A DNA stretch of 64,000 nt from Rubrivivax sp. Lineage in GTDB: Bacteria > Pseudomonadota > Gammaproteobacteria > Burkholderiales > Burkholderiaceae_C. The notes beneath the pieces were generated by a model. That model was not told the origin of the DNA, did not search any database, and saw nothing but the letters and a program-made list of their open reading frames with translations. The DNA lies in assembly GCA_022842305.1 (NCBI GenBank), contig JALHPY010000002.1, positions 1-64,000 of the forward strand. The letters are read 5' to 3'. The position numbers and the translations under genes are program-made. Every line of letters starts with the position of its first letter. The stretch's first letter is position 1. This document shows, one piece after another, positions 1 through 64,000 of the stretch.

Positions 1-478
1 CCGCGGCCAGCGCCGCCAGGCCGTGCCGCGCCGGGTCGGCCGCCAGGGCTTGCAGCGCCGCCCAGGCGTCATCCTGCGCCGCGGGAAACGGGTGCTCGGG
101 CGCCAGCCGGTAGTCCAGCGCCACCACCGCCCAGCCGCTGCGCCGGGCCAGCTGGCGGCACAGGCTGTCGTGGGTTTCCAGGCTGCCGACGACGAAGCCG
201 CCGCCGTGCAGGAACAGCAGCGCCGGCCGCGGCTCGGTGCCTGCGGCGTAGACGCGCGCCGGTCGCGGCTGGCCATCGGCGCCGGGCAGTTGGATGTCCT
301 GCACCCGCGCCAGCGGCACGCGCGGCAGGTCCAGCACTTCGGCGGCGCGCTCGTAGGCCTGACGGGCCTGTGGCGGGGTCAGCGCGTGCAGGGGCGGGCG
401 CGCGGCGCGCTGGATGCGCTCCAGCAGGCCGGCCATCTGCGGGGTGAGGAGGTTCGTGGACAAGGCGGCCCGGAGCAT
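1..478 (-). CDS. alpha/beta hydrolase (HSL/esterase-like), 3' end cut off by window edge
   Basis: Reverse-strand translation gives [23 protein letters not shown]...[55 protein letters not shown] oxyanion motif and [12 protein letters not shown] are typical of the HSL lipase family. Confidence 0.8.
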
Positions 479-511
479 ACTTTGGCCCCGCTCACACCCT
501 CCCCAACCACC

Positions 512-1660
512 ATGGCGCGCATCCTCTACCTCACGCAGATCGACATCGACCCGGGCGCGGTGAAGCTGCTGGCGGCCGAGTGTCAGCGCATCGGCATGCG
601 CCGGCCGCTGATCGTCACCGACGCCGGCGTGCGCACCGCCGGGGTGCTGCAGCTGGCGCTGGATGCGCTGGGTGATCTGCCGCATGCGGTGTTCGACGGC
701 ACGCCGTCCAACCCGACCGAGGCCGCGGTGCGCGCCGCGGTGGCGGTGTTCCAGCAGGCCGGCTGCGACGGCCTGGTGGCCGTGGGCGGCGGCTCCAGCA
801 TCGACCTGGCCAAGGGCCTGGCCATCGCCGCCACGCACCCGGGGCCGCTCAAGACCTACGCCACCATCGAGGGCGGCAGTGCGCTCATCACCGACAAGGT
901 GCTGCCGCTGATCGCCGTGCCCACCACCGCCGGCACCGGCAGCGAGGTGGCGCGTGGCGCCATCGTCATCGTCGACGACGGCCGCAAGCTGGGCTTCCAC
1001 AGTTGGCATCTGCTGCCCAAAGCCGCGCTGCTGGATCCGGATCTGACTCTGGGCCTGCCGCCCGGCTTGACCGCAGCCACCGGCATGGACGCCATCGCGC
1101 ACTGCATGGAGACCTTCATGGCGCCGGCCGTCAACCCGCCGGCCGACGGCATCGCTTTGGACGGCCTGGCGCGCGGCTGGGCGCACATCGAGCGCGCCAC
1201 GCGCGACGGCAGCGACCGCGAGGCGCGCTGGAACATGATGAGCAGCAGCATGCAGGGCGCCATGGCCTTCCAGAAGGGGCTGGGCTGCGTGCATTCGCTC
1301 AGCCACAGCCTGGGCGGCGTGAATCCGCGCCTGCACCATGGCACGCTCAACGCGATGTTCCTGCCGGCGGTGGTGCAGTTCAACGCGCAGGCCGACAGCG
1401 TTCGTCGAGAACACCGCCTGCAACGCATGGCCGCAGCCATGGGGCTGGCCGGCTGCGACGAAGCCGGCACCGAACTGGCGGCAGCACTGCGTGCGATGAA
1501 CGCCCGCCTGGGCCTGCCCACCGGCCTGGCGGCCATGGGCGTGACGGAGGACTTGTTCGAGCGCGTGATCGACGGCGCGCTGGCCGACCACTGTCACAAG
1601 ACCAACCCGCGGCTGGCCAGCCGCGCGGAGTACCGCGCGATGCTGGCAGCGTCTATGTAA
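512..1660 (+). CDS. iron-containing alcohol dehydrogenase
   Basis: Translation from ATG 512 [20 protein letters not shown]...[13 protein letters not shown]...[16 protein letters not shown]...[12 protein letters not shown]...HSLSHSLGG...[11 protein letters not shown]; Fe-ADH family motifs. Confidence 0.9.
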
Positions 1661-1694
1661 GCACGCTGAGGTCAGCGCGCCGGGGTTGGCGTAA

Positions 1695-4001
1695 CTACGC
1701 CGGGGTGGCCTCGGCCTTCGGCTTGTCGCTCTTCTTGGGCGGCTGGATGTCCAGCTGCACGGCTTCCTTGTCGTCGATGTCCACCGTCAGGCGGCCACCG
1801 TCGACCAGGCGACCGAACAGCAGTTCGTCGGCCAGTGCGCGGCGGATGGTGTCCTGGATCAGGCGCTGCATCGGGCGCGCGCCCATCAGCGGGTCGAAGC
1901 CCTTCTTGGCCAGATGCTTGCGCAGCGCGTCGGTGAAGGTGACCTCGACCTTCTTCTCGGCCAGCTGGCCTTCGAGCTGCAGCAGGAACTTATCGACCAC
2001 GCGCAGGATGATGTCCTCATCGAGCGCGCGGAAGTTGATGATGGCATCCAGCCGATTGCGGAACTCGGGGGTGAACAGACGCTTGATGTCGCCCATCTCG
2101 TCGCCCTGCTCACGCTTGTTCAGGAAGCCGATGGTCGCCTTGTTCATGGTCTCGGCGCCCGCGTTGGTGGTCATGATGATGATCACGTTGCGGAAGTCGG
2201 CCTTGCGCCCGTTGTTGTCGGTCAGCGTGCCGTGGTCCATGACCTGCAGCAGCACGTTGAAGACATCGGGGTGCGCCTTCTCGATCTCGTCCATCAGCAG
2301 CACGGCGTGCGGCTTCTTGCTGATGGCTTCGGTGAGCAGGCCGCCCTGGTCGAAGCCCACATAGCCCGGGGGCGCGCCGATCAGGCGGCTGACGGCGTGG
2401 CGCTCCATGTACTCGGACATGTCGAAGCGGATGAGGTCGATGCCCATCACGTAGGCCAGTTGCTTGGCCACTTCGGTCTTGCCCACGCCGGTGGGGCCGC
2501 TGAAGAGGAAGCTGCCGATGGGCTTGTCGGGCTTGCCCAGACCCGAGCGCGCCATCTTGATGGCGGCCGAGATGGCGTCGATGGCCGGGTCCTGCCCGTA
2601 GACCACGCTCTTCAGGTCGCGGTCCAGCAGCTTGAGCTTGCCGCGGTCATCGGACGACACGCTGGCCGGCGGGATGCGGGCGATCTTGGCGACGATCTCC
2701 TCGACCTCGTTGCGCGTGATGGTCTTCTTGCGCTTGTTGGCCGGCAGGATGCGCTGCGCGGCGCCGGCTTCATCTATGACGTCGATGGCCTTGTCGGGCA
2801 GGTGGCGGTCATTGATGAATTTGGCCGACAGCTCGGCCGCGGCCTGCAGCGCGCCCACGGCGTATTTGACGCTGTGGTGCTCTTCGAAGCGGGTCTTCAG
2901 GCCCTTGAGAATCTCGATGGTCTGCTCGACCGTCGGCTCGACGACGTCGACCTTCTGGAAGCGCCGTGACAACGCCGCGTCCTTCTCGAAGATGCCGCGG
3001 TACTCGGTGAAGGTGGTGGCGCCGATGCACTTCATGGTGCCGTTGCTCAGCGCCGGCTTGAGCAGGTTGCTGGCATCCAGCGTGCCGCCGCTGGCCGCGC
3101 CGGCACCGATGAGGGTGTGGATCTCGTCGATGAACAGGATGGCGTTGGGGTGTTCCTTGAGCTGCTTGAGCACGCCCTTCAGGCGCTGCTCGAAGTCGCC
3201 GCGGTACTTGGTGCCGGCCAGCAGCGCACCCATGTCCAGCGCGTAGACCGTGGCGTCGCCCAGCACTTCGGGCACGTCGTTCTGGGTGATGCGCCAGGCC
3301 AGGCCCTCGGCTATTGCCGTCTTGCCGACACCGGCCTCGCCCACCAGCAGCGGGTTGTTCTTGCGTCGGCGGCACAGCACCTGGATGACGCGCTCGACCT
3401 CGAGCTCGCGGCCGATCAGCGGATCGATCTTGCCGTCGCGCGCCAACTGGTTGAGGTTCTGCGTGAACTGCTCCAGCGGCGAGCCCTTGGCGTCGCCGCC
3501 TTCTTCCTTCTCGCCTTCGGGGTTGGCGCCGCCTTCGTTGCCCTTGGCGGGCTCGGGCGGGTCGTTCTTCTTGATGCCGTGGGCGATGTAGTTGACCACG
3601 TCCAGCCGGGTGACGCCTTGCTGGTGCAGGTAGTACACGGCGTGCGAGTCCTTCTCGCCGAAGATGGCCACCAGCACGTTGGCGCCGGTGACTTCCTTCT
3701 TGCCGCTGCCGGTGCTCTGCACATGCATGATGGCGCGCTGGATCACGCGCTGGAAGCCCAGCGTGGGCTGGGTGTCGACTTCATCACTGCCGCCCACCGT
3801 GGGCGTGTTTTCCTTGATGAAGCCGGCCAGGCTCTTGCGCAGGTCGTCGATGTTGGCGGCGCAGGCGCGCAGCACCTCGGCGGCCGAAGGGTTGTCGAGC
3901 AGCGCCATCAGCAGGTGCTCGACCGTGATGAACTCGTGGCGCTGCTGGCGCGCCTCGACGAACGCCATGTGCAGGCTGACTTCAAGCTCTTGCGCGATCA
4001 T
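1695..4001 (-). CDS. clpA: ATP-dependent Clp protease ATP-binding subunit ClpA
   Basis: [31 protein letters not shown]...[15 protein letters not shown]...[15 protein letters not shown]; two AAA+ modules; start overlaps clpS stop (ATGA). Confidence 0.96.
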
Positions 4002-4354
4002 GCGGCCTCCATAATGCATTGCAGCGGGTGTCCCTCACGGCGGGCCGCCGTGATCACCAGTTCGACTTTCGTCGCAGCGACGTCCTTGGGGTAGACGCCG
4101 CAGATGCCGCGCCCTTCGTGGTGAATCTTCAACATGATGTGCGTGGCGGAGTCGGCATCGCGCTGGAAGTAGCGCTGCAGCACCATCACGACGAACTCCA
4201 TGGGTGTGTAGTCGTCATTGAGCAGCACCACCTGGTACAGCGACGGCGGCTTGACGCGTGCCGCCTTGCGCTCGGCCACGACGGCCCCGCCACTGTCGCG
4301 GCGCGGCGCCGCGGGAGGCTTGGGCGGGGGTGACGGTGGCGGATCCTCGGGCAT
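3998..4354 (-). CDS. clpS: ATP-dependent Clp protease adaptor ClpS
   Basis: [27 protein letters not shown]...[27 protein letters not shown]; classic ClpS, adjacent to clpA. Confidence 0.95.
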
Positions 4355-4613
4355 GGGGCATTCTATCGAGTTGGTCCATGGCTGCACGAACGCCAGCAAT
4401 TACCGCGCCCATGCCGTGATGTTGGACGCTTTCTGCAAACTTCAAGCGCCCGGCCCGAGACTTCGCGGCTACGGCACCGCGCGGCTCCTTGCGCCAGCTC
4501 CCAGTTTTGACCAGCGTTTGTCAAAGCTGACACGGCAAAGAGGTTTGTCACTTCGTTGACACTTGAACATTGGCACGAGCAAAATTTCAGTTGAATGTCG
4601 GAAGGGGTTCGTC

Positions 4614-4871
4614 ATGCTGTCAGGCACGGTCAAGTGGTTCAACGACGCCAAGGGCTTCGGTTTCATCGAGCCCGACGGCGGCGGTGCCGACGTCTTTGCG
4701 CACTTCTCTGCGGTGCAGATGGACGGCTTTCGCACGCTCAAGCAGGGTGGGCGTGTCAGCTATGAACTGGTGCAGGGCCCCAAGGGGGACATGGCGCAGA
4801 ACATCCGCGCGCTCGATGCGGCTGCGGCCGCCGCCACAACACCCGCGGCGTCGAACGTCACGGCCAGCTAG
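4614..4871 (+). CDS. cold-shock domain protein
   Basis: [55 protein letters not shown] motifs of the CSD family, with a short Ala-rich tail. Confidence 0.93.
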
Positions 4872-4913
4872 GGTCAGTCCCCACCGTTCGCGCTGCCGGC
4901 GCATCGCCCCGGC

Positions 4914-4980
4914 GTGCATCCGCGCGTGCGCCGCGGTGTGCATCCGCGCGTGCGCCGCGCGTGCGCCGCGCGTGCGGCGT
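4914..4980. repeat. GC-rich direct repeats (22-bp unit GTGCATCCGCGCGTGCGCCGCG twice, period 24, then 11-bp GCGTGCGCCGC-type units)
   Basis: Identical 22-mers at 4914-4935 and 4938-4959, followed by repeated GCGTGCGCCGC/GCGTGCGGCG. Confidence 0.75.
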
Positions 4981-5412
4981 GCACCAACATGGCTTCTCTG
5001 CCGGCGCTTGCGCGCCGCTCAGCGCGTCGAGTCCTGTAGTCGGTGCCTGATGCCGCCTGCGCTCAAGCCAGCAATGGCGGCGCGTCCACCTTGTTCGTAC
5101 CTGGCCAGATAGCGGCTTGCGGTGCCGGCGCAGGCGGGTGCTGGGTCCCATCACGCGGGCCGCCCGCGGCGCCTGCAGGGCGCCGCAGACATCGATCCGG
5201 CGCACGGCCGCCTCCGGCCGACTCCGGCCGCGGTGCGCACCCTCGAGCAGCGCAAAATGACGGGGGGCCGTGCGCCGGAAACACCCTCGGCTCGTGGCAT
5301 GCTGGGCAATCCCCCTTCAAACCTGGAGTCAAGTGGCCGTGGACCCTTGTCAACGATTCGACCCACCGCCCGGCCCGTGCTGTGGAGGCGGGATATGCCA
5401 GGCGTTGCTCGA

Positions 5413-8047
<2,635 letters not shown>

Positions 8048-8091
8048 TCAGCGCGGCCCCTCGCACGGCCGCGCCCTCCGTTTCCCGAAAG

Positions 8092-10296
8092 ATGCCCATG
8101 CTCGACTCATCCGCGATCGACCTCGTCCGCCACGCCGCCCATGGCGACCCCTTTGGCGTGCTGGGGGTGCACCAGCTGCCCGGCGACGGCCTGTGGCTGC
8201 GGTGCTTCCTGCCTGGCGCCACGGTCGTGCTGGTGCAGAACGCCGCGGGCCGGCTGCTGCACCCGGGCCTGGTCAAGCGCCATGCCGACGGCTTCTTCGA
8301 GGGGCGCTTCGATGACAAGTTGACGCGTGCCGACCTGGCCGACTACCGGCTGCAGGTGACCTGGCACGACGGCCAGCGATCGGTCATCGACGACCCCTAC
8401 CGCTTCCCTCCGCTGCTGGGCGAAATGGACGTGTGGCTGATGGCCGAAGGCACGCATTTGCGCCCCTATGAAGTGCTGGGCGCCACGCAGCGCGAACTGC
8501 TGGGCGTGCAGGGCACGGCCTTCGCGGTGTGGGCGCCCAACGCCACGCGCGTGAGCGTGGTGGGCGATTTCAACTTCTGGGACGGCCGCTGCCACCCCAT
8601 GCGCCTGCGCCGCGAATGCGGCGTGTGGGAGCTCTTCATCCCCGGCGTGGGCGCGGGCACGGCCTACAAGTACGAGATCCTGGGCCGCGAAGGTCAGTTG
8701 CTGCCGCAGAAGGCCGACCCCTTTGCGCTGCAGGCCGAGCTGCGCCCGGCCACGGCCAGCATCGTGAGCGCACTGCCGCCGCTGCTGCCGCCCTCGCCCG
8801 AGCGCCAGCGCGCCAATGCGCTGGACGCGCCGATGAGCGTCTACGAGGTGCACCTGGGCTCGTGGCGGCGCAAGCCCGAAGAGGGCAACCGCTGGCTGAG
8901 CTGGGACGAACTGGCCGACACGCTGGTGCCCTATGCCGCCGACATGGGCTTCACCCACCTCGAATTGCTGCCGGTCAGCGAGCACCCCTTCGACGGCTCC
9001 TGGGGTTACCAGCCGGTGGGCCTGTTCGCGCCCACCGCGCGCTTCGGCCCGGCCGCGGGCTTCCGCCGCTTTGTCGACCGCTGCCACGAGCAGGGCATCG
9101 GCGTGCTGCTCGACTGGGTGCCGGCGCACTTTCCGTCCGATGCCCACGGCCTGACCCATTTCGACGGCACGCCGCTGTATGAACACGCCGACCCGCGCGA
9201 AGGCTTCCACCAGGACTGGAGCACCCTGATCTACAACTTCGGCCGCACCGAGGTACGCAACTTCCTGGTGGGCAACGCGCTGTTCTGGCTCGAACGCTAT
9301 GGCATCGACGGCCTGCGCGTCGACGCCGTGGCCTCGATGCTGTACCGCGACTACAGCCGCAAGGCCGGCGAATGGGTGCCCAACGTGCATGGCGGGCGCG
9401 AGAACCTCGAGGCCATCTCCTTCCTGCAACGCATGAACGAGGTGGTGGGCGTCGAGCGCCCGCAGGCGGTGACGCTGGCCGAGGAATCCACCGCCTTCCC
9501 CGCCGTGTCGCGCCCGGTCTATGCCGGCGGCCTGGGCTTTCACTACAAGTGGAACATGGGCTGGATGCACGACACGCTGCAGTACATCCAGCGCGACCCG
9601 CTGTACCGCCGCTACCACCACGGCGAGATCACCTTCTCGATGGTCTACGCCTTCAATGAGAACTTCGTGCTGCCCATTTCGCACGACGAGGTGGTGCACG
9701 GCAAGGGCTCGATGCTGGCCAAGATGCCGGGCGACCGCTGGCAGCAGTTCGCCAACCTGCGCGCCTACTACGGGTTCATGTTCGCCCACCCGGGCAAGAA
9801 GCTGCTGTTCATGGGCTGCGAATTCGCCCAGGGGCGCGAATGGAACCACGATCAGAGCCTGGACTGGCATCTGCTGGAAGACCCGGCGCACGAGGGCATG
9901 CGCCGACTGGTGCGCGACCTGAACCACCTGTACCGCGCCACAAAGGCGCTGTACCAGCGCGACTTCACGCCCGACGGCTTCGAGTGGATAGACCACAACG
10001 ACGCCGAACGTTCGGTCATCAGCTTCCTGCGCCGCGGCAGCGATGCGGGCTCGATCATCGTGGTGGTGTGCAACTTCACCCCCACCTTGCACCACGGCTA
10101 CCGCCTGGGCGTGCCGCACGCCGGCGTGTACCGCGAGCGCATCAACACGGATTCCACGCACTACGGCGGCAGCAATGTCGGCTCGCCCTTCGGCGAGATC
10201 ACGGCCCAGCCCCATGCGTGGCACGGCCGGCCACACTGCATCGAGGTGGCGCTGCCGCCGCTGGCCACGGTCATCTTCGAGTGGCGCGCCGGCTGA
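8092..10296 (+). CDS. glgB: 1,4-alpha-glucan branching enzyme
   Basis: [10 protein letters not shown]...[29 protein letters not shown]...[26 protein letters not shown]...[17 protein letters not shown]13 GlgB. Confidence 0.96.
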
Positions 10297-10345
10297 TCGC
10301 GCCGGGCCCTCGGCTTGCCAACACGGCTTCGGGAGTTCCCCGCCC

Positions 10346-11584
10346 GTGAAGGACGCAGCGGCAGCCCATGCCTTCCAGCACGTGGACTGGTGCCGCAGCG
10401 CCAACCTCTACCAGGTCAACCTGCGCCAGTACACGCCCGAAGGCACGTTTGCCGCATTCGCGCGGCACCTGCCGCGGCTGCGCACCTTGGGCGTGGACAT
10501 CCTGTGGCTCATGCCCGTGCACCCGGTGGGCCGCAAGCACCGCAAGGGCCGGCTGGGCAGCCCCTACGCAGTGGCCGACTACGGCACGGTGAACCCCGAA
10601 TTCGGCACGCTGCAAGACTTTCGCCGGCTGGTGCAGGCCATCCACGCCGCCGGCATGCACGTGATCATCGACTGGGTGGCCAACCACACCGCATGGGACC
10701 ACCTCTGGGTGACGCAGCATCCCGGCTGGTACAAGAAGAACGCACAGGGCGAGATCTGCGCCTGCGAGTACGACAACGGCCGCGAGATCGAGTGCTGGAC
10801 CGACGTGGTGGGGCTGGACTACGGCCAGCCCACGCTCTGGCCTGCCATGACCGAGGCGATGCTGTACTGGGTGAACGCGTTCGACATCGATGGCTACCGC
10901 TGCGACGTGGCTGGCCTGGTGCCCATTGCCTTCTGGGAACAGGCGCGCGCGGCGCTGGACGCGGCAAAGCCCGTGTTCATGCTGGCCGAGGCCACGGGCG
11001 CGGCGCTGCACCGGGCCTTCGACATGACTTACGACTGGGATCTGTACGACCTGCTGCTGCGCGTGGCGCGCGGCGCGGGCGGCCCCGCCGATCTGGCCGC
11101 CTGGCTGCAGCGACGCCAGACCGAATACCCGCGCGACGCACTGCGCCTGTGCTTCACCAGCAACCACGACAAGAACAGTTGGGAAGGCCACGACGTCGAA
11201 CTGTTCGGCGATGCCTTCGAGGCCTGCGCCGTGCTGGCGGCCACCTTGCCCGGCCTGCCGCTCATCTATGGCGGGCAGGAGTCGGTGCTCGACCGGCGCC
11301 TGGCCTTCTTCGAGAAGGACCCCATCGCCTGGAAGCGGTACGCACGCGCGCCGCTCTACCAGTGGCTGCTGGCGCTCAAGCACGACAACCCGGCGCTGTG
11401 GAACGGCGCCGCCGGGGCCGACGCGGAGTTGCTGCCAGACGCGCCGCAGGTCTTTGCCTTCCGCCGCAGCCTGCCTGGCAACAGCGTCACGCTGCGAGTC
11501 AACCTCTCGGCCCGGCCGGTGCCGCCGCGGGACGGGGAAGAGGCGCTGCCTCCCTGGGGTTGGGCACTTGACGTGACCGGCTGA
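10346..11584 (+). CDS. alpha-amylase family (GH13) glycosidase, GTG start likely
   Basis: VKDAAAAHAFQHVDWCRSANLYQVNLRQYTPEGTFAAFARHLPRLRTLGVDILWLMPVHPVG...DIDGYRCDVAGLVP...FTSNHDKNSWEG; GH13 conserved regions. Confidence 0.88.
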   Translation: MKDAAAAHAFQHVDWCRSANLYQVNLRQYTPEGTFAAFARHLPRLRTLGVDILWLMPVHPVGRKHRKGRLGSPYAVADYGTVNPEFGTLQDFRRLVQAIHAAGMHVIIDWVANHTAWDHLWVTQHPGWYKKNAQGEICACEYDNGREIECWTDVVGLDYGQPTLWPAMTEAMLYWVNAFDIDGYRCDVAGLVPIAFWEQARAALDAAKPVFMLAEATGAALHRAFDMTYDWDLYDLLLRVARGAGGPADLAAWLQRRQTEYPRDALRLCFTSNHDKNSWEGHDVELFGDAFEACAVLAATLPGLPLIYGGQESVLDRRLAFFEKDPIAWKRYARAPLYQWLLALKHDNPALWNGAAGADAELLPDAPQVFAFRRSLPGNSVTLRVNLSARPVPPRDGEEALPPWGWALDVTG

Positions 11585-11714
11585 GCCGCTCGCCGAGGGG
11601 TGCGCCTGCGCCGAGCCATGTCCGCCGTCGGCTTACCCGACGCAGATCCGACGGCGGCTTCCGTGCCTTGGTGGGTGCAGCCCGGCGTGAAAGAGTGCGC
11701 GCCCGTTGCGGCTT

Positions 11715-11748
11715 GGCAACGTTTCAGGAGCCGAACCGTTGCCTTTTT
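11715..11748 (+). terminator. Rho-independent terminator-like hairpin downstream of the glycogen block
   Basis: GGCAACG (11715-11721) ... CGTTGCC (11737-11743) followed by TTTTT. Confidence 0.6.
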
Positions 11749-11833
11749 GGGTAGGGTGGCTTGCGGGTTTACCCTATACTGCATTGCAGCATGATCCTTA
11801 TCCAGGGTCATGACCGAACCAGGAGTCACCACC

Positions 11834-12106
11834 ATGACCAACGCCGTACTTCCCTTGGACCGCCCCAAACGCAGCGTCAGCCTGCATCCCATGGTCGCCC
11901 TGACGGCCATCTGGGCGGGCGTCAGCGCCGGCATGCTGACCGTGGTGCACGGTCTGGACTACTGGCTGTTCTCGGCCAACCTGCCCACCCCGCGCAATGC
12001 AGAGGAACTGCTGGCCATGGCCGACCGCCTGTCCGAGGGCCAGCCTGGCTACGCCGCCGACCTGCGCGACGCTGCCGCACGCTCCAAAGGCTCCGAAGTC
12101 CGCTGA
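11834..12106 (+). CDS. hypothetical small protein with one predicted hydrophobic segment
   Basis: MTNAVLPLDRPKRSVSLHPMVALTAIWAGVSAGMLTVVHGLDYWLFSANLPTPRNAEELLAMADRL...; RBS-like AGGAG upstream. Confidence 0.55.
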   Translation: MTNAVLPLDRPKRSVSLHPMVALTAIWAGVSAGMLTVVHGLDYWLFSANLPTPRNAEELLAMADRLSEGQPGYAADLRDAAARSKGSEVR

Positions 12107-12202
12107 GCCCACCCCTGGGCGCGCGCCCGGGTGCCGAGCGCGGGGCCGTCGCCACCCACCTGCGGGGTTGCGACGAGGCGGACGCGGCGGGAACATTTGC
12201 CC

Positions 12203-12358
12203 GTGGACAACACCAGCACCCCCCCGCCCCAGCCCCTCGATGCGGACAAGCAGGCCCTCACTGCCCTGGTTGACCTGCGCGACGAGTTGCTCGACCTGAA
12301 CACCCAGCTCGAGTACCTGCGCCTGCTGCTCAGACTGCAGCAGCCGCGCGCCGCCTAG
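12203..12358 (+). CDS. hypothetical short coiled-coil-like protein (GTG start)
   Basis: VDNTSTPPPQPLDADKQALTALVDLRDELLDLNTQLEYLRLLLRLQQPRAA; regular Leu spacing. Start uncertain. Confidence 0.4.
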   Translation: MDNTSTPPPQPLDADKQALTALVDLRDELLDLNTQLEYLRLLLRLQQPRAA

Positions 12359-12505
12359 CGCAGCGCGCTCTTCGTCATGGCGCCGCGGGCTGCCAGCGCC
12401 CCGCCAGCTGCTCGGGCGTTCGACGGGGCGCTGCCCCCTGCTGCAACGAAGGACTGACTGCCCGGTGCTGGCCCAGCCCCGCAGCGCCGCCCTGCGCCTG
12501 GGCGA

Positions 12506-12919
12506 TCAACGACGCCAGGGATTCTCGGGAAAACGGTCGTGGCGGTTGGGCACACCGTCGTGGTCGCGATCGCGGCGCTGCGGGTCGCGCCAGCCGTCCC
12601 GGCGGTTGTCGTAGCGGTTGTCGTAACGATCGTGGCGGTTGGGGATGCCGTCACCGTCGCGGTCCCAGCGGGCGGCATGGCGCGGGGCGTACATCGGGGC
12701 GGGCCGCACGTACACCGGGGCGGGCTGCACGTATACCGGAGCGGGCTGCACGTAGACGCGGCCGGGCCGTGTGTACACCGGCTCGGACTGGCCGTGGAAC
12801 ATCAGCAACGGCGCGCCGATGGACACCGACCACTGCACGTCAGGGCCGGCCTGTGCCATGCCGGCACCCAGGCTGGTGCCCAGCGCGACGGCCAGGCTGG
12901 CAAATGACTTGAGGTTCAT
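12506..12919 (-). CDS. secreted protein with YVQPAP repeats and Asp-rich thrombospondin type 3-like repeats
   Basis: MNLKSFASLAVALGTSLGAGMAQA signal peptide; YVQPAPVYVQPAPVYVRPAP; DRDGDGIPNRHDRYDN...DRDHDGVPNRHDRFPENP. Confidence 0.75.
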   Translation of the reverse strand: MNLKSFASLAVALGTSLGAGMAQAGPDVQWSVSIGAPLLMFHGQSEPVYTRPGRVYVQPAPVYVQPAPVYVRPAPMYAPRHAARWDRDGDGIPNRHDRYDNRYDNRRDGWRDPQRRDRDHDGVPNRHDRFPENPWRR

Positions 12920-13056
12920 GCTGGGCTCCTTGTTTGGGACAGGCGGTGCGCGATTCGCGCCGCCCTGCCCACACAACGAAGCCCGGCCGGCCGCTGTCGA
13001 CAAGGCCAAGGTAAGCGGCTTGTAAACCTGCGTGAAGCAGGCAACCGCCGCCAGCC

Positions 13057-13536
13057 TCAGGGGCTCTTCCTGGGGCGGCCGATCTTCACCGGCTCGAGCT
13101 GGTCCAGCGCCGCCACCAGGCTGGGGCTGTCGATCGCGGCCAGGGCGTGCAGCCCGGCGCGCAGCAACTCGCTCTTCTTGGCCACGCGGCCGAAGGCCAG
13201 CGCGCGCGATTTGAGCATGGCCAGCAAGCCGAAATCCGCCTCGGGCATGGTGAAGCCGTCACGCACCAGTTGGGCCCGCACCTTGCGTGGCTTGCGCGCG
13301 GGCTTGGCGCGCGCCGGTGCGGCCAGGGGCGGCTTGGCCCGTGCGGGCTTGGCGGCGGGACGGGCCGCCTGGACCGCAGCCTTGACGGGCTCGACGGTCT
13401 TCACAGGCTTGGGGGCCTTGACAGACCTGGCCATCGGTAGCTTCGCGGCGGTGGACTTGGCCGCAGCCGAGGGGGCACGGCGCCGTGCCGGCCGGGCTTG
13501 GGGGGAAGGGGCGGCAGGGGTCTTGGGTTCGGCCAA
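13057..13536 (-). CDS. Ala/Lys/Pro-rich basic protein (possible nucleoid/DNA-binding, histone H1-like tail); start may instead be ATG at 13587
   Basis: AKPARAKPPLAAPARAKPARKPRKVRAQLVRDGFTMPEADFGLLAMLKSRALAFGRVAKKSELLRAGLHAL. TTG 13536 has GGAG about 7 nt upstream, whereas the upstream ATG 13587 has GGAG only 1 nt away. Confidence 0.65.
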   Translation of the reverse strand: MAEPKTPAAPSPQARPARRRAPSAAAKSTAAKLPMARSVKAPKPVKTVEPVKAAVQAARPAAKPARAKPPLAAPARAKPARKPRKVRAQLVRDGFTMPEADFGLLAMLKSRALAFGRVAKKSELLRAGLHALAAIDSPSLVAALDQLEPVKIGRPRKSP

Positions 13537-13623
13537 CGAAGGTCTCCGGTTTTCTAATCGTTTAAACAGTTTAAACAATTTGCCCATGCTCCATCGGGCA
13601 CCGGATGCCGCCAGGCGCGACGC

Positions 13624-13663
13624 CGGTCACGGAAGTGACACAGGCGGTTCACGGGCCGGTCAC
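13624..13663 (+). promoter_or_regulatory. putative Pho-box array upstream of phoX
   Basis: CGGTCAC(13624) GTGACAC(13635) GGTTCAC(13646) CGGTCAC(13657) in exact 11-bp phase; CAGACT -10-like hexamer at 13674-13679. Confidence 0.55.
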
Positions 13664-13710
13664 GTGCGCTGACCAGACTGCGCCACGCATCAACCCAGGA
13701 GCGCTAGCGC

Positions 13711-15933
13711 ATGAACAAACCCGTCGATCTGCCCGCCCGTGACTTCAACGACGAGGATTCCAACACCTCGTCCAACCCGAGTTTCGACTCTGTTCTGGCG
13801 GCGCGCCTGAGCCGCCGCAGCCTGCTGCGCGGCAGTGTCGGCACCGCCGCCACCGTCCTGCTGGGCGGTCTGAGCCTGGCGGCCTGCGGCGGTGACGACG
13901 ACGACCCGGCCCCGGTGGCGGCCACCGAGACCCTGCTGGGCTTCAGCGCCGTGGCCAAGTCGCTGGACGACAAGCTGACCGTGCCCACCGGCTACACCGC
14001 CAGCGTGCTGCTGGCCGTGGGCGACCCGCTGGCCGCGGGCGTGACGGCCTACAAGAACGACGGCACCGACACCGGCTTCCACCAGCGTTCGGGCGACAAC
14101 CACGACGGCATGGAGTACTTCGGCCTGTCGGCCACCGGCACGCCCGACCCCAACGGCAACGATCGTGCGCTGCTGGGCATCAACCACGAGTACGTCAACC
14201 TGCCCTTCCTGCACGCCAACGGCACCACGCCCAACCCACGCCCTGCTGGCCAGGTGGACATCGAGGTCGATTGCCACGGTGTGGCCATCGTCGAGATCGC
14301 CAAGAGCGCGGGCAAGTTCGCCGTGGTGCAGGCCTCGGGCTTCAACCGCCGCATCACCGCGGCCACCGAGATCGAGTTGTCGGGCCCGGTGCGCGGCCAT
14401 GCGCTGGCGGTGACCCGCTTCTCGACCACCGGCACGCGCACGCGCGGCACGGTCAACAACTGCGGCACCGGCAAGACGCCCTGGGGCACGCTGCTCACGG
14501 GCGAGGAGAACTGGGTCGGCTACTACTTCCGCGCCGCCGGCGACCCGGCACTGCGTGGCGCCAAGGGCAACACCGCGCTCGTGCGCTACGGCAGCAACGC
14601 CACTGCCACCACCGCGTCGGCCAGCCGCTACGGCTGGGAGACCGCCGGCGTGGCCGACCTGTACGCGCGCTGGAACACCAGCGTCACGGGCACCTCCACC
14701 GACGGCAGCGACGACTACCGCCACGAGGTCAACCTGCAGGGCTACATGACCGAGATCGACCCTTACCTGGCGACGTCGGTAGTCAAGAAGCGCACGGCCC
14801 TGGGCCGCATGGCGCACGAGAGCGCGGCCTTCTCCAAGGCCGTGGTGGGCAAGCCGCTGGCCGTCTACATGGGCGACGACGCGCGCAACGAGTACATCTA
14901 CAAGTTCGTCTCGGCGCAGAACTGGGTGGCCGCCGACGCCAACCCGGCCGACCGCGTGGCCACCGGCGACAAGTACCTGGATGCGGGCACGCTGTACGTG
15001 GCCAAGTTCAATGCCGACGGCAGCGGCGAATGGATCGCGCTGAACATGGCCAACACCACGGTGGCCGGCTATGCCAACTACGCCTTCGCCGACGCGGGCG
15101 ACGTGGCCATGCATTCGCGCATCGCCGGTGACGCGGTGGGCGCCACCAAGATGGACCGCCCCGAGTGGTGCGGCGTGCACCCGACCACGGGCGAGATCTA
15201 CTTCACCCTCACCAACAACAGCAACCGCCGCCTGGGCGCGGTGACCGGCGCGCAACTCAATCCCGACCCGGCCAACCCGCGCGTCTACACCGACACCCGC
15301 GGCGCGGCCACGGCGCAGAACGGCAACCCCAACGGCCACATCATCCGCATCAAAGAGGCCGCCGGCGAGCCGGCAGCGACCGCCTTCACCTGGGACATCT
15401 ACCTGTTCGGTGCCGAGACCGGCGCGCCCGGCAACATCATCAACCTGTCCAGCCTGAGTGCAGACCAGGACTTCTCCAGCCCCGACGGCCTGGTGTTCTC
15501 CCCCAGCACCGGCCTGTGCTGGGTGCAGACCGACGACGGCGCCTACACCGACATCACCAACTGCATGATGCTGGCCGCGGTGCCGGGGACCGTGGGCGAC
15601 GGCGGCCCGCTGACGCTGAACTACGGTGCGGGCGGCACCGTGACCACGCGCATGGGCAAGAAGCCGACGGCGACCACGCTCAAGCGCTTCCTGGTGGGCC
15701 CGGCGCGCCAGGAGATCACCGGGCTGTGCGAGACGCCCGACGGCAAGGTGCTGTTCCTCAATGTCCAGCACCCGGGCGAGGAAGACAGCGACTTCGCCAG
15801 CGTCGCCGACCCCAGTGCCTTCCGCAGCCACTGGCCGGCCAATGCCGGCTACGGTGCCGGCGGCGCCCTGGCTCGGCCGCGCTCGGCCACGGTGATGGTG
15901 GTCAAGGACAACGGCGGCCGCGTGGGCAGCTGA
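13711..15933 (+). CDS. phoX: PhoX-family phosphatase (DUF839), Tat-exported
   Basis: LSRRSLLRGSVGTAATVLLGGLSLAACGG twin-arginine signal; TLLGFSAVAKSLDDKLTVPTGYTASVLLAVGDPL...LLGINHEYVN...GFNRRIT; PhoX family. Confidence 0.9.
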   Translation: MNKPVDLPARDFNDEDSNTSSNPSFDSVLAARLSRRSLLRGSVGTAATVLLGGLSLAACGGDDDDPAPVAATETLLGFSAVAKSLDDKLTVPTGYTASVLLAVGDPLAAGVTAYKNDGTDTGFHQRSGDNHDGMEYFGLSATGTPDPNGNDRALLGINHEYVNLPFLHANGTTPNPRPAGQVDIEVDCHGVAIVEIAKSAGKFAVVQASGFNRRITAATEIELSGPVRGHALAVTRFSTTGTRTRGTVNNCGTGKTPWGTLLTGEENWVGYYFRAAGDPALRGAKGNTALVRYGSNATATTASASRYGWETAGVADLYARWNTSVTGTSTDGSDDYRHEVNLQGYMTEIDPYLATSVVKKRTALGRMAHESAAFSKAVVGKPLAVYMGDDARNEYIYKFVSAQNWVAADANPADRVATGDKYLDAGTLYVAKFNADGSGEWIALNMANTTVAGYANYAFADAGDVAMHSRIAGDAVGATKMDRPEWCGVHPTTGEIYFTLTNNSNRRLGAVTGAQLNPDPANPRVYTDTRGAATAQNGNPNGHIIRIKEAAGEPAATAFTWDIYLFGAETGAPGNIINLSSLSADQDFSSPDGLVFSPSTGLCWVQTDDGAYTDITNCMMLAAVPGTVGDGGPLTLNYGAGGTVTTRMGKKPTATTLKRFLVGPARQEITGLCETPDGKVLFLNVQHPGEEDSDFASVADPSAFRSHWPANAGYGAGGALARPRSATVMVVKDNGGRVGS

Positions 15934-16017
15934 TCGCGGCGCTGACTTGACCGGGGGCCGTCGGCGCGTGGCGCTGGCGGCCCCCGTTTCATTGGCGGGG
16001 CGCCGCCCCGCCAACGC

Positions 16018-17688
16018 TCAGCGCCTGACCACCGTACTGGTGCTGGCGCTGTTGTTGGCAGCGACGGGGTCGGCCGTGGCCGAGGCCACGCTGGCCCGCG
16101 ACGTGAGCGTGCCGCGGGTTTGCGGCCGCAGGGTCACGGTGACCGTGGCCCGGCCGCCACTGTTCAGGCTGCCCAGTGCGCAGCGCAGCGTGGTCGTGCC
16201 CGTGCAGCTGCCTTGCGACGACACGGCGCTCAGGAAACTGACCCCCGTGGGCAGCGCAGCGTTCAAGACGACCAGCCCAGCCGCCGACGGACCGGCGTTG
16301 GCCACCGTGGCGGTAAGCGTCATGCGGGAACCCACGCGCACCGGGTCGGGCGCGTCGACCAGCGTCAGCCGCAGATCGGCCGCAGTGACGACCGGCGGCG
16401 GCGGCGGCGGCGGGGGAGGCGGAGGCGGAGGCGGAGGCGGCGGAGGAGGAGGTGGTTGTAGTGGTGGCGGCGGCGGCGGCAGGGTAGTCCCCGCCTGCTG
16501 GTTGATGCGCGCCGTGCTGCCGCCGGTCACGTACACCTGCTGCTGGCTGCCAAAGGCAATGCCCTGCGCATAGCCGTAAGGCACGAGCGTGGTCCAGGCC
16601 GAAGCGCCGTTGCTGAAGACCTTGGTCACGCCCATCTGCGACATGTTGCCGGCGGCCAGGTAGGCGCTGCCGCTGGCGTCGATCTTCATCTGGGAATGTC
16701 CCAACAGCGCCTCGGTGGCGCCGTCGGCGTCGAGGTTGGTCCACAGCAACTGGCCGTCGGAACTGAACTTCATGAAGGCGGCGCCCGAGATGCCGGCGTT
16801 GGGATAGCCGCTGACGATCGGTGCGCCGTCCGGCCCGACTTCCACGCGCAGGCCGGCCATGGGGTGACTGCGCTGCCACTGCAGGTTGCCGTCGGGCCCC
16901 AGCTTGCGCAGCAGGCTGCCGGTGCGCGCCGCGTAGTTGCTGTCTATCAGGTAGCTGTTGCCGCTGCTGTCGCCGGCGACGTCACCGGCGGTCAGGCTGG
17001 CGATGCCGGGCAGCGTCCAGATCGTCTGACCCTGGCGGTCGATCTTGGCGTAGCCGTTGTAGGTGCCGTAGAGCACCCGTGCGCTGATGACCAGCGCGCC
17101 GTCGGGCGTGAACTTCACGTTCAGCGGCCAGCCCAGGCCGATGGGGTCGAACCAGACCCAGGCGATGCTGCCGTCGGGGGCGAACTTGCGCACCGTGGTG
17201 CGCTGGCCCGAGGTGGTGGAGCCCACGCCCAGCACATAGGTGTTGCCGCCTTCGTCGACCAGCAGCTTGCGCGTGGACGAGCCGTCGAAGTCCAGGTCAT
17301 AGACACGCCGCCACAGCATCCTGCCGTCGGGCGCGAACTTCATCAGGATGCTGTTGACGTTGACCGGCGACGAATAGCCCGAGCGCAGCGTGCCGCTGAC
17401 CAGCACATTGCCGGCGGCGTCGGTGCCCACCCAGGTGGCGACCTCGTGCCTGTTGGTGTCGGTGTTGTCGTAGCGCACCTCCCACAGCAGTTGGCCCTGG
17501 GCGTTGCGCTTGGCGACATAGATGTCACCGGCCATGTTGTAGTCCCAGCGCGCGGTGAAGACGTTGTCGGCCGCGTCGGTGGCCACGGCTACGCCGCCGG
17601 GATCGTTGCTCCAGGTCACGGTCTGAGCCGTTGCCACACCCGCCAGGCCCGCCAAACAAAGGGCTGCCATCAGGACTGTGCGTTTCAT
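16018..17688 (-). CDS. secreted beta-propeller-like protein with polyproline linker and C-terminal DUF11-like domain
   Basis: MKRTVLMAALCLAGLAGVATA signal; repeated GKFAPDGxxxW/DAAGNVLVSG blades; long poly-Pro tract; ADLRLTLVDAPDPVRVGSRMTLTATVANAGPSAAG...VASATADPVAANNSAS. Confidence 0.8.
   Translation of the reverse strand: MKRTVLMAALCLAGLAGVATAQTVTWSNDPGGVAVATDAADNVFTARWDYNMAGDIYVAKRNAQGQLLWEVRYDNTDTNRHEVATWVGTDAAGNVLVSGTLRSGYSSPVNVNSILMKFAPDGRMLWRRVYDLDFDGSSTRKLLVDEGGNTYVLGVGSTTSGQRTTVRKFAPDGSIAWVWFDPIGLGWPLNVKFTPDGALVISARVLYGTYNGYAKIDRQGQTIWTLPGIASLTAGDVAGDSSGNSYLIDSNYAARTGSLLRKLGPDGNLQWQRSHPMAGLRVEVGPDGAPIVSGYPNAGISGAAFMKFSSDGQLLWTNLDADGATEALLGHSQMKIDASGSAYLAAGNMSQMGVTKVFSNGASAWTTLVPYGYAQGIAFGSQQQVYVTGGSTARINQQAGTTLPPPPPPLQPPPPPPPPPPPPPPPPPPPPPVVTAADLRLTLVDAPDPVRVGSRMTLTATVANAGPSAAGLVVLNAALPTGVSFLSAVSSQGSCTGTTTLRCALGSLNSGGRATVTVTLRPQTRGTLTSRASVASATADPVAANNSASTSTVVRR
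16393..16483. repeat. GGC/GGA trinucleotide tract encoding the polyproline linker on the minus strand
   Basis: gcggcggcggcggcgggggaggcggaggcggaggcggaggcggcggaggagg...ggcggcggcggcggc. Confidence 0.85.
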
Positions 17689-18142
17689 GATCTTTCTCCT
17701 GTAGTTCAAGGACAGGGCCTGCGGGCCGGCTGCTGCCGGGCGCGAGTGCCACTGCCCCTGTTTGTACGGGGCGCTTCGGGGCGCGTCTGTACGGTATCCG
17801 GGGCCGAAACTGCACGGCAGACCGCATAAAGCCTGCAATGCAAAAATGGTTTTACGCTCCTGGCGCTGAAAGGTCGTGAGAAAGGGCAACCAGCGCCCCC
17901 TCGAATGCGGGGGGTAAGGGCTGGTGCGAGATCTCGATGTATCCGGGTGAAGTCCGGGCTGTTGCAGGCCATTTGGGGCATTTCCCCCGGTCCGTCACAA
18001 GGGTTTACACCGGACCTGCGGGTGCGCACCAACGCGGTGCAGAGTGGGTCTTGATGGGACTGGAACTGGCCTCGCGGGCGAAATGTGCATTCGTAACAGA
18101 TCGTCGGGCGAGGTACTTGGGCCTGTCACAGTCGCTCTGTGG

Positions 18143-18166
18143 GTCGTGTCAGATTGATGACACGAC
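18143..18166. promoter_or_regulatory. perfect 9-bp-arm inverted repeat upstream of the glycan operon
   Basis: GTCGTGTCA-GATTGA-TGACACGAC, 14 nt before ATG 18181. Confidence 0.7.
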
Positions 18167-18180
18167 GACGAAGAGGGATC

Positions 18181-19518
18181 ATGAAGCGCGTACTCATCTA
18201 CTCACACGACACCTTTGGCCTGGGCAACATCCGCCGCATGCTCGAGGTGGCCCGTCACCTGGTGCAGTCGTCGCCCGAGGTATCGGTGCTGGTGGTCACC
18301 GGCAGCCCCATGCTGCACGCCTTCCGCATTCCGCCGCGCGTCGACTACGTCAAGCTGCCCTGCCTGTCGCGCAACGTCGAAGGCCGTTACGGCGCGCGCT
18401 ACCTGGACATGTCGCTGGACGCCACGGTGCGCCTGCGCGCCAACATCATCCGCAGCACCATCGCCGACTTCGCCCCCGACCTGATCCTGGTCGACAAGAA
18501 GCCCTTCGGCGTGGAAGACGAACTGGCCGGCGCCCTGAGCGAGCTGCCGGTGGGCGACGCCCGGCCCAAGCTGGTGCTGCTGCTGCGCGACATCCTCGAC
18601 AGCCCCGAGGCCACGATGCGCGTGTGGCGCAAGAACGGCTGCTTCGAAGCCATCCAGGCCTATTACGACGAAGTGCTGGTGGTGGGCTCGCCCGAGGTCT
18701 TCGACCTGCGCCGTGAATACCAGTTTCCGCCCTTCGCCGCGGCCAAGGTCAACTTCTGCGGCTACATCGCCCGCGAGCCCGGCCGCCGCAGCCGCGCCGA
18801 GGCGCGCAAGGACCTGGGAGTGGCCAGCAACCTGCCGCTGGTGGTGGTCACTGCCGGCGGTGGCGAAGACGGCCATGCGCTGCTGAGCAACTACCTGGAA
18901 GGCCTGCGCCAGCTGCCCGAGGCCCAGCGCCCGCGCAGCCACATCGTCTGCGGCCCCGAGATGGGCGACGCCCCGCGCGCCGCGCTGCACCGTGCCGCTG
19001 CCGCGCTGCCCCAGGTCAGCCTGCAGGACTTCAGCGACGACATGATGTCGGTGATGGCTGCCGGCGACGTGGTCGTGGCCATGGGCGGCTACAACACGGT
19101 GTGCGAACTGCTCACGCTGAACAAGCGCGCGGTGATCGTGCCGCGCTGCAAGCCCGGCCTGGAGCAGACCATCCGCGCCGAACGCATGGCCAAGGCCGGC
19201 CTGCTGCGCATGGTGCACCCCGACCAGCTGTCGCCCGGCACGCTGATGGACACCGTGCAGGCCGAACTGGCCACGGCCCTGGGCCCGGCCACGCCGGCCC
19301 GGCTCAAGTCGATGGACGGCCTGGCGCACTGCACCGCCGCCATCTTCGAACAGATCGGTCTGCGCATGCCCAAGCCGACCAGGGCCCCGGCCCCGGCACC
19401 CACTCGCGCCAAGCTCGTCGCCCATGCCTACAAGCATGTTCCCGCGTACCACCACGAGGTCACCCTGTCCCGGGGTCTGCAATGGAATCAACCCAGCTTC
19501 AACGCGAGCGCCCAATAG
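18181..19518 (+). CDS. glycosyltransferase, MurG/GT28-like GT-B fold
   Basis: MKRVLIYSHDTFGLGNIRRMLEVARHL...VVVTAGGGEDGHALLSNYL...VVAMGGYNTVCELLTLNKRAVIVPR...EQTIRAERM. Confidence 0.8.
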   Translation: MKRVLIYSHDTFGLGNIRRMLEVARHLVQSSPEVSVLVVTGSPMLHAFRIPPRVDYVKLPCLSRNVEGRYGARYLDMSLDATVRLRANIIRSTIADFAPDLILVDKKPFGVEDELAGALSELPVGDARPKLVLLLRDILDSPEATMRVWRKNGCFEAIQAYYDEVLVVGSPEVFDLRREYQFPPFAAAKVNFCGYIAREPGRRSRAEARKDLGVASNLPLVVVTAGGGEDGHALLSNYLEGLRQLPEAQRPRSHIVCGPEMGDAPRAALHRAAAALPQVSLQDFSDDMMSVMAAGDVVVAMGGYNTVCELLTLNKRAVIVPRCKPGLEQTIRAERMAKAGLLRMVHPDQLSPGTLMDTVQAELATALGPATPARLKSMDGLAHCTAAIFEQIGLRMPKPTRAPAPAPTRAKLVAHAYKHVPAYHHEVTLSRGLQWNQPSFNASAQ

Positions 19519-20759
19519 GCGTTCTGGTCAAGATCTACCCCAAGCTTTCGGAAACCTTCATCCTCGAAGAGATCCTGGGCCTGGAGCGACTGGGGCTGCC
19601 GCTGCGCCTGTACGCGCTGGCCCCGGCCACCGACACCATCACCCACCCGGCGGTGGCCGATGTCAAGGCGCCGCTGGTCACCCTGCCGGCGGCGGCGGGC
19701 AGCAAGCTGTGGAGCTTTGCCGCACGCCATGCGCAGCAGTTCCTGGCCGCACCGCTGCGCTACCTGGGCGCGCTGGCCTTCGCAGCCGGCCGCGGCCAGC
19801 AGGGTCTTCATGACTTCCTGCGCGCCGGCTGGCTGGCGCAGCAGCTTAAAGAAGACGGCGTGCAGCAACTGCACAGCCACTTCATCTCGTCGCCGGCCGA
19901 TGTGGCAGAGCTGGTGTCGCGCCTGTCGGCGCTGCCCTTCTCGATCTCGGCGCACGCCAAGGACATCTACCTGTCCGACCCGGCCGACCTGGCGCGCAAG
20001 ATGCACGCCGCGCGCTTTACCGTCACCTGCACCGAGGTCAACCGCCAGACGCTGGCGACCATCGCCCCCAGCGCGCCGCTGCAGCGCATGTACCACGGCG
20101 TGGACCACCAGTTGTTCCACCCCAGCCGCCGCAAGCTGGCCGGCACGGTGCCGCTGATCGTCAGCGTGGGCCGGCTGCGCGCCAAGAAGGGCCTGGACAC
20201 GCTGATCGACGCCTGCGCCCTGCTGCGCGAGCGCGGCGAACCCTTCCGCTGCGAGATCGTCGGCTACGGCGAAGAGCAGGATCGGCTGGTGGCGCAGATC
20301 CTGGCGCGCGGCCTGGGCCTGCATGTCCGCCTGGTGGGCAAGCTGGCGCGCGAGCAGGTGATCGACCGCTACGCCCACGCCGCCGTGTACGTGCAGCCCT
20401 CGCGCATTGCCGCCGACGGTGACCGCGACGGCATCCCCAACGTGCTCCTCGAGGCCATGGCCATGGGCGTGCCGGTGGTGGCCTCGCGCGTGTCGGGCAT
20501 ACCCGAGCTGGTGCAGGACGGCATCAACGGCGTGCTGGTGGAGCCCGACGACGCGGCCGCGCTGGCAGACGCCATGGCCGAGCTGATCCACCAGCCGGCG
20601 CGTTGCGCCGACCTGGGCTGCCGGGCGCGCGAGACAGTGACCGAGAACTTCGACAACGACCACAACCTGCGCCTGCTGTGCGGGCTGCTGCAGCGCCAGC
20701 CGCGCGCGCTGCCGGCCTCCGTCGCACTGACCGCCACTGCCCTGCGGAGCGTGAAATGA
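19482..20759 (+). CDS. glycosyltransferase family 4
   Basis: IGVLVKIYPKLSETFILEEILGLERLG...LIVSVGRLRAKKGLDTLIDACALLRERG...QPSRIAADGDRDGIPNVLLEAMAMGVPVVASRVSGIPELV. Confidence 0.9.
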   Translation: MESTQLQRERPIGVLVKIYPKLSETFILEEILGLERLGLPLRLYALAPATDTITHPAVADVKAPLVTLPAAAGSKLWSFAARHAQQFLAAPLRYLGALAFAAGRGQQGLHDFLRAGWLAQQLKEDGVQQLHSHFISSPADVAELVSRLSALPFSISAHAKDIYLSDPADLARKMHAARFTVTCTEVNRQTLATIAPSAPLQRMYHGVDHQLFHPSRRKLAGTVPLIVSVGRLRAKKGLDTLIDACALLRERGEPFRCEIVGYGEEQDRLVAQILARGLGLHVRLVGKLAREQVIDRYAHAAVYVQPSRIAADGDRDGIPNVLLEAMAMGVPVVASRVSGIPELVQDGINGVLVEPDDAAALADAMAELIHQPARCADLGCRARETVTENFDNDHNLRLLCGLLQRQPRALPASVALTATALRSVK

Positions 20760-22126
20760 GCACCCCGATCAACCAGGCCCTGGCCGCCGCCCTGCCCACG
20801 CACCCGTCCAGGCTGCCCAGCGGCAGCAGCGTGGCCTACGTGATGAACGGCTTTCCGCGCCTGTCGGAGACCTTCATCGCGCACGAGATCCACCAGCTCG
20901 AACAGGCCGGCATGCGCCTGCGCCTGTTCGTGGTGAAGCGCGAGAACGAGCCCCTGGTGCACCCGGTGGTCGACGCCATCCGCGCACCGCTGACCTACTT
21001 GTCCAAGGCCAGTTCGCTGTCGGGCACCACGCTCACTGGCTGGCTGCGCCGCAACCTGCCCACCTTTGCGCCCTTCCACCTGCGGCTGCTGGCGCGCCAC
21101 CCGTTGCGCTACCTGCGCACGCTGGGCTCGGCCGTGGCGCTGACGCGGCAACACTGGCCGCGCAAGGTGTTCATCAAGGAATTCCTGCAGGCCGGCGAGA
21201 TCGCCGCCACGGTGCTGGCCGATGGCACGGTGCAGCACCTGCACGGCCACTTCTGCCACGGCGTTGCCACCATCACCTGGTTTGCCAGCCAGCTGAGCGG
21301 CATACCCTTCAGCTTTACCGCGCACGCCAAGGACATCTACCAGGCCGAGCTCAACCCGGGCGACCTGCTCGAGCGCAAGCTGGGCGCGGCGCGCTTCGTC
21401 GCCACCTGCACCTGCGCCAACGCCGGCGTGCTGCGCGCGCGCCACGTGCGCCCGGATGAAGTGCACACCATCTACCACGGGCTGGATACCGACTACTTCT
21501 CGCCCGTCCAGCGCAGCACACCGCCGGTGGTGCCCATGATCCTGGCCGTGGGCCGGCTGGTCGAGAAGAAGGGCTTCGACCAGCTCATCGCCGCCTGCGC
21601 GCTGCTCAAGCGGCGTGGCGTGCACTTCAGCTGTGCCATCGTGGGCGAGAGCGGCAGCGCCGCCGACGCGCTGCGCGCGCAGATCACCGGGCTGGATCTG
21701 CAGGACACCGTGCTGCTGCGCGGCGCCGTCACGCAAGAGAAGCTGCGCGACATCTACCGCGGCGCGCACCTCTTTGCCCTGCCCTGCCAGATCATGGAAG
21801 ACGGCGACCGCGACGGTTTCCCCAACGTGCTGGCCGAGGCCATGGCCATGGGCGTGCCGGTGGTGTCCACCGCGATCTCGGGCATCCCCGAGATGATCGA
21901 CGACGGCGTGCACGGCCTGCTGGTGCAGCCGCGCGACCCCGCCGCCCTGGCCGATGCGCTGCAGCGCGTGCTGACCGACGCCGCTCTGCACCAGGCCCTG
22001 GCCCGTGCCGGCCGTGAGCGCATCTGCGAACGCTTCGACTCGCGCCGCACCACCCTGGCCCTGCGCGACCTGTTCCTGGCCCAGCTGGCGCAGCGCCAGC
22101 GCCTGCGCCAAGAGGCCACGGCATGA
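20756..22126 (+). CDS. glycosyltransferase family 4
   Basis: VAYVMNGFPRLSETFIAHEIHQLEQAG...ILAVGRLVEKKGFDQLIAACALLKRRG...GDRDGFPNVLAEAMAMGVPVVSTAISGIPEMI; ATGA overlap with the previous gene. Confidence 0.9.
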   Translation: MSTPINQALAAALPTHPSRLPSGSSVAYVMNGFPRLSETFIAHEIHQLEQAGMRLRLFVVKRENEPLVHPVVDAIRAPLTYLSKASSLSGTTLTGWLRRNLPTFAPFHLRLLARHPLRYLRTLGSAVALTRQHWPRKVFIKEFLQAGEIAATVLADGTVQHLHGHFCHGVATITWFASQLSGIPFSFTAHAKDIYQAELNPGDLLERKLGAARFVATCTCANAGVLRARHVRPDEVHTIYHGLDTDYFSPVQRSTPPVVPMILAVGRLVEKKGFDQLIAACALLKRRGVHFSCAIVGESGSAADALRAQITGLDLQDTVLLRGAVTQEKLRDIYRGAHLFALPCQIMEDGDRDGFPNVLAEAMAMGVPVVSTAISGIPEMIDDGVHGLLVQPRDPAALADALQRVLTDAALHQALARAGRERICERFDSRRTTLALRDLFLAQLAQRQRLRQEATA

Positions 22127-24165
22127 GCCTTGAGCCCCCAGAGAGCATCTACCTGCCGCCCTGGGCCGGCCTGGACGACGCCGCGCTGCTGGCGCACTTT
22201 CGCGGCCCGCGCGGGGTGTCGTACTACCCGGTGGCAGACCCCGAAGAAGTGAAGCCCGCGAAGATCGACGCGCTGCTGCAAGGCCTCTTCGAATTCAACG
22301 GCGAGACGCACGCGTTGGCCGAGCCGATCGACTGGCTCAGCAACCCCAGTGCCGACGTCGAGTGGCACATCCTGCTGCACAAGTTCTATTACGCCGTGGG
22401 CCTGGGCCTGGCCTGGCAACGCAGCGCCGACCCCGCCTACCTGCGCCGCTGGGTCGCGCTGATCGACGGCTGGATGCAGGTCACGCCGCTGGGCTTCATC
22501 GCCGCCGACGTGACCGGCCGGCGCGTGCAGAACTGGATCTACAGCCTGCACCTGCTGGTCGGCCATTCGGCCCACGACAGCACGCCGCTGATCCCGGCCG
22601 ACTTTCACCGCCGGCTGCTGCAGTCTCTGCACGACCAGGTCGAGTTCCTGTGCGCCAACCTCACGCCCAAGCGCAACCACCGCACGCTGGAGCTGTACGC
22701 CATCTTCCTGGCCGGGGTGGTGTTCCCCGAGATGCGGCGCTCGGCGCACTGGCGCGCCTTTGCGCTGGAGCAGACCGTGGCCAACCTGGCCGCCGACCTG
22801 CTGAGCGACGGCGTGCACTGCGAGCTGTCCACCGACTACCACCACCTGGTGCTGAAGAACGCGCTCAACTTCCGCCGCCTGGCCGCGCTCAATGGCGTGG
22901 CCGTTCCGCAATCCTTTGACCAGGTGCTGCAGCGTGGGCTGGAGTTCAGCCTGCACGCGCACAAGCCCGACGGCATCGTGCCCAGCCTGTCGGATGGCGA
23001 CGCCCGCGGCTTTCTCGACCTGCTGGCCCAAGGCGCCGAGCTGTTCGGCCGCGCCGACATGCTGTATGTGGCCACACAGGGCCGGCAGGGCACGGCGCCG
23101 GCGCAGCGCGTGGCGCATTTCGACGCCAGCGGCTACAGCATCGTGCGCAGTGGCTGGGGCCAGGGCGCCACGCCCTACGCCGACGAACACTACCTGGTCT
23201 TCGACCACGGCCCGCTGGGCGAAGGCAACCACGGCCACTTCGACTGCCTGAGCTTCGAGTTGGCAGCGCATGGCCGCTCGCTCATCGTCGACCCCGGCCG
23301 CTACACCTACAGCGAGGCCGTGAACCCGGCCGACGGCATCAACTGGCGCGTGCGCTTCCGCGGCACGGCGGTGCACAACACCGTGTGCGTGGACGGCCGC
23401 CAGCAGACGAGCTACCTGCCCAAGGCCATCAAGCCGGGCACGCGCCACGCCATCGGCACGGTGCGCCACAAGATCAGCGGCCCGGCGCCCGAGGCCCGCC
23501 TGCTGGAGCAGCGCCAGGGCGCCACGCTGGACCTGGTGCACGGCCAGGCGCGCAGCCACGAATACGACGCGGTGCACGAGCGCTGCATCGCCTTCGTCGA
23601 CCGGCGCTACTGGATCGTCAGCGACTGGCTGCGTGCCGAAACCCAGCACGACTACCGGCTCAACTTCCAGCTCGGCATACAGGCCCAGGGCCAGGCGCGA
23701 CTGGAGTGGGACCACGGCTGGCGCATGTCCAGCCCGGGGCTTGTTCTGCTGCAGCCGCAGCGCAAGGGCGTGCACACGCGCCTGGTGCGGAGCTGGGTTT
23801 CTGCGCGCTACGGCGACAAGCAGGCCGCCCCGGCGCTGCAGTCCACGCTGCGTGCACGCAACGCCGATTTCGACAGCGTGCTGCTGCCCTGGCAGGGCAG
23901 CGAACCGGCCTGCCGGCTGGAAGAAGTGGCGGTGGAAGGCGGCCCGGCGGCACTGCGCATCACGTTGCAGGTGGATGGCCGGGAGGTCACCGACCACTGG
24001 TTCCATGCGCGCGGCGCGCAAGCCGAGCAATGGCGCATCGCCGGTTTCACGTTCAGCGGCCGCTGGGCCTGGTGGCGCGTGGGCGCCGACGATCGCCTGC
24101 TGGCCGCGCAATCGCATGAAGGCGCCAGCCTGCCGCTGGCCCTGACCGCGCTGGAGCCGGTATGA
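22123..24165 (+). CDS. heparinase II/III family protein (alginate-lyase-like superfamily)
   Basis: WLSNPSADVEWHILLHKFYYAVGLGLAW...NHRTLELYAIFLAGVVFPEM...YHHLVLKNALNF...FDHGPLGEGNHGHFDCLSFELAAHGRSLIVDPGRYTYSEA...HNTVCVDGRQQ; ATGA overlap. Confidence 0.88.
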   Translation: MSLEPPESIYLPPWAGLDDAALLAHFRGPRGVSYYPVADPEEVKPAKIDALLQGLFEFNGETHALAEPIDWLSNPSADVEWHILLHKFYYAVGLGLAWQRSADPAYLRRWVALIDGWMQVTPLGFIAADVTGRRVQNWIYSLHLLVGHSAHDSTPLIPADFHRRLLQSLHDQVEFLCANLTPKRNHRTLELYAIFLAGVVFPEMRRSAHWRAFALEQTVANLAADLLSDGVHCELSTDYHHLVLKNALNFRRLAALNGVAVPQSFDQVLQRGLEFSLHAHKPDGIVPSLSDGDARGFLDLLAQGAELFGRADMLYVATQGRQGTAPAQRVAHFDASGYSIVRSGWGQGATPYADEHYLVFDHGPLGEGNHGHFDCLSFELAAHGRSLIVDPGRYTYSEAVNPADGINWRVRFRGTAVHNTVCVDGRQQTSYLPKAIKPGTRHAIGTVRHKISGPAPEARLLEQRQGATLDLVHGQARSHEYDAVHERCIAFVDRRYWIVSDWLRAETQHDYRLNFQLGIQAQGQARLEWDHGWRMSSPGLVLLQPQRKGVHTRLVRSWVSARYGDKQAAPALQSTLRARNADFDSVLLPWQGSEPACRLEEVAVEGGPAALRITLQVDGREVTDHWFHARGAQAEQWRIAGFTFSGRWAWWRVGADDRLLAAQSHEGASLPLALTALEPV

Positions 24166-25562
24166 GCACCACCCTGCCGCAAGACCCGCAACTGCCACAG
24201 CTGCCCACGGCGCTGGACGGCGCGGCCATGGCGCCGGTGTTCGCCGGCATGCTGCGGGGACCTGAGCTGCTGAGCTGCGAGGTCGACCGCGTCAAGTACC
24301 GGCCGGGTCGCAGCTGCAGCGTGAGCTACCGGCTGCGCCTGCTGGACGCGCAGCGCGGCGAGTTCGAGCAGCGTGTTTCGGCTCGCTTCTGCAGCGGTGG
24401 CGACGCGCAACGCCGCTTCGAGCAGGCCGGCCAGCGCGGCGGGCGCCAGTCGCCGGCCGGGCCCGCGCTGCAGCACGACGCGGCGCTGGACATGATGGCC
24501 TGGTGGCTGCCCAACGACCCCAAGCTGGAGGCGCTGGCCCTGCTGTGCAACGACGCCGAACTGCGCCGGCGCAGCCTGGGCGAGGTGGTGGCCCTGCTCA
24601 CCGGCGGCCGCGGTCGCCTGCTCGAGCACCGCACGACCCTGGTGCAGGTGGTGCCCGAGCTGCGCGTGTGCGCGCGCGTCGAGCTCACGCTGCAGGACGA
24701 GCCCGGCGCGCCCACGCTCCAGCGCACGCTCTACGTCAAGGCCGACGTCGAGCGCAGCGGCGCACAAACCCGCGCCGTGATGCAGGCGCTGAGCAACAGC
24801 CCGGCCCAGGCCGCCGGGCGGCTGAGCACGCCGCGCTCGCTGCTGTGGCAGGCCGACACGGGGCTGCACTGGATCTCGGCCCTGCCCGGCCGGCCGCTGC
24901 TGGAAGACGACCCGCAGATCCGCGCCGCATCTTCCATGCGCGTGGCACGCCAGCTGGCGCTGCTGCACGCCACGCCAGTGCCGGCCGGCCCGCGCGTGCT
25001 CGACCTGGCCGCGCTGCGCGCGCAGCGCGCCAAGGCGGTGGCCCTGCTGGCCCAGGTGCAACCCGCCTGGCAGCCGCTGCTCACGCGCCTGGCCGACGCG
25101 CTGCAGGCCGGCGAGCACCTGCTCGACGGCATGCCCCTGGCCACGCTGCACGGCGACCTGCACCCCAACAACATCCTGGTCGACGCACGCAACGGCAGCT
25201 GGCGCCAGGCCTTCATCGACCTGGACGACGTGCAACAAGGGCCGGCCGTGCTCGAAGTGGGCGGCTGGATCGCCGACGCCTACTACCGCGGCATCCTCGA
25301 TGGCCACGCGCCGGCCGCGGTGTCGGCCTCGGCCGACCTGTTCCTGGCGGCGTACGTGCAGGCCGCGGGCCAGCCCTTGGACGCCGCGGCGCTGGCCTGG
25401 GGCGCGGCCCACCACCTGCTGTGCCGCCGCGCCTGCGGCGGCGTGGCCAACCTGAAGCCTGGCCGCTTTGCCGCCGTGCCGGCGCTGCTGGAGCTGGCCC
25501 TGACCATCGCGCGTTCGGGCTCGGTGGACGCGGCGCTCAACGACGCCAGCGAGGCCGCATGA
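24162..25562 (+). CDS. phosphotransferase (APH/choline-kinase-like fold)
   Basis: LATLHGDLHPNNILVDARNGSWRQAFIDLDDVQQGPAVLEVGGWIADAY; kinase-like HGDxxxxN and DxD; ATGA overlap. Confidence 0.78.
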   Translation: MSTTLPQDPQLPQLPTALDGAAMAPVFAGMLRGPELLSCEVDRVKYRPGRSCSVSYRLRLLDAQRGEFEQRVSARFCSGGDAQRRFEQAGQRGGRQSPAGPALQHDAALDMMAWWLPNDPKLEALALLCNDAELRRRSLGEVVALLTGGRGRLLEHRTTLVQVVPELRVCARVELTLQDEPGAPTLQRTLYVKADVERSGAQTRAVMQALSNSPAQAAGRLSTPRSLLWQADTGLHWISALPGRPLLEDDPQIRAASSMRVARQLALLHATPVPAGPRVLDLAALRAQRAKAVALLAQVQPAWQPLLTRLADALQAGEHLLDGMPLATLHGDLHPNNILVDARNGSWRQAFIDLDDVQQGPAVLEVGGWIADAYYRGILDGHAPAAVSASADLFLAAYVQAAGQPLDAAALAWGAAHHLLCRRACGGVANLKPGRFAAVPALLELALTIARSGSVDAALNDASEAA

Positions 25563-26929
25563 TGGCCACCGATCAGGGCGGCGCGGCGGCCGTGCCCGGC
25601 ACCGACGCCCTGCCGCTGGACCAGTACAGCGACGCCGTCGCCATGCTGCCGCTGCTGCAGGCACAGCTGCCCGGCTTTGGCGACGGCGGCCTGCGCATCA
25701 CCGGCATTCGCGTGCATGCGGCGCGCCGCAGCACCTCGCGCGAGCGCAACCCCGTTCCCTTGAGCCTGTGCTACGAGCTGCAGGTGAGCGACACGCTGAC
25801 CGGCCGCAGCGGCACGCAGACCTGCTTTGCGCAGGTCTACCGGCCCGGCCTGGCCCAGGTAGCGCATGCCCGCGTCGATGCCCGCCAGCTGGAGCGCCCG
25901 GCCTTCGGTGAGCCACTGGTGTTGCTGCCGGCGCTGAACCTGCTGCTGTGGGCCCTGCCCAACGACCCCGACATGCCGCACCTGCCTGCGCTGCTGGACC
26001 CGGCGCGCGCGCTGCAGGCGCTGCCCCCGGCCTGCGGCGCCGAGGTCGGCGACACACTGCAGGTCGAACTGCTGCGCTACGCGCCACAACGCCGCGCCAC
26101 GCTGCGTTACACCCTGGCGGCCGGCAACGAACGGCCCGAGCGAGCCGTGTACGCCAAGACCTTCTTCGACCAGCGCGCGCGCGACATCCACCAGCGCTTC
26201 GACTACTTCTGGCAACTGGCGCAGCGCGACCCGCAAGCGCCGCTGGTGGCCGAGCCCCTGGGCTACGACGCTGCCACCCACAGCGTCTGGCAGGCCAGCG
26301 CGCAAGGCCTGCCGCTGCTGCAGGCGCTGGCCACCCCGCAGGCGCCGCAACTGATGGAACGCGTGGCGCAGGCGCTGGCGCTGCTGCATGCCGCGCCCCT
26401 GCAACCCAGCGCGGACGCCGCGCCGCACTCGGTGCCGCACTGGCTGGCCGAGGTGAGCCGGCGGCGCAACAAGCTCGACCGCATCAAGCCTGCGCTGGCC
26501 GAGCGCACGGCGCGCATCGCCGCCACCCTCACCGCCCAGGCGGCGCGGCCCGCGCAGCGCCCGCTGAGCCTGATCCACGGCGATTGCCATCCTGACCAGC
26601 TATGGGTGCACGAAGGCCGCATCGTGCTCTTCGACTTCGACGAGTTCACCTTGGGCGACCCCATGGAAGACCTGGCCAGCTTCGTGCTGAAGCTCGAACA
26701 GGCCGATCTGCCCGAAACCCTGGGCCGCACGCTGGTGCGCGCCTACGCGGCCGCCGCGCCGCAACGCTTCAACGCCCAGAGCCTGGCCTGGCACCTGGCC
26801 ATCCAGAGCCTGCTGCAGGTCAGCCGCGCCTTCATCTTCCAGCGGCCGGGCTGGGCCGAAGAGCTGGAGCGCCGGCTCGCCGCCGCCGAAACCCGCACCC
26901 TGGCGCTGCAGCTTTCGCACCCCGCATGA
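25559..26929 (+). CDS. phosphotransferase (APH-like fold), paralogue of the preceding gene
   Basis: LSLIHGDCHPDQLWVHEGRIVLFDFDEFTLGDPMEDLASFVLKLE; shares W/LPNDP segment with the upstream protein; ATGA overlap. Confidence 0.78.
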   Translation: MMATDQGGAAAVPGTDALPLDQYSDAVAMLPLLQAQLPGFGDGGLRITGIRVHAARRSTSRERNPVPLSLCYELQVSDTLTGRSGTQTCFAQVYRPGLAQVAHARVDARQLERPAFGEPLVLLPALNLLLWALPNDPDMPHLPALLDPARALQALPPACGAEVGDTLQVELLRYAPQRRATLRYTLAAGNERPERAVYAKTFFDQRARDIHQRFDYFWQLAQRDPQAPLVAEPLGYDAATHSVWQASAQGLPLLQALATPQAPQLMERVAQALALLHAAPLQPSADAAPHSVPHWLAEVSRRRNKLDRIKPALAERTARIAATLTAQAARPAQRPLSLIHGDCHPDQLWVHEGRIVLFDFDEFTLGDPMEDLASFVLKLEQADLPETLGRTLVRAYAAAAPQRFNAQSLAWHLAIQSLLQVSRAFIFQRPGWAEELERRLAAAETRTLALQLSHPA

Positions 26930-28713
26930 AGAGCCTGCGTTCATCCCCCCTGGGCAAGGTCATCAGCGACTGCCTGCAGGCCCAGCGCGGCAGCGTGCTG
27001 CTGGCCTGCCTGTGCCTGCTGGGCGTGATCGCCATGGACCTGATCGCGCCCTGGCCGCTGAAGGTGGTGTTCGACCACCTGCTGCTGCCGCACCCGCTGC
27101 CGCCGGCGCTGTCGCCGCTGCAAGGCCTGCTGGCCATGGGCACCTGGCCGGCGCTGCTGGCCATGGCCGGCGCCATCGCGGCCATTGCGCTGCTGGCGGG
27201 CGTGTTCTCGTACCTGCAGTTGTTCACCACCGCCAAGATCGGCTACATCATCACCTACCGGCTGCGCAGCCAGCTGTTTTCGCACCTGCAGCGCCTGTCG
27301 CTGGCCTATCACCGCGGCAGCCGCAGCGGCGAGTTGCTGACCAAGGTGGCCAGCGACACCAACCAGCTGCGCGACATGTTCGCCGACTGGGCACTGAGCT
27401 TCGCCGCCCAGCTGCTGACCCTGATCACCATGCTGGGCGTGATGTTCTGGCTGAACTGGCGCCTGGCCGCCGTGGTCACGGCCACGCTGCTGCCGCTGAT
27501 GGGGGTGATCTACTTTCTCAACAAGCGCGTCAAGGAATCGGTGCGCGACCAGCGCAAGTACGAAGGCCGCATGACCTCGCGCCTGAACGAGGTGCTGTCG
27601 TCGATTGCGCTGGTGCAGGCCTTCGGCCGCCAGACCTATGAAGAGGGCCGCTTCGAGGCCGAGATCAAGGCCCACTATGAAAGCGGCATGCGCAGCACAC
27701 GCACGGCCGGCGCCATCACCAAGGCCATCGCCGTGGTGTGCGCCAGCGGCACCGCGGCCACCGTGCTGCTGGGCGCGCAGCAGGTGCTGGCCGGCAAGCT
27801 GACGCCGGGCGAGCTGCTCATCTTCCTGGCCTACGTGGGCAGCCTGTTCAAGCCGGTACGCGACCTGGGCAAGCTCTCGGCCAAGTTCTCGCGCGCCGCG
27901 GTCAGCGCGCAGCGCGTCAACCAGATCCTGGAGACCGCGCCCGAGATCGACGACGCGCCCGACGCCATCGACATCGGCCGCCCGGCCGGCGAGATCGTGT
28001 TCGAGGACGTCTGCTTCGGCTACGCCGAAGGGCGCCCGGTGCTGGACGGGGTGTCGCTGCGCATCGCCGCGGGCGAGCGCGTGGCCCTGGTCGGGCCTTC
28101 GGGGTCGGGCAAGTCGACGCTGCTGTCGCTGCTGCTGCGCCTGTACGAGCCCAGCAGCGGCCGCATCCTGATCGATGGCATCGACATCCGCCGCTTCACG
28201 CGCGAAAGCCTGCGCCGTGCCATCGGCATCGTGCCGCAGGAGAACATGCTGTTCGCCGTGTCGGTGCGCGAGAACATCGCCTACGGCCACCCGCAGGCCA
28301 CGCCCGAAGAGATCGAAGAGGCCGCGCGACATGCGCGCGCTCACGAGTTCGTGGTGGACCTGCCCGAGGGCTACGACACCGAGGTGGGCGAACGCGGGGG
28401 CAATCTTTCAGGCGGCCAGCGCCAGCGCCTGTGCCTGGCGCGTGCGCTGGTCAAGGCGCCGTCCATCCTGGTGATGGACGAGCCCACGGCATCGGTCGAC
28501 GCGGTCTCGGCCCGGCTCATGACCGAGGCCGTGGCCCGCGTGCACCGCAACCGCACGCTCATCACCATCTCGCACGAGTACTCCGACATGTCCACCTACG
28601 ACCGCATCTTCGTGCTCGAACAGGGCCGGCTGGTCGAATCGGGCGCGCACGACGCGCTGATCCAGGCGCGCGGGCCCTACCTGGCCCTGGTGGAGCGCCG
28701 CCATGCCGTCTGA
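26926..28713 (+). CDS. ABC transporter, fused permease/ATPase (MsbA-like exporter)
   Basis: Multiple TM segments then VALVGPSGSGKSTLLSLLLRLYEPSSGRILIDGIDI...NLSGGQRQRLCLARALVKAPSILVMDEPTASVDAVS...TISHEYSDM. Confidence 0.93.
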   Translation: MKSLRSSPLGKVISDCLQAQRGSVLLACLCLLGVIAMDLIAPWPLKVVFDHLLLPHPLPPALSPLQGLLAMGTWPALLAMAGAIAAIALLAGVFSYLQLFTTAKIGYIITYRLRSQLFSHLQRLSLAYHRGSRSGELLTKVASDTNQLRDMFADWALSFAAQLLTLITMLGVMFWLNWRLAAVVTATLLPLMGVIYFLNKRVKESVRDQRKYEGRMTSRLNEVLSSIALVQAFGRQTYEEGRFEAEIKAHYESGMRSTRTAGAITKAIAVVCASGTAATVLLGAQQVLAGKLTPGELLIFLAYVGSLFKPVRDLGKLSAKFSRAAVSAQRVNQILETAPEIDDAPDAIDIGRPAGEIVFEDVCFGYAEGRPVLDGVSLRIAAGERVALVGPSGSGKSTLLSLLLRLYEPSSGRILIDGIDIRRFTRESLRRAIGIVPQENMLFAVSVRENIAYGHPQATPEEIEEAARHARAHEFVVDLPEGYDTEVGERGGNLSGGQRQRLCLARALVKAPSILVMDEPTASVDAVSARLMTEAVARVHRNRTLITISHEYSDMSTYDRIFVLEQGRLVESGAHDALIQARGPYLALVERRHAV

Positions 28714-29866
28714 GCGCCCGCGCCTGCTGTTCTACTGCCAGCATTCGCTGGGCATTGGGCACCTCACACGCTCGTTCGCACTGGCCACGTCGCTGGCCGA
28801 GCGCTTCCGCGTGGTGTTTCTGAACGGCGGGCGCCTTCCGCCGGGCCTGCCGGTGCCGCGCGACATCGAGATCATCGACCTGCCGCCGCTGGGCATGGAC
28901 GACGGCCACACCCTCATCAGCCGCGATGCCAAGCAGGGTGTTGCGCAGGCCATGGCGCAGCGCCGCACGTTGATTGAAGCTGCTGTGCACGAGCACCGGC
29001 CGGCGGTGGTGCTGGTGGAGCTGTTCCCCTTCGGCCGCAAGAAGTTCGCCGCCGAGATCCTGGCGCTGATGCGCCTGTCCAGGCGCCAGGCCGGCGGCCC
29101 GGCGCGCGTGGTCTGCAGCCTGCGCGACATCCTGGTCGACGCCCGCCCCGACCAGCAGCGCCACGACGACCGCGCGCGCGGCCTCACCGACCGCTATTTC
29201 GACGCCGTGCTGGTGCACGCCGACCCGGCGCTGGCGCGGCTGGAAGACAGCTTCAAGCCCAGCCGCCCGATGCGCACGCCGGTGCACTACACCGGCTACG
29301 TGGTGCCGGCGCGCGCCGCCCAGGCGGCACCGGTGCGCGGCGCGCATCTGCTGGTGTCGGCCGGCGGCGGGATCGTCGGTGACGCGCTGTTCCGGTGTGC
29401 GCTGCAGGCGCGGGCGCTGCTGCCCGAGCCGCCGCCGCTGCGCATCATCGCCGGGCCTTTCCTGCCCGAGGCGCAATGGTTTGCGCTGCAGGCCGCCGTG
29501 CAGGGCCAGCCCGGCGTGGAACTGCTCCGGCAGGTGCCCGACATGGTGGCCGAGATGCGCCAGGCGCGTGCCTCCCTCAGCCAGTGCGGCTACAACACCG
29601 CGCTGGACATCATCGTGGCCCAGGTGCCGGCGCTGGTGGTGCCATATGCCACCGTCACCGAAAACGAGCAGAGCGAGCGCGCCACCCGCCTGGCCGAGCT
29701 GGGCGCGCTGCAGCAGCTGGACCCGGCGCAGCTGGACCCGCAGCACCTGGCCGCCGCGATGCAGGCCCTCCTGCAGTTCACACCGCGCCCCGCCGCATTG
29801 GCGCTGGACGGCGCCGACTGCAGCGCCAGGCTGATCGCGCAACTGCACGCGGAGCGCACGGCATGA
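28703..29866 (+). CDS. glycosyltransferase, MurG/GT28-like
   Basis: RLLFYCQHSLGIGHLTRSFALATSLAERFRVVFLNGG...HYTGYVVP...LLVSAGGGIVGDALFR...ASLSQCGYNTALDIIVAQVPALVVPYATVTENEQSERATRL. Confidence 0.8.
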   Translation: MPSERPRLLFYCQHSLGIGHLTRSFALATSLAERFRVVFLNGGRLPPGLPVPRDIEIIDLPPLGMDDGHTLISRDAKQGVAQAMAQRRTLIEAAVHEHRPAVVLVELFPFGRKKFAAEILALMRLSRRQAGGPARVVCSLRDILVDARPDQQRHDDRARGLTDRYFDAVLVHADPALARLEDSFKPSRPMRTPVHYTGYVVPARAAQAAPVRGAHLLVSAGGGIVGDALFRCALQARALLPEPPPLRIIAGPFLPEAQWFALQAAVQGQPGVELLRQVPDMVAEMRQARASLSQCGYNTALDIIVAQVPALVVPYATVTENEQSERATRLAELGALQQLDPAQLDPQHLAAAMQALLQFTPRPAALALDGADCSARLIAQLHAERTA

Positions 29867-30627
29867 CCGGCCGCTGGGACGCCCTGATCGCAGCGCTGGA
29901 CGCGGCGCCTGCGCCGGTGGACTTCTTCCTGCGCGACGACGACACCGGCTGGGACGACGCCAGCCTGTTTGCACTGCTCGACTGCACCGGCACCGCCGGC
30001 GTGCCGTTGGACCTGGCGGTGATCCCCCAGGCCACCGGCGTCGCGCTGGCCCGTGCGCTGCGCCTGCGCCACGCCGCGGCGCCGCGCCTGATCGGCCTGC
30101 ACCAGCACGGCTTTGCCCATACCAACCACGAGACCACCGAACGCAAGTGCGAGTTCGGCCCCTCGCGCGCACTCGATGCCCAGCGTGCCGACCTGGCCGC
30201 CGGCCGGGCGCTGCTGCTGGACCGCTTCGGCGACCAGCTCGACCCCTTCTTCACCCCGCCCTGGAACCGCTGCAGCCCTGGCACGCCGGCGCTGCTGGCC
30301 GAGCTGGGCTTTGCCGCGCTGTCGCGCAGCCGCGGCGCGCCGGCCCAGCAGGCGCTGCCAGAACTGCCGGTGGACGTGGATTGGTGCAAGCACCAGCGCC
30401 AGGCGCGCGAAGGGGCCGAGCCCGAAGGCCCGCGCGTGGCGCAAGAACTGGCGCGACGCGTGGCCGCCGGTGGCCCGGTGGGCCTGATGCTCCACCACGC
30501 GGCCATGGACGCGGCCGACCTGGCGCTGCTGGCCGAACTGTTGCCCCTGAGCACCCAGCACCCGCGCGTGCACTGGTGGCCCATGCGCGAACTGCTGGCG
30601 CGCGGCGTCGCAGTAGCTACTTCCTGA
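29863..30627 (+). CDS. polysaccharide deacetylase family protein
   Basis: VDFFLRDDDTGWDDASLFALLDC...LIGLHQHGFAHTNHE...LDPFFTPPWNRCSPGTPALLAELGFAALSRS; NodB-like DD and HxxxH-type motifs. Confidence 0.8.
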   Translation: MTGRWDALIAALDAAPAPVDFFLRDDDTGWDDASLFALLDCTGTAGVPLDLAVIPQATGVALARALRLRHAAAPRLIGLHQHGFAHTNHETTERKCEFGPSRALDAQRADLAAGRALLLDRFGDQLDPFFTPPWNRCSPGTPALLAELGFAALSRSRGAPAQQALPELPVDVDWCKHQRQAREGAEPEGPRVAQELARRVAAGGPVGLMLHHAAMDAADLALLAELLPLSTQHPRVHWWPMRELLARGVAVATS

Positions 30628-30640
30628 TCGAAAGCCTGCC

Positions 30641-32101
30641 GTGATGCTCCGCTCTGCCCTGTTCGCTGCCCTGTCCTGCTGCTTCGGGGCAGCGCACTCT
30701 CAGCCCGCGCCCGCCGCGGCCGAGCCCGAGATCGCCACGCCGGCGCCGCGCTCGGTGTCGCAGCGGCCCGACGAGCGCCGCGCCGAGAACCCCTTCACGG
30801 TGCAGATGTTCGGCCGCCCGGTCGAACTGGGCATGAGCTACGAAGGCTCTGTCGAACAGCGCCGCAACTTCGACCTGAACGGCGAGCGCAACCGCGACCG
30901 CGACGTCGCCAGCCACGAACTCAAGATCGACGCGCGCTGGAAGACCGCCGAACACACCACCTGGTTCCTGCAGGGCGTGGGCCTGTCCGACCGCCGCCGC
31001 TCGCGCAGCGACCGCACGGTGCAGCAACAGGAATCGGCCGAACGCGGCCAGACCTGGGTGATGTGGGAACAGCTGGGCGAGTACCCGCTGTCCATCCAGC
31101 TGGGCCGCATCGCGCTGCTGGAGCGCCGCTCATGGTGGTGGGATGAAGACCTGGACGCGGTGCGCGTGGTCTACAAGCCCGACAACTTGAAGCTCGAAAC
31201 CGGCCTGGCGCGCGAACTGATGCGGGTGTCTTCGGCCACGCGCGAGATCGACCCCCAGCAGAAGGCGGTGAAGCGCTGGTTCGGCAACCTGAACGTGCGC
31301 CTGGCGCCGCGCCACACCCTCGACTTCTTCTGGCTGCTGACCGACGACGACTCGCGCGCGCCCGCGCCCGGCAGCCTGTTCAACGAAGGCGAGGAAGATG
31401 CCTCTGACGGCCGCCTGCGCTGGTTCGGCATGCGCAGCAGCGGCGAGGTGCGCTTCGAGAGCAAGCACCGCTGGACCTACCGTGCCGACCTGGCCATGGT
31501 GCGCGGCCGCGAGTTCGTCACCGATTTCAGCACCACGGCCGCAGGCCAGCTGAGCGCCGGGGCCACCACGCGGCGCAACGTGAGCGGCCACGCCTGGGAC
31601 CTGGGCACGCAGTGGGTGTTGCCCGGCAGCCTGCGCCCGACCTTCAGCCTGGGCCTGGCCCAGGGCTCGGGCGCGCCGGGCACGGCCACGCAGGACAACA
31701 GCTTCCGCCAGACCGGCCTGCACGAGAACAAGGGCCGTATCGGCGGCGTCAAGCGCATGCGCTACTACGGCGAACTGCTCGACCCCGAACTGTCCAACCT
31801 GCGCGTCGCCACGGCCGGCTTCGGCCTGCGCCTGCTGGCCAACACCTCCATCGAGGTGGTGGTACACAAGTACCGCCAGCAGTTTGCCGACACGCGCATC
31901 GCCAACTCGCGCCTGTCGCAAGACCCCGAAGGCCTGAGCCGCGACATCGGCCACGAGGTCGATGTGCTGCTGGCCTCGCGCGAATGGCGGCAGTTCGAGC
32001 TGACGGTCACCTTCTCCAACTTCTACCCGGGCGAGGCCTTCGCCGAGGACCGCCGCACCGTGGCCCAGGGGGTGGAGCTGGGCATCGCGCTGAACTTCTG
32101 A
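30641..32101 (+). CDS. AlgE-like (alginate export family) outer-membrane beta-barrel protein
   Basis: Signal peptide MMLRSALFAALSCCFGAAHS; LGMSYEGSVEQRRNFDLNGERNRDRDVASHELKIDARWKTAEHTTWFLQGVGL...LGRIALLERRSWWWDEDLDAVRVVY...; ends in aromatic IALNF as in OM barrels. Confidence 0.75.
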   Translation: MMLRSALFAALSCCFGAAHSQPAPAAAEPEIATPAPRSVSQRPDERRAENPFTVQMFGRPVELGMSYEGSVEQRRNFDLNGERNRDRDVASHELKIDARWKTAEHTTWFLQGVGLSDRRRSRSDRTVQQQESAERGQTWVMWEQLGEYPLSIQLGRIALLERRSWWWDEDLDAVRVVYKPDNLKLETGLARELMRVSSATREIDPQQKAVKRWFGNLNVRLAPRHTLDFFWLLTDDDSRAPAPGSLFNEGEEDASDGRLRWFGMRSSGEVRFESKHRWTYRADLAMVRGREFVTDFSTTAAGQLSAGATTRRNVSGHAWDLGTQWVLPGSLRPTFSLGLAQGSGAPGTATQDNSFRQTGLHENKGRIGGVKRMRYYGELLDPELSNLRVATAGFGLRLLANTSIEVVVHKYRQQFADTRIANSRLSQDPEGLSRDIGHEVDVLLASREWRQFELTVTFSNFYPGEAFAEDRRTVAQGVELGIALNF

Positions 32102-32270
32102 GCCCGCGCGCTGTATCAGGCGCCGCCCGCCGCACTCTGTCGGGTGTCGCGCACCCCCGGGTCACTGCCCGCCCTCCGAGCAGGCATTCCAGCGACGCAG
32201 CTCCCGAGATGGTGCATCGCGGAGCGCCAATCCAGCAGGTGCCGTCGCGCGCTGCCCACCGGGGGTGAAG

Positions 32271-33650
32271 ATGAAGCTGACGATCGTGGGCACGGGCCTG
32301 GCGGGCCTGGTAGCAGGCGCAGGACTGGCCGAACTGGGCAATGAGGTGCTGTGCGTAGATCCCGATCAGACGCGCATCGCCCGCCTGCAACGGGGGGATC
32401 TTCCGCTGCTGGAGCCGGGCCTGGCCGAACTGATGGCCCGCCACGTGGCTTGCGGGCGGCTGCGCTTCAGCACCGATCTGCGTGAAGGCGTGGGCTTCGG
32501 CGCCGTGCAGGTCATCGCGGTGGAAACGCCGGCCGACAAGCAGGGCGCCATCGACATGCAGCAGATGCTGGTGGCGGCCTACCGCATCGGCCTGTACATG
32601 AACGACTACAAGCTGGTGGTCGACAAGAGCACCGGCCCAGTGGGCAGCGCCGACGCCGTGCGCGCAGCCATCAGCGCCGGCCTGGCCGAGCGTGGCGTGG
32701 ATCTGGGCTTCGACGTTGTCAGCAACCCCTGCTTTGCGCCCGAGGGCACGGCGCTGCAGGACTTCCTGAACCCGGCGCGCATCGTGGTCGGCGCCGACGC
32801 CGCGCGCGCCGTGGAGCTGATGCAGGCGCTGTACGCGCCGCTGCGGCGCACGCGCGAGCGCCTGGTGCTGATGGACATCCGTTCGGCCAAACTCTCCAAG
32901 TACGCGGCCAGCGCCATGCTGGCCGCGCGCCTGAGCGTGATGAACGAGATCGCGGGCCTGGCCGGGAAGCTGGGCGCCGACATCGAACAAGTGCGCCGCG
33001 GCCTGGCCGATGACCCGCGCATCGGCGCGCAGCACCTGGCCGCCGGCTGCGGCTGGGGCGGCGAGGGCCTGCCCAAGGACCTGACGGCCCTGCAGCAGAT
33101 GGCGCAATGGGTGGGCGAGCCGCTGCCGCTGCTGGGCGCGGTGACGCGCGCCAACGAACGCCAGAAACTGCTGCTGGTGGAGCACGTGGTCGAGCGTTTC
33201 GGCGAAGACCTGCAGGGCCGGCACTTCGCCCTGTGGGGCCTGGCCCACCAGCCCGGCAGCAGCGAGCTGCGCGAGGCCCCCAGCCGCGTCGTCATCCACG
33301 AGTTGCTGCGCCGCGGCGCCACCCTCTGCGCGCACGACCCCCAGGCCCTGGCCGAGGCACGGCGCGTTTTCAACGGCGTGCCCGGCATCGGCTTTGCCGC
33401 CACGCCGCTGGACGCCGCCATCGACGCCGACGCGCTGCTGCTGCTGACCGACTGGAACGACTACCTGGCGCCTGACTTCGACGCGCTGCAGGCTGCGCTG
33501 CGCCGCCCCATGATCTTCGACGGCCGCAACCTGTACGTGCCCGAGCAGATGCGCGGCCTGGGTTTCGACTACATCTCGATCGGCCGGCCGGCGCAATGGG
33601 CCGCCGAAGCCGTCGACTCGGTGCACATCGACCTGCCCCTGGCCGCATGA
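32271..33650 (+). CDS. UDP-glucose/GDP-mannose dehydrogenase family protein lacking the canonical catalytic Cys
   Basis: MKLTIVGTGLAGLVAGAGLAELGNEVLCVDPDQTRIARLQRGDLPLLEPGLAEL...VVDKSTGPVGSADAV...GAQHLAAGCGWGGEGLPKDLTAL...FDGRNLYVPEQMRGLGFDYISIGRP. Confidence 0.88.
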   Translation: MKLTIVGTGLAGLVAGAGLAELGNEVLCVDPDQTRIARLQRGDLPLLEPGLAELMARHVACGRLRFSTDLREGVGFGAVQVIAVETPADKQGAIDMQQMLVAAYRIGLYMNDYKLVVDKSTGPVGSADAVRAAISAGLAERGVDLGFDVVSNPCFAPEGTALQDFLNPARIVVGADAARAVELMQALYAPLRRTRERLVLMDIRSAKLSKYAASAMLAARLSVMNEIAGLAGKLGADIEQVRRGLADDPRIGAQHLAAGCGWGGEGLPKDLTALQQMAQWVGEPLPLLGAVTRANERQKLLLVEHVVERFGEDLQGRHFALWGLAHQPGSSELREAPSRVVIHELLRRGATLCAHDPQALAEARRVFNGVPGIGFAATPLDAAIDADALLLLTDWNDYLAPDFDALQAALRRPMIFDGRNLYVPEQMRGLGFDYISIGRPAQWAAEAVDSVHIDLPLAA

Positions 33651-34780
33651 AACCCCGCATCCTGTACTACTGCCAGAGCCTGGTCGGCATCGGCCACCTG
33701 AGCTGCAGCCTGCGCATCATCCAGGAACTGCTGCCGCACTGCGATGTCGACCTGGTCTATGGTGGACTGGATACCGGCACGCCGCTGGTGCAGCCCGGCC
33801 TGCGCAGCCTGCGTCTGGCCACGCTGCTGCACGATGAAGACAGCGGCGAGTTCTTCGCCCCCGATGACCTGCGCCCCATCACCGAGATCTGGGTCGACCG
33901 CGCCCAGGCCATCGCCGGCTTCCTGCGCATGCCCTACCAGGGCATCGTGGTCGAGTTCTACCCCTTCGGCCGGCGCCGCTTCAAGGACGAGATCCTGGGC
34001 CTGGTGCGCGCGGTGCATGCCGCCTGCGGCGCGGTGCCGGTGTTCAGCTCGGTGCGCGAGGTGCTGGTGCCGCGCCCGGTCGAGAACGAACGGCGCATGC
34101 TCGCGTCGGTGAAGAAACACATCCACACCGTGTTCGTGCGCGGCGACCCCGATGTGATCCGCTTCGACGAGACCTTCTCGCTGGCGCCCGAGCTGGGCGA
34201 CAAGCTCTGCTACACCGGCTACATCAGCCCGCCGCCGCCTGCCAGGCGGCCGGCACGCAAGCAGCAGGTGCTGGTCAGCCAGGGCGGCGGCAACGTCGGC
34301 CGCGAACTGCTGGTGGCCGCCATCGGCACGGCCGCGCTGATGCCGCAGCTGCACTTTCTGCTGGCCTGCGGCTCGCGCACCCTGCCCGAGGAGATCGAAT
34401 CGCTGCGTGCCCAGGTGCGCAGCGCCAACGTCGAGATCGTGCCCTTCCTGGCGGACTTCATGCGCCACCTGATGGAGTCGGCCGCGTCCATCAGCATGGG
34501 CGGCGACAACACCTTGCTGGACGTGCTGCGCGCGCGCACGCCAGGCCTGGCCTATCCGTACCAGGACAACCCCGAGCAGGGCATCCGCATCCGCAAGTTC
34601 GCCGAGAAGGGCCTGATGCACGAGCTGGGCCCCGCCGACCTGCAACCCGAGCGGCTGAAGGCGCGCATCGAGCAAGCACTGCAGGCGCCCTACCCCACCC
34701 AGACCGTGCGCATGAACGGCGCGCGCGAAACCGCCGACCGCATCCGCGCCACCATCGCCCAGACCACCGCAGCCGCATGA
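33647..34780 (+). CDS. glycosyltransferase, MurG/GT28-like
   Basis: RILYYCQSLVGIGHLSCSLRIIQELLPHCDVDLVYGG...CYTGYISPP...VLVSQGGGNVGRELLVAAIG...ASISMGGDNTLLDVLRARTPGLAYPYQDNPEQGIRIRKF; overlaps neighbours. Confidence 0.8.
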   Translation: MKPRILYYCQSLVGIGHLSCSLRIIQELLPHCDVDLVYGGLDTGTPLVQPGLRSLRLATLLHDEDSGEFFAPDDLRPITEIWVDRAQAIAGFLRMPYQGIVVEFYPFGRRRFKDEILGLVRAVHAACGAVPVFSSVREVLVPRPVENERRMLASVKKHIHTVFVRGDPDVIRFDETFSLAPELGDKLCYTGYISPPPPARRPARKQQVLVSQGGGNVGRELLVAAIGTAALMPQLHFLLACGSRTLPEEIESLRAQVRSANVEIVPFLADFMRHLMESAASISMGGDNTLLDVLRARTPGLAYPYQDNPEQGIRIRKFAEKGLMHELGPADLQPERLKARIEQALQAPYPTQTVRMNGARETADRIRATIAQTTAAA

Positions 34781-36228
34781 ACCCGGTGCGCGCCGAGAAC
34801 GCCCGGCCCGGCACGGCCGACTGGGCGCTGCAGCGGCCGGCGCTGGGGCGCGAGATCGAGGGCTACGCCAGCGCCTGCAGCGTCAACCGCGGCGACAGCA
34901 TCGCCCTGTACGTCAACACCCACGCGCCCCGCTACGTGCTGGAGGTGTTCCGCATGGGCTGGTACCAGGGCCTGGGCGCGCGCCGATTCCTGGGGCCGGT
35001 CACCCTGCCAGGCATTGCCCAGCCCATGCCCGAGATGGACCCCGACACCGGGCTGGTGGACTGCGCCTGGCTCGCTCCTCATGCGCTGCGCACGGCCGAC
35101 GCACAGCATCCCGAGGGCTGGCCCAGCGGCGTCTACCTGGCGCGGCTCACGGCGTCTGGCAGCGGTGCGCAGAGCTACATCTTCTTCGTGGTGCGCGACG
35201 ACGCACGCACGCCGGCATTGCGCATGCAACTGGGCGTGACCACCTACCAGGCCTACAACGCCTGGGGCGGCAAGTCGCTGTACCACTGGGGCAGCAGCGG
35301 CGGCCAGCGCGCCAGCCGCGTGTCATTCAACCGGCCCTACGCCGCGAATGCGCAGAACCCGGCGGCCGCGTACGGGATGGGTGCGGGCGAGTTCCTCACC
35401 AACGTCCAGCCCCACCCCGACCACTACGGCCCCCGCAACGCCGCCTGGGACTGCAACCTGCTGCGCTGGCTGGAGCACGAGGGCTGCGACGTGGCCTACT
35501 GCACCAACCTCGACACGCACGCCGACGCCGCCATGCTGCGCCGGTGCAGCGGCTGGCTGTCCAGCGGCCACGACGAGTACTGGACGCTGGCCATGCGCGA
35601 CCACATCGAAGCCGCACGCGACGCCGGCATCAACCTGGGTTTCTTCACCGCCAACGCCGCCTACTGGCAGGTGCGGCTGGAGCCCAGCGCGGCCACCGGC
35701 CAGGCCGACCGCATCATGGTCTGCCACAAGAAGGCCAAGGCCGACCCGCTGTTCCGCAGCCAGCCGCGGCTGGCCACCGACAAGTGGCGCAGCGCCGCCG
35801 TCGGCCGGCCCGAGGAGCAGCTGATTGGCGTGATGTACTGCGCCGACCCGGTGGACGGCGACATCGTCGTCACGCGCCCGGATCACTGGGTGTTTGCCGG
35901 CACCGGCCTGCGCGCCGGCGATCGCCTGCCCGGGCTGCTGGGCTACGAGGTCGACGCGGCCCAGGGTGGCGGGCCGGCCGGCCTGGAGATCCTGGCCGAA
36001 TCCCCGTGGACCGCGATGAATGACCCCGCCCAGCAAGGCGTGGCGCACATGAGCGTCTACACCGCGCCCAGCGGTGCCGTGGTGTTTGCCACCGGCAGCA
36101 TCCAGTGGGCCTGGGGCTTGGACGACTACAACGCGCCCGGCCTGCGCTCTTCACGCCTGAGCGCCGCGGCCCAGCAGATCACGCGCAACGTGCTGCAGCG
36201 CCTGGGCGGGCGCAACAAAGCTACATGA
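34777..36228 (+). CDS. N,N-dimethylformamidase beta-subunit-like domain protein
   Basis: IEGYASACSVNRGDSIALYVNTHAPRYVLEVFRMGWYQGLGARRF...GVTTYQAYNAWGGKSLY...DHYGPRNAAWDCNLLRWLEHEGCDVAYCTNLDTHAD...SGHDEYWTLAMRDHIEAARDAGINLGFFTANAAYWQVRLE. Confidence 0.75.
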   Translation: MNPVRAENARPGTADWALQRPALGREIEGYASACSVNRGDSIALYVNTHAPRYVLEVFRMGWYQGLGARRFLGPVTLPGIAQPMPEMDPDTGLVDCAWLAPHALRTADAQHPEGWPSGVYLARLTASGSGAQSYIFFVVRDDARTPALRMQLGVTTYQAYNAWGGKSLYHWGSSGGQRASRVSFNRPYAANAQNPAAAYGMGAGEFLTNVQPHPDHYGPRNAAWDCNLLRWLEHEGCDVAYCTNLDTHADAAMLRRCSGWLSSGHDEYWTLAMRDHIEAARDAGINLGFFTANAAYWQVRLEPSAATGQADRIMVCHKKAKADPLFRSQPRLATDKWRSAAVGRPEEQLIGVMYCADPVDGDIVVTRPDHWVFAGTGLRAGDRLPGLLGYEVDAAQGGGPAGLEILAESPWTAMNDPAQQGVAHMSVYTAPSGAVVFATGSIQWAWGLDDYNAPGLRSSRLSAAAQQITRNVLQRLGGRNKAT

Positions 36229-36886
36229 CGAAGCCGTCGACCCACTGCCCCGTCTTGCTGCCGCTGAGCGTGCCGGTGGCGATGGCCGCCGCGGTGCCCG
36301 GCGCGCCCGGCTCGACGCGGTAGAAGAACTTGTTGCGCAGGCGGATCTCGGGCCAGCGCTCGCGCGGCCAGGCCAGCAGCGTGCCCAGCAGCACGCGGTT
36401 GGTGGCGCGGTGGCCCACCACCAGGATGCGCTGGCCCCGGTGGCGCTGCAGCAGGGTCTGCAAGGCCTCTTCCACGCGCTGGGCGAAGACATCGAAGCGC
36501 TCGCCGCCGGGCACGCCCGGGCCCCAGGGGTCGGCCGCCCACTGGGCCCACAGGGTCTGGGCCTCGGGGTCGGTCTCGTCGCGGTGGCGGCCCTGCAGCA
36601 CGCCCATGTGGATTTCGTTGAGCGCGGGCAGCGAGACGATGGCCAGCCCCCTGGTCGTGGCCGTGGGCTGGGCCGTGGCCACGGTGCGCTGCAGTGCGCT
36701 GGCGTAGATGGCGGCCAGCGGCTCCTGCGCCAGGCATTGCGCCAGCGCCGCGCTCTGCAGCTGGCCCTTGGGTGACAGGCCCGGGTCGAGCTGGCCCGTG
36801 ACCAGGCCCTGGTTGTTCCATTCGCTCTGGCCGTGACGGGCGATGTAGAGGATGGTGGCCGACTCGGCCGTGGAAACTGCACTCAT
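36221..36886 (-). CDS. histidine phosphatase family (phosphoglycerate mutase-like) protein
   Basis: ATILYIARHGQSEWNNQGLVTGQLDPGLSPKGQLQSAALAQCL...ILVVGHRATNRVLLGTLL; RHG motif. Convergent 8-bp overlap with upstream CDS end. Confidence 0.88.
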   Translation of the reverse strand: MSAVSTAESATILYIARHGQSEWNNQGLVTGQLDPGLSPKGQLQSAALAQCLAQEPLAAIYASALQRTVATAQPTATTRGLAIVSLPALNEIHMGVLQGRHRDETDPEAQTLWAQWAADPWGPGVPGGERFDVFAQRVEEALQTLLQRHRGQRILVVGHRATNRVLLGTLLAWPRERWPEIRLRNKFFYRVEPGAPGTAAAIATGTLSGSKTGQWVDGFVM

Positions 36887-37040
36887 GGAGGTCAACGCGC
36901 GGGCCAAGGGCCCGGTGCCAGCTGGTTCGGTGATTGCCTGCATTGTCTACGGCCGCGAGCCAGGGCTCCGCTCCCCCAAGCCCGGCGTGCTGGCGCCCCA
37001 AGCCTCACAATGACGCAGCCACACCCACCAAGGCAATGCC

Positions 37041-37517
37041 ATGTCCTGCTTGCGCACGCGCCGACTCTGCTTCCTGGCCCCGTTGGCCGTCGCGCTGGCG
37101 CTGGCCGGCGCGCCCTTGCACGCCGCGCCCGGCGACCAGCCGGTGAAGCCCGGCCTGCCCCAGGCCCCCCAGCCCGAGGACAAGTCGCGCAGCCGCACGG
37201 CATCGCTGCCCGCCAAGGGCCTGTTCGTGGGCGACAAGCTCAGTGACGGCGCCAAGGCACGGCTCACCGACCTGGTGCTCGAGGCCCTGGGCCTGAACGT
37301 CGAGGTGGCGCTGGTGGTACCGGTGGGCCCCTGGCAGATCGACGGCGGCACCCATGCCGACAACGACCTGACCCAGGCCCGCCTGAGCGCCGTGCGCCGC
37401 TTCCTGGCCGAGCGTGGGGTCGACCCCAAGCGCATCTACGTCGAGAGCCGCACCGATGCCAAGGTCAAGGAACCGCGGCTGGATGTGCAACTGGTGGGCA
37501 AGCCAGGCGGCGATTGA
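37041..37517 (+). CDS. secreted OmpA C-terminal-like protein
   Basis: Signal peptide MSCLRTRRLCFLAPLAVALALAGAPLHA; GGTHADNDLTQARLSAVRRFLAERGVDPKRIYVESRTDAK resembles the OmpA C-terminal fold. Confidence 0.65.
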   Translation: MSCLRTRRLCFLAPLAVALALAGAPLHAAPGDQPVKPGLPQAPQPEDKSRSRTASLPAKGLFVGDKLSDGAKARLTDLVLEALGLNVEVALVVPVGPWQIDGGTHADNDLTQARLSAVRRFLAERGVDPKRIYVESRTDAKVKEPRLDVQLVGKPGGD

Positions 37518-37535
37518 GCCGCGGCTTGCGCAGAA

Positions 37536-38891
37536 CTATTGCCGGGCCAGTGCCACGGGCTCGGTCTCGGGCGCGGCCACCGGCCGGCGGCGCACGCGGT
37601 ACGACGGAAACACCAGCCTGAAGCTGGAGCCCTGACCGGGCTCGCTGCGGATGTCGATCTCGCCCCCGTGGCGCTGCACCACGTGCTTGACGATGGACAG
37701 GCCCAGCCCGGTGCCGCCGGTGTCGCGCGAACGGCTACCGTCCACGCGGTAGAAGCGCTCGGTCAGACGGGGAATGTGTTCGCGCGCGATGCCCGGGCCG
37801 CTGTCGCTGACCTCGACCTCGGCGCCGCCGTCCTCGCGCCAGCGCCACTGCAGCCGGATGCGCCCGCCCGCGGGCGTGTAGCGCACGGCGTTGTTGAGCA
37901 GGTTGCCGAAGGCGCTGAGCAGTTCGGGCTCTGAACCGGCCAGTTCGGCCTCGTCGCTGCCCGCCAGTTCGATGACATGCCGGCCGGCCGACAGTGCCAT
38001 GGCATCGGCATGCGCCTGGCGCAGCGTGGCGCCCACCGCCACCCAGCGGTCGGCGCCGGGGCGGGGGCTGCCCTCCAGCTGGGCCAGCGTGAGCAGATCG
38101 CCCACCAGGGCCTGCATGCGCGTGGCCTGCTGCTGCATGAGCGTGAGAACGCGCTGGCGCTCGACCTCGCTCAACGGCAGCATGGCCAGGGTCTCGAGAA
38201 AGCCCGACAGCACCGTCAGCGGCGTGCGGATCTCGTGCGACACGTTGGCCACGAAGTCGCGGCGCATGGCGTCGGTGCGCTCGCGCTCGGTGATGTCCTG
38301 CGACAGCACCAGCTTCATGCCATCGCCATAGGGCCGCACCAGCACCGACAGCAGCGTGCGGCCCTGCGGCCCGGGAAAGATCACCGGCTCGTCGTAGCGG
38401 CCGGCCTGCAGGTGGGCCACGAAGGCCGGGGCGCGCACGAGGTTGGTGATGCGCTGGCGCCGGTCGCGCCGGGGGTCGAGCTCGAAGTGCGCCGCGGCCA
38501 CCACGTTGCACCACTCGATGGCGCCCACGGCGTCGAGCATGAGCACGCCGTTGGGCGACGCGTCGATGGCCGACAGGAACTGCTGCAGGCGCAGCCGCTC
38601 TTGTTCCAGCGCGGCGTCGCGCACGCGCAGCGTGCGTTCCATGCGGTAGCCCAGCTCGCCCCAGAAGCCGGTTTCGCGCGGCGCCTCGTGCTCCTGCGCG
38701 CCGCGCAGCCATTCCATCAGCCGCTGGCCGTGGCGCAGGTCCAGCAGCACGGCGCCGAACACGCCCACGAGTGCGCCCAAGACCAGGGAACCGGCTGGCA
38801 TGTGCGTCAGCTGCCCCAGCAGATAGCCGCCCAGCACGCCCCCCACCACCACCAGCAGCGCGGCCAGGAAGCGTGCGATCAACCAGCCCAT
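37536..38891 (-). CDS. phoR: phosphate regulon sensor histidine kinase PhoR
   Basis: FVANVSHEIRTPLTVLSGFLETLAMLPLSEVERQRVLTLMQQQATRMQALVGDLLTLAQLE...DSGPGIAREHIPRLTERFYRVDGSRSRDTGGTGLGLSIVKHV; adjacent to phoB. Confidence 0.93.
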   Translation of the reverse strand: MGWLIARFLAALLVVVGGVLGGYLLGQLTHMPAGSLVLGALVGVFGAVLLDLRHGQRLMEWLRGAQEHEAPRETGFWGELGYRMERTLRVRDAALEQERLRLQQFLSAIDASPNGVLMLDAVGAIEWCNVVAAAHFELDPRRDRRQRITNLVRAPAFVAHLQAGRYDEPVIFPGPQGRTLLSVLVRPYGDGMKLVLSQDITERERTDAMRRDFVANVSHEIRTPLTVLSGFLETLAMLPLSEVERQRVLTLMQQQATRMQALVGDLLTLAQLEGSPRPGADRWVAVGATLRQAHADAMALSAGRHVIELAGSDEAELAGSEPELLSAFGNLLNNAVRYTPAGGRIRLQWRWREDGGAEVEVSDSGPGIAREHIPRLTERFYRVDGSRSRDTGGTGLGLSIVKHVVQRHGGEIDIRSEPGQGSSFRLVFPSYRVRRRPVAAPETEPVALARQ

Positions 38892-38904
38892 GGCGGTGCC
38901 AGGT

Positions 38905-39621
38905 TCAGGCCTGCACGGCGCCGAGTTGTTGGGTCAGGCGATAGCCGGCACCGCGCACGGTTTCGATCAGCGCAGAGCATTGCGCCGGCGCCAGCGCCTC
39001 GCGCAGGCGCTTGACGTGAACGTCCACCGTGCGCTCCTCGATGAAGACATGGTCGCCCCAGACGCGGTCGAGCAGCTGCGCGCGGCTGTGCACGCGCTCG
39101 GGGTGGGTCATCAGGAAGTGAAGCAGCCTGAACTCGGTAGGCCCCAGCTTCAGTTCACACAGCGCTTCGCCCATGCGCCGCGTGACGCGCCGGGTGGCCG
39201 GATCCAGGCGCAGGCCCAGCACTTCCACCGCCGCATCCAGCGCCTCGGGCGCCTTGCGCCGCAGCACGGCGCGGATGCGCGCCATCAGCTCCTTGGGCGA
39301 GAAGGGCTTGGTCAGGTAGTCGTCGGCACCGGCGTCCAGGCCGGTGATCTTGTCGGATTCTTCTGCGCGCGCGGTGAGCATGATCACCGGCAGCTCACGC
39401 GTGCGCGACTCACCGCGCCAGCGCCGCGCCAGCTGCACCCCCGACTGCCCGCCGGGCAGCATCCAGTCCAGCAGCACCAGGTCGGGCAGCACGCGGTCGA
39501 TGGCGCGCTGCGCGGCTTCGGCATCCAGGGCCAGTTCCACCTCGAAGCCGGCGTGGCGCAGGTTGATGGCGATCAGTTCGGCGATGGCCGACTCGTCTTC
39601 GACGACGAGCACGAGACTCAT
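38905..39621 (-). CDS. phoB: phosphate regulon response regulator PhoB
   Basis: MSLVLVVEDESAIAELIAINLRHAGFEV...VLLDWMLPGGQSGVQLARRWR...LGPTEFRLLHFLMTHPERVHSRAQLLDRVWGDHVFIEERTVDVHVKRLREAL. Confidence 0.95.
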   Translation of the reverse strand: MSLVLVVEDESAIAELIAINLRHAGFEVELALDAEAAQRAIDRVLPDLVLLDWMLPGGQSGVQLARRWRGESRTRELPVIMLTARAEESDKITGLDAGADDYLTKPFSPKELMARIRAVLRRKAPEALDAAVEVLGLRLDPATRRVTRRMGEALCELKLGPTEFRLLHFLMTHPERVHSRAQLLDRVWGDHVFIEERTVDVHVKRLREALAPAQCSALIETVRGAGYRLTQQLGAVQA

Positions 39622-39633
39622 TCTGGGGCCCCT

Positions 39634-40335
39634 TCAGCGCACGACGTTCTCGACGTTTTCCATCGAGGTGTGTCGCACGTCGGTACCCTTGACGACGTAG
39701 ATGATGGCCTCGGCCAGGTTCTTGGCGTGGTCGCCCACGCGCTCGATCGCCTTGGCCACGAACACCAGGTCGATGCTGGAGGAGATGGTGCGCGGGTCTT
39801 CCATCATGTGGGTGATGAGCTTGCGCAGCAGGCCGTCGAACTCTTGATCGATCTGGTCGTCCTGCTTGAGCACCTCGAGCGCGCGCGCCGTGTCCAGGCG
39901 CGCGAAGGCATCGAGCGACTTGCGCAACTGGGCGATGGCCAGGTCGGCCTCGAAGGCCAGATCGGCCACCGGCAGGCGCGACGACACACCGGTGTTGATG
40001 AGCCGCTGCACCGTGCGCGCGATGCGCGCCGCCTCGTCGCCCACGCGCTCGAGGTTGGCGATGGCCTTGCTGATGGCGATGAGCAGGCGCAGGTCGCGCG
40101 CCGTGGGTTGGCGCCGCGCGATGATGGCCGACAGATCGCGGTCGATCTCGACTTCCATCAGGTTGACGCGCTCTTCCTGCTTGAGCACCTGCGCCGCGGT
40201 CTCGGCACTGAAGTGCGTCAGCGCATACAGGGCCTGCGCCACCTGGGATTCGGCCAGGCCGCCCATCTCGAGCACCCGGTTGGAAATGCCGCTGAGCTCG
40301 GCGTCGAACTGCGTCGAAAGGTGCTTGTCGTTCAT
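39634..40335 (-). CDS. phoU: phosphate signaling complex protein PhoU
   Basis: MNDKHLSTQFDAELSGISNRVLEMGGLAESQVAQALYAL...ISKAIANLERVGDEAARIART...AIERVGDHAKNLAEAIIYVVKGTDVRH. Confidence 0.95.
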   Translation of the reverse strand: MNDKHLSTQFDAELSGISNRVLEMGGLAESQVAQALYALTHFSAETAAQVLKQEERVNLMEVEIDRDLSAIIARRQPTARDLRLLIAISKAIANLERVGDEAARIARTVQRLINTGVSSRLPVADLAFEADLAIAQLRKSLDAFARLDTARALEVLKQDDQIDQEFDGLLRKLITHMMEDPRTISSSIDLVFVAKAIERVGDHAKNLAEAIIYVVKGTDVRHTSMENVENVVR

Positions 40336-40352
40336 GCGCTGCTCCTGGGCAA

Positions 40353-41150
40353 TCAACCGAAACGACCGGTAATGTAGTCCTCGGTCTCCTTGCGCTTGGG
40401 CTTCATGAAGATGTCGCGCGTCTCACCATATTCGATCAGCTCACCGATGTACATGTAGGCCACGTAATCCGACACCCGCGCCGCCTGCTGCATGTTGTGC
40501 GTGACGATGAGCACCGAGACCGTCTTCTTGATCTCGCCGATCAGCTCTTCGATGGCGCCGGTGGCGATGGGGTCCAGCGCCGACGTAGGCTCGTCGAAGA
40601 GGATGATCTCGGGGTCTGTGGCCAGTGATCGTGCAATGCACAGGCGCTGCTGCTGGCCGCCCGACAGGTTGGAGCCGCCTTCGGTCAGGCGGTCGCGCAC
40701 TTCTTCCCACAGTGCGGCACTCTTCAGCGCCGCCTCGACCTTGTCCTCGATGAAGCTGCGCGACTTTTCGTTGCGCACGCGCAGGCCGTAGGCCACGTTC
40801 TCGAAGATCGACTTGGGAAAGGGGTTGGGCTTCTGGAACACCATCGAAATGCGCATGCGCACCTCGATCGGATCGACCTCGTGCGCCAGCAGATTGACGT
40901 TGTCGGGCAGCAGGTCGATCTGGCCGTCGTAGCGGTGGCCGGGGTAGAGATCGTGCATTCGGTTGAAGCAACGCAGGAAGGTCGACTTGCCACAGCCCGA
41001 AGGGCCGATGAGCGCGGTGACCTTGTTTTCGTACACCGGCATCGAGACGCCCTTGAGCGCCTGGAAGTTGCCGTAGTAGAAGTCCAGATCCTTGGACTGG
41101 GCCTTGAGCGGCGGCGGGTTCTGCGGCAGGGTAATGGTCGAGATCGACAT
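40353..41150 (-). CDS. pstB: phosphate ABC transporter ATP-binding protein PstB
   Basis: [57 protein letters not shown]...[44 protein letters not shown]. Confidence 0.96.
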
Positions 41151-41155
41151 CGGGT

Positions 41156-42088
41156 TCACCACGTGAGGTTCTTGCGCAGGCGGTAGCGCAGCCAGATGGC
41201 CAGGCCGTTCATGCCCAGGGTCATGATCACCAGCACGAAACTGGCGGCCGCGGCGTTCTGGTGGAAGGCGGGGTCGGGGCGCGAGGTCCAGTTGAAGATC
41301 TGGATGGGCATGACCGTGAAGGGCGAGAACAGCCAGTCGAACATGCCCGCCGGCGGCTCGCCCGTACCGGGCATGGGCGGCAGGAAGGCGATGAAGGTCA
41401 GCGCGCCGATGGTGATGATGGGAGCGGTCTCGCCGATGGCGCGCGCCATGCCGATGATCACCCCGGTCAGGATGCCGGGCAGGCCGTAGGGCAGCAGGTG
41501 ATGGCTCACCACCTGCCACTGCGAGGCGCCGCAGGCGTAGGCCGCTTCGCGGATCTGCTGCGGGATGGAGCGCAGCGCCTCGCGCGTGGCGACGATGACG
41601 ATGGGCAGGATCAGCAGCGCCAGCGTCAGGCCGGCCGACAGGATGCTTTGACCCAGTCCGAAGGTGTAGACGAACAAGCCCAGGGCCAGCAGGCCATAGA
41701 CGATGGACGGCACACCGGCCAGGTTGGAGATGTTGATCTCGATGAGGTCGGTGAACCAGTTCTTGCGCGCGTACTCTTCCAGGTAGATGGCCGACGCGAT
41801 GCCCACCGGCACGGCGAAAAAGGCGGTCACGAACATCACCAGGATCGAGCCCACCCAGGCCGACAGGATGCCGGCGTCACCCGCCCGACGCGACGGAAAG
41901 CTGGTGAAGAACTCGGCCGTGAGCCGCGGCACGCCGTCGATGATCATGCCGGCGAACAGCGCCGCCAGCGTGAGCACACCCACCATCAGCGCCAGGATGC
42001 CCAGCACGCCGAACATGGCGTCCCAGCGCTTGTGCTGGCGGATCAGCGCCCGCAGCGCCTGGGCGCCCGGCCTTTGCACGGCGTCCAT
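41156..42088 (-). CDS. pstA: phosphate ABC transporter permease PstA
   Basis: [42 protein letters not shown]...[45 protein letters not shown]. Confidence 0.95.
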
Positions 42089-43059
42089 CAGTAGGCCTCG
42101 CGGTATTTGCGCCGGATCCAGTAACCCAGCATGTTGAAGAACAGCGTCATCAGGAACAGCGACAGACCCGCGGCAAAGATGGTCTGGTAGCCCACCGACC
42201 CGTGCGGCAGGTCACCCAGCGCCACCTGCACGATGTACGAGGTGATGGTGGCCGCCGGCTCCGTGGGATCAAAAGTGAGGTTGGGCTGCATGCCCGCAGC
42301 CACGGCCAGGATCATGGTCTCACCCACAGCGCGTGATATGCCCAGGATGTAGGCCGATGCGATGCCCGACAGCGCCGCCGGCACCACCACCTTGACGGCG
42401 GTCTGGAAGCGTGTGGCGCCCATGGCGTAAGAGCCTTCGCGCAGGCTCATGGGCACGGCGCGCATGGCGTCCTCGGACAGCGAAGCCACGTAAGGGATGA
42501 TCATGATGCCCATCACCAGGCCGGCCGACAGCACGTTGAAGCCGGGCAGACCGGGGAAGATCTTCTGCAGCAGCGGCGTGACGAACAGCAGCGCAAAGTA
42601 GCCGTAGATGATGGTCGGCACGCCCGAGAGCATTTCCAGCACGGGCTTGAGCGTTTCGCGCGTCTTGTGACCGGCAAACTCCGACAGGTAGATGGCGATG
42701 ATGGTGCCCAGCGGGATGGCCACCGACAGCGCCACGGCCGAGCTGGTGATGGTGCCCGACAGCAGCACCGTGATGCCGAAATGCGCGTCCGAGAAAAGCG
42801 GCGTCCACTGGTCGTCGGTCAGGAAGTTCCACAGGGACACGTGGCTGAAGAAGCTGATCGACTCCTTGAGCAGGATGTAGACGATGCCCAGGGTGGTAAA
42901 GACCGAGACGCAGGCTGCCAGCAGCAGCACCATCTCGATGGCCTTCTCGCGCCGCTTGCGGCTGGCTTTGAACCGGGCCAGTTCGGCCAGGCGGGCCTCG
43001 CCCGTCAAGCGTGCTTCGCCCACGGCAGCCCCTTTTTCGTTTTTGATGACGGCGCTCAT
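42088..43059 (-). CDS. pstC: phosphate ABC transporter permease PstC
   Basis: FGITVLLSGTITSSAVALSVAIPLGTIIAIYLSEFA...LSAGLVMGIMIIPYVASLSEDAMRAVPMSLREGSYAMGATRFQTAVKVVVPAALSGI. Confidence 0.95.
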   Translation of the reverse strand: MSAVIKNEKGAAVGEARLTGEARLAELARFKASRKRREKAIEMVLLLAACVSVFTTLGIVYILLKESISFFSHVSLWNFLTDDQWTPLFSDAHFGITVLLSGTITSSAVALSVAIPLGTIIAIYLSEFAGHKTRETLKPVLEMLSGVPTIIYGYFALLFVTPLLQKIFPGLPGFNVLSAGLVMGIMIIPYVASLSEDAMRAVPMSLREGSYAMGATRFQTAVKVVVPAALSGIASAYILGISRAVGETMILAVAAGMQPNLTFDPTEPAATITSYIVQVALGDLPHGSVGYQTIFAAGLSLFLMTLFFNMLGYWIRRKYREAY

Positions 43060-43147
43060 TCTAGAAGTTCCCCTTGTCCCGGCGCCTTACGCCAGGTGCA
43101 GACAAGCCCGGCGCAGGCGCGCCGGGCTCGCATGGATCAGCAGGGCT

Positions 43148-44137
43148 TCAGAGCTTGGCTTCGCGCGCCAGCAGTTCGTCGATGCGGATGCCGACCTCGT
43201 TCTTGCCGCCCATCACGGTGCCCTTCTTGCCCTTGGCGATGTGGTCCAGGCCGATGGTGTAGGCCTTGGCCGGCAGCGGCACGTACTTCACTTCCTTGGC
43301 GATCTTGGAGGCCGTCTTCATGTAGTACTCGGCGAACTCGCGCACTTCGGGCTTGGCCAGCGACTTGGCGTTGACGTAGATGAAGATCGGGCGCGCCAAC
43401 GGCTGGTAGGTGCCGTCCAGCACCGTGGCCTCGCTGGGCGCGACCGGCGGCTTGCCGGCCTTCTCGACGATGGGCACGCTTTTCAGGCGCGCCTGGTTCT
43501 CGGCGTAGTAGGCGAAACCGAAATAGCCGATGGCGTTGACGTCCTGCGACACGCCCTGCACCAGCACGTTGTCGTCTTCCGACGCGGTGTAGTCGCCACG
43601 GCTGGATTTGGACTTGCCGTTGACGGCTTCGGTGAAGTAGTCGAAGGTGCCCGAGTCGGAACCAGCACCGAAGAGCTTGATCGGCGCATCGGGCCAGGCC
43701 GGATTGACCTGGTTCCAGCGCAGGATCTTGCCTTGCGCGGCCGGCTCCCAGATCGCCTTCAGCTCAGCCACGGTGATGGACTTGAGGAAAGTGTTCTTGG
43801 GGTTCATGACCACCGTCAGCGCGTCGAAGGCCACCGGCAGCTCGATGTACTCGATGCCCGCTGCGCGGCAGTCGGCCATTTCCTTCTCGAGGATGGGGCG
43901 CGAGGCGTTCTGCACGTCGATCTCGCCGCGGCAGAGCTTCTTGAAGCCGCCGCCCGTGCCGCTGATGCCCACGGTGACCTTGATGGCGTTCTTCTTCATC
44001 TTCTGGAAGTCTTCGGCCACGCCCTCGGTGATGGGGTAGACCGTGGAAGAACCGTCGACCTTGACCACCTGGGCCTGCGCCAGGGTGGCGGCGGCCAGCA
44101 GGGAAGCACTGAGCAGAACGTTGAAGGGCATGCGCAT
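43148..44137 (-). CDS. pstS: phosphate ABC transporter substrate-binding protein PstS family
   Basis: AQVVKVDGSSTVYPITEGVAEDFQKMKKNAIKVTVGISGTGGGFKKLCRGEIDVQNASRPI...; upstream of pstCAB. Confidence 0.94.
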   Translation of the reverse strand: MRMPFNVLLSASLLAAATLAQAQVVKVDGSSTVYPITEGVAEDFQKMKKNAIKVTVGISGTGGGFKKLCRGEIDVQNASRPILEKEMADCRAAGIEYIELPVAFDALTVVMNPKNTFLKSITVAELKAIWEPAAQGKILRWNQVNPAWPDAPIKLFGAGSDSGTFDYFTEAVNGKSKSSRGDYTASEDDNVLVQGVSQDVNAIGYFGFAYYAENQARLKSVPIVEKAGKPPVAPSEATVLDGTYQPLARPIFIYVNAKSLAKPEVREFAEYYMKTASKIAKEVKYVPLPAKAYTIGLDHIAKGKKGTVMGGKNEVGIRIDELLAREAKL

Positions 44138-44183
44138 GGATGACTCCGTTTTCGGAAGATGGGGATTCTTGGACCGTGCAGGC

Positions 44184-44217
44184 ACTGTAGTCACGGAATG
44201 TGAAATTACCGTGACGG
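44184..44217 (-). promoter_or_regulatory. putative Pho box and -10 element for pstS
   Basis: Minus strand: CCGTCAC-GGTA-ATTTCAC (11-bp repeat) then 10 nt then TACAGT (44189-44184), about 47 nt before ATG 44137. Confidence 0.5.
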
Positions 44218-44265
44218 AGCGGGCGGCTTCATGACAGCCGCCCGCCGTGCAGCATCAGGCGCGCA

Positions 44266-44595
44266 TCAGGCAGCAGGCTTGCACTGCCGACCCTGGCTCT
44301 TGCCGGCGTGGTCCAGGCTGATGGCGCCGTCGCCTTCGGTGCGCAACACGTAGCCTTCGCCTTCGAAAACGCCACTACCCTTGGCATCCAGCTCGGCCGA
44401 GCCGTGCAGCGCGCGCACGCGCACGCTGCGGCCGTCTTCGCTGACGCGGGCCTGGAAGCTGGAATTGCCGGCGCAGGTCAGGCGGACGAACTTGCCGGCT
44501 TCAAGACCGGCCGGCACGCTGCTGCCCATGCTGGCGCAGCCGCCCAGCAGGGCCAGGCAGGCGATCAGGGTGCTGGGAACAAAGGCAAACTTCAT
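44266..44595 (-). CDS. small lipoprotein, possibly MliC-like lysozyme inhibitor
   Basis: MKFAFVPSTLIACLALLGGCASMGSS lipobox; FVRLTCAGNSSFQARVSEDGRSVRVR...GYVLRTEGDGAISLDHAGKSQGRQCKPAA. Confidence 0.6.
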   Translation of the reverse strand: MKFAFVPSTLIACLALLGGCASMGSSVPAGLEAGKFVRLTCAGNSSFQARVSEDGRSVRVRALHGSAELDAKGSGVFEGEGYVLRTEGDGAISLDHAGKSQGRQCKPAA

Positions 44596-44683
44596 GTGGA
44601 GACTCTCGGTGTTGACACGACGCGAGAGTCTCGTCCGGCTTCGTGACGAAGCCGTGACCTGCAAATGACAGTTTGCAGCGGCC

Positions 44684-46018
44684 TCAGCCGCGCGCGGCCG
44701 CCGCAGCCATGGCTTCCGCGCAGCTGCGTCCCATGCTGGCGTCGCGCGCCTCGACCATCACGCGCAGCACCGGTTCGGTGCCCGAGGCACGGATCAGCAC
44801 CCGGCCACCGTCGCCCAGTTCGCGCTCGGCCGTCAGGCGCGCGTCGGTGAGCGCGCCGTTGAGCTTCCAGTCGCTGCCCTCGCGCAGGCGCACGTTGATC
44901 ATGGTCTGCGGGTAAAGGGTCACGCCTTCCAGCAGCGCCGCCAGGTTGCGTCCGTCGCGGCGCACCGCGCTCAGGATCTGCAGCGCGCTGACGATGCCGT
45001 CGCCGGTGGTGTGGCGGTCCAGCGCCAACAGGTGCCCGGAACTCTCGCCGCCCAGTTGCCAGCCGCGTGCCGCCAGTTCCTCCAGCACATAACGGTCACC
45101 CACCTTGGCGCGCACCAGGCCCACACCGATGCGGGCCAGCGCCTGCTCGACCGCGATGTTGGTCATGAGCGTGCCCACCACTCCGGGCACCGGCTGGCGC
45201 TGCGCCAGGCGGTCGGCCACCATCACGTAGAGCAGTTCGTCACCGTTGTACAGGCGGCCCTGGGCATCGACCAGTTGCAGGCGGTCGGCGTCGCCGTCCA
45301 GCGCCACGCCGTAGTCGGCGCGGTGCTCGGCCACCGCGGCCACCAGCGCCTGCGGCGCGGTCGCGCCCACGCCCTTGTTGATGTTCAGGCCGTCGGGGCT
45401 GCAGCCTATTCTGATGACCACGGCACCCAGCTCGTGGAACACGTCGGGCGCCACCTGGTAGGCCGCACCGTGGGCCGCGTCCACCACCAGCTTCATGCCG
45501 CGCAGCGACAGGCTGCCCGGCACCGTGCTCTTGCAGAACTCGATGTAGCGGCCCTGCGCGTCTTCCAGCCGTCGCGCCTTGCCCAGGCCGGCCGAATCGA
45601 CCCACTGCGGCGGCTGCTCGAGCACCGATTCGACGTCGGCCTCCCAGTCGTCGGACAGCTTCTCGCCCTTGGCAGAGAAGAATTTGACGCCGTTGTCGGC
45701 AAACGGGTTGTGCGAGGCGCTGATCACCACGCCCAGATCCAGGCGCAGTGCGCGCGTCAGGTAAGCCACGCCGGGCGTGGGCAGCGGCCCGCTCAGCAGC
45801 ACGTCCACCCCGGCCGAGGCGAAGCCGGCCTCGAGCGAGGACTCGAGCATGTAGCCCGAGATGCGCGTGTCCTTGCCGATCAGCACCGTGGGCCGCGGCG
45901 CCGTGCGGCGCAGCACGCGCCCCACGGCATGGCCCAGGCGCAGCATGAAGTCGGGGGTGATCGGGTGCTGGCCCACCGTGCCGCGAATGCCGTCGGTGCC
46001 GAAGTAGGTTCTGCTCAT
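44684..46018 (-). CDS. glmM: phosphoglucosamine mutase
   Basis: [36 protein letters not shown]...[25 protein letters not shown]...[13 protein letters not shown]...[19 protein letters not shown]. Confidence 0.97.
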
Positions 46019-46180
46019 TTTTGGATTCCTTTGCGCCGATTTTCTGCGCCCGGCAGGGCCAGGGCGGCGGTTCGGCTCCGCCCTTGTGAGGAATTGTGCT
46101 TGCCCGGCGCACGCAGCCGGGCCAGCGCAGACCGCCCGTAGCAGCCTTGCAAGGCGACTGAGCGGCCGCAGGGGCCCCCA

Positions 46181-46204
46181 AAAGCCAACGGGGCCGAAGC
46201 CCCG
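46181..46204 (-). terminator. terminator-like hairpin downstream of ftsH
   Basis: Minus strand CGGGGC-TTCG-GCCCCG tetraloop hairpin followed by TTGGCTTTT. Confidence 0.55.
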
Positions 46205-46231
46205 CTGGTCAAAGCCCCGCTGTCGCGGACC

Positions 46232-48139
<1,908 letters not shown>

Positions 48140-48259
48140 CGCGGCTCCTTCTTTCAATTCAGCGGTACCGCACGACGAAGACCGCCGTGCCGGATTCCAC
48201 GGCATATGAGGACGATTCTAAGGCAGGCAAGGGTTTGCAAGGCCTTTGTGAGGCCGTTG

Positions 48260-48973
48260 TCAAGACCCGGAAACCGGGCCCGACTGCACGCCTGCCAGCA
48301 CGGCGCCAGCAGCCTGTACGCCCTTGAGACCGACGCCGACCAGAAAGGTTTCAGCCGACTTGTCGCGCGAGGCCTTGGGCTTGATGGGCTTGACCACGCG
48401 GAAGTGCTGCTTGAACAGCTTGACGAGCTGGCTGTAGCCGCTGCCGTGGAACATCTTGCACACCAGCGCGCCCTCGGTTCGCAGGTGGGTCTGGGCGAAC
48501 TCCAGCGCCAGCTCGATCAGGTGCGCCATGCGCGCCGCGTCGGACGACTCGATGCCCGAAAGATTGGGCGCCATGTCCGACAGCAGCACGTCCACTGGCC
48601 GGCCGGCGAGCAGGTCGCTCAGCTGCTGGGCCACCGCTTCCTCGCGAAAATCGCCTTGGATGAACTGCACGCCCTCGATGGCCTCGAAGGGCAGCAGGTC
48701 CAGCGCGATGATGGTGCCGTCCAGCGCCCCGGCGGCGGCCCCGGCGGGGGCGAAACGGCGGCGCAGGTACTGGCTCCAGGCACCGGGCGCGGCGCCCAGG
48801 TCCACGACCACCTGGCCCGGGCGGATCAGGCGCAGGGTCTCGTCGATCTCCTTGAGCTTGTAGGCCGCACGCGCCCGGTAGCCCTCTCTCTGGGCCATCT
48901 TGACGTAGGGATCGTTGAGGTGGTCGTTGAGCCACGCCTTGTTGATCTTCTTGCTTTTGGACTTGATCTTCAT
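48260..48973 (-). CDS. rlmE: 23S rRNA (uridine-2'-O)-methyltransferase RlmE (FtsJ/RrmJ)
   Basis: [59 protein letters not shown]...[18 protein letters not shown]. Confidence 0.95.
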
Positions 48974-48993
48974 GCGCAACCGATAATACGTTC

Positions 48994-49467
48994 ATGACTG
49001 CCATATTGCTGACCCCCGCCCAACGCAAGGAGCATCGCTCCGGCGCCCATCACCTGGACCCCGTGGTGATGATCGGCGGAGACGGGCTGACGCCGGCCGT
49101 GCGCAAAGAGGTCGACGCGGCGCTCAACGCCCACGGCCTGATCAAGGTGCGGGTGTTCAGCGACGACCGCCCTGCGCGCGAGGCCATGCTGGCCACGCTG
49201 GCCGACGAACTGGGTGCCGCGCCCATCCAGCACATCGGCAAGCTGCTGGTGCTGTGGCGGCCGGTGCCGCCCAAGGAAAAGGCCGAGCGCGAAGACCGCA
49301 TGCCGGGTCCGCGCGTGGTCAAGCTGGTGAGCTTTTCCAAGAGCGGCAATCACCGCGCCACCATCAAGAAGGTCAAGGTCTTCGGCAACGAGCGCGTGGC
49401 CGCAGGCGGCCAGATCAAGCGCGCGAAGAAGCGCGTCGTCAGCGTCAAGAAGCGCCAGACCGATTGA
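48994..49467 (+). CDS. yhbY: YhbY family RNA-binding (CRM domain) protein
   Basis: LTPAQRKEHRSGAHHLDPVVMIGGDGLTPAVRKEVDAALNAHGLIKVRVFSDDRPAREAMLATLADELGAAPIQHIGKLLVLWRP. Confidence 0.92.
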   Translation: MTAILLTPAQRKEHRSGAHHLDPVVMIGGDGLTPAVRKEVDAALNAHGLIKVRVFSDDRPAREAMLATLADELGAAPIQHIGKLLVLWRPVPPKEKAEREDRMPGPRVVKLVSFSKSGNHRATIKKVKVFGNERVAAGGQIKRAKKRVVSVKKRQTD

Positions 49468-49918
49468 CCACCTCGGCTGGCGCGCGCGTCGCGCGCCAGG
49501 CCAGCGCCGCCACCAGCGTGAGCTTGAAGGCGAAGAAGACGCTGCTGATGGCGTGCAGCTGGCCGAAGCTCAAAGCACCCTGCCCGGCCCGTGCCGCGGC
49601 CATGTGCGGCTGTATGCCGAAGTAGCCGGCCACGGTGCAGAACAGCGCGCCCAAGGCCAGCGCCATGCCGGTGCTGAACTGGCTGCCCTGCCCCTGCAGC
49701 GCGGCGCGGCGTGCCGCCAGCCTTTCCAGCACCAGCAGCAGCACGCCCAGGGCCAGGCTGGTGTAGGCGTCCTGCGCCAGCATGCGGCCGACCACGCGGC
49801 CGGCCTCTTGCGTGGCCAGCGTCATGAAAGGTGCCGGCGTGGCCAGCAGGGCCAGACACAGCAGCCAGCCGGCCCACAGCGCAGGCAACAGGCGGCGCAG
49901 ACGTTCCAGCAGGGCCAT
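49445..49918 (-). CDS. DUF4149 domain-containing membrane protein
   Basis: [67 protein letters not shown]...; 1-nt TGATG overlap with greA stop. Confidence 0.8.
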   Translation of the reverse strand: MALLERLRRLLPALWAGWLLCLALLATPAPFMTLATQEAGRVVGRMLAQDAYTSLALGVLLLVLERLAARRAALQGQGSQFSTGMALALGALFCTVAGYFGIQPHMAAARAGQGALSFGQLHAISSVFFAFKLTLVAALAWRATRAPAEVVNRSGAS

Positions 49919-50394
49919 CAGACGTAGCGCACGTCCACGATTTCCCAATGGCGCAGGCCGCCGGGCGCCTGTACCTCGGCCACGTCGCCGGCTTCCTTGC
50001 CGATGAGCGCGCGCGCGATGGGGCTGCTGATGGAGATCAGGCCCAGCTTCAGGTCGGCCTCGTCGTCGCCGACGATCTGGTAGGTGACCTTGGCGCCGCT
50101 CTTGTCGTCCTCGAGGTCGACCGTGGCGCCGAAGACCACCTTGCCGCCGGCGTCAAGGCTGCTGGGCTCTATGACCTGGGCCGCGGCGAGCTTGGACTCG
50201 ATCTCCTTGATGCGGCCCTCGATGAAGCCCTGCTTGTCCTTGGCGGCCTCGTACTCGGCGTTCTCGGACAGGTCGCCCTGCGCGCGCGCCTCGGCGATGG
50301 CCTGGATGACGGCATGCCGTTCGACCGACTTGAGCCGCTGCAGTTCGCTCTTCAGCAACTCGGAGCCGCGCCGCGTGAGGGGAATGGTGACCAT
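49918..50394 (-). CDS. greA: transcription elongation factor GreA
   Basis: [75 protein letters not shown]...[23 protein letters not shown]. Confidence 0.95.
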
Positions 50395-50409
50395 GGCAAT
50401 GTGCTCGGC

Positions 50410-50458
50410 AAAAAGTGAATCCGCCGCAGGCCACCCCAACGGGCGCCCTGCGGCGGAT
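50410..50458 (-). terminator. terminator/attenuator hairpin in the greA leader
   Basis: Minus strand ATCCGCCGCAGG-N16-CCTGCGGCGGAT (12-bp perfect stem) then TCACTTTTT; T-run ends 16 nt before greA ATG. Confidence 0.65.
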
Positions 50459-50492
50459 GAGAAAGGCGCGATTTTAGCGCTGGCGCAGGGCC

Positions 50493-53747
<3,255 letters not shown>

Positions 53748-54899
53748 TTACTGCTGCTCCATCAGGGCGACGAAGCGGTCGAAGAGGTAGGCGATGTCCT
53801 GCGGGCCGGGGCTGGCTTCGGGGTGGCCCTGGAAGCAGAAGGCCGGGCGGTCGGTGCGCGCCAAGCCCTGCAGCGTGCCGTCGAACAGGCTCACGTGGGT
53901 GGGGCGCAAGGTGGCCGGCAGGCTTTTCTCGTCCACCGCGAAGCCGTGGTTCTGGCTGGTGATGCTGACGCGGCCGCTGTCCAGGTCCTTCACCGGGTGG
54001 TTGGCCCCGTGGTGACCGAACTTCATCTTGAAGGTGCGCGCACCCGAGGCCAGCGCCATGATCTGGTGCCCCAGGCAGATGCCGAACACCGGCTTGCCCG
54101 AATCGATGAGCGTGCGCGCCGCGGCGATGGCGTAGTCGCAGGGTTCGGGATCACCCGGGCCGTTGCTCAGGAAGACGCCATCGGGCCGCAGTTTCATCAC
54201 CTCGGCCGCCGGCGTCTGCGCCGGCACCACGGTGACGCGGCAGCCGCGGCTGGCCAGCATGCGCAGGATGTTGCGCTTGACGCCGAAGTCGTAGGCCACC
54301 ACGTGGTGGCGCGGTGCGGCCAACTGGCCGTAGCCCTGGCCGAGCTGCCATTCGGTCTCGGTCCAGGCATAGGGCTCGGTGGCCGACACCACGCGTGCCA
54401 GATCCAGCCCGGCCATCGAGGGCGCGGCGCGGGCGCGTTCCACGGCCTGCGCGATGTCGGCTTCGGTGATGACGTGGCCGACCTCGAAGCCGGCGATGCA
54501 GCCGTTCTGCGCGCCGGTCGTGCGCAGCACACGCGTCAGGCGGCGCGTGTCGATGCCAGCAATGGCCACCGTGCCCTCGCGCCGCAGGTATTCGGGCAGG
54601 GTCATGGTCGAACGGAAGTTCGAGACGCGCAGCGAGATGTCCTTGACGATCAGGCCGGCGGCGTGCACGCGTGTGGCTTCCACGTCTTCGGCATTGACGC
54701 CGACATTGCCGATGTGCGGATACGTCAGCGTGACGATCTGCCGGCAATAGCTCGGGTCGGTCAGGATTTCCTGGTAGCCGGTGAGCGCGGTGTTGAACAC
54801 CACCTCGCCCACCGTGCTGCCGGGTGCGCCTGCGGCTGTGCCGATGAAGGTGGTGCCGTCTGCAAGAGCCAGCAGTGCGGGGGGCAGGACGGGCAGCAA
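53748..54899 (-). CDS. carA: carbamoyl-phosphate synthase small subunit
   Basis: [56 protein letters not shown]...[36 protein letters not shown]. Confidence 0.97.
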
Positions 54900-55065
54900 G
54901 TAAGAGACTCCGGGGTTCGCGCGCCCGGCTTACCGGCCAGCGGCTGATCGCCCGCACCGGCGATCAGACGATCACGCGAATCAGCAGGGGGATAGCGGCG
55001 ACGGAGTTTCGCGAGGGCGGCGTGGATTGCGGGTAAACCGCCGGATTATAGCCGGCGCAACTGTG

Positions 55066-55473
55066 TCAGACGCCCAGGGCGGCGATGCCCGCACGGGCGA
55101 TCTGGGCGTCCTCAGAAGACTTGACGCCACTCACGCCCACCGCGCCCACGCACTGGCCGTCCACCAGGATGGGCACGCCACCTTCGAGCATGGCCAGCAG
55201 CGCCGGTGCGCTCAGGAATGACATGCGCCCCTGGTTGATCATTTCTTCGTAGACGCGGCTTTCGCGCCGCCCCAACGCCGCGGTGCGCGCCTTGGCCGGG
55301 GCGATCTCGGCCGAGATCGGCGCGGCGCCATCCAGGCGCTGCAGCCACAGCAGGTGGCCGCCGTCGTCGACGATGGCAAAGCTGACGGCCCAGCCGTTCT
55401 TCAAGGCTTCGGCTTCGGCGGCGGCGGCCATGGTGCGCAGGTCGGACAGGCTGAGGGTGGGCTTGGAGTTCAT
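55066..55473 (-). CDS. GlcG/HbpS family (DUF336-type) protein
   Basis: LSLSDLRTMAAAAEAEALKNGWAVSFAIVDDGGHLLWLQRLDGAAPISAEIAPAKARTAALGRRES...GGVPILVDGQCVGAVGVSGVKSSEDAQIARAGIAAL. Confidence 0.85.
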   Translation of the reverse strand: MNSKPTLSLSDLRTMAAAAEAEALKNGWAVSFAIVDDGGHLLWLQRLDGAAPISAEIAPAKARTAALGRRESRVYEEMINQGRMSFLSAPALLAMLEGGVPILVDGQCVGAVGVSGVKSSEDAQIARAGIAALGV

Positions 55474-55602
55474 GCCGCGACGATAACCCGAAGCCGGCCA
55501 CCATTGCCTGCACGGGGGCTGGGGCCATGGGCGCGCGGGCCCGGGGAACCTAGAATGCGGCATCGCCCTCAAAGGCGCATTGCTTTCCACTCTGGAGGTT
55601 TC

Positions 55603-56298
55603 ATGGATTCACGCGTGCAGACTTTTCCTGGCGGCGCCGGAAGCGGCGCGCTCGTCGCCGAACGCAACCGCGTCCTGCGCAACACCTATTGGCTGTTGGC
55701 GCTGTCGATGGTGCCCACGGTGCTGGGCGCCTGGGTCGGCATCAATACCGGCCTGACCGCCCTGCTCTCACCCGGCATCGGCCTGATGGTCTTCCTGGTT
55801 GGCGCCTTCGGCTTCATGTTCGCGATCGAGAAGTTCAAGAACTCGGCCGCCGGCGTGCCCATCCTGCTGGCCTTCACCTTCTTCATGGGGCTGATGCTGG
55901 CGCGCCTGCTGGGCACCGTGCTGGGCCTGCGCAACGGCAGCAGCCTGATCATGATGGCCTTTGCCGGCACCGGTGCCATCTTCTTCGGCATGGCCACGCT
56001 CAGCAGCATCATCAAGCGTGACCTGTCGAACATGGGCAAGTTCATGTTCATCGGCGTGATCATGCTGCTGGTGGCGGGCATCGCCAATGTCTTCATCCAG
56101 AGCAGCGCGCTGATGATCTCGCTGTCGGTGCTCGCCATCGGCATCTTCTCGTTCTTCATCCTGCACGACCTCAAGCGCGTGCAGGACGGCGAAGAGACCA
56201 ACTACATCACCGCCACGCTGGGCGTTTACCTGAGCGTGTACAACGTGTTCAGCAGCCTGCTGGCCCTGCTGGGTATCTTCGGCGGCGAACGCGACTGA
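55603..56298 (+). CDS. Bax inhibitor-1/YccA family membrane protein
   Basis: VLRNTYWLLALSMVPTVLGAWVGINTGL...ALMISLSVLAIGIFSFFILHDLKRVQDGEETNYITATLGVYLSVYNVFSSLLALLGIFGGERD. Confidence 0.93.
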   Translation: MDSRVQTFPGGAGSGALVAERNRVLRNTYWLLALSMVPTVLGAWVGINTGLTALLSPGIGLMVFLVGAFGFMFAIEKFKNSAAGVPILLAFTFFMGLMLARLLGTVLGLRNGSSLIMMAFAGTGAIFFGMATLSSIIKRDLSNMGKFMFIGVIMLLVAGIANVFIQSSALMISLSVLAIGIFSFFILHDLKRVQDGEETNYITATLGVYLSVYNVFSSLLALLGIFGGERD

Positions 56299-56321
56299 GC
56301 GACACCGGGGCCCACCCGGCA

Positions 56322-56362
56322 CACAGGCCGCCCGGCAATAGCGGGCGGCCTGTGCCTTTTTT
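56322..56362 (+). terminator. Rho-independent terminator
   Basis: CACAGGCCGCCCG-GCAATAG-CGGGCGGCCTGTG perfect 13-bp stem followed by CCTTTTTT. Confidence 0.92.
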
Positions 56363-56426
56363 GCCGCATCCCGGTGGACTGATTGGCGCCAGAATGGATC
56401 TCGTCATCAATCCCCGCCGAGCAGCC

Positions 56427-57581
56427 ATGGACACGCCCGACGTTCCAGCGCGCATGCAGTCCCCCAGCACCGAGCGGCGGCGTGCGCTGCGCGGCCTTGC
56501 TGCCTGTGCCCTGCTCGGCGGCCTGGGCGCTTGCGCCGAGCGCGGCCCGCTCCGACTGGGCTTCATCGGCGGCATCTCGGGTCGCGTGGCCGACCTGGGC
56601 ATCGGCGGCCGCAACGGCGCACAGCTGGCCGTGGACGACATCAATGTCGCGGGCGGACTGGGCGGCCGCAGCGTCGAGCTGCTGATCCGCGACGACGAAC
56701 AGGACGACGCCAAGGCGCGCACCCGCCTGGCCGAGTTGATCGACGCCGGCGTGGCCTTTGTCGTGGGCCCCATGACCAGCTCGGTGGCCGTGGCCCTGGT
56801 GCCGCTGGCCACACAGCGCGGCGTGCCGCTGATCAGCCCCACCGTGACCACGCACGAGCTCAGCGGCCACGCCGATGCCTTCTTTCGCATCGTCCCCGAC
56901 GCCCCCAGCAGCGCCCGCCACCAGGCCGACGCGCTGCTGGCGCGCGGCCTGCGCCGCCTGGTGACCGTGGCCGACCTGAACAACCGCGCCTTCGCCGAGA
57001 GCTGGTGCCAGGCGGCGGCGGCTCGGTTCAGGCAGCAGTCGGCCACCGTGGCGCTGGAGCTGGGTTACCGCTCGGCGCCCGGGGTGCGCTTCACCGAGCT
57101 GGCGCAGAAGATCGTCGCGGCGCAGGGCACGGTCGTGCTGTTCGCCGCCAACGCCTCGGATTCCGCCGTGCTGTGCCAGCAGGTGCGGCGTCTGGACGAG
57201 CGGCCGGCCTTTGCCTGTTCGGCCTGGGCTGGCACCGAGCAATTTCCGCAGATGGGCGGCCGTGCGGTCGAGGGCACGCTGATGGCGCAGTACTTTGACC
57301 GCCTCAGCACCGCAACGCCCTACCTGCAGTTCGTCGAGCGCTACCGCAAGCGCTTCGGCGAAGACCCTGGCTTCCCGGCCGTGAACGCCTACGACGCCCT
57401 GAACCTGGGGCTGGAAGGGTTGCGCCGGCACGGCTCCGACACCCTGGTCGCCAGCCTGGCGCAGCCGCGTTCGCACACCTGCCTGCAGCGCGCCATCGAA
57501 CTCGACGCCCACGGCGATGCGCGCGCCCCCATGTTCCTGACCGAGGTACGCGACGGCCGCTACGTCGCGGCCCGAGCCTGA
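56427..57581 (+). CDS. LivK-like periplasmic binding protein, predicted lipoprotein
   Basis: ERRRALRGLAACALLGGLGACAERGPLRLGFIGGISGRVADLGIGGRNGAQLAVDDINVAGGLGGRSVELLIRDDEQDDAKARTRLAELIDAGVAFVVGPMTSSVAVA; lipobox LGAC. Start codon choice uncertain. Confidence 0.85.
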   Translation: MDTPDVPARMQSPSTERRRALRGLAACALLGGLGACAERGPLRLGFIGGISGRVADLGIGGRNGAQLAVDDINVAGGLGGRSVELLIRDDEQDDAKARTRLAELIDAGVAFVVGPMTSSVAVALVPLATQRGVPLISPTVTTHELSGHADAFFRIVPDAPSSARHQADALLARGLRRLVTVADLNNRAFAESWCQAAAARFRQQSATVALELGYRSAPGVRFTELAQKIVAAQGTVVLFAANASDSAVLCQQVRRLDERPAFACSAWAGTEQFPQMGGRAVEGTLMAQYFDRLSTATPYLQFVERYRKRFGEDPGFPAVNAYDALNLGLEGLRRHGSDTLVASLAQPRSHTCLQRAIELDAHGDARAPMFLTEVRDGRYVAARA

Positions 57582-60289
57582 TGGGCCACGCCGTCAGCCT
57601 GCGCCGCAGGTTGCTGCGCCAGCTGCTGCTGCTGGGCTTGCTGCCGGTGGCCGTGCTCAGCCTGGTGGGGGTGCTGCTGCTGATGTCGGCCCTGGTGGCG
57701 CACGGCGAAGAGCGCAACCGCGAGTTGGCGACCTCGGTGCGCGAGCAGGTGCGCCTGCTGCTGGTGATGCGCCAGCGGGCGGCTGAGCAGCTGGCCTCGG
57801 CCATCGGCCGTGGCGGCCAGGCCGACAGCGAGATCACGCAGAGCCTGCAGGCCATGGTGGCCGCCGACCGCTCCCTGCAGGCGGCCTATCTCACCAATGC
57901 CAATGGCATCGTCACCCATGTGGCCCTGCCGATCGACAGCCCGCTGCACGGCGGCGACCTGCTGGGCCTGGACCAATCGGCGCAAGTCCACCTGCAGACG
58001 GCGGCACGCACGCGCCGCGCGACCTGGTCCGAGACCTTCCTGTCCACGCTCAGCGGCCAGGTCACGGCCGTGCTGGTGGTGCCGGCGGGCAAGGAGCACG
58101 TGATGGTCGAGTTCTCGCTGGCCGGCCTGTCGCAGTCGCTGGCCGAGCTGGACCGCTCGGGCCAGACCCGCACCGTGGTGCTGGACCGCGCCGGCCGCGT
58201 CATCGGCCATGCCGACGCCGCGCAGGCCTTGCGCCAGGAGAGCCTGCGCGCCCTGCCCCTGGTTCAGCGCGCCATCGCCGGCTACGGCGAGGCCGGCCGC
58301 ATCACGCTGGACGGCCAGGATCAGCTGGCCTACGCGCTGCCCGTGCCCGACATCGGCTGGACCATCCTGGTGTCGCAGCGTACCGACACCGTGCTGCAGC
58401 CGCTGTGGCGCCTGGGCTGGGTACTGGGCGCCACGCTGGCCGGCACCCTGGCCGCAGCCGCGCTGGCCGCCTGGTGGCTGTCGCGGCGCGCCGGGCAGGA
58501 GGTCGAGCGCCTGGCCGACGCGGCGCGGCACGCGGTCTTCGGCGCCCCGGACCAGCGCGGGCTGCGCTTCGACACGGCCGAGTTCGCCGATGTCTGGGAG
58601 CGCCTGCGCAGCCTTTTCTCCGAACTGCGCCTGCGCGACGAGCAGACGCGCGCGGCCCAGCATGCACTGCAGTCGGTGCTGGACGCCGCCACCGAGGTGG
58701 CGATCATCGCCACCGATGCCGCGGGCCAGGTGACGCTGTTCAGCGCGGGCGCACAGAAGATGCTGCGGCGTACGCCCGAGCAGGTGGTCGGACAGGCCAC
58801 GCCCGCGCTGTGGCATGACGCCGACGAGCTGAACGCGCGCGGTGCCGAGCTTTCGCAGGAGCTGGGCCGACCCGTCACCGGCTTCGAAACCCTGGTGGCC
58901 CACGCGCGCCAGGGCGGGCACGAGGTGCGCGACTGGACCTTCGTGCGGGTCGACGGCCAGCGCCTGCTGGTATCCCTGGCCGTGACCTCGGTGCGCGAGC
59001 CCGGCGGCCGGCTCAAGGGCTTTCTGGGCGTGGCCATCGACATCAGCTACCGCCGCCGCGCCGAGGCACTCGAGCTGGCGCAGCGCAGCGCCATCGCCGC
59101 CAGCCAGGCCAAGACCGAGTTCCTGTCGCGCATGAGCCATGAGCTGCGCAGCCCGCTCAACGCCATGCTCGGTTATGCCCAGCTGCTGGAACTCGACACC
59201 CTGGAGCCGCCCTCCCCGGGCCAGCGCGCCCGCGCGCAGCAGATCCAGCGCGCCGGCTGGCACCTGGTGCAGCTGATCAACGACGTGCTCGACCTCTCGC
59301 GCATCGAGTCCGGCCAGATGCGCGTGTCCATCGAGCCGGTGGATGTGCAGACGGTGGCCGCACGCGCCGCCGAACTGAGCTCGGCCGTGCTGGCGCGCCA
59401 CGGCGTGCGGCTGGAGCAGCGCTGGTTGGGCGACGTCGCGGGCGCGGGTCCGGTGCTGGCCGATGCCACGCGCCTGAGCCAGGTGCTGGTCAACCTCATC
59501 GGCAATGCCGCCAAGTACAGCCGCCCCGGTGCCACCGTGATCCTGGAAGCCGAGGCCCTGGGCGACGGCCGCCTGGCGCTGCGCGTCATCGACAACGGCC
59601 GCGGCATGACGCCCGAACAAATGGCACAGCTGTTCCAGCCCTTCAACCGCCTGGGCCTGGAATCCAGCGGCATCGAAGGCACCGGCATCGGTCTGGTGAT
59701 CACGCAGCGCCTGGTGACCCTGATGCAGGGCCGGCTGGCGGTCGAGAGCGCGGTGGACGTGGGCAGCCGATTCACCGTGACGCTGCCGCGCGGCGGCGCT
59801 TCCGCGGCGCCGCTGCCGGCGCAAGGGCCGGTGCAGGGCGACGCAGGGCCGATGCGCGGGCGCGTGCTCTACATCGAGGACAACGAGGTGAACGCGCTGC
59901 TGATGCGCGAAATCCTGCGCCAGCGTCCGCTGGTGGAGCTGTTCCTGGCGGGCACGGTGGCCGAGGGCCTGGCCCTGGCGCGCCAGCACCTGCCGCAACT
60001 GGTGCTGCTGGACATGCACCTGCCCGATGCCCATGGCAGCGTGGCGCTGGACGCCATCCGCGCCGACCCGCGCCTGCAGCACACCGCCGTCATCATCGTG
60101 TCGGCCGACGCCACGCGCGAGCAGATCAGCGTCATGCATCAGCGCGGTGCGCGCGGCTACCTGACCAAGCCCATCCGCGTGCCCGAGGCGCTGGCGGCCA
60201 TCGACGCGGCCTTGAGTACGCAAGCTGAGGTGCCCGCGACTTTCGACCCTGTAGACCCCGCGGACGCGCCGGACAAGGCGGCGGCCTGA
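57581..60289 (+). CDS. hybrid sensor histidine kinase/response regulator with periplasmic sensor and PAS domains
   Basis: Two TM segments flanking an extracytoplasmic domain; [47 protein letters not shown]-terminal [21 protein letters not shown]...[18 protein letters not shown] overlap with the upstream binding protein. Confidence 0.93.
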
Positions 60290-60301
60290 GCCGGCGGCAC
60301 C

Positions 60302-61648
60302 TCAGCCCGGCAGGTCGAAGACCGCCATGCTCTCCACGTGTGCGGTGTGCGGAAACATGTTCACCACGCCGGCCAGCGAGCACTGGTAGCCGGCCTGGTG
60401 CACCAGCAGGCCGGCATCGCGCGCCAGCGTGGACGGGTTGCAGCTCACGTAGACGATGCGCCGCGGCGGTGTCCAGTCTGTTGCCTCGCGCAGGTCGGCC
60501 AGCGCCTTGGCCAGCGCAAAGGCGCCCTCGCGCGGCGGGTCGACCAGCCAGCGCTGGGCCGTGCCGAAACTGCGCAGATCGTCGGGCGTCAGCTCGAACA
60601 GGTTGCGCGCGGCAAAGCGCGTGCGCGCGGCCAGGCCGTTGGCGGCGGCGTTGTCGCGGGCGCGCGCCACCAGGGTTTCGCTGCCCTCGATGCCCAGTAC
60701 TTCGCGCGCCAGGGTGGCCAGCGGCAGCGTGAAGTTGCCCAGGCCGCAGAACCAGTCGATCACGCGTTCGTCGGCCTGCGGCGCCAGCAGGCGCAGCGCG
60801 CGCTCGACCAGCACCCGGTTGATGTGCGGGTTGACCTGGGTGAAGTCGGTCGGCTTGAAGGGCATGGTGATGCCGAACTCCGGCAGGCTGTAGGCCAGTT
60901 GCGGCCCGCCTTCGTCCAGCAGGTGCACGGTGTCCGGCCCCTTGGGCTGCAGCCACCACTGCACGTCGTGGGCCGCGGCAAAGTCGCGCAGGCGCTGGGC
61001 ATCGGCCGCCGACACCGGCTCGAGGTGGCGCAGCACCAGCGCCGTGACGCCGTCGCCCGCGGCCAGCTCGATCTGCGGCAGGCGGTCGCGCTGCTCCATG
61101 CTGCCGATCAGCGCGCGCAGCGGCAGCAGCATCGCGCTCACCCGGGCCGGCAGCACCGGGCATACCGACATGTCGGCCACGTAGCGCGACTTGCGCTCGT
61201 GAAAGCCGATCAGCACCGTGCCCTTCTTGGGAACAAAGCGCACCGACAGCCTTGCGCGATCACGGTAGCCCCAGGCCGGACCCTCGATGGGCCGCAGCAC
61301 GCGCCCGGCCTTGACCTTGGCCAGATGCCACAGGTTGTCTTCCAGCACGCGCTGCTTCACCGCCACCTGGGCGGCCGGGTGCAGGTGCTGCATCTTGCAG
61401 CCGCCGCAGGCGCCGGCATGCATGCCGAAGTGCGGGCAGCCCGGGCGCACGCGCTGCGCGCTCTCGCGCGCGAGCGCCGTCATCGGCCCCTGTTCCCACT
61501 GGTTCTTCTTGCGCGAGACCTGCACCTGCACGCGCTCACCCGGCAGCGCGCCCTCGATGAACACCACCTTGCCGTCGGCGCGATGCGCCACGCCCTGGGC
61601 TTCGAGGTCCAGCGATTCGACCTCCAGCCAATCCGTTCCGTTTGCCAT
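60302..61648 (-). CDS. rlmD: 23S rRNA (uracil(1939)-C(5))-methyltransferase RlmD
   Basis: [36 protein letters not shown]...[19 protein letters not shown]...[16 protein letters not shown]...[18 protein letters not shown]. Confidence 0.93.
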
Positions 61649-61699
61649 GGGCCGGATTATCCCGGCGCCGCGGCGGCGGGCCAGGCGCGCGAGGCGTGG

Positions 61700-62689
61700 C
61701 TAAAAAATCTCGTCGCGGCCCACACCCTGGCGGGCCATGGCGCGCTTGAGCTTGGCCAACGCGTCCTGCTGGATCTGGCGCACGCGCTCGCGCGTCAGCT
61801 TCAGCTGGCCGGCCAGGTCGTCCAGGGTCTGGGGTTCGCGCCCGTGCAGCCCGTAGCGGCCGGTGAGCACCTCGCGTTCGCGCGCGCTGAGCTCGGCCAT
61901 GCGGCCGTCCAGCAGGTCGTGCACCTCGGCGTCCAGGCGCTGGCCCAGCGGGTCCACCGCATGCTCGTCGGCCAGCAGGTCGAAGGGCGATTCGCCGGCC
62001 TCGCGGTCCAGCGGCATGTCCAGCGAACTGGGCTGCTCGGCCAGGTGCAGCAGCTCGTCGACTTCATGCGCGCTGCGGCCGATCTCCTGCGCGATCTGCT
62101 CGCTGGTGACGTGGTGTGCACCGTCGCCGCGCGACTCGAGCGCGCGCCGGGCGCGCAGCACCTGGTTGAGCTCGCGCAGCACGTGCACCGGCAGGCGGAT
62201 CAGCCGCGCCTGCTGCACGATGGCGCGCTCGACGCTCTGGCGTATCCACCACAGCGCATAGGTCGAGAAGCGGAAGCCGCGTTCGGGCTCGAACTTGGTG
62301 ATGGCGTGCATCAGGCCCAGGTTGCCCTCTTCGATGAGGTCGACCATGGGCAGGCCGCGCCCGGTGTAGTGCTTGGCCACGCTGACCACCAGGCGCAGGT
62401 TGTGCTCGATCATGCGCTGGCGTGCCTGGAAATCGCCGTCGCGCGCACGCTGGGCCAGGTCGCGCTCTTCTTCGGCGCTGAGCAGCGGCGCGCGTCGGAT
62501 GTCGCGCAGATAGCTCTTGAGCGCGTCGCCGGTATCGGCGTCGATGCCATCGCTGGCCAGCAGCGAGGCCCCGGCCGAGCCATCCAGCGGGCCGGTGGCG
62601 CCGGGCTCGGCCGGCTTGGAATCCGGCGCCGGCGAGCCCTCTACGGGCCCATCGTCCGCGCGCCGCGGCGCTGGTGCACGGGCAACCAC
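61700..62689 (-). CDS. rpoS: RNA polymerase sigma factor RpoS (start uncertain; GTG 62689 proposed)
   Basis: [116 protein letters not shown]; downstream of nlpD. Confidence 0.94.
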
Positions 62690-62699
62690 GCTGGACCGC

Positions 62700-63674
62700 C
62701 TAGCGCGGCGGCAGCAGACGTGCGGGATCGATGGGCTTGCCCATACGCCGCACTTCGAAGTGCAACTGCACGCGGTCGCTGTCGCTGGAGCCCATCTCGG
62801 CAATCTTCTGACCCTTGCGCACCGCCTGATCCTCTTTCACCAGCAGGGCCTGATTGTGAGCGTAGGCCGACAGGAACGTGGCGTTGTGCTTGATGATGAC
62901 GAGGTTTCCATAGCCCCGCAGGCCCGATCCGGCGTAGACCACGCGGCCGTCGGCGGCGGCCAGCACCGGGTCGCCGGCCTTGCCGGTGATGGCCAGGCCC
63001 CTGGTCTTGGCTTCGTCGAAACCCGCTGCCACCGGCCCGGCCGATGGCCAGGCCCAGGACAGGTTCTCGTCGGGGTCGCGCCCAGGCACGGTGGGTGCAG
63101 GCGCGCCGGGCACCGGCGGCTTGGCGCTGGACGCCGCGGCTGCCGAAGTGGGTTCCGTGGCCGCAGCCATGGGCGCGGCCGACGCCGCCGTAGCGGGGCG
63201 GCCGTCCAGCGGCCGCGTCTCCACCGCGCCCGCGGCCAATACCGGGCGCGTGCTCACGCCGAGGGCATCGGCCGTGGGCGGCAGCACGCGCAGCACCTGA
63301 CCGACCTCGATGACGTTGGCGTTTTCAAGGTTGTTCCAGCGCGTGATATCGCGCCAGGACTGGCCGAAGTCCAGGCCGATGCGGATGAGCGTATCGCCCG
63401 GGCGCACGCTGTAATAGCCCGGCTTGCCAGCGTTCTCGGCCCCGGGCAGCGCCGGCTTGGCCGGCGCATTGAGCGTGGGATCGGCCACTGCAACCGGTGC
63501 GGCAGGGGGTGGCGCCGGCGCGGGGGTGGGTGAGCGTGCGCCTGCCTTGCGCTCTTCCACCGGGGCCCGATGCGCCGGCGAGGCGCAGGCCGTCAGCAGG
63601 GCCATGCCCAGCGCGACTGCGGCCAGGGGCAGGCGTTGGCGGATTCGTTGCAGGCAGGCGTTGAGCGGAGTCAT
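62700..63674 (-). CDS. nlpD: NlpD-like lipoprotein with LysM and M23 peptidase domains
   Basis: [12 protein letters not shown] lipobox; [118 protein letters not shown]. Confidence 0.93.
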
Positions 63675-64000
63675 GCGGTGCCGGATTTTAAGGGGACGAA
63701 GTGCACTGCATCCAGGCGCCGGCTGCTCAGCCCCTGCGGCCCGCGGTCGACCACCATCAGCGCCTGCCCGCCCGTGGCCGAATCGTGCATCGGTGCCACC
63801 AGGCGGCCGCCGACGTCGAGCTGATCCAGCCAGGATTGCGGCAGTTCATCGCCCCCGGCGGCGGCGATGATGGCCTGGTAGGGCGCGCGCGGCGCGTGGC
63901 CGACGCGGCCGTCGCCGAACACCAGGCGCAGGTCGCCGCGGCGCTGGTGCGCCACATTGGCGCGCGCCTTGTCGTGCAGCGCGCGCAGGCGCTCTATCGA
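63671..64000 (-). CDS. pcm: protein-L-isoaspartate O-methyltransferase, 5' end cut off by window edge
   Basis: [92 protein letters not shown] overlap with nlpD (pcm-nlpD-rpoS order). Confidence 0.9.
   Translation of the reverse strand, partial: SIERLRALHDKARANVAHQRRGDLRLVFGDGRVGHAPRAPYQAIIAAAGGDELPQSWLDQLDVGGRLVAPMHDSATGGQALMVVDRGPQGLSSRRLDAVHFVPLKSGTA

Follow-up and report, generated by a model that had tools for sequence, protein, structure and literature searches.

The window, the whole 64,000-nucleotide stretch of Rubrivivax sp. DNA that was analysed, carries a polysaccharide cluster that closes, directly after its alginate-export-family gene, with a gene for a UDP-glucose dehydrogenase (UGD) homologue without the catalytic cysteine, here called UGD'. 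The features are listed below. Residues are numbered as in S. pyogenes UGD unless stated otherwise.

18139-30627, + strand: rest of the polysaccharide cluster (from Pfam and comparison with counterpart clusters), with the genes on the next seven lines
18139-19518, + strand: GT28-like gene
20603-22126, + strand: GT4 glycosyltransferase
22123-24165, + strand: heparinase II/III-like gene
24162-25562 and 25559-26929, + strand: two APH-like genes (kinases)
26926-28713, + strand: ABC exporter
28703-29866, + strand: GT1, a GT28-like glycosyltransferase
29863-30627, + strand: uncharacterised gene without a Pfam match
30641-32101, + strand: alginate-export-family outer-membrane protein; in six genomes the gene that follows it directly is UGD or UGD'
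32102-32270, no strand assigned: leader separating the alginate-export gene from UGD' (from comparison with Rubrivivax sp. A210)
32271-33650, + strand: UGD', Cys-less UDP-glucose dehydrogenase homologue of 459 aa (Pfam, NCBIfam, AF2 model)
32298-32300, + strand: Leu10 at the Tyr10 position, Ser in A210 (alignment)
32730-32732, + strand: Cys154 (tgc), in SNPCFAPEG, at the Glu141 position; A210 has Glu instead (alignment)
32889-32912, + strand: helix alpha-9 motif with Glu201 replaced by Lys207 (window only), Lys204 retained and Asn208 replaced by Ser214 (also in A210) (alignment)
33066-33068, + strand: Gly266 (ggc) at the position of the catalytic Cys (Cys260 in S. pyogenes, Cys276 in human) (homologue alignment)
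33246-33272, + strand: FKPxTDDMR changed to HQPGSSELR, with Lys320 replaced by Gln327 and Phe by His326, both also in A210 (alignment)
33597-33647, + strand: C-terminal tail of UGD', residues 443-459, predicted to be disordered and ending DSVH[I/V]DLPLAA like A210 (AF2 model, tail comparison)
33647-34780, + strand: GT2, a GT28-type glycosyltransferase whose ATG overlaps the UGD' stop (ATGA)
34777-36228, + strand: DMFA2_C-domain protein, 4-bp overlap with GT2

The UGD' reading frame extends from an ATG at 32271 to a stop at 33648-33650 and encodes 459 residues with no internal stop; a GTG at 32265 is a possible alternative start. PF03721, PF00984 and PF03720 matched in that order with 159, 87.7 and 76 bits, each above its cut-off, and TIGR03026, the NDP-sugar dehydrogenase subfamily model, scored 328.6 bits (cut-off 189.8). 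The TuaD-type NCBIfam equivalog scored 365 bits, below a cut-off of 700 that is TuaD-specific and makes this result weak by itself. The best solved relative was the B. cepacia UGD BceC (~52% identity over the full length, E = 1e-139). An AF2 model of UGD' had a mean pLDDT of 89.3 and was confident for residues 1-442, and a Foldseek search with it returned BceC chains as the top PDB matches (TM about 0.93). By descent and fold, UGD' is a member of the UDP-glucose/GDP-mannose dehydrogenase superfamily.

The first-pass annotation had reported that the catalytic Cys was replaced by Gly, and both the codon (ggc, 33066-33068) and the coordinates were correct. Gly266 lies in GCGWGGEGLPKD. We collected 141 homologues, and all 140 canonical ones that cover the site have Cys there, whereas the window protein and its homologue in Rubrivivax sp. 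A210 have Gly. Cys260 is likewise invariant across the 229 NDP-sugar dehydrogenases of a published alignment, which defined 18 invariant residues and assigned roles to Tyr10 and others in addition (PMC4794789). The substitution is thus not chance variation in a loose motif. The change of NPEFLREG to NPCFAPEG was also confirmed, with the new Cys at 32730-32732 replacing Glu. The earlier statement that other motifs are retained stood for the Rossmann loop and the DGRN loop; the STxPVG segment has a Val to Gly change.

The damage to the active site is wider than that first reading suggested, as Tyr10, Glu201, Asn208 and Lys320 are also gone. Out of Glu141, Glu201, Lys204, Asn208, Lys320 and Tyr10, only Lys204 is retained (as Lys210). 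In the S. pyogenes scheme, Tyr10 acts in thioester hydrolysis, Asn208 and Lys204 stabilise the C6 oxygen, and Lys320 coordinates the UDP diphosphate (PMC4794789). UGD' does have the general base Asp264 (as Asp270) and the trans-acting Arg244 (as Arg250), together with the Rossmann-loop glycines (GxGxxG), Asp29, Thr83, Ser117, Thr118, Glu145, Asn219, Gly257, Gly258, Asn287, Arg327 and the DGRN loop. In all, the window protein lacks 5 of the 18 invariant residues and the A210 copy lacks 6. By its residues, UGD' would not pass as a functional UDP-glucose 6-dehydrogenase (EC 1.1.1.22). The Cys thioester mechanism is lost with Cys260, as had been proposed, and by the established chemistry of the family four-electron oxidation would be very unlikely.

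The second Cys-less protein was found in a scan of species genomes. It is encoded in Rubrivivax sp. A210, which belongs to the same genus as the window species in the genome set used (L035, 10001-11383); it is 62% identical to UGD' and reads GCGYGGTGLSRD at the site. Asn208, Cys260 and Lys320 are replaced identically in the two copies (by Ser, Gly and Gln), as is the Phe before that Lys (by His), and Tyr10 is gone from both. Further common replacements at near-invariant columns are Thr to Ser, Ile to Leu and Glu to Asp, and both copies end in the tail DSVHxDLPLAA. These shared replacements indicate that the loss predates the divergence of the two copies. Sequencing error is very unlikely, given the number of independent codons that differ and the occurrence of several identical replacements in another species. 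The A210 copy has Glu141 and Glu201 and has lost Lys204, Thr83, Ser117 and Arg327; 38 of 113 near-invariant columns are altered in one or both copies.

In the tree, both Cys-less copies have long branches and are sisters at 100/100, nested in a clade of UGDs that follow an alginate-export gene. A clade sharing Gly at the site, suggested earlier as a check, exists. Each copy also grouped in this same cluster-UGD clade when the other was removed, a result that argues against their having been drawn into it by long-branch attraction.

The comparison with A210 bears on whether UGD' could have acquired a different chemistry. Cys154 as a relocated catalytic Cys common to the clade was ruled out, since A210 keeps Glu at that position. 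The first-pass annotation had also offered a two-electron oxidoreductase, and one could imagine such an enzyme, or an aldehyde dehydrogenase, acting on an NDP-sugar with no covalent intermediate. Human UGDH C276A could still oxidise added aldehyde intermediate (PMC3184952), which by analogy might leave room for this activity, and the window protein has Lys204, Asp264, Thr118 and the NAD-site residues. However, Asn208, Lys320 and Tyr10 are gone from both homologues, Glu141 and Glu201 from the window protein, and Lys204, Thr83, Ser117 and Arg327 from A210. A conserved new chemistry should keep a common set of residues, and none was seen. Two-electron chemistry by UGD' would be unlikely on these residues, and we give this explanation of the gene very little credence.

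We then considered where the two copies lie. In the counterpart clusters of five genomes (G332, G092, G396, G400 and G475), a canonical UGD directly follows the alginate-export gene, in G475 with an NAD-dependent epimerase-family gene after it; a further four species of the genus lack a UGD at this position. The entire window cluster is present in A210, at 75-93% identity, but just 257 bp separate the alginate-export gene from GT2 there. This gap aligns with the leader (32110-32233) at 79% and then continues into GT2, showing that UGD' is missing from the A210 cluster. The A210 copy of UGD' is instead located outside the polysaccharide cluster, beside a copy of GT2 (GT2b). GT2b (L035, 11410-12468) is a degenerate glycosyltransferase that has lost the GIGH-type motif and has a branch length of 1.19; in A210 a putatively dead dehydrogenase and a putatively dead glycosyltransferase are thus side by side.

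Several other observations were made on the cluster. The leader segment 32110-32233 (L142, 15882-15998) is 79% conserved with A210 although UGD' is gone there, and it holds a palindrome, GGGTGTCGCGCACCC, with GGGTG/CACCC arms that is possibly a regulatory site or a terminator. The gene at 29863-30627, between GT1 and the alginate-export gene, matched no Pfam family even with a cut-off of E 0.1; it was present in all clusters examined and by eye resembles a polysaccharide deacetylase. The cluster at 18139-32101 is apparently undescribed and occurs in conserved form in several genera of the family (L117, L118, L119, L142, L175-L179); the literature on Leptothrix/Sphaerotilus sheath genes contained nothing matching it. 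Separable from it is a conserved module of GT2, the DMFA2_C gene and a phosphoglycerate-mutase-family gene (window 33647-36943; L230; L231), with an ABC gene preceding the mutase gene in the L231 variant. The -LAA end is mostly present on the UGDs of this cluster, both canonical and Cys-less (window 33597-33647; L007, L008, L009, L189). It occurs in 8 of 143 UGDs, six of them from this lineage. It resembles a ClpXP/ssrA-type degron and might permit regulated proteolysis; a tmRNA, looked for in the window genome in connection with a tmRNA-like degron, was not recovered.

The overlaps between UGD' and GT2 and between GT2 and the DMFA2_C gene resemble a working operon. We tried the idea that UGD' and GT2 form an obligate pair, as GT2 orthologues in the genus were at first found only in the two species with UGD'. 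This was rejected: G134 and G400 have GT2 and the DMFA2_C gene without an adjacent UGD. GT2 consequently does not need UGD', and the link between the two is weak.

Loss of the catalytic residues with a retained fold could also reflect slow decay. In this explanation, the presence of a second, canonical UGD relaxed selection on the cluster copy, which lost its function and drifts, with no stops yet. We regard this as the main rival and as unlikely, though it has a real case. Both branches are long, many conserved positions are altered, the in-cluster copy has been precisely deleted in A210, and the copy that remains there lacks NAD-contact residues and adjoins GT2b, whose dN/dS is about 0.9. 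We estimated substitution rates between the window and A210 by the Nei-Gojobori method. The dN/dS of the UGD' pair was 0.41 (0.32-0.52), about 0.42 per lineage, and that of the canonical UGD pair from the same two species was 0.42; these ratios are approximate, as a GC3 of about 0.9 puts dS near its ceiling and dS is near saturation between genera. Apparent purifying selection along with residue loss and a retained fold was seen in more than one lineage, in two species of a single clade, with dS near saturation. UGD' is constrained where its neighbour GT2b, with its dN/dS near 0.9, is not. About 2% of single-base changes in UGD' are nonsense, and by our estimate roughly twenty stops would be expected under neutral drift at the observed synonymous divergence, whereas none is present. 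Both Cys-less reading frames are intact, with a GC3 of 0.89-0.90, that of UGD' (0.90) being like its neighbours. The loss also dates to before the divergence of the copies, which speaks against slow decay. The earlier judgement that the protein is probably not decayed held up, given the intact frame, the normal GC3, the dN/dS of about 0.42 in both lineages and the occurrence of the loss in two species. The dS of the UGD' pair was 0.71 (0.58-0.85) compared with 0.23-0.46 for eleven cluster orthologues, suggesting that the UGD' copies are paralogous and separated before the two species did, although the GC-rich third positions put this dS near its ceiling.

A canonical UGD lies on another contig in both Cys-less genomes, as a check proposed earlier found for the window genome (L001, GGSCFPKD). 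UGD' might then be a prozyme-like partner that forms a hetero-dimer with the active canonical UGD and tunes it by supplying the trans-acting Arg (Arg244 in S. pyogenes, Arg260 in human). Both homologues retain this Arg despite the loss of cis catalytic residues, and in human UGDH it couples the two active sites of the dimer (PMC3184952), which may by analogy favour such a partnership. Against it, the dimer helix of UGD' shows no special conservation towards the canonical UGD of its own genome (59%, compared with 78-94% among canonical enzymes), and we consider this explanation decidedly unlikely.

On balance, we lean towards UGD' being a retained pseudoenzyme, a former UGD of the cluster that has taken on a non-catalytic role. 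It would descend from the UDP-glucose dehydrogenase that belonged to the polysaccharide cluster itself and be unable to make UDP-glucuronate, the production of which would fall to the canonical UGD on the other contig. It would be translated together with GT2 and retained as a folded protein, probably a dimer, with a role that needs no catalysis; it might serve as a scaffold, or regulate sugar-nucleotide supply or assembly at the locus in response to a ligand. Among the three options originally put forward (a two-electron oxidoreductase, a nucleotide-sugar sensor or a structural subunit), a structural or regulatory role is the best-supported. Several findings count against the pseudoenzyme reading: just two members are known, both long-branched; A210 has no in-cluster copy; its relocated copy lacks the NAD contacts Thr83, Ser117 and Arg327; and that copy adjoins a degenerate glycosyltransferase. 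A bolder version, in which UGD' is the first non-catalytic NDP-sugar dehydrogenase subunit and sets the UDP-glucuronate supply for the cluster's polymer, either in mixed oligomers with canonical UGD or bound to GT2, seems quite unlikely.

We asked how widespread such proteins are. A DNA-pattern search of 401 genomes of the family and 399 of the order, with a pattern that covers Gly at the site only, found no other UGD with the Cys to Gly change; besides the window gene there were three matches, all by chance and outside UGD genes. In a sample of 81 genomes of the genus, the best 30 matches were fetched, and those that entered the alignment all had Cys. In a plasmid collection, the best matches were about 52-53% identical, which is typical of ordinary UGDs. 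A limited search of the open-access literature yielded no account of a UGD without the Cys. With two species so far, Cys-less UGDs appear to be a rare variant within a known superfamily. The clade has lost Cys260 and three more active-site residues and, though duplicated and relocated, is apparently still subject to purifying selection; it offers a natural test of the non-catalytic roles of the UGD fold, such as dimer cross-talk, ligand sensing and scaffolding. The case also calls for caution in annotation, as TIGR03026 and Pfam both label UGD' a nucleotide sugar dehydrogenase.

Among known systems, BceC (PDB 2y0c/2y0d/2y0e) resembles UGD' in fold (TM about 0.93), in sequence (52% identity) and in its three domains and Rossmann and DGRN loops, but its Tyr10, Glu, Asn, Cys and Lys are replaced in UGD' by Leu, Cys, Ser, Gly and Gln, respectively. 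The AdoMetDC/prozyme pair of T. brucei is similar in that a dead paralogue occurs beside an active one; complex formation is shown for that pair (PMC6221367), whereas for UGD' a complex would be hypothetical. The nearest relatives are the canonical UGDs in the same slot of the counterpart clusters (G332, G092, G396, G400 and G475), at 60-62% identity. Like UGD', they have the alginate-export gene upstream, and four of the five end in -LAA; unlike UGD', they have an intact GGSCFPKD motif and no losses among the other catalytic residues.
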